A program made the translations under genes and the position numbers. A stretch of DNA of 64,000 nucleotides. Origin: Antedon mediterranea. Lineage: Eukaryota > Echinodermata > Crinoidea > Comatulida > Antedonidae. The notes under the pieces are model-generated. The model was not told where the DNA came from. It ran no database searches and saw only the letters and a list, made by a program, of their open reading frames with translations. Below are positions 1 to 64,000 of the stretch, piece by piece; the stretch's first letter is position 1; each line of letters opens with the position of its first letter. The stretch covers positions 1,431,001-1,495,000 of the forward strand of contig NC_092677.1 in assembly GCF_964355755.1 (NCBI RefSeq). Direction: 5' to 3'.

Positions 1-2108
1 GCGAGGCAGGGAAGGCATGCGAGGCAAGTCAGAAATTTATGCGAGGCATCGTTTTACCATCATCAAAAAATGCGAGGCATCATTTTATCATTTCTCAAAA
101 TTGCAAGGGGTAGTAACAAAGTGCGAGGCAGCGAGGCACGCGAGGCAGGGAAGGCATGCGAGGCAGGGAAGGCATGCGAGGCAAGTCAGAAATTTATGCG
201 AGGCATCGTTTTACCATCATCAAAAAATGCGAGGCATCATTTTATCATTTCTCAAAATTGCAAGGCAGGAAATCACCGAAATTGAAGTAGCCTAGGCCTA
301 GGCCCGCTAGGCTAGTTTCCTTTTGCACCTGCCTTGTATTTTAACCAACTTTATCCTGAATACCACAGCTTAGAATTAGTAGGCCTACTTTAATGAAGAA
401 AAATCACATAAAAGTAACAATAAATCCATTAAATTGGTGATTTTACAGACGTTGTTTTTCTCGAATTTCGCACACTAAATGTTCAATATTTTGGTTTCTA
501 TGGAACGCCAAAAGAGCAAAATTAATTAGAGGGCTAAAAACTCTGTGGAATCCATTTGTATTTAACGCATTATTTGGTGAAAATCAAGTACAATTTCAAT
601 AGATTTTGTCACTGTCAGTAAGGAAAAATGTTACTGTTGATAATGTACACGGTTTCGTTAACCTTTTAAAGAATAAAATAGAAAAATTCATCATAATATC
701 CTTAGTAGGATGTCCTAGGTCTAGACTAGGTAGTGATGTTGATTTAGGATCGATTATTATTTTTTGAAAACAGAACAGTATCAGCAGTAACATATTACAG
801 CATTTTTATTGACAAATTAACAAATATATTGAAATAAAACGTGTTTTTCACCAATAAATGTATGAGCAATTGACGCATTCCACTGAGTTTTAGTCCTCTA
901 TTATCGTTGCTCTTTTGGCGCTCCATAGAAACAAAAATATTGAACATTGAATAAGTGAAATTCGCGAACAGTGTGCGAGAAACACGCCTGTAAAATCATT
1001 AATTTAAGGATTTATTTGTTACCTTTTATGTGATTCTTTCATTAAAGTACTCATGAGGTTAGTAAAGTTAGTTATCAAATTTGGAGTAAAAATACAAGCG
1101 AAGGAAACTAGCGCCAGGTTTATTAGTACGTACATGGACAACAATAAATAAAAATCGTTCGTAATATAGGCCTACCTAGCTTACTAAAACAGGAATAGTG
1201 TATCATTATTAAATATTACACCAATTATTATTATATCAAAATTGATTAAATTATTTTCTACATAGGCCTCTTATCTAGGTTAGGGCTAAGCATATTAGCT
1301 AAAGTTTAATTTTAGGCCTAGTATTACAATTGTCGGACGTAAGTCTTTTTTCACACGCGCTCCAGAATTCTGTCGCAATTTTTTTCTTTGCGGCATGTTA
1401 TTGGATCGCCATATCAGTTACCTTTTATTCACCGCCAGTTATTGAACTTGTCCTGGCAATCGCTGTTCACCTTATTTGCAAGAGAGGTACACGTGTTGTT
1501 CCTAGAGAATGGAATGTCAAAAATGTCTTTGGCACGCCGCTCAGAGAGAAGTCTGTGCGTTGCTGCTGAAACCACGTGCTATAGGAGGGGAATGCACCAC
1601 AATCCTCTGAGCTAGCTGAGGGCTGAATCATTCCGCTACCTGCTAACTAGGCGCAGGGGTGTGACAAAATATTATTTTCACTCTGCTATGTTCGAGAGAC
1701 ATGTGAGTGAACACGCTCGAAATGCCAACAAACATTGCAGTCATTTGATGAGTGTGTCGCTATAACAATTATTGTTTATCGAAAGTTGAAGACTGTCGTT
1801 CAGATTTTTGAACCGTAGTTTGGGCACTTTTGTAAAAGTAAAATTTGACACGATATGACTTGAATGAAAAAACAATCGTTACATAAAAATAAACAACATG
1901 ATGAGTGTATACACGAATCTATTTAGATACGCTTGTATCGATTGATTATTAGGCCTATAATATAGCATAATAGCACGTTAAGATATGCCTCGCACCTTTT
2001 TGAAATTGTAAACTATATGCCTCGCATGCCTCGCACTTTTGGAAATGATAAAATGATGCCTCGCACAAATATTTGGCATGCCTCGCTTGCCTCGCACTTT
2101 GTCAACAC
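1..2108. mobile_element. Composite element with GCGAGGCA subterminal repeats in inverted orientation
   Basis: The first 300 bases hold many copies of GCGAGGCA, with a ~157-bp direct duplication (about 17-110 repeated at about 174-265). Near 1985-2108 the same words return inverted (TGCCTCGC), including the reverse complement of the stretch around 228-265. This is the layout of a DNA element with repetitive subterminal regions. The left end may lie outside the window. No transposase is visible inside; a foldback element sits in the middle. The short ORFs here are repeat translations. Confidence 0.5.
308..1113. repeat. Foldback (palindromic) MITE, copy 1
   Basis: The left arm (about 308-560) and right arm (about 868-1113) are imperfect reverse complements. 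Shared landmarks are CTAGTTTCC at the edges, TTTACAG(A/G)CG near the middle of each arm, and TTTCTATGGA(A/G)CGCCAAAAGAG near the inner end. It has no coding capacity. A second copy lies at 3268-3911, so this is a family. The superfamily is not assigned. Confidence 0.65.
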
Positions 2109-2534
2109 TCCTACGTGTGCTTCAAATTCAATGTAGTACATTTCCATCTACAGTACTATTTTTTATTTTAATAAAATGAAGTACAGTAGTAGGTTAGAAA
2201 TTATATTTACAGAAGTAACACTAACAGATGTTTTTATCAAGAAAATTACAATTTTCTTCAGGTTTTTAAGTGTAACATTTGAAAAATTGTATACATTATA
2301 GGCCAGTATTAGTAACATGTATTCTTGTAAGTTGTAATGTATAGAAACACATGCTTGCTTATTAAGCGTTTAATATTGTGTTAATTTAATAATTATTGAT
2401 ATCTTGGCCGGTGGAAATTTCGAATTAAAATGAACAATTTAAAAAAAAAAAATTTATTTCAGAAACCATAATAAAAAAAATAAAATCAAGAATATGGAAT
2501 ACAGAAAACCGATCTTCATGACAAGATGATAGTA
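1114..2534. other. Non-genic AT-rich stretch
   Basis: Apart from the inverted GCGAGGCA words near 1985-2108, no gene is supported. Short ORFs at 1330-1615 have no recognisable domain, no splice-compatible neighbours and mutually overlapping frames. Confidence 0.5.
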
Positions 2535-4010
2535 GGGTGTCACGAAAGCTAAGACCCCCTAAGACCTAAGATCACGAAAGCTAAGACCCAAGACCTAAGA
2601 TTACAAATATTTATATGTATTTATATAATTATAAGCTGAACGGAAAATGTGTTTTATTAAATGTATTTGTACTATTGCAGTCGTGTCAGTACCGTAATTG
2701 AATATTTTTTACTTTGCATGTATTTTTTATGATTTTCCAAATTACATATACACATAATAAACAATAATATTAGTTGTAGGCCTATAACTTAATTAAAACT
2801 CCAAAATTGCCTATATTAAAAGTCTGAAATCTTTATTTTTCAAGATTGGGGATAATTAATACGTACACCTTTAACGTAAAATTTCCATTACCTTACAATA
2901 TAAATATTAATTTAATAATGTTATTTTAAAAGGTATAAAAAAACATACACTGTGCATAGGAATTCCTAATTCAGACCCCCTAAGACCTAAGATCACGAAA
3001 GCTAAGACCCAACACCTAAGATTACAAATACTAAGATATACTACAGCTTAAAAACAATACTTGTTTATCCATACATAATTTTAAACACAGTAGGTTTCAT
3101 TTATTACCATAAATATAATTTAATACTACCGCAAAACATAGATAAACTCACATTATTTTCGCCCGTTGAGTAAATGTATATTTTTTTCTTTACAACAAAC
3201 AAACTTGACGGGTTGTTTGTTGGTATATATTTACTCCATTGTGTTGCTTCAGAGGATGTTTTTCTTACGCACCTGCCTTTCTTGTATTTTGACTCCAAAT
3301 TTGTTGACTAACTTTATCCTGAACACCACACTTTAAAATTAGGACTTATAAGTACTTTCAGAAGGAGAAACACATAACAAATAAATAAATCCTTTAAATT
3401 GATGATTTTACAGGCGTGTTTCTTTGTATACTGTAATGTAACTCCTCGAGCTCCCCGCTCAATGTTTTTGTTTCTATGGAGCGCCAAAAGAGCAACAATA
3501 ATAGTACAAGTATAAAAACAGAAAGAAAACGAAACAAAAAAACTTTTAAGTTAAAATTTATTTGCCAGTATTTATTTCTTCGTACTTGCATGATTATACT
3601 ATTATCATTACAATTTTAATTTTACATTGTTCCATCCACACTGTAGATGGACTCCACAGAGTTTTCAGCCCTCTATATAATTTTTGCTCTTTTGACGTTC
3701 CATAGAAACAAAAACATTGAACATGGCCCATGGGGTAGGCCTACTGTACTGTGTGTAGGCTAGTCATTTTGTGTGCGAGAAAAACGTCTGTAAAATCATC
3801 AATTTAAAAATGTATTTGTTACTTTTTATGTGATTCTTTTTCATGAAAGTGCCAATTCTAAGGTGTGGTATTCAGAATAAATGTTGGGAGTTAAAATACA
3901 AGGCAGGTGCGAAAGATAAATATTTGTAATCTTAGGTGTTGGGTCTTAGCTTTCGTGATCTTAGGTCTTAGGGGGTCTGAGCTTTCGTGGTCTGAGCTTT
4001 CGTGACACCC
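2535..4010. mobile_element. DNA element with GGGTGTCACGAAAGC inverted termini
   Basis: It begins GGGTGTCACGAAAGCTAAGA and ends with the reverse complement (GCTTTCGTGACACCC). Both ends carry several copies of the subterminal words AAGACCTAAGATCACGAAAG and CTAAGATTACAAATA, with a further copy near 2970-3030. No transposase ORF is present, so it is non-autonomous. I see no clear target duplication. A foldback MITE (3268-3911) is nested inside. Confidence 0.6.
3268..3911. repeat. Foldback MITE, copy 2, nested
   Basis: It starts CGCACCTGCC and ends GGCAGGTGCG. The arms (about 3268-3500 and 3620-3911) are imperfect reverse complements and carry the same internal landmarks as the copy at 308-1113: TTTACAGGCG, TTCTATGGAGCGCCAAAAGA, and a run matching CCAC(A)CTTTAAAATT. 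Its position inside the 2535-4010 element shows that it inserted later. Confidence 0.65.
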
Positions 4011-4139
4011 GAATTCCTACTGTACATAATCATTTTAAATTTAAAAGTAATACCTTGCATAGGCTTACACAAGCTTGGCTAGGCTAGCCATGGGCTAGCT
4101 ACAATACCATAAACGATAAGAAAAGAGCCTCTCGTTCGT

Positions 4140-5646
4140 GACAAAAGGTCGTTCAACCATGGAGGTATTTTATACCTCCATGGTTCAACTTCAAAAAATA
4201 ATATCTGATACGACCTCTACTATGGGTGTGTAGAAAGCGACGACCTCGAATTGGACGACCCCAACGACCCGGGCGACCTCGAATTGAACGACCTCGAATT
4301 GAACGACCCATAACACGAAACCGACGACCCCTATAGCCTAGCCTAGCCTAGGCCTAAGTGTGGTATAACATCCCAAAGCCGAACATAGCCAAAGATCTTT
4401 AAACTATACCTTATTTTATAATACTCGCAAGCAAGCAATTGATTGAAAAAATACAGAAATATCGCCATTTGATACTGATTGTGTCGACACGAACAAACGA
4501 AAAGATATGGAACGCCAAGAGTGCATCATTAAAACTGCATTCGACATATTAAAAATAAATTAAAAAGAAATAAATATTATACAATACATGGTTAAACCAT
4601 GGACGTATAATTACATCTCGTCTTCTTATAACGAACACTATAGGCCTACCAAGCAGAGTAACATGTGCATGGGGGGATATGACCGGTTGGGCCGCCGACA
4701 AGTTGAGCCGCCGGTATTTCTATGTAACGGCCAGTGCGTCTTTTACGACATTTCGCGTAGTGATAGAGTGGTGTCCTAGTAGGCCCTACATAAGTTCATG
4801 GTCTTTAGATTTATTGTGTCATGAAAATAAATAATAATTACATACTACAATTTTGTTGGTTTGAAACAGCAAAGGAAAGTAGTCATATTTAATAATTTAA
4901 TTGTTTTTAATCTTTCAAGGTAAAAATGCAGTGCACTCCATAATATTTTTCTCGCGTGTATGCCTACCACGTAAAATCACGTTGTCTCTCAGGACTAATA
5001 GAGTATTGATATTCTTCGAATGAGGTTAAATAATTATTATTTTTTATTTACTATCTTTTAATATCATATTTTATTGAATTTTACAATGTTAATACACAAA
5101 ATATTTTACTAAAAAACGGTGATTTTATGCAATTATTTTACTTCAACTGCCGCCTGAGGGGGCAACATGTTTACGTCATTTTTGGCTAAAAACGATCATT
5201 TTCGGTCATGTTTTAGGCCTTATATTTTGGAATCTACAAGTCAGATATTCATAATTGTTTCTTTTTAATTATAATATTTAATAATATATACTAAAAACCG
5301 TGATATATAAACTTTGGAATATACATCGTTATATCTAATAATTAATATAAATAGAACTTCTATTAAATAGAAACGAGCACCGGCGAAAGTAAGCATTTGG
5401 CGTTTCATAGAAAATAACGTTTTTCTGGCGGCGCCTCAACTTGTCGGCGGCTCAACTTGGCCTAATCCTGCATGGGGAGGGCCATAAGAAAGCTTTACAT
5501 TTCACACATGCACAGTATACGGTCAAACCATGGAGGTATAACAATATTTTTATACCTCCATGGTCAAACCATGGAGCTGGTAAAACCATGGAGTACCTCC
5601 ATGGTCAAACCTTACCTGCCGCTGAAAAGGGGCCTGGTTTGACCTA
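4140..5646. repeat. CCATGGAGGTA palindromes and CGACCTCGAATTG tandem words
   Basis: Perfect or near-perfect palindromes built on CCATGGAGGTA occur at about 4156-4186 and 5527-5610. CGACCTCGAATTG(A/G)A is repeated in tandem at about 4240-4310. These are typical subterminal structures of non-autonomous DNA elements. Exact ends are unclear. It encloses the separate TIR element at 4685-5463. Confidence 0.4.
4685..5463. mobile_element. Short TIR element (GCCGCCGACAAGTTGAG termini)
   Basis: The left terminus near 4690 reads GCCGCCGACAAGTTGAG. The reverse complement (CTCAACTTGTCGGCGGC) is at about 5435-5451, followed by a second CTCAACTTGGCC. The ~780-bp interior is non-coding. It looks like a MITE; the superfamily is unknown. 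Confidence 0.5.
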
Positions 5647-5649
5647 AAT

Positions 5650-7700
5650 ATCTTCAATATGCTATTGGGTTCTTAATGTAATTACTAAGTAGGCCTAGTA
5701 TTTATTAATTAATGTCATCAAAACTCGTATTAGTGTAGATTCATTTTACTATTATGAGAGCCTGTGTGAAAGTATTAGCAAAGAATTCTTTGGTATTAGC
5801 TCGCGGTTTGTAAATGTTGTATTATGTTGTCACGCATCAGTGAGCTGACTTTACCGAATACCGAAGAGAGTCGATTGAGTCCGAAACGAACCGATGGAGG
5901 AACTCTCGTACGGAAAAAAAAATCGCACCCAGACAGCTGATAACGATTATATTCGATTGTCCAGACGTCTCTGCTACTGGTGCTCAATACTACAGTATGT
6001 ATTACTATGGACCTATAGGTCCATGGTATTACTGTACATATAGTACTTTGTTTAGTTTTTGCTTTCTTTATGGCAAAATAAATATTTAATTTTTATTATT
6101 GCTTATTTTGCTTTAACTTTATCCAAGAAGAAGTAAATATTATTGTATATATGCATATTACAGTCAAGTTGCAACTGCCACGAATCCACTCCATTTCTCC
6201 ATTAAATAATTTTATTTACAAAAAAGTATTTTACATACAGTATAACATGTAATATCTTATTTACATCGAAGTAAAATATGCCTATCAAACTATCTTGCTC
6301 AGGCTAAAATATCAAGTTATATATGTCAATATTTGAGTTAAATCATCGCGATAATAACAATTTTTATTTTTTTTTTTATTTTTAAAGACATCTGTTACAT
6401 ACATCAATTTACAAATATCAAAATAGGATTGTTTTTGCAGCACAAGATGAATCACAAGTCGGATAGTTTATTCTTAGAAACCTGAAAGAAAAAAAAAAAC
6501 ACCAATAATGAGCTATTCATAGTTAAATAATTTTAATGTCAACTTTAGTCATCCTAAATTTTGTCGCCATGATCACTACTATACACAATACTGTATATAA
6601 AATATCATATGTACGACCATCCAAATTACCTCATCCTACCTACAGTCCTTCCTAGCCTAGGCTACATTATTGTCATATATTTACAAACCTCCAACAGCCA
6701 CAACGTATTTTCTTTTCTTTGGCAAAGAATTTCCCGTAATATAGTCCTAAATTAATTAAATAAAAAGGTCTAGGCCTAGGCCTTTCTTTAAATATCCGAC
6801 GATATATATTATATCCATAATCCAGTGGATATAGATTCAACATTTTAAACATAATAATAATATGGCTTCACATTGATTATAAGTCGGCGATATGCCACTA
6901 AAAACTAGCCTGCGGCCCTCTCTATCCGCCTACAAATAGCACTGGGTTTCCGTCAAATGGGCTAGGCCTAGCCTAGGCCTAGATAATACTACAAGTTGGG
7001 TACATTTTTTTACAACCAAATAATCTACAATTATATTGCAATATTTACCAAACTAGCACCAAATCCAAAATAAAAAAGCTACTAATAACATATTTTGGTA
7101 TATTAACTGGTTTAAAAACGGATTGCACATAGTGATTTTGAAGGATTGAAATTACTCAACCACACGGCCTGTACTAAACATACGAATCCAAGATGGAGTC
7201 TGCTTAGAATATATCCCCAGCTTTGAACGGATATTGAATCCGTCCCACAAGCTGAACCAAGCTTAAACTTTCAGAAAAGATAGATTAATAACCTAATAAC
7301 CAACCACTAAGTTTTTATAAAGGTTCCGTGCTGATGAGAAAAGTGCCGGATTCCCTACGAAACCAAACAAATAAATCATGTAGCCTACCTCAACGAACAC
7401 CTCCATCTGCACTTTTTTCTTCAATAAGCTCTGTCGTTCTTTCCTGGGCTATTTATACCAAAATTTTGTGGCGGGAATAATCTTCCATATTAGGAGTAAC
7501 AATTTCCAAATATAGAAAGATATAATTTAACCCGGATGGTGGAAATTGCAGCAGATTTGTAAGGGTATTCCCATGCAAAATGCTTGCCGCGAAGTGAAAA
7601 GCGAACCGGAAGTCACTATAACTTGGCGATGCTCAGTGACCTGCGCAGTTAAAAAACAGCGTTTTAACGGTTAAATGAGCACTTTGCTGCTCGACTGTTC
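5650..7700. other. Non-genic interval with AGGCCTA simple repeats
   Basis: No ORF with a recognisable domain or splice partner was found on either strand. AGGCCTA/TAGGCCT words recur (for example near 6770 and 6965), as across the whole window. Confidence 0.5.
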
Positions 7701-7703
7701 ATA

Positions 7704-8458
7704 GGTCGTGTTTATACAACACCCTAAATTTGAACACGGCTTTAATTTTTAGCGTGTTGTTCGGACCGAGGTCAACCCTCCTTAACGTTTGCTGTTATAC
7801 TAGAAATCACGATACCGTGTTATACCGGAAGTTTCATCAACACGCAGTGCATGCTAGGATAAAAGGTCAAATCGTTGATCGCGCTTGAATTGGCTGAGTT
7901 GTCAACAATCATCGTCGCCTCCTCGCTGTCCGATGTATTCGCGCGGTTTTTACCATTTTCATTATATTGTATTCGTTCACGTTTGCATTGTTGTTTATTT
8001 TGTTCTCGGTTCATTTAAATTAATAAAAGTTATTTTAAGGGTTTCATTGTTTCATCTATACACTATGGAAGAAGATGCCATTTTTGCGATGTTATTTTTT
8101 TTATTCTGTTTGGAGTGGGAAACGATAGAGGCCTACTACCACTACGAGTTGGCCCCACTAGGCTAGGCGTAAAGACGTGGTAGGAGGATGATTGCTGGCA
8201 GCGAAGCAGCAATAAATGGGCCCAATCTTGTTAGCAATGATTGATATTACGACCTGTTTTAACGAGAGGTCAAAATATACCCTGAGGACACTTCCAACAC
8301 GGTAACGGCGACCGGGAATCCACCAAATTTTAGGATTCAGCCAAGTAGCCTTTTTTGCAATTAAAATCTCATTACACGGAATCTCTTTGTTGTTATACAA
8401 CACACTTTTCGTAGGCGTGTAGAATATGCGTGTAATAGCGTGTTGTATAAACGCGCCC
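7704..8458. mobile_element. TIR element (GTTTATACAACAC termini)
   Basis: The left end reads GGTCGTGTTTATACAACAC. The right end, reverse-complemented, reads GGGCGCGTTTATACAACACG. Both outer edges abut ATA, a possible 3-bp target duplication. The interior has ORFs on both strands (about 7885-8166 plus, 8158-8490 minus) without recognisable domains. The acidic MEEDAIFAML start near 8065 is faintly like the N-terminus of Harbinger-type transposases, but nothing downstream supports this. Best read as a non-autonomous element. Confidence 0.4.
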
Positions 8459-8562
8459 ATAGAATCAGTCAGACGTAACCACTGTAACATAGTACGTTAG
8501 GAACGAGATACTATGTTAATAGGTGTGTGTTTGTGTGCTTTGTTTAGGCGTTCTTTGTCATC

Positions 8563-8848
8563 ATGCCAAAACAAGAATGCATCCAGTGCAGGGGCCCACG
8601 ATCAACAGTTAAGTGGGACCGCTACATGCGGTGCGTTAGCTGCCGTACGTGCAGCCAGTCAGATCCGTGAGACGTTTGCGTACGCTGGACGCCTGCTAAG
8701 TTTGCATCACTTCCACGTCCCGCGGGACGTGCTATTGAGAAAGCAGTTGATATCGCACTCAGGAGGAAGGCGCAACTGCAATGGACGTTCCGGCTGAGAA
8801 CGTACCACGCGATGAGGTGCCTGTGTACTCGCAACTCCAAAATGTGAA
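8563..8848 (+). pseudogene. Broken Cys-rich gag-like ORF
   Basis: An ATG at 8563 opens a frame with a dense Cys cluster (CIQC, then CVSCRTC) and reaches an in-frame TGA at about 8668. The same frame then continues for about 60 codons to 8848, through DVCVRW and a basic helix-like segment (AIEKAVDIALRRKAQ). A CxxC repeat followed by a Cys-Trp segment resembles the zinc-binding part of gag-like ORFs of DIRS/Ngaro tyrosine-recombinase retrotransposons. That assignment is inference from pattern only. The TGA sits where a Cys would be expected, suggesting a single-base mutation. No reverse transcriptase or recombinase lies next to it. Confidence 0.35.
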
Positions 8849-9105
8849 TGCTGCAATTTGTTTTGCATTAACAAAACAAAATATACACAAGTACCTAGCT
8901 CCATAATTTATCATACGGTATATAGGAAAATGTGATGCAAAGATGAAAACCTTACACATATACTTGAAACACGAAAAAAAAAAGATAATCTCTTAACACT
9001 ATTTTATTCAAAATGTTATTTTTGTTTGTTGGCAATAAAACGTGCTTGTATTAGACCAACGTTAGTTACTTTGAATTTAATGCTTGAATGCATTAAACAC
9101 GATTT
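8838..9105 (+). repeat. Diverged copy of the Ig-gene 3' flank
   Basis: AATGTGAATGCTGCAATTTG at about 8841, then GATG(C)AAAGATGAAAACC, then a stretch ending TTGAATGCATTA, occur in the same order and similar spacing at about 54975-55245, 3' of Ig gene G3. Parts recur 3' of G2 (49530 onward) and G5 (61715 onward). No Ig exon lies just upstream here. This is either an old relic of an Ig gene or a dispersed repeat that also sits in the Ig array. Confidence 0.5.
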
Positions 9106-9636
9106 TGTGCCATAACGGATTTCTACAATCCGCATTATTTATAGAATTTTCCTAAAAAAAAGCTATCATTAGAATTAAAAATATTATTTGAAAAAACAGA
9201 TGTGGTTGTAAGATTTGTTTAATTATTGAGAAAGCATAGAGTTTGATAATGTCAGCCATAATGTACATTATGGTAAATATTTTAGAGATAGAAAAAGATC
9301 AATAAAATAGATCGACAATATGCAAATCCTTGTTTATTCTATAAATTTATAATTTTATATAGTATAAATAAATATACTGTCCGTTTTCCAAAACAACAAT
9401 AGACATTACACAATGAGTTTTGTTCGGATTATGAGCTTCTTATTTAAACTAGGTTTAATGTGCAGAAACTGCTTTATTTAATAAAAAAAATAAATGGTAT
9501 GGGCCAAAAAAATCTTTATAATGTCCATTTTTTTCGCGAAGTACACACAAAGCAAAGAAAACAAATTTTAATAACTGCAGAATATTTTTAATTTTTAATC
9601 ATTCATTTCTTTAATACAACTTTACTATAAAGTTCA
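9106..9636. other. AT-rich spacer, no gene
   Basis: No supported ORF, RNA gene or element was seen in this stretch. Confidence 0.4.
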
Positions 9637-10190
9637 TCTACATGGTCATACACATTATGACTACAGTATATGGTTGAGCTATTGTTATAAAAACTACATG
9701 GTCATAAACTTGACTACAGTATATGGTTGAGCTACTGTTATAAAAACTACACGGTCATAAACATTATGACTACAGTATATGGTTGAGCTATTGTTATATA
9801 AACTACATGGTCATAAACTTTATGACTACAGTATATGGTTGAGCTATTGTTATATAAACTACATGGTCATAAACTTTATGACTACAGTATATGGTTGAGC
9901 TATTGTTATACAAACTACATGGTCATAAACTTTATGACTACAGTATATGGTTGAGCTATTGTTATATAAACTACATGGTCATAAACTTTATGACTACAGT
10001 ATATGGTTGAGCTATTGTTATATAAACTACATGGTCATAAACTTTATGACTACAGTATATTGTTGAGCTACTGTTATACAAACTAGATGGTCATAAACTT
10101 TATGACTACAGTATATGGTTGAGCTATTGTTATATAAACTACATGGTCATAAACTTGACTACAGTATATGGTTGAGCTACTGTTATATAC
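9637..10190. repeat. Minisatellite, ~56-bp unit, about ten copies
   Basis: The unit runs from CTACATGGTCATAAAC through TTTATGACTACAGTATATGG to TTGAGCTATTGTTATA. Spacing between CTACATGG starts is 56 bp in the middle units (for example 9859, 9915, 9971, 10027), and shorter where the TTTAT is lost. Each full unit contains the near-palindrome GTCATAAACTTTATGAC. The array lies just 3' of the gene ending at 10303. Confidence 0.9.
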
Positions 10191-10302
10191 AATTATGAAA
10201 TTGGTTGAAAATTAAATAATTTTTTTTAGATTCATTATACATGTAAAATTCCATTAATGTGCACCCTATTGTGACAACCAGTGAGTTGTAAAACTCCCTG
10301 CA

Positions 10303-13300
10303 TTAACTTTCATTTAAAAAGTCATCTCTTAATTCTTTTAATTTAACAATAACATTGGTAGGCAATCTACTAGTTGGTGTTAAATTAAATATACTTATCA
10401 CCTCCTCCTTCGATATTATTTCTCGCCATTCTTGTCCATCTTTTTCACACAGAACAAACCGGGAAGTATACGTTCCAGTGTACCACACTACTTCTACCTC
10501 ATTGTTATTTATGCTGAATATTTTGCCTATCTGAGGCCATTCTGTGGGATATCTCCTTAAAGCTGTTGCTACCATAGCACCAACATCGAGTTGCTGTGGT
10601 GGCTTACGCTTCGAAAATTTACCAATGTGTACCTAGTAGTGTGGGAGAAAGCATAGAAAAGTCATAATCATTTTTCTTACAACCCTAAAAATATAGAATT
10701 TTCGTTGATGCATTTGCTTGATGCGATTATGAGATCATATCCCAAATATAAGCACTGCTTTAAACTATGTTGCATTACATGTTTCAAAGATGTAATTTTG
10801 AAAATCTATAATATCTATCATACCGGTCTTATTTCATTTTCATTATCCGAGTCACTAATGTCTGTCTCGTTTCCATCAGATTCCTCCCTCATAGGGCTTG
10901 CATTGTTGTCATTAAAAATGATGTCATGGAGCAAAAATCGCTGTTCATTTCCTAAAAAAAAAGAGTACGTATTAGTTTTAAAAAGTAAATAATATACATT
11001 CATACAAAATATCAAGATATATTTATGCTGAGGTGTTTGTTGCATAAAAGCTGGGCCAATACATTGCGCACCATGCTAATCAGATGCTGATTGATTGATT
11101 TTATCTAATGAATTAATCAGGAGGCATGTTTCTCCAGTGTACTCCACTAGATATCGTTCATGTTATTTGATAATTTTAGGTTCTCACATAAAATGATCAG
11201 TGGAAGCATGCATTGGTGAATGTGACCCAACATGGTTGTGTGGAGTAAATAGTTGAATTTTGTTATAGCTGCTGAATCTATACTAAAATCAAAATTCTCT
11301 TGTTAAAATGGTGAAACATCACACATGCAATGTAGTACAGTACATACCTTCTGTGATCTCTTCTATATTATTTAAAAATTCCTCCCACCAGTCACGTTCT
11401 TCTATTCGCAAAAAATTTGCAACAGACGCCAGACTTTTTTTTAACTTTGGTATATCTGCATTACTAAAGTCAGGAGTACACAACACTGGTATATCAGCAG
11501 GGCTTTCCTTGAGCAAATATGGAAGTGTGTCCATTTCTCTTGCACATTCACACCAAGTACAATCCGTTGACCAGTTCTTATAGGACATGATGCATTTTCC
11601 GGTTTGAGCCAAAACAAACTTAAACTGGTGTGGTTTGCTGTGGTAACGTATGTCTTGCATGTATGGTACTAACCAGTTCTTAATGTCATGCAGATAGGAA
11701 ATGATACTTGATGTAATCGGCAACTTTTTGTACGAGTTTTCAACAGCACTTCGACGATGATCAAGTGTAGATGCTCTATATTTGTTCAGGTATTTGGCCA
11801 CACATGAAAATAATTGGTCAATATCCTCGTGAGTGTGACCCACCATTAAAAACCCAATCTTTATCTGAAAGAGTAAAAGAAGTAATGATTTAAAATTAAA
11901 ACTTTTCAAAGCAAAATAAAAAAAATACATTTTTAGTATATTTCCATTTTTTCCTCATCTAGTTAGACTAGAATGTTATTGAATATTTTATGTCTTAATA
12001 GATAATTACCAATAGTAAATTAATTACTGTCCTATTAGGCTGGTGGAAATCACCCAACACAGGGGATATTTTGTGGTGAACGAGAACAGGGTAAATGAAT
12101 GATGAACTGGGTTCTTTAAAGTGCACTGTGTATACTGTTTTATTATTTATATATCATTTATAAATGTATAGTCATTTACCTTTCGAAAAATCTTTAACTC
12201 TACAAGAAGAGCACATAGGGCAAAAACAAATCTGTTTTTATTATCCTTTCCGCTATTGTCCAACTGCAGATATAAGACTGGTGGTAGAGGTTGTATCTCT
12301 GACAGCACCGTCAGTATAATGTTGCAGGTTAGGTTTGAGTCATGTGGAAACTGCTTTAGGTCAATGAAGCAGTGCCCATGTCGCCCATGTACCAGAACAC
12401 CAGTTACATGTGTGGCTAGTTTCCACATCTTCGACGTTTCTTTTGATTCGCAAGCAAAAGATGGTAAATCAGTCTTGCTTTGGTCCATTCCATCGATAAT
12501 TATTGACAAATACTTGTTGGGATTCTGTCTTGCTTTCTGCATATGTTTATAGTACTTTCGACGTTCAATACTGAAAAATTAAAATCATATGTTTATAGTT
12601 TTATTTTGCATTTAATAATAAATTTTTGTTTTGTTTAGTTATATGTTATCTATTAGCCGATGACAAGATGAGACAATGCATTACTTCTAATCTATTAAAA
12701 TTATTGATTAAATGTAGAGGTTTTTTGTATAATAATGATTTTGTTTATCTTTTCTCTTTTTTTGTTTACAACCACTTTTATTCATTCATTGTTCATACAC
12801 AATAATTATTTTCATTTTCTACCATTTTTCCCCGTTATTTTCTGTTTTATTTCAATCACTCTTAATTTTATTAAGTTAGAATTATTTTTAAAAACACTAA
12901 TAATACTATAGAGGAGGTATACAGTGGAAGCAATAATTATTTTTCCTATCTATGGTAATACCGGGTATACAAGTTGAACAGAATTTCTTGTTGAAAGGTT
13001 TAAACTACTGGTTTTGTACACAAAATAGGTAGGCATACTTACTTTTGTTTTCGTAAATGCTTCTCTCTCTTCATCATTAGTATTTGCCGTTTTTGCTTTT
13101 GATTTGTCTTGTGCAGCTCAAATTTAATTCTGGTGCATTTGCTGCATTTTGCAAAACGATTTTCCTATTAAAAAAAATTGAAAAAATACAGCACGTAAAA
13201 ATATAAAATTAAACAAAATTTGCATTCAATATAGTGAATGTAGAGAAGGAGTTGTGAGGCCCATCATACATGCATCTGGATTGTACGGTATGTTTTTCCA

Positions 13301-16300
13301 GTATTTTATTATGAATGAAAATTGAACCTACAGGACTTTCTGCATAACATTGAAGTGAATTTATAAAAATACGTTAACAAATACTTCAGTCAATGAAGAT
13401 GACATGGATTTTGTCCATTGGTACAAACCATAATAAGTGTAAACACGTAAACATACCTCAGGTATTACAATATGCTTGAATTCAACACACCAAAACTTGT
13501 AGAATGTCGCTAATGCACACACATCTTCATTTCTTAGCTCAAATTCATCTTTCATATGCATGTACACATCATGTTTGGTAAGCGTTGATGGTAGATGGAT
13601 TTGTCCATTAGTTGGCATTTGATCACCGTATTCATTACAAAATTTAATAAACCAAGCCCGACACTGTTGAGTTGAATTGCTATATACCATCTTTCTGGTG
13701 AAGTTGGGTGGTAAAAGATAACACCATCCTTCTGAAAAGAAATAAAATGTAAATTTCAAATATTAGGAATTTCAAATACTGTACTATTTTATTATTGTTT
13801 GGTTTAATCCATTGATTAATGACTTATGATCATTTTGCATTATCTTTCTAACATAGTGTTAAGCATATTAATTTTATTGTGTAAAAATAATTAAACAATA
13901 ATCAAATGCATTCTATTCATTTAAAAAAAAGTTATTCTCCACTCCTCGTCAGATCCTGCCTATGTCCCTGTATAATACGACTATAAGTATAATGGAAAGT
14001 AATCTTCACACAGTCACAGTAATCTTTCCGTTTCAGCAACATTAAAACACATACATTAAAAGTAATATTAACAGCATGTAAAATTAAATAATGTAAAATG
14101 TACTGTAAAACTAAACAATTAATTACCAATAGCTTGCTTCCTTATTTTGTAAAAAGTTGACCGGCCAATACCATTTACTAACATCCATGCTTTTGCACAA
14201 ACTTTGTTAGCACCAACTAGTAGACAGATTTTGGTGGCACCTCCGGATGTGCTGAGATGTTCATTGAAATATTTAAGGATCCAACAGCGTTGTTCATATT
14301 CGGTCATTGCTTGAAATGCTTCCCTTGTCTGTTTTATTTCTCTAAAATTTAGCATACCAATGCACATTAATGCACAACAGCAGGTCAAATACAAGTTGTG
14401 TATTGGCTGTAGGTGATTCCTTTTCCTTTTTTCTACAGAAAGAATAAACTTACATTATCCATTGGCAAAAAAAACAAACAAACAAAATAACAATTATATG
14501 GTACCAATTGCGGAAAATGTGATCAGTCAATACGGTTTCAGAAGTTTTGGAGGTTACGTAAAACTAGGTGACTAATTCGCATTAATATATAGATACTTTT
14601 AATTCTTTGACAAACAATTTTTTTTTCGGTTCAGATAATTCAATTTCAATTTCCGAGTGTTCAATTACAGGTTGTGCAGGTGCCTTGTTCATTGGACAGT
14701 CCTACCTATTTGAGTCAAAATATGCTAAGGTGTTACATAAAATGCCATTTTAATTTGTATTTATAAAAAATATTATATACTATACACTAATATGTGTAGG
14801 GAATTAATAGATAGTTTAACATGCAACGGTATAACTTACACAGTTTCATTTCACTTCACCCACTATTTTTTTTTTAAATTTCAAATTTGTTGTGATAATG
14901 GCCTATTCTCACACCATGAATTTGTAACATTTTGAGTGTCACTTCATAATCCAATTTATATTTGATAATTGTGAAGTATAATAAAAAATATTGATTGGGA
15001 TATTGGAAGTACATGTATAAACAATAAATAAAATCAATATATTGACACCACAATATTTTATTTTTGTATAATAAATTAATATCTTTGCTTGTGCTGACGT
15101 GCGTTACTGTGTCCGTCAACAATCAAGTTTGACTAGGCCTAGGCTGGGTTAGGCCTAGAACAACGGCAATACGAAAACCAAAATGTTAAACAATTCAAGG
15201 ATATGTTTACTCTATATAATGCATCAGATTTTAAATGTTATGTAATTTAATTGTATATAAATCCCGATTTAAAAAAAATGTCACCATTGTCTGTCAAAAA
15301 CTAACGCACGCAATGTTTTCCTGTCATTACCGCCGAGAATGAGCAAACAGACGATACTACATGGCAGCCTACAAATACAGCTCCCGCGATGGCTTCCCGC
15401 TGCAAAAATTCTTCACAGAATGTAAACTTGCGTCGCTAAACAACGAAAACTAGTATCTGTCAAAAATATAACGCACGCAAGATATAACGCACGTAAGTAC
15501 TTAACATTATTAGAAATCATAAATAAATACATTTAGAACATAAATACATAGTTTAGGCTTTATATATTTAATTCTAATGGTATTTTAGGCCTAATAATTA
15601 CCTCGGTACGGCTATTAGGGCGAACTGTCTCAAGCGACAGCGATAGGCACACGCCTAGGCTAATTTGCTCAGTGTTTTGACTGACCTTTCTAAATCGTGC
15701 GTTATATTTGACAGATATTTCAATCGCTGGTATTCCGTCTCCGGAGGAGCGCTGGCGAACACGTGCGTTATATTTGACGGACGGCGGCCGTGTATATAAG
15801 GATTTGGCAGATCGTGTATTTCATTTCAATTACAAATAGCGTATTTTAATAGCTTTTATACTTCATAAAAAAAAATATTTAATGGAATTAAACAATTTAG
15901 TTTCATTTTGTGTGTTGATGATTAGCATGGTAAAATAATTTTGAAGTATAACATTTATTCCAATATAATTATAAATAAATAGATACTATAAATATTAATA
16001 CCTATAATAAAAATATAGTTAAGTAACTAACAGGCTATTTAATTAGTATTAACTCAATAATAATTAAGTATACTAAATTAAAACAAATAGAAATAAAACA
16101 AATTAAAATATAAAAGAATAAATCAAATGTAGGCCTACTAACATAAATAAAAATATTTAAAGAAATATTAAATAAATAAAACATATAGATTTACTAATAT
16201 AATAAATAAAAATATTAATAAAATAAATACAAAATTAATATTTTTTTCTGTACTTGCTGTATTTTCAGAATGGTTTTAAAAATAAAAGTAAAAATGGAAG

Positions 16301-19300
16301 AGATAAATAAGGGCTCACCAACCCCGAAAACTAATTCAAGAGGTGCCGTCCATTCAAAATTGTATAGAGAAAGATGTTCTATTTATGCATCATGCACGTT
16401 TTCATGTTGACTGTATAATAATTAGGCAATTAAGATAATTGTTTCAGATTAATTTTCAATTTAAATATTTCAAACCATTTTGATGACATGTTTAGTTGTG
16501 TTTTTATACATGCAAGTATTGTATACCGGTAGTTGAATTTGCCAAGTGAAAATTACTGTATGTCGGAGATTACATAACGGTATTTGGATTTTATTAAAAT
16601 ATTGGTAATTTTTAATAAATAGCCAACCTTCACACCTAAAGTGTACTCTTATCATTTTTTTTCTCAAACTACATGCCCAATAGTGTTTTCCAGACAACAC
16701 ACACACCCACACCCACAGCTTCGTCTGTCAAACTAACACACGCAAGCGTAGTGTCTGTCAAACTAACACACGCAAGTACACCTCAAATAATGTCATTATT
16801 TTCAAAGATATGCCATTTGATATTATTTTTCCTCATAAAACATTTTGCCATTATGACTTTCTGCCATTCTATCAAGAATAGTTAATAACCAAAGGATTTA
16901 CAGTGATTAAAGTACAATTAAAACGGCGTAATAAATTTTCACCAATTGCATGCTAATTTTTTAAAGACAAAAACACTTTTATGTGATTATTGAGAAATTT
17001 TTTTCCGCATTTATACTTTGAAATGTAGTATATTAAACATAATTAAATAAATTATAAGACATAGTTATGATAATTTTATTATTTGTTCAAGAAAAACAAC
17101 AAAATTTTGTCCGTCAAAACTAACACACGCAATTGCTACACCAATTAAATTAAAATACATTTTTTGAAGTTCATGTTCAGTGACTTATCTTTTTTTTAGT
17201 ATTGCCTGAAAGATATGTTTTTACTCAACAATTTCAGGTTATAAAAAAAAAAAAAGGTTAAAGATGAAAAATTGACCTCTGTGTTACAGTTTTATAACAC
17301 TTTAGCATATTTTGAGTCATTTACATACCATACAGACATAACATTAGAACCTGACCATAGAATCAGACACAAATGGAAACAACCAGCAATTTCCATATCT
17401 TTTAGGTACAGCACAACCATCAACATCAAGCACTATTTAATAAAAGTAGTTTTAAAAATTAATGACATATCAAACTTACCACTACGCTTACTTGTGTGAT
17501 TAGAGATTTTAATCTCATCATCACTTGATCCAGATGAATTAAGGTAATTAGTTTCTACAGTCTCTAGGCCTCCTGTATTTCTCTTGCAGGCTAAATAAAA
17601 ATATAGTAGTTTAATATTTATAGCAGCCTATGCAACATACATGTACAGTAATTCTTCATTTGGGGTAAATGGTGATTGATAGCAGACATTTTCAAATTTT
17701 GGATAGTGGAAGATAATATTTTGATCCAGGAGCTATAGGCTTTATGGGAGGTTATTACCATTTATCCTTTTTTTTTCACCATTATTCTCATCGTTATTAA
17801 TAATGAGGTTTTTGTTGTATTTTGTTATTTCTGAAGAATGCACCTTTGTAATTATTAAGTATGCTAATGATTTAAAGGTGTAGTAGGGAAGTAAATCTAA
17901 ATAAATAAACTAGCCTCTATAGAGGATACTAATATCTACTGGCTAGTAGTAGTAGTAGTAGTAGTAGTAGTATTATTAGGCTGGCTGCTTAAAAGGTAAT
18001 TCCCTACCCAAGCCTAGATGAAGTTTTGTATAAAGTTGGTAGGAGCCCTACTAAGAAAGGTTAGCAAAAGCTCATGGTTAATGTTATTGCTACTGACCTG
18101 CTGATATGTCATCATCGGAAGTATCGACATCGGAAGTATCGACATCTGTTGTAGAAACCTCCCATGCTTTTCTCTCTGCTGCTGGAGGAACTTTGGTAGT
18201 TGTTACTAGACAAACAGAGTCTATGTTGTAATCAGAAAATGTGCAATTTAAACTATTATCATAGAAATAATTAGATACATTTATTGTTTAAAAGGGACTG
18301 CTAATTTCAATTTTTTATTTTATGATTCCAGATCAATTATTTATTTTACATATCAAAATAATTTCTTTTTTTTCCAGTAAAAAACCCTTGCCAAGGGGAC
18401 ATTATTTTGTTCCTGAAGCCTTAATAGGGGTTATACTGAACGTAACTAGAGGTGGTCCAGTGAAATAGAAAACGTTAACAATGCAAACTTCTTTGTTAAG
18501 AACAATCTCAACGCACACAATTGTGTTATAAGTACGGAAAGGTAAATCAACAAAAAAAAAACTATACTCAACGATAAATGTCCCAATCGAATACGACATT
18601 GCTACCTCCCAGATCGGGCCCATAAAAACATAGGGATAGGCCTAGAGGCGGCCTCTACTCTAACCTAGTAAATAACTACATAACATGTCATTGTATTGTT
18701 AAAGTTACTGACCTGCTGACTCTGTCGGTATGTCATCATCAGAAGTATCGACATCTGTTGTAGAAACCTCCCATGCTTTTCTCTTTGCTGCTGGAGGAAC
18801 TTCGGTAGTCGAAATCCCAGTAGGTGACCCTTCTGTATCATCAACAGCAGAACATCCATTATTGATTGATTGAATTGAACCGTTCCCACGTACAATTAGG
18901 CCTACTTCATCATCTTCACTTGAAGAATAGTAAAGCATACGCTCAGTTGGATAAGCAGTGCTGTGTGTTGTTGTTACTTGACAAACAGATTCTGTATCGT
19001 AATCAGAAAATTTGCAATTTGATTAAATTATTATCATACATAATTAATTAGATATTAAATCAAGAATGATTCCACCGAAATTTTGAGTTAAAATAACGAT
19101 AGTGAAGCATATGAATAGGCAAACTGCCTAAAAATTGACATGTTTTGAGAAACTATTCTCATCTTCCACCAGAACAGAAAACAACGCCTAGGCTTAGAGT
19201 ACTTATATACCAATAGGACAGGTTGTATGTAAATGAGGAAGTAATTAGCATGATAAAACAACAAGGAATGTAGGCAACAAACAATCATATGGCAAGCGTG

Positions 19301-20089
19301 ACGCCTATTCATCAAATGCCTCACTATCGTTATTTTAAATAATTAATTATATGCCACACATCGTAAAATATTATTGAAAATGTGTATGTTTGATCTCTTC
19401 TTTGGGACACCCTTTCCCACAAACAAGTGGATATAGGCCTATTAAGGGGGCCGGCACACATTTTGAGTGTAGGCCTACCTGGCAAATGGTTGATTACCCC
19501 TATTAAGTTTTTTCTATCCCAAACACAGTACAGTACTACATACTAAAATTCCCATATGAATAGGCCTAGGCTAGAGCCTATCTCTAGCTAGCCTTAGTAA
19601 TAAGTAATATTTACTAGGCCCAGGCCTAGGGCCTAGTACTAGGCCTAGTAGTAGTAAATAACTAGGCCTCTAGGCCTACCTAGGTATGAACATTCATTGT
19701 TGTAGGCTAGGCCTATTGTATTGTTACTCACCTGCTGCTGCTGACTCTGTCTGTATGTCATCATCAGAAGTATCGAAATATGTTGAAGAAACCTCCCATG
19801 CTTTTCTCTTTGCTGCTGGAAGAACTTCGGTAGTCGGAAGAACTTCGGTAGTCGAAATCCCAGTAGGCGACCCTTCTGTATCATCTACTCCTAGGACTAG
19901 GCCTAGGCCTAGGCCTTCTTCATCGTCTTCACTTGAAGAATAGTATAGCATACGCTCAGCAGTTGGAACAGGGTGTTCTGTCGTGCCATCATCAGAAAAT
20001 GTGATATTCATAATGTTATTATCGTAGAAATATGCATCGTCTTCGCTTGAGTATTGAAGCATTAGCTCAGAGTCGCTTATCATGTTCAT
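10303..20089 (-). CDS. DUF7869-type transposase-related protein, 11 exons, ~969 aa
   Basis: Splicing 20089-19732, 18976-18713, 18205-18098, 17590-17480, 14432-14127, 13731-13457, 13164-13043, 12570-12180, 11864-11348, 10951-10824 and 10632-10303 gives one open frame of 970 codons including the stop. Every junction has GT/AG and matching phase. Residues 1-280 are acidic and Ser-rich. Exon 5 carries FREIKQTREAF and a Cys/Trp region. CxxC at 481/484 opens a basic segment. IIIDGMDQSK (D541), LQLDNSGKDNKN (D619) and VGHTHEDIDQ (E658, D659, D661) are hallmark motifs of the DUF7869 group, and I infer an RNase-H-like acidic core from them. DUF7869 proteins are widespread, uncharacterised and transposon-like in invertebrates. 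This copy is intron-rich and unbroken, so it may be domesticated or recently active. The biochemical role is unknown. Exon boundaries need RNA support; an upstream non-coding exon is possible. Confidence 0.8.
15100..17130. repeat. Intronic cluster of TGTCAAA...GCACGCAA words in both orientations
   Basis: CTGTCAAAAACTAACGCACG (about 15293), variants near 15456 and 15473, inverted copies CGTGCGTTATATTTGACAG near 15697 and 15763, and CTGTCAAACTAACACACGCA near 16725, 16752 and 17108 lie in the ~3-kb intron between exons 4 and 5 of the DUF7869-type gene. Paired inverted copies suggest TIRs of one or more nested non-autonomous elements. No transposase is present. Confidence 0.55.
17948..17974. repeat. 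(AGT)n microsatellite
   Basis: A run of AGT trinucleotides in an intron of the minus-strand DUF7869-type gene. Confidence 0.9.
19088..19337. mobile_element. ~250-bp MITE in intron 1 of the DUF7869-type gene
   Basis: The left end AAAATAACGATAGTGAAGCA and the right end, whose reverse complement reads AAAATAACGATAGTGAGGCA, are ~34-bp near-perfect inverted repeats that both continue into ATGAATAGGC. The interior is non-coding. Classified as a MITE; family unknown. Confidence 0.7.
19565..19700. repeat. Dense AGGCCTA/TAGGCC cluster
   Basis: Many overlapping AGGCCTA and CTAGGC words lie just 3' (on the gene strand) of exon 1 of the DUF7869-type gene. A shorter run is inside exon 1 itself near 19895-19917. 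Confidence 0.8.
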
Positions 20090-21104
20090 GATTTAACAAA
20101 TTGATAAAAGAAATGAACAATATACGGTTTTATGTTCATTTAACCGTCATTCGCATCTAATCTTTGGAAAAAGCGCGAACGAATTTGATTGGCTGCTGAT
20201 CAACGTTATATTTCATGTGACGTCGTCAACGTCCAATGCAATTACAATACTACTGTACTTTATTCATTTTAAAACAAACTGAAATTGTCCACTTTTCCAT
20301 TACTGAAACTGATTTAGGATCAACCTGAGTTTTCGGCATGTATTTAATATAGGACTATTCCATTATTATTTATAGGGGTGTTAGTCAATATGTTGGGTTG
20401 GGTGTGCCAGGCTTGTTGAGGCTTCTATTGTTCGTGTCATTGTGCCAATTGTTTTGTATTTCACTGTGTTTGATAAAAACAAACAAAAAACTGCTGCTAT
20501 AGTTAGCCTATGTGTCTGTAAATTATATCGTATTTTACACTATATTTATATAGCCTATAGGCCCTAACATGTTTTTTACCGTCAACAGTTAAATCATATC
20601 ATGTTTTATTTTACATTTCATGTAATATTATTATATGTTTTTTTTTCTCAACAGCCGAATCAAGTTATATAGCCTCTTACAAATAACAAGAAAAAATACA
20701 TTCAAACGTTATTCACAATAAGGAGAAAACATATACAACTTATTTAATTTATGTTTTAATTTATATAAATCCAAAGGAAAATTAATGAAACAACGACAAT
20801 GATGTGGGTATCAGTGGCTGGATCTCAATAGAGATACAAAAAAAAAAGCGAAAAGCTAAATCAAAACGATAAAGTAAAACAGCCAGAAAAACAATTTATA
20901 TAAATACATCCATGTTTGTTTTTTTCTCAACAGTTTATGACTTTAACAAATTCAGTACACTTAAAGGCATAAGATTAAGCAAAACATACATTGTGTAACA
21001 TATTTAATTTAAGGTATATATGTTTTATTTCATCGACCCATTTATAAGTGTTATTTAGTAGTGTCATGTTTGGTTCAACTCAATGAGTTAGCAATGTTCG
21101 TGAG

Positions 21105-21897
21105 GTTCTCTCTCCAGCTGATCCTGACACAAAAACTAAAATAGTCAGAAATAAAATTGCAGAACTTTCTCTCATGCAACACACACTAACCCTTCCCCGG
21201 ACCCCAGTACAGGATAAATAGGGCCTACACTGTTAACAAAATTCTTATAAAAAAACTGTAAACTACTGGCAATCTGGACGCCAGTAATTTACCGTAATGT
21301 AGAATTACAGGTACTGTTGAAAATAAATTACTGTAAAACTACAGTAAATTACTGTTGGTCATAAAGTCGGTTGTCTACCGTAATGTAGAATCACAGGTAC
21401 TGTTGAAAATAAATTACTGTAAAACTACAAATTACTGTTAACTTGAAAGTCGGATGTCAACTATAACGTAAAATCACAGGTACCGTTTCTAATAAATTAC
21501 TACAGTATAATTACTGTTAATCTGAAAGTCTGTTTGTCAACAATAACGTAAAATCACGGGTACCATAAAACTACGTAAAATTACTGTCGATTTCAAAGGA
21601 AGTGGTCTACCATTAATGTAGAATAATGTTGATAAATAACTGTAAAACTACATTAAAATTACTGTCGATTTCAATGGTCAATGGTAATGTAAAATCACAG
21701 GTACCGTTATTAATAAATTACTGTAAAAGATTCAGTGAATTCCAACCAAACAAAATATTACAAAAATATAAATACCATACAAACAAAATAAATACATGCC
21801 AATAATCTTATTTCATGCCTTATATTAAAATGACCATCAAATAAATGGAAGGTTTATTCCAGAGTACAGGACCTGGATGTGGTAGATGGACACTTAA
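21105..21897. repeat. ~790-bp direct repeat inside the Merlin element, copy 1
   Basis: It starts TTCTCTCTCCAGCTGATCCT and ends at GGACACTTAACA. It contains a chain of related words (ACCGTAATGTAGAAT, AAATTACTGTAAAACTAC). It is nearly identical to 22522-23311, with a few indels. The two copies flank a LINE fragment (21895-22525). Confidence 0.85.
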
Positions 21898-22525
21898 CAA
21901 TGAGAATTATATCGTCGGCCAAGAATGAGTCTTTTTATCAATAAAAAATATTAATCTCTTTCTCTTTGAAATCTTTTGTAAGTTCATTTATATATAATAT
22001 TAACAGAATTAGAAAGAGAGAGAGACAGCCTTTGTGGGTTGAAAAAAATGGATAATTTTCAATATAAATCCAAATTACTGAAAAAAAGACAATGTTGTGG
22101 GTATCAGTGTGGCTGTGGGTATCAGTGGCTTGATCTTAATAAAGATACAAAATAATATAAATAAAAAGCTAAATCTAAACGATACAATTTAAACAACTAG
22201 ACAAAATTAGCAGAGCTTTCGGGCAAAACTAGCCCTTCATCAGTGTGTAGAAATCAAGCGCTGCCTGAGTGGACTGGAATAAAAGAAATAAAACAAAAGA
22301 GGCATAATGCTGGTGAAAAGAGTGAGATTAGAAAACAATAAAGATAGCTTGGTATATATAAACAATTTAGAAATTGAATTAAAAATCAACTCAAATGGTG
22401 GTTAATATTGAAACATTAAATTTAGGTAGTCGATGGAATAATTTTACCGATCTGGGAATATGTTCCTAATGTTAAGTCAAAATATTTCGTGGTTTTAAGT
22501 AGTAATTCCAAGTGGTTTTCATGGT
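21895..22525 (-). mobile_element. LINE reverse-transcriptase fragment, copy 1
   Basis: Near-identical to 25244-25870. On the minus strand the part shared with the longer copy includes the LADD catalytic box of a non-LTR reverse transcriptase. Frames are broken by stops and an (AG)n run. The 3' part (about 22197-22515) recurs inverted at 30350-30600 and 32090-32340. Confidence 0.55.
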
Positions 22526-23311
22526 TCTCTCTCCAGCTGATCCTGACACAAAAACTAAAATAGTCAGAAATAAAATTGCAGAACTTTCTCTCATGCAACA
22601 CACACTAACCCTTCCCCAGTACAGGATATATAGGGCCTACACTGTTAAAAAAATTCTTATAAAAAAACTGTAAATTACTGGCAATCTGGACGCCAGTAAT
22701 TTACCGTAATGTAGAATTACAGGTACTGTTGAAAATAAATTACTGTAAAACTACAGTAAATTACTGTTGGTCATAAAGTCGGTTGTCTACCGTAATGTAG
22801 AATCACAGGTACTGTTGAAAATAAATTACTGTAAAACTACAAATTACTGTTAACTTGAAAGTCGGATGTCAACTATAACGTAAAATCACAGGTACCGTTT
22901 CTAATAATTACTACAGTATAATTACTGTTAATCTGAAAGTCTGTTTGTCAACAATAACGTAAAATCACGGGTACCATAAAACTACGTAAAATTACTGTCG
23001 ATTTCAAAGGAAGTGGTCTACCATTAATGTAGAATAATGTTGATAAATAACTGTAAAACTACATTAAAATTACTGTCGATTTCAATGGTCAATGGTAATG
23101 TAAAATCACAGGTACCGTTATTAATAAATTACTGTAAAAGATTCAGTGAATTCCAACCAAACAAAATATTACAAAAATATAAATACCATACATACAAAAT
23201 AAATACATGTCAATAATCTTATTTCATGCCTTATATTAAAATGACCATCAAATAAATGGAAGGTTTATTCCAGAGTACAGGACCTGGATGTGGTAGATGG
23301 ACACTTAACAG
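22522..23311. repeat. ~790-bp direct repeat inside the Merlin element, copy 2
   Basis: Copy of 21105-21897. Downstream of GGACACTTAACA this copy continues into the Merlin transposase remnant, whereas copy 1 runs into LINE sequence, so copy 2 keeps the original junction. Confidence 0.85.
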
Positions 23312-23476
23312 TAAACCACAGTAAGAATGTTGTTGATCCAATAACAGGAGCCCACACTCAAAACATAGAATCCTACTGGAATCGTGAAAAATTAAAGTTA
23401 AAAAGAATAGGTGTAAACGGGAATGGTTACCGGAATACCTTGACGAATTTATGTGGCGAGAAAGATATGGCATAAT
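23280..23476 (+). pseudogene. Merlin/IS1595-like transposase C-terminal remnant
   Basis: The plus-strand frame reads VNHSKN, then VDPITGAHTQNIESYW. This is the NHS...DP-TGAHTN-IE-W signature of IS1595/ISXO2-like (Merlin) transposases. The expected ending (YLDEFMWRERYG) is found only in another frame, showing a frameshift near 23440. The N-terminal DDE parts are missing. It lies inside the TIR-bounded element 20317-24069 and supports its classification. Confidence 0.7.
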
Positions 23477-24099
23477 ATAAATTAAACAGATTAAGTAAGT
23501 TAAAATAGTATATGTTCCTTGTGCCTTATTAAATAATGTTAAAGTCTTGTGCCTTATATTTGAATAAAGTTTGAAGAATGTATCTTTCGATCTAACGATT
23601 TTTTTCTTGTTGTTTGTAGAGGCTATTTGCAACTGTTGAGAAAAAACCAAACATGGATGTATTTATATATATTAAAACATAAATTGGATATTTTATATAA
23701 ATTAAAACATAAATTAAATAAGATTAAAATGTATATGAATCTTTTTCTTGATCTTTTCTTGTTATTTGTAGAGGCTACTTGATTTAACTGTTGAGTAAAA
23801 AAACATGTTAGGGCCTATAGGCTACGTATATAGTGTAAAATACGATATAATTTACAGACACATAATAAAAGCTATAGGCTAACTACAGCAGCAGTTTTTT
23901 GTTTGTTTTTATCAAACACGGTGAAATACAAAACAATTGGCACAATGACACGAACAAAAGAAGCCTCAACAAGCCTGGCACACCCAACCCAACATATTGA
24001 CTAACACCCCTATAAATAATAATGGAATAGTCCTATATTCAAATACATGCCGAAAACTCGGGTTGATCCCTGATTTAACCTAAAGCCATAGAAATTTAA

Positions 24100-25160
24100 A
24101 CTAAAATATGCGTAGTGCATGAATATAGAGTAACAGTAACATTTCTAGTTTTTAATCTTTCTCAGTTTACTTTTAATAATGCTTTGTTTTTTTACGTTTT
24201 GTTTTATATTTGAAGATATCAAATTTGTCAGTGGTTTGTCATGACAAATTATACTTTTTAAATATTTTTTTTAATGGTTTTTATGTATATTTTTTTTTAA
24301 ATATAATTATGTTTATTTACTCTTGTTGCACATCTCCCTCATTGAGACTGTGCCTCTGATAAAGAGATACAAAAAAATTCATAACATAATTAACTGTACG
24401 CCACATTAAATCTTAAAAAAAAAGTTTATATAAACTTTAGATTCTATCATCAAAACACTTCCCCTATTATGATCAAATCATCTTTCATGTAAACTTGGCC
24501 TATTTTTCAGAAATGAATATCCTTATAGTAATACGATGAGTGGTAAGTTCAGAGCTTGGGATTTTTTTAGGAAACAATGAGTTTGAAAGAATCCCAATTT
24601 GATTGGTCAAAATTATCGCTACTTATACGTCCGCTATAGATGGCGCTTTTTTTCATACAGATAACTACATAAACAGAACACAATTATTAATGAATAATTA
24701 ATAATATTAAAGAACCAATTTTTTTAATTATTCCTTGTCTAAAAATTGTCCCCATGTATGGCAAGATATTCCTAATTTTATCGTATATCATCTTTAATTG
24801 TCTGTACACACGAACCATGTTAACTGTATATTTAAATGATTGTTCACACAATTTATTATATCTTATGTATTTTTATTGTTTTACTAAGTTTTATGATTGA
24901 AATGCAGTATAGATAACCAATTCGATAGTGCTTAGCACTCAAGAAAGGAAATCCCCAGGTTGCTTTGTTGCGTTGTTTGACTGCATGAAAATTTAATAAA
25001 ATAATTCTGTTCGATCCTTTTCCTTCATCTATATGGCTTGTGTTTTTGTAATTTCTGTGTGCATGCTATACATGTTGGCTTCGTCTATGAATTTGTTACC
25101 GATTGGCTATTTCCTTTGATTGTTAATGCGTTGGTGGTTGGTTACAATCAGGCCTGCATA
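24100..25160. other. Non-genic AT-rich interval with inverted similarity to 30.9-31.2 kb
   Basis: About 24430-24520 (TTTAGATTCTATC, GATCAAATCATCTTT) is roughly the reverse complement of about 30940-31020. No gene is supported. Confidence 0.35.
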
Positions 25161-25870
25161 TTATTTTTCAAAATTATAACATTTTAAATTTTGTTGTAAA
25201 TTGATGCTTTCAATAATGATTGTAGATCATTTTCACTATTTCCAATGAGAATTATATCGTCGGCCAAGAATGAGTCTTTTTATCAATAAAAAATATTAAT
25301 CTCGTTCTCTTTGAAATATTTTGTAAGTTCATTTATATATAATATTAACAGAATTAGAGAGAGAGAGAGACAGCCTTTGTGGGTTGAAAAAAATGGATAA
25401 TTTTCAATATAAATCCAAATTACTGAAAAAAGACAATGTTGTGGGTATCAGTGTGGCTGTGGGTATCAGTGGCTTGATCTTAATAAAGATACAAAATAAT
25501 ATAAACAAAAAGCTAAATCTAAACGATACAATTTAAACAACTAGACAAAATTAGCAGAGCTTTCGGGCAAAACTAGCCCTTCATCAGTGTGTAGAAATCA
25601 AGCGCTGCCTGAGTGGACTGGAATAAAAGAAATAAAACAAAAGAGGCATAATGCTGGTGAAAAGAGTGAGATTAGAAAACAATAAAGATAGCTTGGTATA
25701 TATAAACAATTTAGAAATTGAATTAAAAATCAACTCAAATGGTGGTTAATATTGAAACATTAAATTTAGGTAGTCGATGGAATAATTTTACCGATCTGGG
25801 AATATGTTCCTAATGTTAAGTCAAAATATTTCGTGGTTTTAAGTAGTAATTCCAAGTGGTTTTCATGGTC
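25160..25870 (-). pseudogene. LINE reverse-transcriptase fragment, copy 2
   Basis: Read on the minus strand, about 25285-25170 gives FLADDIILIGNSENDLQSLL, the Y/FxDD active-site box and following helix of a non-LTR reverse transcriptase. Further upstream on that strand is a degenerate INELTKYFKENEIN, the segment that normally precedes the box. Stops and a microsatellite interrupt it. Copy 1 is at 21895-22525. Confidence 0.6.
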
Positions 25871-26511
25871 TGCCCTGTCGTGAAAGAACGTCTCAATTGA
25901 CACATTTTAAAAAAGCTTTTTGGGCAATTTAGGGAATGATACACCTTGTGGTGCATTCGGATTTTCAATTACTTGCAATTATTGTTCATTCCGGATGATA
26001 ACAAAAACACGTTTGGTTGATTATCTGAAAATTATGCAGTATGCAGTTGAGAGGTTATTTCATGACGGGGCAGAAATGTAGGCTAATAATAATTTGTTTT
26101 GCACAATGCATGGTTAATATTAAACATCTTTTTTTATGCGAGTCTTCCTTATTACTTTCATTTAAACGAAACACAATTAAGTCACCTATGTGCGCTCACT
26201 TTGCTTTTTCACTTTGCAATGTTATCGATAACTTTAAACGAAGTGAGCCAACCGAAGCGCACCCGCATCATTTGGACGCAATCATAATGGGTTTTTGGAC
26301 CGATGTCTTATTAACGTTCCCTTTTGTAATGAAAATTATGTATAAAGGTTTTTTTTTCGGACCGACATAAAAGTAATTCGAGATTCATGACATTTTTCGT
26401 TCTTTAATTTTTAAATGCCAAGGAGAACTAAAATTAGCAAAAGTATAGTCACGCGAGGGTTTATGAGTGCTATATGATGCAAGTACAGCACGTTAGTAAA
26501 TCAGGAAAGGT

Positions 26512-27740
26512 ATGGATGATTTGTATAATGATATTGTTTGTTCTCTATCTAGTGCCTCCAAAATGTGTTTTAAAAATAAGAAAATAAAAAATGGGACCCA
26601 CATTCCAGGGTGGAATGAAAATGTCGCAGAATGCCATAATGTGGCTAGAGAATCATTCCTTCTATGGGTTAATAATGGAAAGCCTAAATCTGGTTTATTA
26701 TTTGAAGCGATGCGTTTTAAATGACAAGATCTCAATTTAAAATGAGTTTACGCTAGTGTAAATCAGAAGAAGAACAGCATAGGGCTGATTCTATGGTTAA
26801 GTCTTTATTAAAAAATGATTATGCTGATTTGTGGAAAAGGTTTATAAGTCTAAATCATGTACTCCTGTTCTTACTTCTTCTTTCTTGGAAATTTAAGAAA
26901 TACTTACAGAATCTTTGGATAATGTTAATGGTGAATATGATAATTATAAGTAACCACTGGGCAGCTCATTTTGAGGAGCTGTTTAATTGTGTTCATAATG
27001 ATAGTAATAAGGATTATGTTCACAGTATACTTGTTAATTGTAATGATGATTGTGGTTGTGAGGTAAATGTCCAACAGGTAGCGGGCATTATTAAAGATTT
27101 ATTTAGTGATAAATTGTTCCGATTTTAAAATCTAAATCAGGTGATATTACGAGTAAAAGCAATTAGGCCTATAGCTTTAGCTAGTGTGGTATCTAAGGTA
27201 CTAGAATTTGTATTAATTAAATTGTCCGGAGATAGCCTTAAGTCATCTGACCATCAGTTTGCGTTTAAATCGGGTCACTCCACAGATACATGTATATTAG
27301 TCTTAAAACAAGTTGTTGCATTTTATAGTCGGCAAAATAGCCCTGTATATGCTTGCTTTCTTGATGCCTCTAAGGCATATGACAGATTAAATAATAACTG
27401 GTCTCTTTTTTAAAAATTGTTAAACAGAAAGATGCCAACCGCAATTGTAAAATTGTTATCGTGTTGGTACTCACAGCAACAGTTTTGTATTAAATGGGGA
27501 AGATCTATCTCCCGATGGTTCTATGTAAGAAACGGAGTGCGACATGGTGGAATCATGTATCCGTTACTGTATAATGTTTACATTTCCCAAGAACCAGTGG
27601 GAATATTAAAAGAAAGCCGATCACGCTTACTAACATCTTTTAAACGGAGTTTTGGACGACGATATCAAATGCCTGTTGCCACTGAATTGGACTGTGACTT
27701 TCATATCTTGTTTTTACGTGATATTAGGATTTATTGCTAA
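26512..27740 (+). pseudogene. Degenerate LINE ORF2 (linker and reverse transcriptase)
   Basis: 26512-26724 encodes a segment (PGWNENV, HNVARESFLLW) like the linker between endonuclease and reverse transcriptase in CR1/Jockey-type LINEs. 27141-27413 has the RT core motifs RPIALASVVSKVLE, HQFAFKSGHSTD and ACFLDASKAYDR (first catalytic Asp region). 27417-27740 continues with RNGVRHGGIMYPLLYNVYI, then loses the frame before the xxDD box. At least two frame breaks make it non-functional. Confidence 0.75.
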
Positions 27741-30160
27741 AAATCATATACAGTATAACCAAAGTTAAATATAAACTATGAAATATGAGTCTATGAAACA
27801 TTTTAATTAACGCTTGAACTTTTTTAAAATTAATGTGATTGTAAATAGGGGCCTACCTGATTTGTATTAAAATGTTTCTATAATTATCAATTATTCCTTA
27901 TATTCATCTGAATATAAAACAAAAGTCTACTTCCGAATTGGCAGGGTCGGAGTCACTATAATGTAATTAGCTACCCCATTTGGACGGAAAATAATAATAA
28001 TAATAACGTTCAAATTACTAATATAATGTTCAGATACTTTAGTCTAATACCACCTCAGCCCGACCATGGGGTTGGTTAGAGCATTTTTTAGGAATATGGA
28101 CATAGCTTAGATTGCTAGCAATTCCACTATTAACTCTTGATAATATCACAGATAAGTTTAAAGTTTTAAAAAACCGCTGATTATAGTTTCAGATAGGACT
28201 GGACATGCCCTCTAGAGTAAAACTAGGTAAAACTATAGGAATCCATCCCAAAAACGTATTGGATTTGTTTCCGTTTAAAAAACTTTTCATTTACAATAAT
28301 TATTAGTTCATACATTAAATGCCAAGGAAAACTAAATTTAGCAATATTATTTGTTTAGGGGTGCAAATAAAAGTGAAAACTATAGACAAGATGTAAAGTA
28401 GTCTAATGTACCGTTTCTTCGATAATCTTAATTTTACCTATACCTATACTTTTATTCAGACATTCCGGATTTTTAATCCTCTCAAAAATAATGTTAGCTA
28501 AAAGTAAGAGTGCATTGCCTGGTCTATATTCCTGAAAAAATTTTGTCGTCTCTCGATTTTATGATGCTGTGTCCGATTCTATAAATACGTTTTATATTAA
28601 CACTGGCAGTATTTATCTATATTAACGAACACATCCCTTTTTACTTTCCGTACTTTTGAACCTTCTGAACATAGTCTGGTTATACTGAGATTGTTTATCT
28701 AATTGAATTCGTATCATATATTACGTAATATTAGGATATATTGCTAAAAATCAAGAAGTAAATAATTGTTCGGGTTGAGTGCTATAGGATAGAATTACAG
28801 CTATGAAAAATGTAACGAACAATACACTTTAGAAGTTGTTTGAATCCCATCTAGTCTACACGCTTTAAACTATTTTAATTTGATCGTAAATACCTATATT
28901 CGTGTCATTGATATTACACGATTGCGACATGAATTTTCATCAAAGTATCATACATTAAAAGTTATGCTGGTGATTGTATATGAAAGCTCTTTTAAATGGC
29001 AACCATATACCATACGTTTCTTATAGACCTAATCCGTTAGAAAATTAAAATACTTTTAAAACTTTTAATTTGCATCTCCTATTTAGGCATCAAAACTTAT
29101 TGTGTGTTGTCCCTTAGATGGAAACCAGGCAATCTAGCACCAAAATAATTTCGTAATTATATACTGTAGGCCTAGTGTATATATTAATATAAATCACTCG
29201 AATAATGACAATACAAGTTATTGCCTATTCCCTATCGAAGTTAAAAGTTCTTCTGTATGACTAAGATACAGTCACTAAAGACAATATTGTATGTATGTTA
29301 CCTATTAAATACAAGCCCGTACTTCATCATTCAACATAATTAATAATTTCGCCATGCAAACTTCGAAGTTTTTTTTTGTATACTTTACTAAGTACTTTCC
29401 ATGTATTTTAAATAGTCAATTAAGCTAAGAATATAGAGCACCGTGTTTTTATAGGTTCAGCTTTTAAATGTGTCTCATTGTGTGCTTTGCATCTGTTTAA
29501 AAAAAAATCGTCACATTTGTCTTAGCTTTCGGAGTCAAAAATCTCGAATGACTTTTATGTCGGTCGAACAAATTTATTATGATGAACTCGTATGTTGATT
29601 CTCTCTCTCGGACAACATCTTTATAAAACTGGCTAATCGTATCTCAGCGGTATCCGGTCGGCTGTCTTCGTTTTGCTTCTAGATATCGCATTAAGCTATT
29701 AGTAGGCCTACCTGACATAACCGAGCTATCAAAAAGCGAACTTCAATCACAGAGGTGACTTATTTGTCCCAAATTTAGTTGAGAATGTTTTAAGGCCTAA
29801 ACGAATTATTATTACAAAATTTAGTGGGCCTATATTATAAAGTGATTGGTTTAATGAAATTAATAACAAAGACTCGAATTAAAAAGTACAGTATAATTAA
29901 TCATGCACGTGTAAAACAAATTATTATATTAGCCTATATTTTAATGCCAACACTTTTCCAATACGTGCTTAAATTGGCTTTGCTTGTTGCTTTATAGAAA
30001 ATCATAACCAATTAATTGTCTAACCAAAAATGTCATTTATCTCATACACTGTAATATTTGTAGTGAGTGGTAGAAACCTAAACACTCTCCGTATGAGAAT
30101 GACACAGAGATCAGCTATAAAAAACATTAAAGTTTTTCTGTAACCGAAATGTTAATTCAA
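27741..30160. other. Non-genic AT-rich interval
   Basis: No ORF above background, no splice-compatible exon chain and no RNA gene were found. Short similarities to neighbouring repeats exist (ATGCCAAGGAAAACTAAA near 28319 resembles 26417). It is probably degraded transposon sequence. Confidence 0.4.
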
Positions 30161-30169
30161 CCTACTTGC

Positions 30170-30740
30170 AGAAATCGCACAGGACTTTTAATGTAGTCCT
30201 GTTGCTTTCAAAAGTCATGTCGCAATCGTTTAATATCTTATATCAATGACACGAACATATTAGGTTGTCAAATGGAGCGACAAAACTCGCAAAGACAAAA
30301 AAACACTTGGAATTACTACTTAAAGCCACAAAACTGTTTGATCTTAACATTAACATACTCCCAGATCAGTAAAATTATTCCATCGACTACCTAAGTTTAA
30401 GGTTCAATATTAACCACCATTTGAGTTGCTTTTTTTAGATACAATCCTAATTGTTTATATCTACCAAGCTATCTTCATTGTTTTCAGCTTGTGCCTTGAT
30501 CCTTTGTTTTTATTTCTTTATTCCAGTCCACTCAGGCAGTGCTTGTTTGCTTCATAATCTCAATTTTGTCTTTTCACTTATAAAGGGCTAGTGGATTTAT
30601 ATTTAATGTTTTTTTAAATTTCTGTTGTTTTAACTCACATAATGTCTAAAAGATCGCAATAATAATGAAGCTTTTGAAATGGATGTAAAATATTCATATT
30701 CTCAATTTTGTAAAAGCACTTCCACTGATATAGTATATTA
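30170..30740. repeat. Direct repeat copy 1 (partner 31950-32490)
   Basis: TAATATCTTATATCAATGAC, CATACTCCCAGATC and AAGCTATCTTCATTGTTTTC appear in the same order about 1745 bp downstream. The middle third is the reverse complement of the 3' part of the LINE-associated repeat at 22197-22515 and 25550-25870. Confidence 0.8.
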
Positions 30741-31949
30741 TCCTATTAATTAAATATGACAAGTTGTACAGGTAGTTTCAGTTTTTATTTTCTATTGTTT
30801 TTGTATATTTTTTTTAAAGTAATTGTGTTGCTTAAATCATGGAGGTATAAACATATTTTGATATGCTTAAATGTTGTATGTGTGCCACTGTTAAATATGT
30901 GTTGCTCCAAATAAATATTATTATATTATTATTACAAGGTACAGTATTCATTTCTGAAAATTATATACATAAAAGATGATTTGATCATACAGGAAATTGT
31001 TTGAAGATAGAATTTAAAGTTTAGATTTAACTTGTTTTAAAGATTTAATGTGGCTATACTTTGATATATTATAAACGAATTTAACAAAACTCTTTGAAAT
31101 TTATCATTCTATTGAGCCTATATGCATGGTACGGTCACTGTTACTCTTTATTCATTGATTTAAAATTCAGGTTAGACTTTTTATTAGAAAGAAATAAACA
31201 CACCAGGGTTAAAAGGGTTAAATAATCCATAATTAAGCGATATATCTACACTGTGAGACACAAAATGCTTTCATAAAATTACACATTTATACCTTTGCTT
31301 AATAATAATATTTTATAATAATTCATTTTAACGGTACTACGCCTACATGATGATCATGGGTAGCTAATGGCATGGGGCTCCGACCCTGTATGCCACTTTT
31401 GGAAGTGTTTATATTGATGTTGCAAACAATTTCATTATCAAAATTTATATGTAGAAGACAAAACTGATTAATTAGTGTGCATGATGCATATAAGAAGTAA
31501 TTACTGAAAACTATCATTGTAGTACATTTTTTATAGTATTAGTAGTACTTTATAGTATAAAGGGTGTATAAAGTTGTGCCTTTTCAAGCATGATTTGAGT
31601 GATAGTTGTTTTTGGGGTTGGCAATTATTGCGACAAAATTGTAATGTCCTTGACGTTATTAATGCCTAATTTCCGTGACAGAGATAAACCCTTATATCAA
31701 TAACATATCATTGGGTTTTTTTTTTGATCTAATGTGATATAAAGGGATAATCGCAGAAACAGCACAGAACTCCGAATTCCTAAAAATGCTCTAAACATTA
31801 GTCCCAATCATAGTCGAGCTGACGTGGGTTTGGACTTCCAAATATACACAAACTTAAATTACCACTAAATTTCAAAAACGTTGCGCCGGTTCTGAATATT
31901 ATATCTAATCTGAATGATATAGGCCTAAATGAATAATACTGATACTTGC

Positions 31950-32490
31950 AGAAACCGCAAAGAACGTTCAATGTATTGCATTCAAAAGACATGTCGCATT
32001 CGTGTAATATCTTATATCAATGACACGAACATATTAGGTTGTCATAAGACAAAAAAAACTTGGAATTACTACTTAAAGCCACAAAACTGTTTGATCTTAA
32101 CATTAACATACTCCCAGATCGGTAAAATTATTCCATCGACTACCTAAGTTTAAGGTTCAATATTAACCACCATTTGAGTTGTTTTTTTTTAGATACAATC
32201 CTAATTGTTTATATCTACCAAGCTATCTTCATTGTTTTCAGCTTGTGCCTTGATCCTTTGTTTTTATTTCTTTATTCCAGTCCACTCAGGCAGTGCTTGT
32301 TTGCTTCATATTCTTAATTTTGTTCTTTCACTTATAAAGGACTAGTGGATTTATATTTAAATGTTTTTTTAATTTTCTATTTTAACTCACATAATGTCTA
32401 AAAGATCGCAATAATAATGAAGCTTTTGAAATGGATGTAAAATATTCATATTCTCAATTTTGTAAAAGCACTTCCACTGATATAGGGCTA
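31950..32490. repeat. Direct repeat copy 2 (partner 30170-30740)
   Basis: Near-identical to the upstream copy; a short CA-rich segment present at about 30270-30295 is missing here. No coding potential. Confidence 0.8.
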
Positions 32491-32639
32491 GTGTTGCCCA
32501 TAATAATAATAATACTAATTTATTTGGAGATTACACTTTTACAACAGTGGCACTCGACCAAATGGAAGGTGCATCCATATATTATCCTAATTAAATACGA
32601 TTTAATGTGGCTTTACTTTTATATATTATAATAATATTT

Positions 32640-34131
32640 AATAATTATTCATTTTAACGGCACTTTGATAAAACAATGTTATATATCATACTATTGCACC
32701 TTTATTCATGGGGTGACCTACTATATCCTTACACTATTATGGAAAAAAAGAAAAAAAAACAAATAAGAATTGTGAAAGTTAACCCAATGTGACTTGGTTA
32801 CACAATTGAAAAATTCATTATATAATAATATCATGTGCATGCAAAAACAAAATTGTATTATTAAATGTGCATATCATTTATTTGTCCAATATAATTTTAT
32901 ATATTAGTTTAATTTATTTTTCTAACGCCTAGTTTGACAGGCCAACTTTGAAATTGAAATAATCTTTTCGTTCGACACAATATTTCAGAGATACGTGAAC
33001 ATTTGATGATGGTCTATCCGATATGACTTTGTTTTTTTGTACATAAAAAGTGGACAATTTTGGTTTAGATCAATGAATGCTTAAAATTGTTTTTTTTTTT
33101 TGCTATATTTTTCAAGTTGATATCTGGAATACTATCAACGCTTTTATCTTATAATACGCGATATATTCATATTTTTTTTACAAGAAAATAAAGTATTGAT
33201 CACTAGCTTGTTTTTATGTATTTAATAACTATTCTAAGTTCATTTTAAATAGGCGTATGTTTATATTTTAATGATTCATGGTAAACAATTATAAACAGCT
33301 TCAATATTACACAGTAGGTTATTCAAAAGAGACGCACAATTTATACGGACGTGTTTTTAACGACAAAATTGACCAATCAAAATGGAAATAGTCAAAATAC
33401 AATAATTTTATGTTCATTGGCTACCCCACCAACAACCTAAACTTCAAATAATAAAAGATCCCTGTAATACTGTATTTAAAAAAAAGCATATTTGCAACCG
33501 AAATTTCTTATTTTATAAATATAATATAAATTTACAATTATACAAAACAATATACAACTGCTTATAAAAAAGGAATTTAATTCAAGAATTTTAATTTAGT
33601 TAAAATATCAGGATTTCTTACTTCAATTTGATGTTTCCTTTAGAGGCGCTAAACTTTTGAATATATGATTTATTTATTTTTTGGTCATATGTTTTTTATA
33701 TCATGTTATTATGTTATGTGCAAATAAAGTACTTACATAGTTGATATATATATATATATATATTATGCAGTGTAGCATAGGTGAAATTACGGGAGCCCAA
33801 TATGAATTAGTTTGAAATGGTAAAAATTATTTTACTACAGTATAAGTAGATTAAAATATATAAGTTAATCTATGAAAATGATTATATATTACTGGCAGAT
33901 TTTATCGATCTCTATCGTGTAAATAATACTCGTTATCGATATGAAATACGATTTGCACTTGAGTTTTTCTTCCTGCTGATCTGTAGCTTTAGTATAAACA
34001 ATGTGAACAATGCCCAAACAGGGAGTTGACTAATAACTCCCTGGCCCAAATAAAAGATCGTAACAGTGTGAAAGTGCGTCACTCGTCGCCCAACATTGTT
34101 TGTGATCACTTCGTTATCGCATTTGATAAAA
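32640..34131. other. AT-rich 5' region of the plus-strand gene
   Basis: No element or exon was recognised apart from a short (TA)n run at about 33745-33764. It includes the presumed promoter of the gene starting at 34132, but no specific motif can be assigned. Confidence 0.3.
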
Positions 34132-37100
34132 ATGGACTGGAGGTTTTGTGTAGAGGAAGACAACATTGCTTATCTAATAATTAATAACACTAGGGCAATA
34201 AAGCATTCTGATGGTGAACAGTTAGGAAAGGTTATAAAATTTACCAAAACAACTAAAGGCAAAAACTGGCTTAAGGTAAGATTGTTGTGTTCTTCTAAAT
34301 AATATAATTTTCTTTTAATGTTTTTAGGGAACCATTCTTCACCAGTCTTATTACTTTATAAAGATTTTTTATTTTCCATTTTGCAGTTTTAAAAAGTGTT
34401 TCAAGCCACGCAATTATTAGTTTTATTAGTATTTTCCCAGGGGCACAATCTTCAGCTGTTTAATAGGCCTATTATATTTGGATTTTATAGGCTTTCTGAT
34501 TATAATATATATTATGATTTATTCGATTATTTATTTCATCTAATTAATTGAAATGTTGTTTCAGGCCTAAAACTAAATTGTAATATATCTTTACTATAGG
34601 ACCATTGATACTAATTTTGTTGACCATTTTTTTAACATTAAAGTTTTATATATGTTTTAAAAAATGCATTTTCATCAAGAGCACCAACACTGAATATTAG
34701 GGTGTAGTGTGTAGACTTAACAACTATATAAATTTCTATGTTTAGTTATTTATTTAATTAAAAACAAATTTGCAATACTATAGATTGTTACAGAAGAAAG
34801 CGACTGTAGTAGTACGCTTGCTGCAACCAAAGTATTGTGGAGCAAATTCAAACCGGACGAAAATTGCCCATTTTGCAAATGCAAGACAATTGACGACCTT
34901 ACCAAAACATTGCAAACATTACGAAAGCGAAAAGCTCAAGATGCTGAAAACGTAACTACAAAGAGAACAAGAATTAACATAAAGACAATCGACGAAACAA
35001 TCAAAGAAAAGATCATTGGTTAGTATATGAAACATTTGTTATTGAAGTTACATACTGTACCATGCCCCATGGACAAGCATAATTATTATCTGCTTTTGTT
35101 TTACTGTAGTTTACAATTAAACAAACGTTACTGTTTTATATTTTTTCAAATGTTTTGTTGAATATGTCACATAATAGTTATTCACTTTGATCTTGGATAA
35201 CAAAAAATGTAATTTTAAACATAACTCACAATAACTATAGGCCTAACCATGATTAGATTTAATGTATCTACAATTCGTTACGTTAAATTAGTATAATCTG
35301 GCTAGATAAGTAATTATATACGTACTAGGCCTATTAAAATATAAAGCGGATGAACACATTTTTCGAAGATGAACGAACTAAAGATATTTTGAACACAGGT
35401 TTTAACTTCTTATAGTTACTCTATTTTCTATTTGTTTTATTGTTATTTAAGTTTCAAACAGTTATTATAAAACGCATAAATAGATTCCGGTCATTCGATT
35501 GGACAATTTTCTTTCACATGACTACTACTAGCCTTGCAAACCCAGACCTAGCCCGGATGCTAACATACACTAGGCCTAACCTTCCTAGATATTGTGCAAA
35601 ATACCTATATAAATTCAAAATTAACTAAAATATAAAAAATAACATGTGCAGGGTGATCTCCATGCACTCAAGCAGGCAGGGGGTGATGATGTCCTGACAC
35701 TACCTAGGCCTAGACTAAACGGCCTATACTGTATGGCAACGTTAAATTTTTAGGATATATATTGTTATTTAAAAAATAAAACTAATATTAAAATATAATG
35801 TCAATCATTTTTTGTAATTCATATAATTTAATAATGTATCCTTTTTCTGAAAATGTCCAACTTTGTATGTAAAACAATTTTTTAAAATGTTTTTTACTGA
35901 TGTCGCAACTTGTGGAATTCCCCATTTTAGTAAAAAATAAAATTGGTTTATTAAATATGAAAATCCTATCATAATAATAATACAATGACATATTTATATT
36001 AAGTTGTTTCATATTAGAATTGTGAAATACAGGTAAATGATTTCACTAAATTGTAGTAGTAGGCTGACATTATTAGTCACCGACACCCAGATTAGCCAGG
36101 ACATAAGATTACTACGATGCTTGATCTAAATCCTGGGGAGAATACTTCCTTGTTGTATAATCATAAGATGTAATATTTAACAAACTGTCATTTTACGTTT
36201 ATAGGTCTAGTTGCTGTGCCAAGAAGTTCGATAGTAGCGCCGCCATCGGACTTACTACTTCGCAAGATCGACCAAGATTTTGTTAAAAAAATTCAAGAAA
36301 CGCTTACAAAGGACGGTCTGGTGAACACGATACTACCTGTATTGCTTAATAAAGAACATTACGATTTCTTTAACAAACAAGAATACGAGAAGTGTATTTT
36401 TTATTCACTTGGCGGAAATCATTTAAGAACAGCACTATCAACAATGAGTGAGAATATATTTAAACAATTAGAAGTGGCAGTCTATTTTGATCTAACAAAA
36501 ACTGAATCACTACGTGTGGCATCTCGACATAATTTCGTCACAGGTAATACTCACCAAGCAACTTTTGAAGACAACGTTGCAGTATGCCGTAACATTTTGC
36601 AAGATTACAATGACAAAGATGCCAAAACGACTTCGACATGGAGGAGAAAGTGTGCAGAGGCAATTGGCAAACAATCGTTCGAAAAAAAGGTATTATTAAT
36701 ATTATTTAAACAAGTTATTTAGGACTCTAATATATAAAGTTGTAATTAATAATGTAATGGTGATATAATTAATAATAATGTTGTAATTAATAATAATATA
36801 TAATAAATAAGGATATTAACAATAATAAAAAGATAATAACGATAATAACACATAAGGATAGTAATAATAAATAATAACGTTGTATTGCAGATAATATCGT
36901 CCATGGAACCGATGTTCCAAGTATCATTGTATACGGACCGATGCTACACAAAGGTTACCAAGCTGTTTGCCAAGTATAATGCAGGAACGGTAAAGGATTC
37001 AAAACCCGGAAAGCAATTGAAGCAGTCGGTAGGTTTCTTACATTTATTTTCTGTCACATTTATTCTCTCAATAAATAGCAATTACTGGTGTATGCTTTTT

Positions 37101-40100
37101 TTTTGGCAAAAACAAACAAGCAAGAAACACAATCAGTTAATTATTAGTCTCAGTCACTTGCGGTAGAAACAACGCGTCTTCATTCAAAGGGTTAATAACT
37201 TTGTAAAAAACAATCTATTATTTATTAATTCATTTATTTTATACAGTTGTCAACCAACAGCGATGAAACCGCCACTAACAGGTTAAATCTAAACATAACA
37301 AACTATAAAAATGTATTCAAATTAGGCCTAATTTATTATAAAAAAAACCATTTTAAAATAGGCCTGTTTTTTCTAAAGGGGGGGGGGGGGAGTGTGATTA
37401 ACTTTGTTAAAACTAAAAAATAGCCTATTCAAAAATGATATGACGTGCATTAACAATTGTTTTGTTTTCTTCAATTGTTATCCACACGAGAGAAATGTTT
37501 ATACTGAACCTCTTGAACCCTTATTGGAACGCTTTATTATTTGTTATCACATGGAGTAAATGGTTATCAGTATTGTGACTAAACATTTTTTTACAATTCT
37601 ATAGTTCTTCATGACACTACAAGGCCTGTCGGAAGAAGACAAGTTTGAATTGCTGTCATCTGTAACAGACGGAACAATGTCCATTAAAGAGGTTGAAAAT
37701 AAAGCACGGTCGATTAAGCAGATAAAGGTGATCAGAGGAAAATTTTTGACAACTATTAAAGTACTGACATGGAAGGAAGCGACCGAAAGATTTCCGGAGC
37801 ACACGACCGATTCTGCTCTTCGGCCTTTTTTAACAACAAGTAAGGTTACTATGTTACTAATAGAATTCAGTCGCTGTATTTGTGCTATATTTCTAAAACC
37901 AAGTCCCACTCTGTCAGATTTTAAAAATTCGTACAAAATTGAAACAATTTAATAGTATGCAGTTCGATGCAAAGGTACTTTATTCACACAAAACTACTAT
38001 CCCTTATAGAAATTAAAATATTGAATAAATAATAATAAAAACATTTTAATACATTTCTTTTAAAAGGGAAGTTATCTAAAAGCGAAATTCCACCAGGTTT
38101 ATTCATGCATTGTCAAGATGCTCTGTTTTGGGAGGAACAAAGGCAAAGTCAGCCTCAAGCGTCAACAGTTGATATTTTAACAGAAGATGGAACAAGATCA
38201 AAGTGTCAAGTTATGTCTGGGCCGTTTATTGGCAGAAAATTGACAGATATTGCCAATTCCAGTAATATGGGGTTACATCGTGGCCTGCTCGTACTGACAG
38301 AGGTTTGATATATTTTAAATATTTTATATTGTTTTGTATATTTGTAATTCATTCTATAGTGAGGGGTTTTCAAATTTGAAACTAAATTGTTTTTTTACGG
38401 CCTATCAATGTGGCTTTACTAAGAAAGATTTTAATAGATTTATATAAACAACAGAACAAATATTCAAACTGTTTTTAGAGATTAATATATATCCATTCTA
38501 ACTGACCCCCCGAAGCCTGACACATGCAATTTTTGCATAACACAGTAACATTGAGACTGCACTGGTTTTGTTACTGGTTTTGTTACTGTTGTTATTCTTA
38601 TTATATTATTTTTTCTATGCTTTTTTTTTTGTAGAAATGTGAAAAAGAAATGCTGATTTCTGATGTCATCGTAGTTGTTTGCAATGACGAGGACCTGCTA
38701 TATAATATGACTATTTTAAAAGACAATGATAGAGTCATGCAAGTACAGTATTGGTACTGCGAAGAACAAGGTATACCCAGTTTGTTATTGTATTTACAAA
38801 TATAGTTCAGTCATTTTTATTCAATTATAAATATAGGTCAATCATTGATTGGCAGTATACTAAAAAATGTTCACCAATTTGCAATACTAACTGCTTTTTG
38901 GTATGAGGTGGATGGTGAGGTAATGGGGTTATTTCTTCTTGTTTCTAATAATATTTTAAAAGACAATGATAGAGTCATGCAAGTACAGTATTGGTACTGC
39001 GAAGAACAAGGTATACCCAGTTTGTTATTGTATTTACAAATATAGTTCAGTCATTTTTATTCAATTATAAATATAGGTCAATCATTGATTGGCAGTCTAC
39101 TAAAAAATGTTCACCAATTTGCAATACTAACTGCTTTTTGGTATGAGGTGGATGGTGAGGTAATGGGGTTATTTCTTCTTGTTTGTAATAAAAGAAAAAA
39201 AAAGAAATGTACCATTGATATTATTATTATTATATTCAAATATACAGGAAAGTTAATGTAAGTATGTAGGCCTACAGTTTAATGATGATTCATATTTTTT
39301 TTAGACACCATTCGCACGTTATTAGTAAGCCCTCAACACGAACGCATGATGAATGGAATTGGTGGCGTCATTAAGGCTAAGTCACTAGAACTGCTAATTA
39401 AGCAACTAGTGACAAGGCATAGCAGAGAAGGTCACTTAGTTGTAAATTGCCTAGGATGGAATGGTAAATAATACATTTATACCATAACTCATAATAATCA
39501 TTCATTGATGTTAACCAAAAACATACCGCGTGACAATTGGGCATGTCGCTAAAATCCAATCAAATGGGAAAAATTCTTGTTCTTTGAGTCATTACTATTG
39601 TCGTTTGTACAAACGACATTAATGAACTAACAAAATAATTTAATATTCAATTGAAATCTATTTTATTGTTATTATAATTACAGTGTTCAAGGAAATAATT
39701 TTGCAACGGCGCAATTGTATAACCTTGCTCGAGAATGATGGGGAATCTGAATTAAGATCCAGATTAGTTCGTTTCAAAGAAGAAATTGAAAACAGCATTC
39801 AGCTTGAAAATGGAGCCCAATCGGATGGTAAGTTTAAGTTAAATTAACTTTATTGTTTATCTATTGTCATGGATGCTAATACGAAGAACAATATACAAGC
39901 GATATTTTATACATTCAAGTCGCAATACAATGCTGATGATTTGATGTTTGTAGTGCAATATACTGCTACTTTTTGTTCAGGAATTTTAAAACGGCATATT
40001 AAGCTGTATTCTCATAACTTGGACGGCATACTATGCTATCTGTATTGTAAACTTGTATAAACACAGCCCATGCATTTAATTTTTAATCAATATTCAAAAT

Positions 40101-40346
40101 ACCCATAATCAAGTTCTGACCCAATTTGAAACATATAGTAATACAAATTTAAAAAAAAAGATTCTCTATTTTAAAATTTTGTTTACACAGAGCTTCTAAA
40201 AAAATTATACAACTATTTAGAGGTCTATTAAATAATAGGGCCTTGGTTTATTTATCATTTCAGATGAGGACGACAGTACAGATGAGGAGGTTGAAGATAA
40301 TGCGGAGATGGCAAATGAGGAGGACGACTACACATTTCCGGGGTGA
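34132..40346 (+). CDS. Unrecognised 10-exon protein, ~664 aa, with ParB-like middle domain
   Basis: Joining 34132-34275, 34784-35018, 36205-36689, 36891-37028, 37605-37839, 38067-38302, 38635-38770, 39305-39463, 39684-39827 and 40264-40346 gives 665 codons including the stop, with GT/AG and phase agreement throughout. I do not recognise the family by name. Visible parts: a small N-terminal domain (1-48), a CPFCKC cluster (76-81) followed by a basic Lys/Arg helix, a long exon 3 (residues 127-288), and a very acidic C-terminus (DEDDSTDEEVEDN). In exon 3, KDGLVNTILPVLL (162-174), GGNHLRTAL (196-204) and DLTKTESLRVASRHN (222-236) follow the order and spacing of the ParB N-terminal fold (GLxxPI, G-R/H-RxxA, DLxxxEAxxxAxxEN). 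That is inference. A DNA- or chromatin-associated role would fit the basic and acidic tracts but is unproven. Confidence 0.75.
37379..37391. repeat. Poly-G run
   Basis: About a dozen consecutive G in an intron of the plus-strand gene; a likely sequencing-error or polymorphism hotspot. Confidence 0.9.
38712..39190 (+). repeat. Recent 240-bp tandem duplication carrying part of an exon
   Basis: 38712-38951 and 38952-39190 are almost identical (about two mismatches seen). The unit holds the last ~19 codons of exon 7 (ILKDNDRVMQVQYWYCEEQ), its GT donor and following intron. The second copy lacks the original acceptor and upstream codons, so it forms a ghost exon inside the intron. Confidence 0.95.
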
Positions 40347-40484
40347 AAATAGCATTCATGATACTGGACACATGCCTTGCAGTCACATTTTATATAACTT
40401 TTCAAATTAATTTATTAAATTTATTCTGTGCCTTGTGATGTTTATATATATACTGTATATACAATTGAGAGACTAGTACTGTTC

Positions 40485-40575
40485 CGCCGTACTACGACAG
40501 TGGTCTAATGGTCATCTGCATATCAAGCAGAATGTTCCGGGTTCGGATCTTGGATTGGGCATTCTCACTGATTTC
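40485..40575 (+). repeat. tRNA-like SINE head or tRNA pseudogene
   Basis: TGGTCTAATGG fits a pol III A box and GGTTCGGATC fits a B box about 35 bp downstream. Between them TCTGC-ATATCAA-GCAGA folds into a 5-bp anticodon stem with a 7-base loop (U33 present, anticodon AUC). The acceptor stem does not pair, so it is not a functional tRNA. A tRNA-derived SINE head is the simplest reading. Confidence 0.5.
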
Positions 40576-40925
40576 CTCATCTTTATCGTTTAAAATTAAA
40601 TAATTAAATTTCACTGGGCGGTTTAGAATTATTCTGTGCCTGTGAAATGTATATATCTTTTAAATATTTTCTACTAAAATCACGTATAAATAGTTAGTAA
40701 TGCATACAATACTTATTTTACTAGAAGCCGAGTTTAATTCATTCTAAATTAATAACCAGTGTTAGTGAATAAATAGTTAAAATTTATCAGTTCTTTAATT
40801 CTTTGATGTACGGCTGAGAAAAAACACCTTATGAGTGTATTCATGTTTTGTCATTAATAAAAAGCTTGTATAGCACACTAAAACTTTGTCTACTAATTAT
40901 TTTTACAGAGAAATTCTTGTATTTC

Positions 40926-41312
40926 TGAAGTCATAAATTTTATGACCTAATGGCAGCTTCACAATCATGTCATAAATATTATGACTTATGTGAAAATAGT
41001 CAATACCTTGAAGCCCGGAAATCACAGCCTCATGTACTATAACCAGCGTATTCCGAGACATAACATGTAGTTTTAAATTGTCATAAATTTTATGACCTAA
41101 TGACTGCTAAATTAATGTCATAAATATTATGACTTATGTGAAAATAGTCAATACTGTACCAGGAAGCCCCAAAATTAGTGCTTCCTGTACTATACACTAT
41201 AACTAGCGTATTCCGAGACTTAACATGTACCTTTAAATTGTCATAAATGTTATGACCTAATGACTGCTAAATTAATGTCATAAATATTATGACTTATGTG
41301 AAAATAGTCAAT
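40926..41312. repeat. ~155-bp tandem repeat with TCATAAA/TTTATGA palindromes, three copies
   Basis: GTCATAAATTTTATGACCTA starts at about 40930, 41080 and 41240. Each is followed by ATGTCATAAATATTATGACT and GTGAAAATAGTCAATA. The palindrome core resembles that of the minisatellite at 9637-10190. Confidence 0.85.
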
Positions 41313-42170
41313 AGGCAGCTACCATGTCGCTCGAATAATACACGCTGTTATCTGCTGTATATAGCCCATCACTTTATAACTTTTTTGTTGAATCTAATAT
41401 ATTATTACCGAGTATAAGGTGGTTAGGAGCTAATAATACTAAGCTTTAGAGCTGAGTGGAAATGGGCCGCTACTACTGGTAATTACACCAAAGTGTTTTG
41501 TGTATGATAATCGAAGTGCAGCTAGCTCTGCCAACAAATGCATGGATTAATACATTCATTTATAAAAATAGTTTTTAACACTCAGCTAGCTTTTAACTCA
41601 TTATCATAAATGAAAACAAAAAAGAATTGCCCTTTTCAACTACAAATAAAAACATATCATCCAAACTAATAAACAGAAAAAAGAAACAATTATTCAATCA
41701 ATATTATAGTTTATCGTTAAAGTAAGTTGATATATTTATGTTTTATTATACATTGTATTAAACTAGTTAATGTCGATGTATACATTTATATAAAACAAGG
41801 TTTTGTTTATTAATTTCTCAGCGTTACTAAAATCAAAATATAAAACAAAACAAATTATACGGCAAGTTTATGCAAATAAAAATAATTATAAGAGGAAATG
41901 TTCGTTATCGCTAAATTGTAGTATTTTGATAATATTGAAATCGATAAAAATCAAAATATGCATATTTTACGATTTTGTATACATTTTAGCTATGAATGGC
42001 CAAAATTAAAGTAAAGGTCGATTTTGTTGAATCTACACAGACGTATAATGTTTGTACTGAAAATAAAACGTGTTATTATTGCATTGATATATAATGACCA
42101 TTATACCAGCATAAGAAGGAAAATAAACTAGACAAGTATTCTTTACCAATCAATTTTGGTTATTTAATTA
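41313..42170. other. AT-rich spacer before the Ig array
   Basis: No gene is supported. From about 42090 (AGCATAAGAAGGAAAATAAA) it matches about 55270, upstream of G4, and marks the left edge of the Ig-array homology. Confidence 0.45.
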
Positions 42171-42557
42171 GGAATATGTCTTTTTGAGGAGTGGTTGTTT
42201 GTTGCCAATTGTTCTTGTATTTGGTAAGTACCAGGCTTTAATATTTTGTGGGTGCTACTAAGAAAACATTTGGTTTTGTATTTTTGGTAAACACATTTAA
42301 AATCCTCATATACATAAGTAGGCCTACATTTCCATCATTATTTGAAATACAAATAATACAATCATGCGTTTTATGTTATTTCCGTATTATAGAGGTGGTT
42401 CAAACTTAAGTCGACAATTAAAGAAAAAACTAATAATTTAAAATTAAATTCCCGTTGTCTGTGTTTGCGCGGGTGTGTCGATTTGATATCCTGCCGGACC
42501 ACATAGTTTGGTTTGTGAAACCAGAACAGAAAACGATAATAGAGAGAATGCACATTC

Positions 42558-43869
42558 CAGGGGCGCAGCCAGCAAAGAATTAATGGGGGGGTCAACCAAT
42601 ATGCGAGTATTTTGCGAGCGAAGCGAGCAACCATGGGCTGGGGGCCAGGGGGCCGCCAAGGGCCCCCGGTTGGGGTCCAGGGGGCGAAGCCCCCTGGAAG
42701 CTTTGGCGGTCTAGCGCAATCTAGATCATTTGAATCGGTTTACGCACACACAAATATGACAATGTTAACACTAATAAACTGAAACAAAGAAAACAAAAAC
42801 AACTCTCATTTTCATTACAGAACATTCCAGGCTGCCACAGACAAACACTTTTTTTCTTGCTTGTTTGTTGATTTGTGTAGAGAGGCTGTAAACTCAGAGG
42901 AGGAATTATTTGAATTCCTCCTTTTTCACAAATACAAAAGTTGCATGAAATGAACGCAGAGTTGCAAAAGTTTGAAAAAAGAAATTAGAATGATAGCATG
43001 GAGTGATATTATTAAATGAGAACCTTAAGGTTAGAGTTCATACACTGTGCAAGTCCAAGAAGCTATCTTGGCTCCGTGTGTATGTGAGACGCTTATCATA
43101 CCCAGTACATACAATATTTTGTTTAAAAATATACCTATTTTGTTCGAATGTATAGTATAGGTGATAGCTTATACATAATTGTAATAACTAACTTCTAAAT
43201 TATTATCATACATTTTACGTTAGTTACTATAACGGCGCTCTAGACATCGCGTGATGCATCTTTAAACATAAGTTTGGAACATTCTTCTCGGCTTGGAGAC
43301 AGAATTCGCGAATGACATTCTCTGTATTAATGTTCATGTTAAAGTGTATGTTCATGAGGCACAATCCCGAAAGCTGCTCATAAGACATGTGATTTCGCAA
43401 ACAGGTTTTCGTTCTCCACAAAGTCGAAAAACTCCGCTCAGCAGACGTTACGGGAATTGGCCTACGCGATTAGAAGAAGTGAACGCACATTCGGAAACAC
43501 ATCTGGATCCGCTAATTTTACACAGTCGCTTCTTCCATCACTGAAGCTCGGAATGAAGATGTTCGTGTCTTGGCAGATCATCGCACCAAATTCAAGTTCC
43601 TTGAAGACTTCTTCAACATTACACTTCACGATAGACTCGGGTGCTACGCCAAATATTTTAAAGCATGACCTGTTATCGGAAGAAAAACGGGTTTTTAACT
43701 CGGTTTGTAAATGATCAAGAAGTTGATTTGGTAATAGTGCTCGGTAGTAATCTTCCACAGTATCTCCAGGATGATTTGATCTGTATTGTTGTCTCATGTT
43801 TTTATTTATTTTTTCAAAAAAAAAGGGGGGGTCAGGACCCCCGTGACCCCCCCACTGGCTGCGCCCCTG
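42558..43869 (-). mobile_element. hAT element inserted in G1 intron 1
   Basis: The termini CAGGGGCGCAGCCAG (42558) and its inverse CTGGCTGCGCCCCTG (ending 43869) are typical hAT-type TIRs. CATTC flanks both sides (42553-42557 and 43870-43874), a possible short target duplication. The interior retains only the 3' part of a transposase on the minus strand, so the element is non-autonomous. The G3 intron shows the empty site (ATGCATTTACTAGAATTT, about 51800). Confidence 0.8.
43227..43860 (-). pseudogene. hAT transposase C-terminal remnant
   Basis: The minus strand first gives a segment like the middle-to-late part of DUF4371/ZMYM-type hAT transposases (DYYRALLPNQLLDHLQTELK). After a frameshift near 43465 it gives IPVTSAERSFSTLWRTKTCL and LRNHMSYEQLSGLCLMNIH, the hAT C-terminal dimerisation region. 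The N-terminal zinc finger and most of the catalytic core are absent. Confidence 0.75.
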
Positions 43870-45890
43870 CATTCACTAGAATTTTATTTTGTTTTTGTCG
43901 TCTTTCTGATTTTAACACTTTGCAGCACAATGTTATATTTCAAAACCAAGTAACGTAGCGTATTTTAGTTTCAGATACAAGTGCCCAAATACAAGTGTCA
44001 GTGGATGCTGGTACAGCGAGAGAGTTTGACAATGTAACAATGGTGTGTACTCCATCATTTCTGTCAGGAGATTCATTGGTTCAACTGGCTTGGACAAAAG
44101 CTGATGAGAATGGTCAACAAGTAGGAAGTGGTCTTGTAAGTTCTCCACGACAATCATCCAATGCTCGATACAGTTTGTCCAATAATAATCTTATAATAAC
44201 TGATGTTGAACGAGGTGATGCAGGCAACGTTGTGCTGTTAGCACCAATCTTGCAAATCCTGGTGAAAACTTTGCAGAACTCGCAGTCAATTGTGAGTACA
44301 GTATAGTAGAATGTTATGAATATGCAATTATTTCTTCAAATACAATAAATAAGTGGGAGGATGATACTGTATTTTAGACATTATAATTTGTTTATGTTTA
44401 ATGTAAGAACATTTGGAAATACAAGCTACAGTAATTGCTTTGTGTTAATTTATTTTAAACAAGTAGGCCTAGTGTATTTTGTTATTGATTTCATTTGTCA
44501 GATAATTGTGAGTATAAAGTAAATTATGATGAATATTTGTAATTTGCACATTTCTTCAAATTATAATCAATTTTTGTCAGAATTTCAAAGCGAGATGATG
44601 ATGCTTAGAAATATACTTATACAGTACTGTATTAAAAGCTTAGACTTATCAATGTTGTTGAAAAAAATAATTATTTGAAAATGTTTTGTCTTGAATGTTT
44701 AGACATACAATACTGTACTTGTCGATAAATAGTATTGTGTAGCAATTGAAACATTTAATCACAAATTATTATCAAATTTATCCTAAAAATAAAGTTGTGT
44801 TTGTGGTAATACATGAGTATTTTAAACATTGTTATGTAAGTTTTCCATGAACAGATCTTGACAACCCAGATTTGAAGCTAATGTCTAACGATGATGAAGC
44901 AGCAACATTTAAATGTACTGAACCTGATGGATTCCCAACACCGATTACCATCACATGGATCAAAGATGACGTCATACTTGATTTGTCTGATACACAAAAG
45001 TATCCAACTTCTAATGCAACATTAACGATTGATGACGTTGATGAGACAGATGAGGGAGTTTATCAGTGTAGAGCAGAGAATGCTGCTTACAGTGGAACAG
45101 AAAAAAAACTTAGTAACATTGTTACCCTCATCACATTAGGTTGGTACGATTGGAATCAAATAGTTTCATAACTGTTAATTGATACAATGAATACATACTA
45201 TATATAAACATACATTTCGTTCTTTCGGGTCGTGTTTTCTCTACCACAAATAATTTGTCTTTGTTCCTACATGATATGGATAGCACTGGTGAGCTAACAC
45301 AACAAAAACGGAACACTTTAGGCCTAATTGTTTTTTGTTGTTATTATTATTATGCAGGTGTTTTATAATATGAACGCATAATAAGTTTCGATAATAATGC
45401 TTATTTATTTTTTTAGAATTGACGACTACTTCTATATCCAGTAAGTCAACTATAAGTACGTTGCATTGTATTATATTGTAAATTTCCGGGTTTGAACGAA
45501 ATAAAAGTGGAAAGAAGCCACAAAAGAAAAACAAAATTAAAACAAATCTGGGTTTGATTCCCAAATAGACAAGGATGAAAATGTGAACAATTGATGTGAG
45601 CATCTTAAAAGCAACAGCGACGACAATTAGTCAGAATCATTTGTGAGAAGACAAAAAAGGAGAGAAAATATATAAAAAAGGTTCCCTGGATATTTGCTTA
45701 CTTCATACAATTATGAAAACACTGACTAATTCTTTTTCTATCCAATAAACTTTATTTTAAGCAGCAGGCGTACATGTCTTATACTAGAGAGACAGATAAC
45801 AAGGATAGCCACACATACCAAGATTTACAGAAGAAAGACGATAATCAAGCTGTATATATAAATGTTAGAGCAAAGAGGGACAAAAAATAA

Positions 45891-47101
45891 TGCCTCTTAT
45901 TGTTAATGAAATGTCACAGTTTGAAAATTGTTGATTTTAATAATATAACTCAATAATTTATGGGTAAAACTGACAAAATTTAAAATAACAAGAAAAATTT
46001 GAATTCTGCAATTTGTTTAAAAAAAACCCATACACTTTATATCTAGTGCCATTGCCTATGGTGTATAGCAACATGTGATGTAAAGATGAAAACATATGAC
46101 ATATCTAAAAATGTAAATAACAAGATACATTTATACGAATTATATTTCTTGGTCTTTTATTTCGTACTGGAATTGAAATTTGCTTGTAGTTGATTCGTTG
46201 TATATTTGAAGACAACATACAAAGAAAAAATAAGAAACAAAGGAAAATAAGGATTTCCTACACCAACACGCGTTTAAGTTCATATTATTAAAAATTTCTT
46301 TAATTTAATTTCGCCCTCGATTGCATGTTTGGTTGCTTGCTGCCATTTTTTCATAAGTGCATAAGTTCAAAATTATTTTGAAACACATTTCATCGTCTTC
46401 CGTTCAAATGTAGCTTAATGACGGCTGACGCCCTCTACCTCACCCTGTAGCTTTCATTTTCTTACAAAATTGCTACACACTCTTTTAGTCTTCACGCTCA
46501 TTAGGCATTACGAGCAAGTAACGTTACAGGTTGGTTTAATTTATTGTTAATATACTTAATACATAACTTGCCAAACTACTTTCTATTATTCAGCAAATTA
46601 ATTGTCACTATTAAAAATCAAGTATATTGATTCAATCGATATTATACATGAACGATACTGTATGAAGGAAGTAGACATAATAATATATCAAACTATGAAT
46701 GGCAATACACACTCATCACAATAACAGGAACAAACAGTATTTCAATATACATTATAATATACAATAGTGGAATAGTCTTGCTTTGTAGGCCCACTGGCCG
46801 TATTTAAGATTCCTGCTTTAGATTTGTGAAGATGAAGACGGAAATGTAAACATTATAATGTGATATCTTGTTTTTTTTTAACTTTGTGTTTGTAAAATGA
46901 CAGTTCTTTAGAAATATAGGAAATATGTTTGTTTACAAAAAATTAATCTAAACATTGGGCCACCATACAGTATGGAGGAAGTAAACAAAAATGTAAATGA
47001 ATCCTCATTCAGACAATGCAAGAACCATCAGTGTCCTTGAGAGACAAGAGTGATATATAATTTTGGAATTTCAGATTGTTAGGCGTGACCTAACAGAAGT
47101 A
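45891..47101. other. G1-G2 intergenic spacer
   Basis: Homologous along its length to 58403-59544 (G4-G5 spacer), with indels. It contains the presumed promoter of G2 and the 3' end of G1. No further ORF is supported. Confidence 0.6.
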
Positions 47102-49391
47102 ATGTCGATATGTGAGTGTGCACTAATTTTCCTGATTTTCCTAAGCGACTGTAAGTAGAAACTTTGAATATAATTGGTGTAACCAATCATGCATGTTTAT
47201 TAGTAGGGTCATAAAAAAAACATAAAATTATAAGACTAGACTGGCTATGGAGTTTGACGTAGTAACCAATTTTTATTTGAAACGTTGAATATAATTGGTG
47301 TAATCGGTTGTCAAGCATGTTTTCAACATTGCGTTCTAATAATTATTAGTAGGGTCTTACTATTATTTCAACATTTGCTTATAAGACTGAAGTTCAGTGT
47401 TCGGAGAAACCAATTTTATTTTTGTTTTTTTTAATTGATTTGTTTCATTAAATACATTGCCACCCTTTCAATTTTGTATATAGTTATAAATGGTCAAAAT
47501 CCTGTAGTCAGTGTACAAGATGCTAACGTTAAATTAGGTGAGAGCGCTGTTATCTCCTGTAGTCATACACTCAGTGGTACTAGAACTCTGCAGGCTGTTC
47601 AATGGTACAATAGTAATTCAGATGGAGATCAGTTAGACATCCTTGTTAACAGTGCTGAGTCAAATACAAATGGTAGATATACAGTTACTAACACAGCACA
47701 GACTGCTCAAACTGGTGTAGCTACTCTCACCATTGCAAACTCAGTGTTACCTGATGAGGAATATTACCTATGTGGAATTATTGATTCATCTTCTGTGTTT
47801 GGTCAAGATAGTGGAAACCTTACTGTTCACTGTGAGTATGAATAAATCTGTCAAAATTGTATTATAGTTTTAAAATAAATTGCTATTTAAAAAAGGGTAG
47901 CATTCATTTTAATTAAGACAATTGACTTTGTCATTACAGATCTAGAAAACCCTATTTTGGAATCCAACACATTAATTGTCATGATAAATGACACCGCAAC
48001 ATTCACATGTGCTAAATTTATCGGCAAACCAACACCAATTATTGTCAGATGGACAAAGGAGAATGTTGCACTTGATGTTTCTGATGAAGAAAAGTATCCA
48101 TCTTCTGATGCAACATTAACTATTAATAAAGTTGATGAAATAGATGAAGGAAGTTATCGTTGTGTAGCAGAGAATGCTGCTTACAGTGGAGATGAAGGAA
48201 AAGAAAGTAATCCTCTCAAACTCTCAGTGGGTTGTAAGTAAAGTTTATTTATGTAGCTTTTATATTATTATTATTATTCTGATACGGACAAATATCCATC
48301 TTCTGATGCAACATTAATTATTAATAAAGTGAATGAAATGGTAGCAGAGAATGCTGCTTATAGTGGAAATGAAGGAAAACGTAGTAATCCTCTCGAACTC
48401 TCAGTAGGTTGGTTGCAATAAGGTTGTTATAACTAATGATACAATAATATCATTATTTTATTGATATCATAGGTATAATATTATGGAACCAAAGAGTCAA
48501 TCATAATTATACAGAATATTCCAACAATATGTATTATGCGGTAACAGTTACACAGTTTAGTTGTAATAGGCCTTTTTACAATATAGCACAAGTAATATAT
48601 AAAACCAATAGATGCACTGACTATGTTTAAATAACATAATCATATACTTTCTATTTCCTTAGCATTGAGAACAACTTCTTCTACATCCAGTAGGTCAACT
48701 ACACGTACGTTTCATTTGTTTGCATTGCACTAATAGTTTTCCATTTTTAGGCCCTATAATTTTGTGAATAAAAAGTATGACCTTTGTATATTTGTTATGT
48801 CACAATCACATGGTAACTCTGATTCTCCTGAATCTTGCGTGCACAGAAGTTCCAAAGAGTGAGGGCGTGTGCAATTCAACTGGTCTTGTTGTTGGAATGA
48901 CGTTTATTGGTGTGCTCATTGGATTCATTATCTGTTTGATTGTGGTTTTTATTATCAGAAAAATAGAGAAGTCAAAATCGCAGGTAAATTATAATTCAGA
49001 AAGTAGAAAAAAATAGTAAAATAGTCGAAGGTTTAGTGAAATACCGTCACAATTAATGGCAAATGTATTCAATTTACTTTTTGATGTTTTATTTTAAAGA
49101 CACCGACATCAACAAATGACAACCAATCAGGGGTAAGGATGCTATACTTCAACCTTAATTATTCTCTTTCACTTTGATCATTATCATCATTGTAACCAAA
49201 ACACAATAAAGGTTTGCATGATTGTAATTCATCTTACTTTACTGTTGTATTTTTTTTAGCAGCAGGCGTATATGACTTACACTGGAGAGACAGATAAAGA
49301 GGATAACCACACAATATACCAAGATCTACATTATAAAGACGATAATCAAGCTGTGTATGTAAATGTTAAAGCAAAGAAAGACAACAAATAA
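47102..49391 (+). CDS. Ig receptor G2 (beta type), intact, ~338 aa
   Basis: Exons: signal 47102-47150 (MSICECALIFLIFLSD), V-like Ig 47484-47831, C2/I-like Ig 47940-48230 (or 48233), stem 48663-48689 (or 48704), TM 48847-48983, cytoplasmic 49100-49132, tail 49260-49391. Extracellular exons are phase 1-1 and the last two junctions phase 0. The V exon has AVISC, then AVQWY, then DEEYYLC. The second Ig has FTC, VRWTK and DEGSYRC. The TM exon has a ~24-residue hydrophobic span (VGMTFIGVLIGFIICLIVVF) followed by basic residues, so type I topology is expected. The tail has YMTY, IYQDL, an extra HYKD and VYVNV: an ITAM-like pair, plus YVNV, which equals the Shc Grb2-binding motif. Probably a cell-surface immune or recognition receptor; the ligand is unknown. 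A relic of another C2 exon lies in the following intron. Confidence 0.82.
48281..48416 (+). pseudogene. Relic of a second C2/I Ig exon inside G2
   Basis: It aligns with the 3' half of the G5 C2 exon (TATCC.TCTTCTGATGCAACATTA through CTCTCAGTAGGTTGG), but ~20 nt coding the GSYRC segment are deleted and the 5' half is missing. No acceptor fits. A degraded duplicate exon. Confidence 0.75.
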
Positions 49392-49829
49392 TATACATGT
49401 TTAAAATAAAAATGAAATACATACATTATTATTATTATTCTTATTATTAATGAAATACCATTTCATATCTGTAGAAAGTGTTTTCTTTCTCTTGATTTAA
49501 CTCTTTAACGTGTACAAATTTAATAACAAGGAAATGTGAATGCTGCAATTTGTATCATCACTAACAACAAAAAAACCTATATGTACCTATAGTGACATAA
49601 TCTACCAGTGGCATATAGCAACATGTGATGTAAAGATGAAAACCATAGACATAACCCTGTATGAATCGTATGGTACAACTTTTTTTTTTCTATCCGTGGG
49701 CCTAGGCGAAGGTCTAAATCACTAATCAACAATTAAGAGATATGTTTCAAATACAATCTATAATCAAAGAGTAAATTCATTCGTTAAACAACAAAATGCC
49801 GTGACATGAGATGCAAAAGAGAAATCAAT

Positions 49830-51083
49830 TTTGAAATCAATTCAATTCAATTCAATTCAATAATACATTTATTTAAGATGGTCACAATATATAACAAACA
49901 ATATTACAATAAACAATCATAAACAATTAATATAAGACCATCTTGGGATCAAAATTAGAAGTAGAACTTGTCTCACATTGACCCCTAAAATAATAATAAT
50001 AATTCAAACAAAAATAAGAACGGTACCGTATAAATATACAAATACAACGCATACAATTAAATAAATTATACAGTGCGCAACATATTTAGTAGGTTTGGTA
50101 ACAAGATAAATAAAGGATTTTTATATGCTTTCTAAATGAATTTACAGTATATAAATGATTGATGGCAGTTGAATCTAGATTATTCCAATACGTTGGTCCT
50201 AAATAAGTAATAAAAAACTGGCTTTTTCTAAGTTTAACAAATGGAACATACAATTTATGTGGATTTCTTATGTTATAGGTATGATCTAATAAACGATTTG
50301 AAAATAACATTGAAACAGACTTTGGTAGTAAACCAGTAACATATTCAAACATAAAAGAAGTAACTTGAAGTTTATGAAGGTCATATATTTTTAAAATTTT
50401 AAGTTTTTTAAACAAAGGTTCTGATGCAGATGTAGATTGTTCAAAGTTTAATAATCGAACAACACGTTTTTGTAAAATGAAAATTCTTTGTAAATTTGAT
50501 GGATAATCAGCTGCCCATATAATATTGCAATAAAGTAAATGTGGTAATATAAGCGAATTATACAAAGAAAGTAAAATGTGTTGAGGAAAAAAATATTTTA
50601 TCTGGTTTATAACACCAATGCATTTAGACATTTTGATTGAAATATTTTTCTGATGACCGGTCCAATTTAAGTTTTCATTAATTAAAATTCCAAGAAATAA
50701 AGTTTCGCTTTTTCGGTCCAGATTTTTACCATTTAGAACAACCTGAATGTTTTTGTTACTTAATTTATGCCTGTTTCGATGGGAGTGAAATATAATGAAA
50801 TTTGTTTTTGAAGTATTAATCAATAATTTATTAGAAGAGAACCAATTTTCAATCTTATTTAATTCTAAATTAAAGGTATTTACTAATAAATCAATATTTT
50901 TGTTTGAATAAAATAAAGTTGTATCATCGGCAAAGGAAACAATATTCAGTGTATCACTAACAAAGGTTATGTCATTTACGTAAATAAGAAATAATAAGGG
51001 TCCAAGGACCGACCCCTGTGGTACACCACATGGAACGTTCTTTGCCGATGATTTACAGTTACCAATCTGTACATATTGTTTAC
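49830..51083 (-). mobile_element. 5'-truncated LINE insertion with 9-bp TSD
   Basis: The paralogous site downstream of G5 (about 62110-62130) lacks this segment and reads straight through GAGAAATCAATAGCCTATA. Here GAAATCAAT (49821-49829) and GAAATCAGT (51084-51092) bracket 1254 bp. The 3' end on the minus strand is a short (ATTGA)n-like repeat, and the 5' end is truncated within the reverse transcriptase. It postdates the ~12-kb duplication or is unique to this copy. Confidence 0.85.
50086..51075 (-). pseudogene. LINE reverse transcriptase, C-terminal part
   Basis: The minus strand is open from about 51075 to the stop at 50086, without an ATG of its own. It contains VPQGSVLGPLLFLIYVNDI, then SFADDTTLFYS (catalytic FADD box), then the conserved LFLGILINENLNW and HLLYCNIIW segments of the RT thumb. 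The stretch ending at GPTYWNNL is the usual LINE C-terminus. The frame is undamaged, consistent with a recent insertion. The endonuclease and N-terminal RT are missing, so it is non-functional. Confidence 0.85.
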
Positions 51084-51092
51084 GAAATCAGT

Positions 51093-51545
51093 AGCCTATA
51101 ATAACAGTTGACGGCCGTTTAATTAGTATATTAGTACCGTAGCCTATAGGCCTAGTAATGGACCCCATCGTCACCAACAACGGCACCAAAATGCCATTTT
51201 CTTGTTCAAAGAATCATCGTTACTTTTAATGCAGGACACATCAAGTTTGTGCCAATTTCACAATAGCAATTGTTTGAGAAATTAAAGTTTAGACCAAAGA
51301 TGCTTTAGCATCATGAAGTGGCGCCACTCTACGTGGCGCGTTATACGATCTTTGGTTTTAGACTGGGTGTGGCGGGGATAGAGCGAGATAGCTTAAAGAA
51401 CGATGAGGGCGTGTGTAATTAATTCAATCCAGAGCCATCAGATTCAATAAACTCGTATTAGGTCTACTTTCAAAATCTCACAAAACAAGGAAGGACAATT
51501 CGATTTATATTCCGTATTCACTATACTAATAATTCTGTCTTTGTG
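51093..51545. promoter_or_regulatory. G3 upstream region, conserved before G6
   Basis: Nearly identical to 62130-62411 plus 63338-63512 upstream of G6, once the TIR element there is removed. It includes the hairpin-like GTGGCGCCACTCTACGTGGC and the stretch leading to the ATG. Such conservation suggests the shared promoter and 5' UTR. No TATA box or initiator can be assigned with confidence. Confidence 0.45.
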
Positions 51546-53830
51546 ATGATGACTACTTGTTGTTTGCTGCTACTTGTTCTTGTATTTGGTAAGTACCCAG
51601 CTTTAATGTTTTGTTGTCAAACTAAGAAAACATTTAATTTTGTTTGTATTTAAATTACACATTTCCGTCATTTTTTGAAATAAAAATAGTTATACAGTTA
51701 TGTTATTTCCGGATTATAGATGGTGGTTCAAATTTTCAACAATCATAAAAATAAACTATCAAATGAAAGTTATTCCGGTTGTCTGTGTTTCTATGAAAAA
51801 ATGCATTTACTAGAATTTATTATTTTGTTATTATCATAATTCTGATTTAAACACTTTTCAGTATAGGCCTAATATGTCATATTTCACAGACAATCTTAGT
51901 TTCAGATACAAGTTCCCAAACACTAGTGACAGTGAATGCTGGTACAGCAAAAGTTGATGAAGCTGCAACAATGATGTGTACTTATACACTTGTACCAAAT
52001 GATTCATTGCTTCAACTGGTTTGGACAAAAGCAGATGACAATGGTCAAGCAGTAGGAATTGCTCTTGTGACTTCTACAGGAGAAACAAGCAATGGTCGAT
52101 ACAGTTTGTCCAATGATAATCTTATAATAACTGATGTTGTAAGAGAAGATGCAGACAACTATCGTTGTAGCGTTAGCACCAATGGTGGAAATACTGCTGA
52201 AAACTTTGCTAATCTCACGGTCTATTGTGAGTATGTAGCTAATTATGAATGAGTGTTCAAAGTTTTTGAAATGAAAAATATTAAAACTTCAACCCAGCAA
52301 TAAAATAAGACGTTAATACATTTGCATTTAACTTACATTTTACAATTGTTGTGAAAATGTTGCAATGCATACGCAAAATAGGCCTCCTGATTTGTTCGTT
52401 ATGTAGTCATGAATGAACATGTTTGCATTACCAGATCTTGAAGAACCAGTTCTGAATCCAACAAAGTTGTCTGTCAACGCAACAGAAACAGTGACATTTA
52501 CATGTTCTAACCTTATTGGTGTACCAGCACCAATTACCGTCACGTGGATCAAAGATGACGTCATACTTGATTTGTTTGATACAATAAAGTATCCGTCTTC
52601 TGATACAACATTGACGATTAATGACGTTGATGAATCAGACGAGGGCGTTTATCAGTGTAGAACAGAGAATGCTGCTTATAGTGGAACAGATGGAAAACTT
52701 AGTAATACTGCCACACTGTCAATAGGTTGGTGGAATAAACATTTTGATAAATAATATATTTTATTAGCATCATTGTATACGTATTTTCTGCATGTCCTAA
52801 TTAGTCATAGTCATAGTCATATATACTTTATTGTCCATTTAAAAAACAGAAATGTGATTTGAAAACTGGCAAAATACAAAAATATAAAATACAATTTACA
52901 AAAACACACACAAAAAGTTAAGAGGCTAAAAATTGTTAAAATTAGATAAAAATTATTATTATTTAATTATATTATATGATTTATTATTATATTGAACTAA
53001 CGATGATTTAAAGTTTATATATTATAAATTATAAATGGAATATTCATATTACAGTATATTATGTCATGCGGTAATAAAAAATAAAGCACATACACAGCGA
53101 AATCTGAACGTTTCAGATTTATTTAGTTATAAATGGCCTTTTGTAATATGAACGCATGGCGTGTTTTAGGCTACTAAATATTGCTTGTTTTTTATTTCTT
53201 TAGCATTGACAACAACATCTTTTATATCCAGTAAGTCAACAACACGTAGGTTCTGTTTGTTTGCATTGTATTGTAAATTCCCGGGTTTTTGCATTTGCGA
53301 AAAGAAAATAAGGATATAAATGGAAAGGGATATCCCCGCTTCATTCCATGATCTGTATGAGTGCTTAAAAAGGAAAATAAGTATGACCTTTATATATTTG
53401 TCAACACTAACTTATTGTAAACATGTTTAAAACACATGGTAACACTAATCCTTCTGTATTATTTGTTCAGTTTTAAGTACAGAAGTTTCAAACAGAGAGA
53501 ATGATTGTAATTCAACTGGTCTTGTTGTAGGAATGATGTTTGTTGGTGTGCTTATTGGATTCATTATATGTTTGCTTGTGGGTTTTATCATCAGCAAAAT
53601 AAGGAAGTCAAATTCACAAGTAAAGTATAATTCAGAAAGTAGAACCAAAAGCAAAAGTGTAGACTTAAAATGACCAAAGGTTTAATGAAATACCGCACAC
53701 TTCAGTAATGGAAACTATTTTAACATTAAATATTATGTTTTATTTTGAAGGTACCGACATCGAAAAACACCAACCAATCAGGGGTAAGGATGCCATACTT
53801 CAACTTTAAGTATTCACTTTACTCATTATT

Positions 53831-53862
<32 letters not shown>

Positions 53863-54081
53863 TATTATTATTATTTCACCAATATATCAATAAAGGTTTA
53901 CACGATTTTCATTCTTCTTTTTCCATGCACTAAACTTCTTAATTTTTTGTAGCAGCAGGCGTATATGACTTATACTGGAGAGATAGATAAAGAAACAAAC
54001 CACACATACCAAGATTTACAGAAGAAAGACGATAATCAAGCTGTATATGTAAATGTTAAAGCAAAAAAGGACAAAAAATAA
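51546..54081 (+). CDS. Ig receptor G3 (alpha type), intact, ~326 aa
   Basis: Exons: 51546-51588 signal (MMTTCCLLLLVLVF), 51906-52226 V-like Ig, 52435-52725 C2/I-like Ig, 53204-53230 stem (alternative end 53245 adds five codons), 53483-53619 TM, 53751-53783 (11 codons), 53953-54081 tail. All junctions have GT/AG and agree in phase. V domain: C39, W54, and DADNYRC ending C102. Second Ig: C145, W159, C196 in DEGVYQC. The hydrophobic span lies at about residues 237-260, followed by SKIRKS. Tail: Y288 and Y291 (YMTY), Y303 (YQDL), Y316 (YVNV). Spacing YxxL, nine residues, YxxV approximates an ITAM; YVNV matches a Grb2 SH2 ligand. Likely a type I surface receptor. This is the cleanest member of the array. 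Confidence 0.87.
53836..53868. repeat. (ATC)n microsatellite in the last intron of G3
   Basis: A run of ATC trinucleotides followed by ATT repeats, directly after the 11-codon exon. Confidence 0.95.
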
Positions 54082-54892
54082 TATACATGTTTAAAATATA
54101 AAAATAAAAGAAATACATTATTATTATTCCTATTATTAATGGAATATCATTGGTTTGAAACTACAATCACATACATCTTGTTGATTTTGTTATAGAATAT
54201 AGAATATATCCAAAATATTTATAATCTAAATAAACTTGTAACTAACACTTTTATGTTTCGTCTTACTAATAAAACATTACCACCTTATAGTTTGTTCTTT
54301 ATTTACTAACGCATCCGAGCTCCACTCATATAATACACGATTCTCCCAGACAAATTTATTAAGCGATCTATCAAATTCTAAACTCAGACGCTCTTCAATT
54401 CTGTACAATGGCCCAAAATTATGGAAAAATATCCCCCCTTCTTTAAAAAATAAACATCTCTTTCATCATTTAAATATCATTATAAAAACCTCTTGGTCTC
54501 AGTGAATGGTGAGTAGTCTCCTCTTTCCTTCTTTTTATATTTTTTTGTATTGGATTTAAAGAGTTTTAAATGAATTGTAAATTATTTATATTTGGATTTA
54601 CATAATATATTCTAAAATTTTTTACTATATTTCTTAATTTTATTTATTTATTTGGTTAACTTGGTGGTCGGTCTGTAATCTGATCGACTCCTGTTACAAT
54701 TAATGGTTTCTAACTTGAACGCTTCATTTGTTTTATCATTTTCGTATATTTATCTGTAATTATTGTTTAAAATAATATACATGTTTAAAATATAAAAATA
54801 AAATAAATACATTATTATTATTATTCTTATTATTAATGGAATATCATTGGTTTGAAACTACAATCACATACATCTTGTTGATTTTATTATAG
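54075..54892 (+). mobile_element. LINE 3'-end insertion flanked by ~120-bp direct repeats, 3' of G3
   Basis: 54075-54197 and 54769-54892 are near-identical. G5 carries this sequence once (about 61508-61635). Between them, about 54270-54690 encodes NGPKLWKNIPPSLKNK and ends ...KTSWSQ-stop, the usual C-terminal end of a non-LTR ORF2. Either the LINE inserted with a very long target duplication, or a local duplication occurred around it. Confidence 0.65.
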
Positions 54893-55888
54893 AAATAAAG
54901 AGAAATCATAACCTGTAGAAAGTGTTTTCTTTCTCTTGATTTAACTCTTTAACGCGTACAAATTTAACAACAAGGAAATGTGAATGCTGCAATTTGTAAC
55001 ATCATTAACAAAAAAAACCTCTATGTACCTATAGTGACATAATCTACCAGTGGTATATAGAAACATTTGATGTAAAGATGAAAACCATAGACATACTTGA
55101 AAAATGTAAAAAAAGATAATTATGTAACTAACAACGATACATTTATTAAAAAACTGTATTTCTTGTTTTGATTTGTTTTAATTAAACCTTGCTTGTACAA
55201 GACCAACTTTGATTTGTTACTGAATTTAAAGTTTGAATGCATTAGTACATTGACATATAATGACTATTCCAGCATAAGAAGGAAAATAAACTAGAAAATC
55301 AATTCTTTTAATACGCGTGTAATTGTATTATTGTTATATAGCGTTCTTTAGTTTAATTCGCCTCGAGATATTGGTTGCTTGCTGCCATATTTTATACAAA
55401 GAATTGAGTAAGTTCAAATTAATTTTGAAACGGAATATTTAGATTCCTGGGAATTGGAACAGGACTTTAAAGTATGTGGGTGCGATTTTTATTTTGTTAA
55501 TGATTTTTAAACACATTTAAGAAATACTCCAGTTTGAGTTTGCACTGTTTTGAACTACAATACAATTTAATAATAATCACGTGTTTTATGATTTTATTTT
55601 AAATAATTTATACTATTTAGAAAATTAATTTGATCATCTAGATTTAGACGGAAGTACAGTGCACTATAATTATGAAGGAAGTAAAACTAATATATCACAA
55701 GTATGAACGGCAATTAATCTCAATCATAACAACGACAGGAACAACAACAACAGTATACAATACAGTAGAGTGTGGTAGAGTGCAAGACAATAATAGTGAA
55801 ATAGTCATCACCTAATAAAGCGGAAAATAAATGTATTATTGAATTATTGAATTGAATTGAAAAGATTTCCATATTCTATAGAATTGCG
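54893..55888. other. G3-G4 intergenic spacer
   Basis: No gene is supported. 54975-55245 is the Ig 3'-flank module that also occurs at 8838-9105. From about 55260 it resembles the region left of G1 (42090). Confidence 0.5.
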
Positions 55889-58402
55889 ATGAAGGCGAAA
55901 TGCACAAGTGCGATGATACACCTGATTATTCAACTTTGTGGATGTAAGTACAAATATTAAATTTCTTTTTTTCACAAAATGACGCAATCGTAAATCGTTA
56001 TTTGTTAGCTTGTTCGATTTGGTTTCAGGTACAAGTGCACAAACACCAGTGACAGTGGATGCTGCTAAAGTCAAAGAGTTTGAAAATGTAACAATGGTGT
56101 GCACTTATATATTTCTGATAGGAGATTCATTGCTGCAACTGGGTTGGTCAAAAACTGATGACAATGGTCAACAAATAGGACCTGCTCTTGTGGTTTCTAC
56201 AGGACTAACAACCAATGGTCGATACAGTTTGTCCAATAATAATCTTATAATAACTGATGTTGAACGAGGTGACGCAGACAACTATCGTTGTGCTGTTAGC
56301 ACCGTTAATGGAAATCCTGGTGATGACTCTGCAGAACTCGCAGTCATTTGTAAGTAGTAGATGATGCATTTTGTACAACATTTTCAAACAAGATGTCTTA
56401 GTAATCTCTGTAATCTCCATTTAAATTGTATGACTTTCAAAGTGAGATAATGCTTAGAAGTATCTTTATATTTAGACTGGACAATCAGATGTCAGATGTA
56501 ATATTGCATTTCACTTTTGATATTTGTCAGCAAACTGTAGGCCTATATGTAAATATGAATAAGGAACATAATACACTTGTAAACAGCTTAATTGGGTGAC
56601 TATTTTCTAGTGTAGTGGATGATCCTAATATGTTTAAGTACATGTTTTATGGTTTAGTTTTATTTTTTAAATTTTATTTTTTTAAATTATTGTTATAATT
56701 CCGTAAAGACGAAAGTACATAAAATGTTAATTCAAAAAATTAATAAAATATACTTCTAACTTATAATTACTTTGTGAGTAAAACATAAATAAAACATTTC
56801 AGTTGATACTATTGTGTAGCAATACAAAACGTGGCTATCATAAAAATATATCATGACAATACAGCCAGTTATAGGTACCTTATATTTAAGGATATTACAT
56901 TTAATATTTAAAAAGTATTTTAAAATCGTTAAATGTAAATTGTCTATACACAGATCTTGACAACCCAGGTTTGAAGCTAATGTCTAACGATGATGAAGCA
57001 GCAACATTTAAATGTACTGAACCTGATGGATTCCAAACACCAATTAGCATCACATGGATCAAAGGGGTGACATCACACTTGATGTGTGTGATACACAAAA
57101 GTATCCGTCTTCTGATGCAACATTAACGATTGATGACGTTGATGAGACAGATGAGGGAGTTTATCAGTGTAGAGCAGAGAATGCTGCTTACAGTGGAACA
57201 GAAAAAAAAACTTAGTAACATTGTTACCCTCATCACAGTAGGTTGGTACGATTGGAATCAAATAGTTTCATAACTGTTAATTTATACAATGAATACATAC
57301 TATATATAAAGAGACATTTCATTCTTTCGGATCGTGTTTTCTCTACCACAAATAATTTGTCTTTGTTCCTAAATGATATGGATAGCACTGGTGAGCTAAC
57401 ACAACAAAAAGGGAACACTTTAATTGTATTTTGTTGTTTTTGTTATTATTATGTAGGTGTTTTATGATATGAACGCATGATAAGTTTCGATAATAATGCT
57501 TATTTATTTTTTTAGAATTGACGACTACTTCTATATCCAGTAAGTCAACTATAAGTACGTTGCATTGTATTATATTGTAAATTTCCGGGTTTGAACGAAA
57601 TAAAAGTGGAAAGAACCCACAAAAGAAAAGAAAACATTAAAACAAATCCGGGTTTGATTCCCAAACAGACAAGCATGAAAATGTGAACAATTGATGTGAG
57701 CATCTTAAAAGCAACAGCGACGACAATTAGTCAAAATCATTTTTGAGAAGACATACAAGGAGAGAAAATATATACAAAGGTTCCCTGGATATTTGCTTAC
57801 TTCATACAATTATGAAAACACTGACACAGTACTACTATTTGTTCAGTTTTAAGTACTCCAGAAGTTCCAAAGAGTGAGGGCGTGTGTAATTTAACAGGTC
57901 TTGTTGTTGGAATGATGTTTGTTGGTGTGCTCCTTGGATTCGTTCTCTGTTTGCTGGTGGGTTTTATCATCAGCAAAATAAGGTCACATGCACAGGTAAA
58001 GTATAATTCAGAAAGTAGAACAAAAAAAGCAAAATAGCCAAGGTTTAGGGAAATACTGTACACTGCACATATAGTGTGTAGAAATATACATTAAATGTAT
58101 TTGTTGATGTTTTATTTTAAAGGCACCGACATCGAAAAACGCCAACCAATCAGAGGTAAGGATGCCATACAACTTTCAATACTAATTTTCACTCGTCATT
58201 ATCATTATAATTGTCACCAATAAAGGTTTATACGTTTCTAATTCTTTTTCTATCCAATAAACTTTATTTTAAGCAGCAGGGGTATATGACTTACACTGGA
58301 GAGACAGATAACAAGGATAGCCATACATACCAAGATCTACAGAAGAAAGAAGATAATCAAGCTGTATATCTAAATGTTAAAGCAAAGAAGGACAAACAAT
58401 AA
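55889..58402 (+). pseudogene. Ig receptor G4 (alpha type) with broken second Ig exon
   Basis: Exons: signal 55889-55943 (MKAKCTSAMIHLIIQLCG), V-like 56029-56349 (TMVC, LGWSK, DADNYRC; intact), C2/I-like 56954-57241, stem 57516-57539 (or 57554), TM 57862-57995, cytoplasmic 58123-58155, tail 58274-58402 (YQDL and YLNV). Relative to G1, the C2 exon has +2 nt near 57065 and +1 nt in the poly-A near 57210. The net length is a multiple of three, but a stop arises in between (about 57128). All other exons are clean. Because the broken exon is phase 1-1, skipping it would give an in-frame one-Ig receptor. Pseudogene, exon-skipping gene and sequencing error are all possible. Confidence 0.75.
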
Positions 58403-59544
58403 TGCATCTTATTGTTAATGAAATGTCACAGTTTGAAAATTGTTGGTTTTAATAATATAACTCAATAATTTAGGGGTAAAACTGACAAAATAATTAATTA
58501 ATTAATTTAAAATAACAAGAAAAATTTGAATTCTGCAATTTGTTTAAAAAAAAACCATACACTTTATACCTAGTACCATTGCCTATGGTGTATAGCAACA
58601 TGTGATGTATAGATGAAAACCATAAGACATATCTAAAAAACAAGATACATGTATACGAATTCTATTTCTTGGTCATTATTTCGTACTGAAATTAAAATTT
58701 GCTTGTAGTTGAATCGTTGAATATTTGAAAACAACATACAAAGGAAAAATAAAGATTTCCTACACCAACACGCGTTTAAGTCCATATTATAAAAGTGTTC
58801 TTTAATTTAATTTCGCTCTCGATTGCTTGTTTGGTTGCTTGCTGACATTTTTTCATAAGTGCATAAGTTCAAAAATATTTTTTCCCTGTAGCTTTCATTT
58901 TCTTACTAAATTGCTATACACTCTTTAGTCTTCACGCTTATTAGACATTACAAGCAACTATCGTTACTGGTTGGTTCTATTTTTTGTTAATTTAATACAT
59001 AACTTGTCAAACTACTTTCTTTTATTCAGTAAATTAATTGTCACTAATAAAAACGGTCAGGTATATTGATTCAATCGATATTAGACATGAACGATACTGT
59101 ATTGAGGAAGTAGACATAGTAATATATCAAAGTATGAATTCACACTCATAACAATAACAGGAACAATCAGTATTTCAATATACATTATATACAATAGTGG
59201 AATAGTTCTGCTTTATATTCCCACTGGTCGTATTTAAGATTTCCTGCTTTATAGATTTGTAATAAAGACGGAAATGTAAACAAGATATGTGATATCTTGT
59301 TTTTTTTTCAACTTTGTGTTTGTAAGAAGACAGTTATTTAGAAATATAGGAAATATGTTTTTTCACAAAAAAATAATCTAAACATTGGGCTACCATACAG
59401 TATGGAGAAAGTAAATAAACATTTAAATCAATACTCATTCAGACAATACAAGCCCATCAGTGTCCTGTATATACTATTGAGAGACAAGAGTCAAAGTATC
59501 ATTTTTGATTTTTAGATTGTTTAGGCGTGACTTTAACAGAAGTA

Positions 59545-61513
59545 ATGGCGATATGTGAGTGTGCACTCATTTTCTTGATTTTCCAATGCGACTGTAAGTA
59601 GAAACTTTGAATATAATTGGTGTAACCAATCATGCATGTTTATTAGTAGGGTCCTACTATGGTTTCAACATAAAATTATAAGACTGGCTATGGAGTTTGA
59701 CGGCGTAACCAATTTGTATTGTATTGTTTGTATTAATTGATTTGTTTCATTAAATACATTGCCACCCATTCATTTTCTGTGTATATAGTTATAAATGGTC
59801 AAACTCATCCTCTTATCAATGTACAAGATGCTAATGTTAAATTAGGTGAAGATGCTGTTATCACCTGTGATTACACACTCAGTGGTACAAGAACATTTAA
59901 TGCTGCTCAATGGTACAATAGCAATTCAGACGAAAACCCACTTGTTAAAACTGCAGTGTCAAATCAAAATGGTAGATATACAGCTGATACCTCATTCACA
60001 AGCTGGTGTAACTACTCTCACCATTGCAAACTCAGTGTTGTCTGATGATGGACACTATAGGTGTAGAATTTTTGATTCGTCTATTTTATCTGGTGAAAAC
60101 AACGGAAATCGTACTGTTCAATGTAAGTAGGAATAAATCTACGAATGACATACTGTAGATTTAAGTCATTCAAAAAAATAGGCAATCATCATTTTAATAT
60201 AAAGACAATTGATTTTGTCAATACAGATCTGGAAACCCCCGTTTTGAAGTCGAACACATTATCTGCCATGATAAATGACACCGCAACATTTACATGTACT
60301 AAACTTATCGGTGAACCAAAATCAATTACTGTCAGATGGACAAAAAATGATGCTACGCTAGATATTTCTGATACAGACAAATATCAGTCTTCTGATGCAA
60401 CATTAATAATTAATCAAGTAGATGAAATGGACGACGGAAGTTATCGGTGTGTAGCAGAGAATGCTGCTTACAGTGGAGATGAAGGAAAGCCTAGTAATCC
60501 TCTTATACTCTCAGTAGGTTGGTTGCAATAAAGTTGTTATAACTAATGATACAATAATATCATATTTTATTGAGATCATAGGTATAATATAGTCTATCAT
60601 AATTAGACGGAATATTCCAACAATTATGTATTATGCGGTAATGGAAATAAAGCACAGCTACACAGTTTAATTATAAAAGGCCTTTTTATAATAATATTAA
60701 TAGAACAAGAAAATATATAAAACCAATAGATGAACTGACTATGTTTAAATAACATAATCATATGTACTTTCTATTTCTTTAGCATTGACGACAACTTTTT
60801 CTACATCCAGTAGGTCAACTACACGTACGTTTTGTTTGTTTGCATTGCACTAATAGTTTCCTATTTTTAGGTTTGCGAATAAAAAATATGACTATTGTAT
60901 ATTTGTTATGTCACAATCACATGGTAACTCTGATCCTCTTGATTTGTACATCGTTCGTACACAGAAGTTCCAAATAGTGAGGATGTATGTACTTCAACTG
61001 GTCATGTTGTTGGAATGACGTTTGTTGGTGTGCTCATTGGATTCATTTTCTGTTTGATTGTGGTTTTCATCATCAGCAAAAAAAGGACGACAAAATCACA
61101 GGTAAAGTATAATTCAGAAGGTAGAAAAAAAATAGTAAAATAGTCGAAAGTTAAGTGAAATACCGTCACACGTAATGGCAAACGTATTATTATTCAATTT
61201 ACTTTTTGATGTTTTATTTCAAAGGCACCGACATAAATAAATGACAACCAATCAGGGGTAAGAATGCTATACTTCAACCTTAATTATTCGCTTTCACTTT
61301 AATCATTACCATTATTGTCACCAATACACAATAAAGGTTTGCATGATTGTAATTCATCTTACTTTACTGTTGTATTTTTTTTAGCAGCAAGAGTATATGA
61401 CTTATACTGGAGAGACAGATAAAGAAACAAACCACACATACCAAGATTTACAGAAGAAAGACGATAATCAAGCTGTATATGTAAATGTTAAAGCAAAGAA
61501 GGACAAAAAATAA
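59545..61513 (+). pseudogene. Ig receptor G5 (beta type) with V frameshift and tail stop
   Basis: Exons: signal 59545-59593 (MAICECALIFLIFQCD), V-like 59789-60122, C2/I-like 60227-60517 (intact: FTCTK, VRWTK, DDGSYRC), stem 60783-60809 (or 60824), TM 60965-61101, cytoplasmic 61225-61257, tail 61385-61513 (YQDL, YVNV). The V exon is 334 nt and breaks frame near 59995; the rest of the domain (TTLTIANS, DDGHYRC) is in another frame. The 11-codon exon reads APT then TAA, which would remove the tyrosine tail unless this 33-nt phase 0-0 exon is skipped. Two independent lesions favour a true pseudogene. Confidence 0.75.
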
Positions 61514-62411
61514 TATACATGTTTAAAATAAAAATGAAAGAAATACATTATTATTATTATTCCTATTATTAATGAAACACCATTGGTTTAAAACTACATG
61601 AATGACATACCTCTTGTTGATTTAATTATAGAAATAAAGAGAAATCAAAATCTGTAGAAAGTGATTTCTTTCTCTTGATTTAACTCTTTAACGCGTACAA
61701 ATTTAATAACAAGGAAATGTGAATGCTGCAATTTGTATCATCATTAACAAAACAAAACCCTCTATGTACCTATAGTGGCATAATCTACCAGTGGTATAGA
61801 GCAACATATGATGTAACGATGAAAACAATTAAAATAACCCTGTATGGATCGTATGGTACAACTTTTTTTTTTCTATCCGTGGGCCTAGGCGAAGGTCTAA
61901 ATCACTTGGATCTACCAATGGGTTCTGTAATAAAAAGTGTTACTTTGCTTTTATATGAGTTCTTGTTTATCAGTATGAGTCCAACTCCCAATAAATGTCC
62001 AAATATTGTCAAATAATAACAACAATTAAGAGATATGTTTCAAATACAATCTATAATCAAAGTGTAAATTCATTCGTTAAACAACAAAATGCCGTGACAT
62101 GAGATGCAAAAGAGAAATCAATAGCCTATATAATTAACAGTTGACGGCCGTTTAATTAGTATATTAGTACCGTAGCCTATAGGCCTAGTAATGGACCCCA
62201 TCGTCACCAACAACGGCACCAAAATGCCATTTTCTTGTTCAAAGAATCATCGTTACTTTTGATGCAGGACACATCAAGTTTGTGCCAATTTCACAATAGC
62301 AATTGTTTGAGAAATTAAAGTTTAGACCAAAGATACTTTAGCGTTATGAAGTGGCGCCACTCTACGTGGCGCGTTATACGATCTTTGGTTTTAGACTGGG
62401 TGTTGCCGGGG

Positions 62412-63337
62412 AGCGATTTTTTTTTTCGTACATAAGTTGGGGACCCCCTCATGAAACGTCACAAAATAAATATGAATAATTCATCAGTTCAATTTTTGTT
62501 GTTCGGTGTGCACCCAAGCGTATAGCAACAAGAAGTGATTACACAAGTGCGGTACGATTCTAGGCCTATCTCCGCTGTTGTTGCGGCGTGCGATTTCATA
62601 GAAGAATAGCAGCGTTTTGTGTGGATTGTCGAAATAATCAGCCTTTAGTTTATGGTGTTTTTAATATAATTTATTACTAAAGAATTACGTGTTAACATTA
62701 TAGTTTCTATTAATACTATTAGGCCTAATTATTAGTCTCTAAACCCATGTCTATTCTAGTGTAGTAGCTGTGTGGATGTGTGTGACGTGTGTGTGTTAGG
62801 TATGACACAATCCGAGTAATAAGTCAGCAAAATTAAACAATAAACATTACACAAAAATAAATGTTTTATTCTCGTGGGTCTAATCTAATCTTCTCATCTC
62901 ATGTGTTCATATACGCGCATTTTTAAAGTTCCTTTGAGTACATGTATATTGTTTGATAATAAAATAGCAGAATTAAAAAAATACAGTAAACAAATTATAC
63001 ACATTCTATATTCTTGTGGGTCTAAGCTTTCTTTGGGCTATGTCCAATGAATTACTACTTAGTTTAATGTCTTGCCTAGCTGTCGATTAGCTTCGACTCG
63101 ACACATTTTGCATAGTGGTGGTGTGTGTGAAGAAGAGTGCGCGAAGGCAATCGCGTGAATTGACTTAGAATACTAGGCCTACTGTGTAGAAAGTATTGTA
63201 TCGCAGTTGTGTAATCACTTCTTGTTGCTATACGCTTGGGTGCACACGGAACAACAAATTTAACTGATGAATTATTCATGTTTATTTTGTGACGTTTCAT
63301 GAGGGGTCCCCAACTTATGTACGAAAAAAAAATCGCT
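62412..63337. mobile_element. Long-TIR (foldback) element, 926 bp, with GCCGGGG TSD
   Basis: The ends AGCGATTTTTTTTTTCGTAC and its inverse start near-identical arms of about 150 bp (through CACCCAAGCGTATAGCAACA and GAAGTGATTACACAA). GCCGGGG flanks both sides (62405-62411 and 63338-63344). The G3 upstream region at about 51370 shows the uninterrupted site. No transposase is encoded. It separates the G6 promoter-like region into two parts. Confidence 0.85.
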
Positions 63338-63512
63338 GCCGGGGATAGAGCGAGATAGCTTAGTGAACGATGAGGGCGTGTGTAATTAATTCAATCCAGA
63401 GTCATCAGATTCAATAAACTCGTATTAGGTCTACTTTCAAAATCTCACAAAACAAGGAAGGACAATTCGATTTATATTCTGTATTCACTATACTAGTAAT
63501 TCTGTCTTTGTG

Positions 63513-64000
63513 ATGATGACTACTTGTTGTTTGCTGCTATTTGTTCTTGTATTTGGTAAGTACCAGGCTTTAATGTTTTGTGGTCAAACTAAGAAAACAT
63601 TTAATTTTGTATTTTTGGTAAACACATTTTCCGCATTGTTTGAAATACAAATAATTATACAGTCATGCGTTTTATGTTATTTCCGGATTATAGATGGTGG
63701 TTCAACTTTATTTTATTTATTTTATTTTATTTCATCAAAACCAACAGCAACGAAAGTTGCCACTTAGGCCTAAAGATATGAAACAGAAAACAGATACAAC
63801 TGTAGTAAAAATGAGCCTATTGAGCACAATTATTGAAAAAAAGAATGCAATGAGTCATAAATGAAGAATAACTATTGAAAAAAATATCAACATTTACATT
63901 TGACTCACTTAAATAGTTGTAAGCCTACAAAGAAGGCAAGCGTGTCTGAAACCCCCTTTTCGAGACATTTACTCTATTAAACGGAACATAAAAAGTGGAC
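63513..64000 (+). CDS. Ig receptor G6, first exon and part of intron 1 (truncated by window)
   Basis: 63513-63555 encodes the same signal peptide as G3 (MMTTCC, then a Leu/Val-rich core) and ends at TTTG-GTAAGT in phase 1. The upstream 170 bp and the start of intron 1 also match G3. The V exon and everything after would lie beyond 64000. By position it is the duplicate of G3. Confidence 0.7.
63706..64000. mobile_element. Possible insertion in G6 intron 1
   Basis: The match to the G3 intron stops after GATGGTGGTTCAA. A TTTTA-repeat tract and unrelated AT-rich sequence follow to the window end. A pentanucleotide tail could be the 3' end of a minus-strand LINE, but no coding sequence is visible. 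Confidence 0.35.

Follow-up and report, generated by a model that had tools for sequence, protein, structure and literature searches.

The 64,000-nucleotide stretch of the genome of the crinoid Antedon mediterranea analyzed here (the window; its chromosome is designated C8) raises the question of whether a row of immunoglobulin (Ig)-type receptor genes in an echinoderm is a genuine array and what such receptors might do. A sequence-only reading had claimed five consecutive same-strand genes and the start of a sixth, all built on one seven-exon plan. The tandem array is genuine: five gene copies (G1-G5) and the signal exon of a sixth (G6, 63513-63555), all on the plus strand, were found where they had been placed (Table 1). 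The common plan was recovered in G2 (47102-49391, 343 aa) and G3 (51546-54081, 331 aa), each a complete type-I receptor of seven exons in the order signal, V-set, I-set, stem, transmembrane, 11 codons, and tyrosine tail, with GT-AG sites and phases 1-1-1-1-0-0. It did not hold throughout, since three of the five genes are broken and one is two exons short. Disabling lesions were detected in G1 (signal-like exon without an in-frame ATG, V exon frameshifted by a 4-nt deletion, transmembrane and 11-codon exons missing), G4 (all seven exons present, I-set exon frameshifted into a stop), and G5 (frameshifted V exon and a TAA within the 11-codon exon). G6 runs beyond the window, with its V, I-set, transmembrane, and tail exons open at C8:1495439-1497372. 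Judged by their reading frames, three of the six copies look functional. The GC content of the DNA under study is about 32%, against 39-40% in the chromosome-level assembly of the cheilostome Flustra.

Table 1. Exons of the receptor genes, in window positions unless C8 is given.
Feature	Position	Strand	Remarks
G1 signal exon, degenerate	42181..42223	+	homologue of the G3/G6 signal exons, without an in-frame ATG
G1 V exon, class A	43975..44291	+	frameshift through 4-nt deletion
G1 I-set (C2-like) exon	44855..45139	+	open
G1 stem exon	45417..45455	+	
G1 tyrosine tail exon	45762..45890	+	upstream transmembrane and 11-codon exons absent
G2 signal exon	47102..47150	+	
G2 V-set exon, class B	47484..47831	+	modelled at pLDDT 91.9; closest folds are TCR V-alpha
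G2 I-set exon	47940..48230	+	Pfam
G2 stem exon	48663..48704	+	
G2 transmembrane exon	48847..48983	+	
G2 11-codon exon	49100..49132	+	
G2 tail exon	49260..49391	+	QQAYMTY...TIYQDL...AVYVNV
G3 signal exon	51546..51588	+	
G3 V exon, class A	51906..52226	+	
G3 I-set exon	52435..52725	+	Pfam
G3 stem exon	53204..53245	+	
G3 transmembrane exon	53483..53619	+	
G3 11-codon exon	53751..53783	+	
G3 tail exon	53953..54081	+	
G4 signal exon	55889..55943	+	
G4 V exon, class A	56029..56349	+	open
G4 I-set exon	56954..57241	+	frameshift, internal stop
G4 stem exon	57516..57554	+	
G4 transmembrane exon	57862..57995	+	
G4 11-codon exon	58123..58155	+	
G4 tail exon	58274..58402	+	
G5 signal exon	59545..59593	+	
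G5 V exon, class B	59789..60122	+	frameshifted
G5 I-set exon	60227..60517	+	open
G5 stem exon	60783..60824	+	
G5 transmembrane exon	60965..61101	+	
G5 11-codon exon	61225..61257	+	in-frame TAA
G5 tail exon	61385..61513	+	
G6 signal exon	63513..63555	+	remainder outside window: V exon C8:1495439, tail C8:1497247

The array extends well beyond the window. Matches to the tail exon were found at about 60 places, all on one strand, within 0.51 Mb (C8:1.117-1.629 Mb; best E 2.5e-21), a recurrence far beyond chance. Within 179 kb surrounding the window, 16 genes keep each of the four main exons open. Other V-rich stretches occur on the same chromosome; the rDNA was located on C2 via a conserved 18S stretch. 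Among the contigs, a mitochondrial one was looked for with COX1 and not found; PF01341, a marker of tunicate cellulose synthase-GH6, likewise yielded no match, nor did its controls. Block G4-G6 is a tandem duplicate of block G1-G3 at an offset of about 12 kb, and a 22-kb block is duplicated at 97-98% identity. Together with the pseudogenes, these duplications bear out the earlier suggestion of birth-and-death evolution. The 22-kb pair could also represent two haplotypes and sequencing errors could explain the frameshifts, in which case much of the array would be an assembly artefact, with haplotype copies in tandem, or a dead repeat. However, the V and I-set exons of the window genes differ by 5-42% between genes, the copies sit in different neighbourhoods, and the tail shows selection on the protein, because its pooled dN/dS across copies is 0.25; we regard an artefact as very improbable.

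The ectodomains are those of Ig superfamily V-set and I-set receptors. The V-like and C2/I-like exons of the sequence-only reading were confirmed by Pfam matches, at 56.7 bits for the G2 V-set (cut-off 26 bits) and at 58.3 and 63.2 bits for the I-set of G2 and G3, respectively (cut-off 23.7). The V-set Cys-Trp-(D)xxYxC core is present, with C25, W40, D90, and C96 invariant among 20 V exons and Y94 conserved in at least 90%. Structure prediction, proposed earlier as a check, gave a V fold for the G2 V exon (pLDDT 91.9), closest to TCR V-alpha (Z 14.6; 104 residues superposed at rmsd 2.5). By profile as well as by fold, the V sequence has matches to TCR V-alpha, TIM-3, JAML, pIgR, and PD-1, and no single known binder is favoured among the structural matches. 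The V domains fall into three classes, with amino-acid identities of 33% between and 72% within classes. The V model matches DIP and SynCAM Ig domains as well, and the best matches of the I-set exons are Robo, contactin, and titin, all of which would suit a local expansion of fast-evolving molecules for cell adhesion, gamete recognition, or neural wiring, of a SynCAM-, DIP-, or nectin-like type and with tails regulated through tyrosines; a rapidly evolving family of any of these kinds would have the same anatomy. Such molecules seem unlikely given some 60 near-identical tails in one array, the pseudogenization of half of the window copies, and the low V identity between classes. A conserved single-copy adhesion gene, the alternative against which the array had earlier been set, is excluded because the tail exon is present in about 60 copies.

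Constraint is relaxed outside the cell and strong inside it. The V exons have a pooled dN/dS of 0.79 (0.92 for class A alone), near 1 and not clearly above it, and thus give no clear signal of diversifying selection, whereas the tails are under the constraint noted above. Amino-acid identity of the tails is 91.5%, the same between and within V classes. Synonymous divergence does not simply change from the 5' to the 3' end of the genes, as dS is similar across exons within one V class; the contrast lies between V classes.

The motif YQDL-x9-YVNV is present in 36 of 37 distinct tails, and Y4, Y7, Y19, Y32, and N34 are invariant in all 37; the invariant tyrosines and asparagine are also kept in relatives on C6. 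The tail had been called ITAM-like, and the paired tyrosine motifs agree with this description. It is not a strict ITAM (Yxx[LI]-x6-8-Yxx[LI]), however, because nine residues separate the two motifs and the second reads YVNV; distant tails at C8 0.63 and 1.03 Mb have a spacer of 8 and still carry YVNV. Nor is there a strict ITIM ([SIVL]xYxx[ILV]), as position -2 of the four tyrosines is occupied by Q, M, H (T in G2), and A in the tails compared for this residue. Only one type of tail occurs in the sample, so there is no sign of the pairing of activating with inhibitory receptors known from allorecognition systems. A short alternative tail made by intron read-through past the transmembrane exon was rejected: the frame is open in all copies, but identities by codon position (0.83, 0.74, 0.74) give no sign of coding. 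The pYxN motif is a docking type for Grb2/Gads SH2 domains, as in LAT, a protein with no Ig ectodomain. By its residues, the invariant YVNV would fit this site type, a putative likeness to LAT/CD28-type adaptor motifs.

The best explanation, to which we assign a probability of about 0.6, is that these genes are germline-encoded, lineage-expanded type-I receptors, variable outside the cell and coupled inside to one shared phosphotyrosine pathway, which serve recognition in immunity or between self and non-self. An immune or allorecognition role is what we infer from this architecture. The V-set on top of the I-set would bind an extracellular ligand, and this ectodomain would be joined through the short stem and a single membrane-spanning helix to the near-uniform tail (Y-x-x-Y, TYQDL, YVNV). 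Clustering by ligand may lead to Src-family phosphorylation of the tail, which could then dock SH2 proteins; those with tandem SH2 domains, of the Syk or SHP type, might bind to the YQDL...YVNV pair. Some 53 SH2 exon matches were found in the genome. Diversity would probably arise via gene duplication and V-exon exchange rather than somatic change. One form of the receptor explanation is pathogen recognition on blood or coelomic cells, in which the various V classes and copies would bind microbial or damage ligands and the shared tail would trigger phagocytosis or activation. The high copy number, pseudogenes, block duplications, and constrained tail beneath a free V domain are consistent with this role, as is the finding that the ITAM-bearing Ig receptor CgIgIT2 of the oyster binds to microbes and mediates signalling in the hemolymph (PMC11999971). 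The V domains resemble no one known binder above others, which speaks against it, and we favour this form only tentatively, at somewhat less than even odds.

Vertebrate Ig clusters (CEACAM, Siglec, CD300/pIgR-like, KIR/LILR) consist of tandem V/C2 receptors with phase-1 Ig exons, short cytoplasmic exons, and tyrosine motifs, and evolve by birth and death. The gene anatomy here is alike, and the V profile and fold matches listed above point the same way; in contrast to those clusters, no paired activating/inhibitory tails were found, the tail is neither a strict ITAM nor a strict ITIM, and no one-to-one orthologue was found. The VCBPs of amphioxus and Ciona are likewise invertebrate recognition proteins with V-type Ig domains, but they are secreted and carry a chitin-binding domain (PMC4757023); the transmembrane exon, the cytoplasmic tail, and the lack of a chitin-binding domain by Pfam rule out membership.

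In its organization, the array resembles two allorecognition systems. The FcoR family of Botryllus schlosseri (fuhc locus, 53 clustered loci; PMC12065747) shares with it clustered type-I receptors with variable-type and C2-type Ig domains, a transmembrane segment, a tyrosine-motif tail able to use ITAM/ITIM-pathway proteins, and gene-content churn. FcoR proteins are 520-610 aa long, contain a sushi domain and two C2 domains, carry ITIM/hemITAM as well as core YxxI/L/V motifs, and are paired with fester genes (PMC12065747), whereas the receptors described here have one V and one I-set domain and a uniform YQDL-x9-YVNV tail, with no partner gene seen. No sushi domain was found in G2 or G3 by Pfam, and the 108-nt intron between the V and I-set exons of G2 is too short for a sushi exon. 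The missing sushi domain, the single I-set exon, and the shorter proteins (343 and 331 aa) rule out FcoR membership. The Alr cluster of the Hydractinia allorecognition complex (at least 41 loci) likewise includes pseudogenes, and its Ig-superfamily receptors cross the membrane once, have V-set and I-set domains, and end in ITAM/ITIM-like tails (PMC11999971, PMC11067881, PMC12065747). Compared by description only, Alr proteins have low mutual identity, unlike the near-invariant transmembrane-tail cassette here. The second form of the receptor explanation is that polymorphic V domains compare self and non-self on contact and lead to fusion or rejection. As in FcoR and Alr (PMC12065747, PMC11067881), V-type Ig receptors bearing tyrosine tails lie in a cluster whose gene content turns over and in which blocks have been duplicated; this likeness and the 22-kb block pair would be in keeping with the second form; the single tail type here, as opposed to ITIM and hemITAM members in FcoR, is not, and its probability is low. 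An NCBIfam search gave no match to the receptor family, and a literature search found no description of it, which is not proof of absence.

On C6, a fibronectin-III receptor carries the same transmembrane and tail cassette. A broader arrangement, which we consider doubtful, would be a modular system with a near-fixed transmembrane-signalling cassette homogenized over about 60 genes, on top of which V classes or an FN3 ectodomain are swapped; with the other V-rich stretches on C8 it might form a complex akin to the NK complex, or one for allorecognition, in a lineage for which none is described.

A homogenized tail beneath diversified V exons gives a clear and testable picture of variation kept apart from signalling. 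If the recognition role is true, the crinoid would be another animal lineage with a large germline V-domain repertoire on one phosphotyrosine tail, and the array would be informative on whether ITAM-type signalling is older than antigen receptors, as well as on the origin of self/non-self systems.

The Ig receptor genes in this window of Antedon mediterranea belong to a large, clustered and partly dead family of transmembrane receptors with V-set and I-set domains and one conserved tyrosine tail. Exons were placed manually, from sequence and from homology among copies; the assembly searched comprised 354 Mb in 18 contigs. Among the successive plus-strand genes of the window (G1-G6), G2 and G3 possess all seven exons (signal, V-set, I-set, stem, transmembrane (TM), 11-codon, tyrosine tail), with GT-AG sites and phases 1-1-1-1-0-0. 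Pfam detected the V-set domain in G2 (56.7 bits) and the I-set domain in both (58.3 bits in G2, 63.2 bits in G3). G1 is a pseudogene, without an in-frame ATG, TM exon or 11-codon exon and with a frameshifted V exon. The I-set exon of G4 carries a frameshift and a stop, and G5 has a frameshifted V exon and a TAA inside its 11-codon exon. These lesions in G1, G4 and G5, read from one assembly, could partly be sequencing errors. The window has no genes of the family in its initial 42 kb. On the minus strand, inspection by eye revealed, in the G2-G3 interval, a fragment of a LINE-type reverse transcriptase (window 50086-51087) and, by eye only, several long open frames resembling parts of a DNA-transposon protein (window 10306-14454).

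Receptor genes placed in the window and on contig C6 of the same assembly
Feature	Position	Strand	Description
G2	window 47102-49391	+	complete, 343 aa
G3	window 51546-54081	+	complete, 331 aa
G6	window, starts 63513	+	exons open, extends beyond window
Fibronectin-III receptor gene	C6:1005200-1010200	-	fibronectin-III exons, then TM, then tail

The order G1-G2-G3 recurs as G4-G5-G6 at 88-97% identity, with offsets mostly of ~12.1-12.5 kb (11.0-12.0 kb near the G3/G6 promoter); this agreement indicates a three-gene block duplicated within the window. A second block, of 22 kb (C8:1381001-1402740 vs C8:1512296-1536133, the window itself being C8:1431001-1495000), is 97-98% identical between copies, which may stem from recent duplication or from a haplotype left in the assembly. 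Genome searches with the G3 tail exon gave 62 matches at C8:1.117-1.629 Mb (E < 1e-4), plus strand throughout, and weaker matches at C8 0.63-1.09 Mb and on C6. The I-set exon recovered the same C8 cluster and, with weaker matches, another region at C8 4.70-5.78 Mb. All four main exons (V, I-set, TM, tail) are open in 16 genes within a contiguous 179 kb (C8:1381001-1560000), gene counts from exon searches being lower bounds. A tandem repeat (period ~797 bases, ~seven copies, 99% identity) lies within the array at C8:1502766-1508340.

The V exons fall into three classes (A, B, C), with mean amino-acid identity of 72% within vs 33% between classes; the corresponding values are 83% and 80% for TM and 91.5% in both cases for the tail. 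V class predicted I-set similarity (observed difference reached in 0/2000 permutations) and, weakly, TM similarity (44/2000), but did not significantly predict tail similarity (137/2000). Pooled pairwise dN/dS (Nei-Gojobori), approximate because pairs were drawn among related sequences, came to 0.25 in the tail, 0.70 in TM and I-set, and 0.79 in V (0.92 within class A); the V values do not demonstrate positive selection. Median synonymous divergence over all pairs was 0.59 for V vs 0.15 for TM and tail; inside one class, that of V was no higher than in other exons. Read plainly, these data place old V classes on top of a TM-tail cassette whose copies are kept similar through gene conversion or recent exchange. 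Among solved folds, TCR V-alpha domains came nearest to the predicted structure of the G2 V exon (pLDDT 91.9, modelled with 20 family sequences), at Z 14.6 and an rmsd of 2.5 over 104 residues; PD-1 and CRIg followed closely. Because many kinds of V-set folds score alike here, the modelled match identifies a V-set and nothing further on ligand.

All 37 distinct tails share the same four tyrosines, Q20 and N34 without exception, and 36 of them carry YQDL-x9-YVNV or its E/I/L variants. Y4, Y7, T18, Y20, Q21, K26, Y33, N35 and V36 were kept in 8/8 compared tails (G2 numbering, shifted since the G2 tail is one residue longer). Relatives read TYQDL-x8-YVNV at C8 0.63 and 1.03 Mb and TYQE[LI]-x9-YVNV on C6. 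The YQDL-x9-YVNV pattern departs from the strict ITAM, which has a spacer of 6-8 and ends in L/I; nor does the tail contain a strict ITIM. pYxN is the Grb2/Gads SH2 motif, and YVNV occurs in LAT; the YVNV of the tail offers a lead towards Grb2/Gads SH2 docking. Matches to SH2 exons number 53 in the genome. The ~17 initial intron bases after the TM exon (GTAAAGTATAATTCAGA) are nearly invariant in all copies (e.g., window 48984-49013) and leave a short open extension in each, in which no coding bias was found.

The C6 receptor gene carries fibronectin-III domains, three at 37-47 bits (Pfam). Its TM exon shares 57% identity with the G3 TM exon (genome-scale E 1.6e-5), its tail 55% with the G3 tail (E 0.001), in correct order downstream of the fibronectin-III exons; the same signalling module thus appears to be re-used, serving a different ectodomain. 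Another tail of this kind was matched at a distance of 25 kb (C6:1030355-1030471).

Other V-set loci were observed. The minus strand of C8:5122566-5141930 holds some 20 or more V-set exons, nearly identical and alternating between two types, ~0.5 kb apart in C8:5134001-5137000 with no I-set exon between; they could be either tandem alternative-splicing cassettes or a many-domain protein. Further large V-set exon stretches, of different V types, lie at C8:380000-710000 and C8:4700000-6150000, with a few weak tail matches at C8 0.63-0.70 Mb. At C8:2338474 a V-set exon adjoins a long repeat frame rich in glycine and proline (GMNPGTGGFNPGTG...). V-set receptors combining three Ig domains with a TM and a tyrosine-rich tail occur on contigs C11 (15.9 Mb) and C2 (37.0 Mb) as a single long open frame (~640-660 aa), apparently intronless in the coding part; additional V-set matches fall on C3 and C7. 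At C2:15921380 the 18S match covers only ~400 bases of the 3' end, followed by unrelated sequence, which suggests an insertion or truncated rDNA copy.

The nearest described systems are the Botryllus schlosseri fester co-receptors (FcoR; V, sushi, two C2, TM, ITIM/hemITAM; 53 loci; PMC12065747) and the Hydractinia allorecognition receptors (Alr; no fewer than 41 loci, with V-set and I-set domains; PMC11999971, PMC11067881, PMC12065747). Both resemble the Antedon family in organisation; checked for membership in FcoR, the Antedon family did not qualify. In the proposed mechanism the V domain would bind, the tail would become phosphorylated and SH2 proteins would dock on it. We infer that the family serves recognition, in immunity or in self/non-self discrimination.
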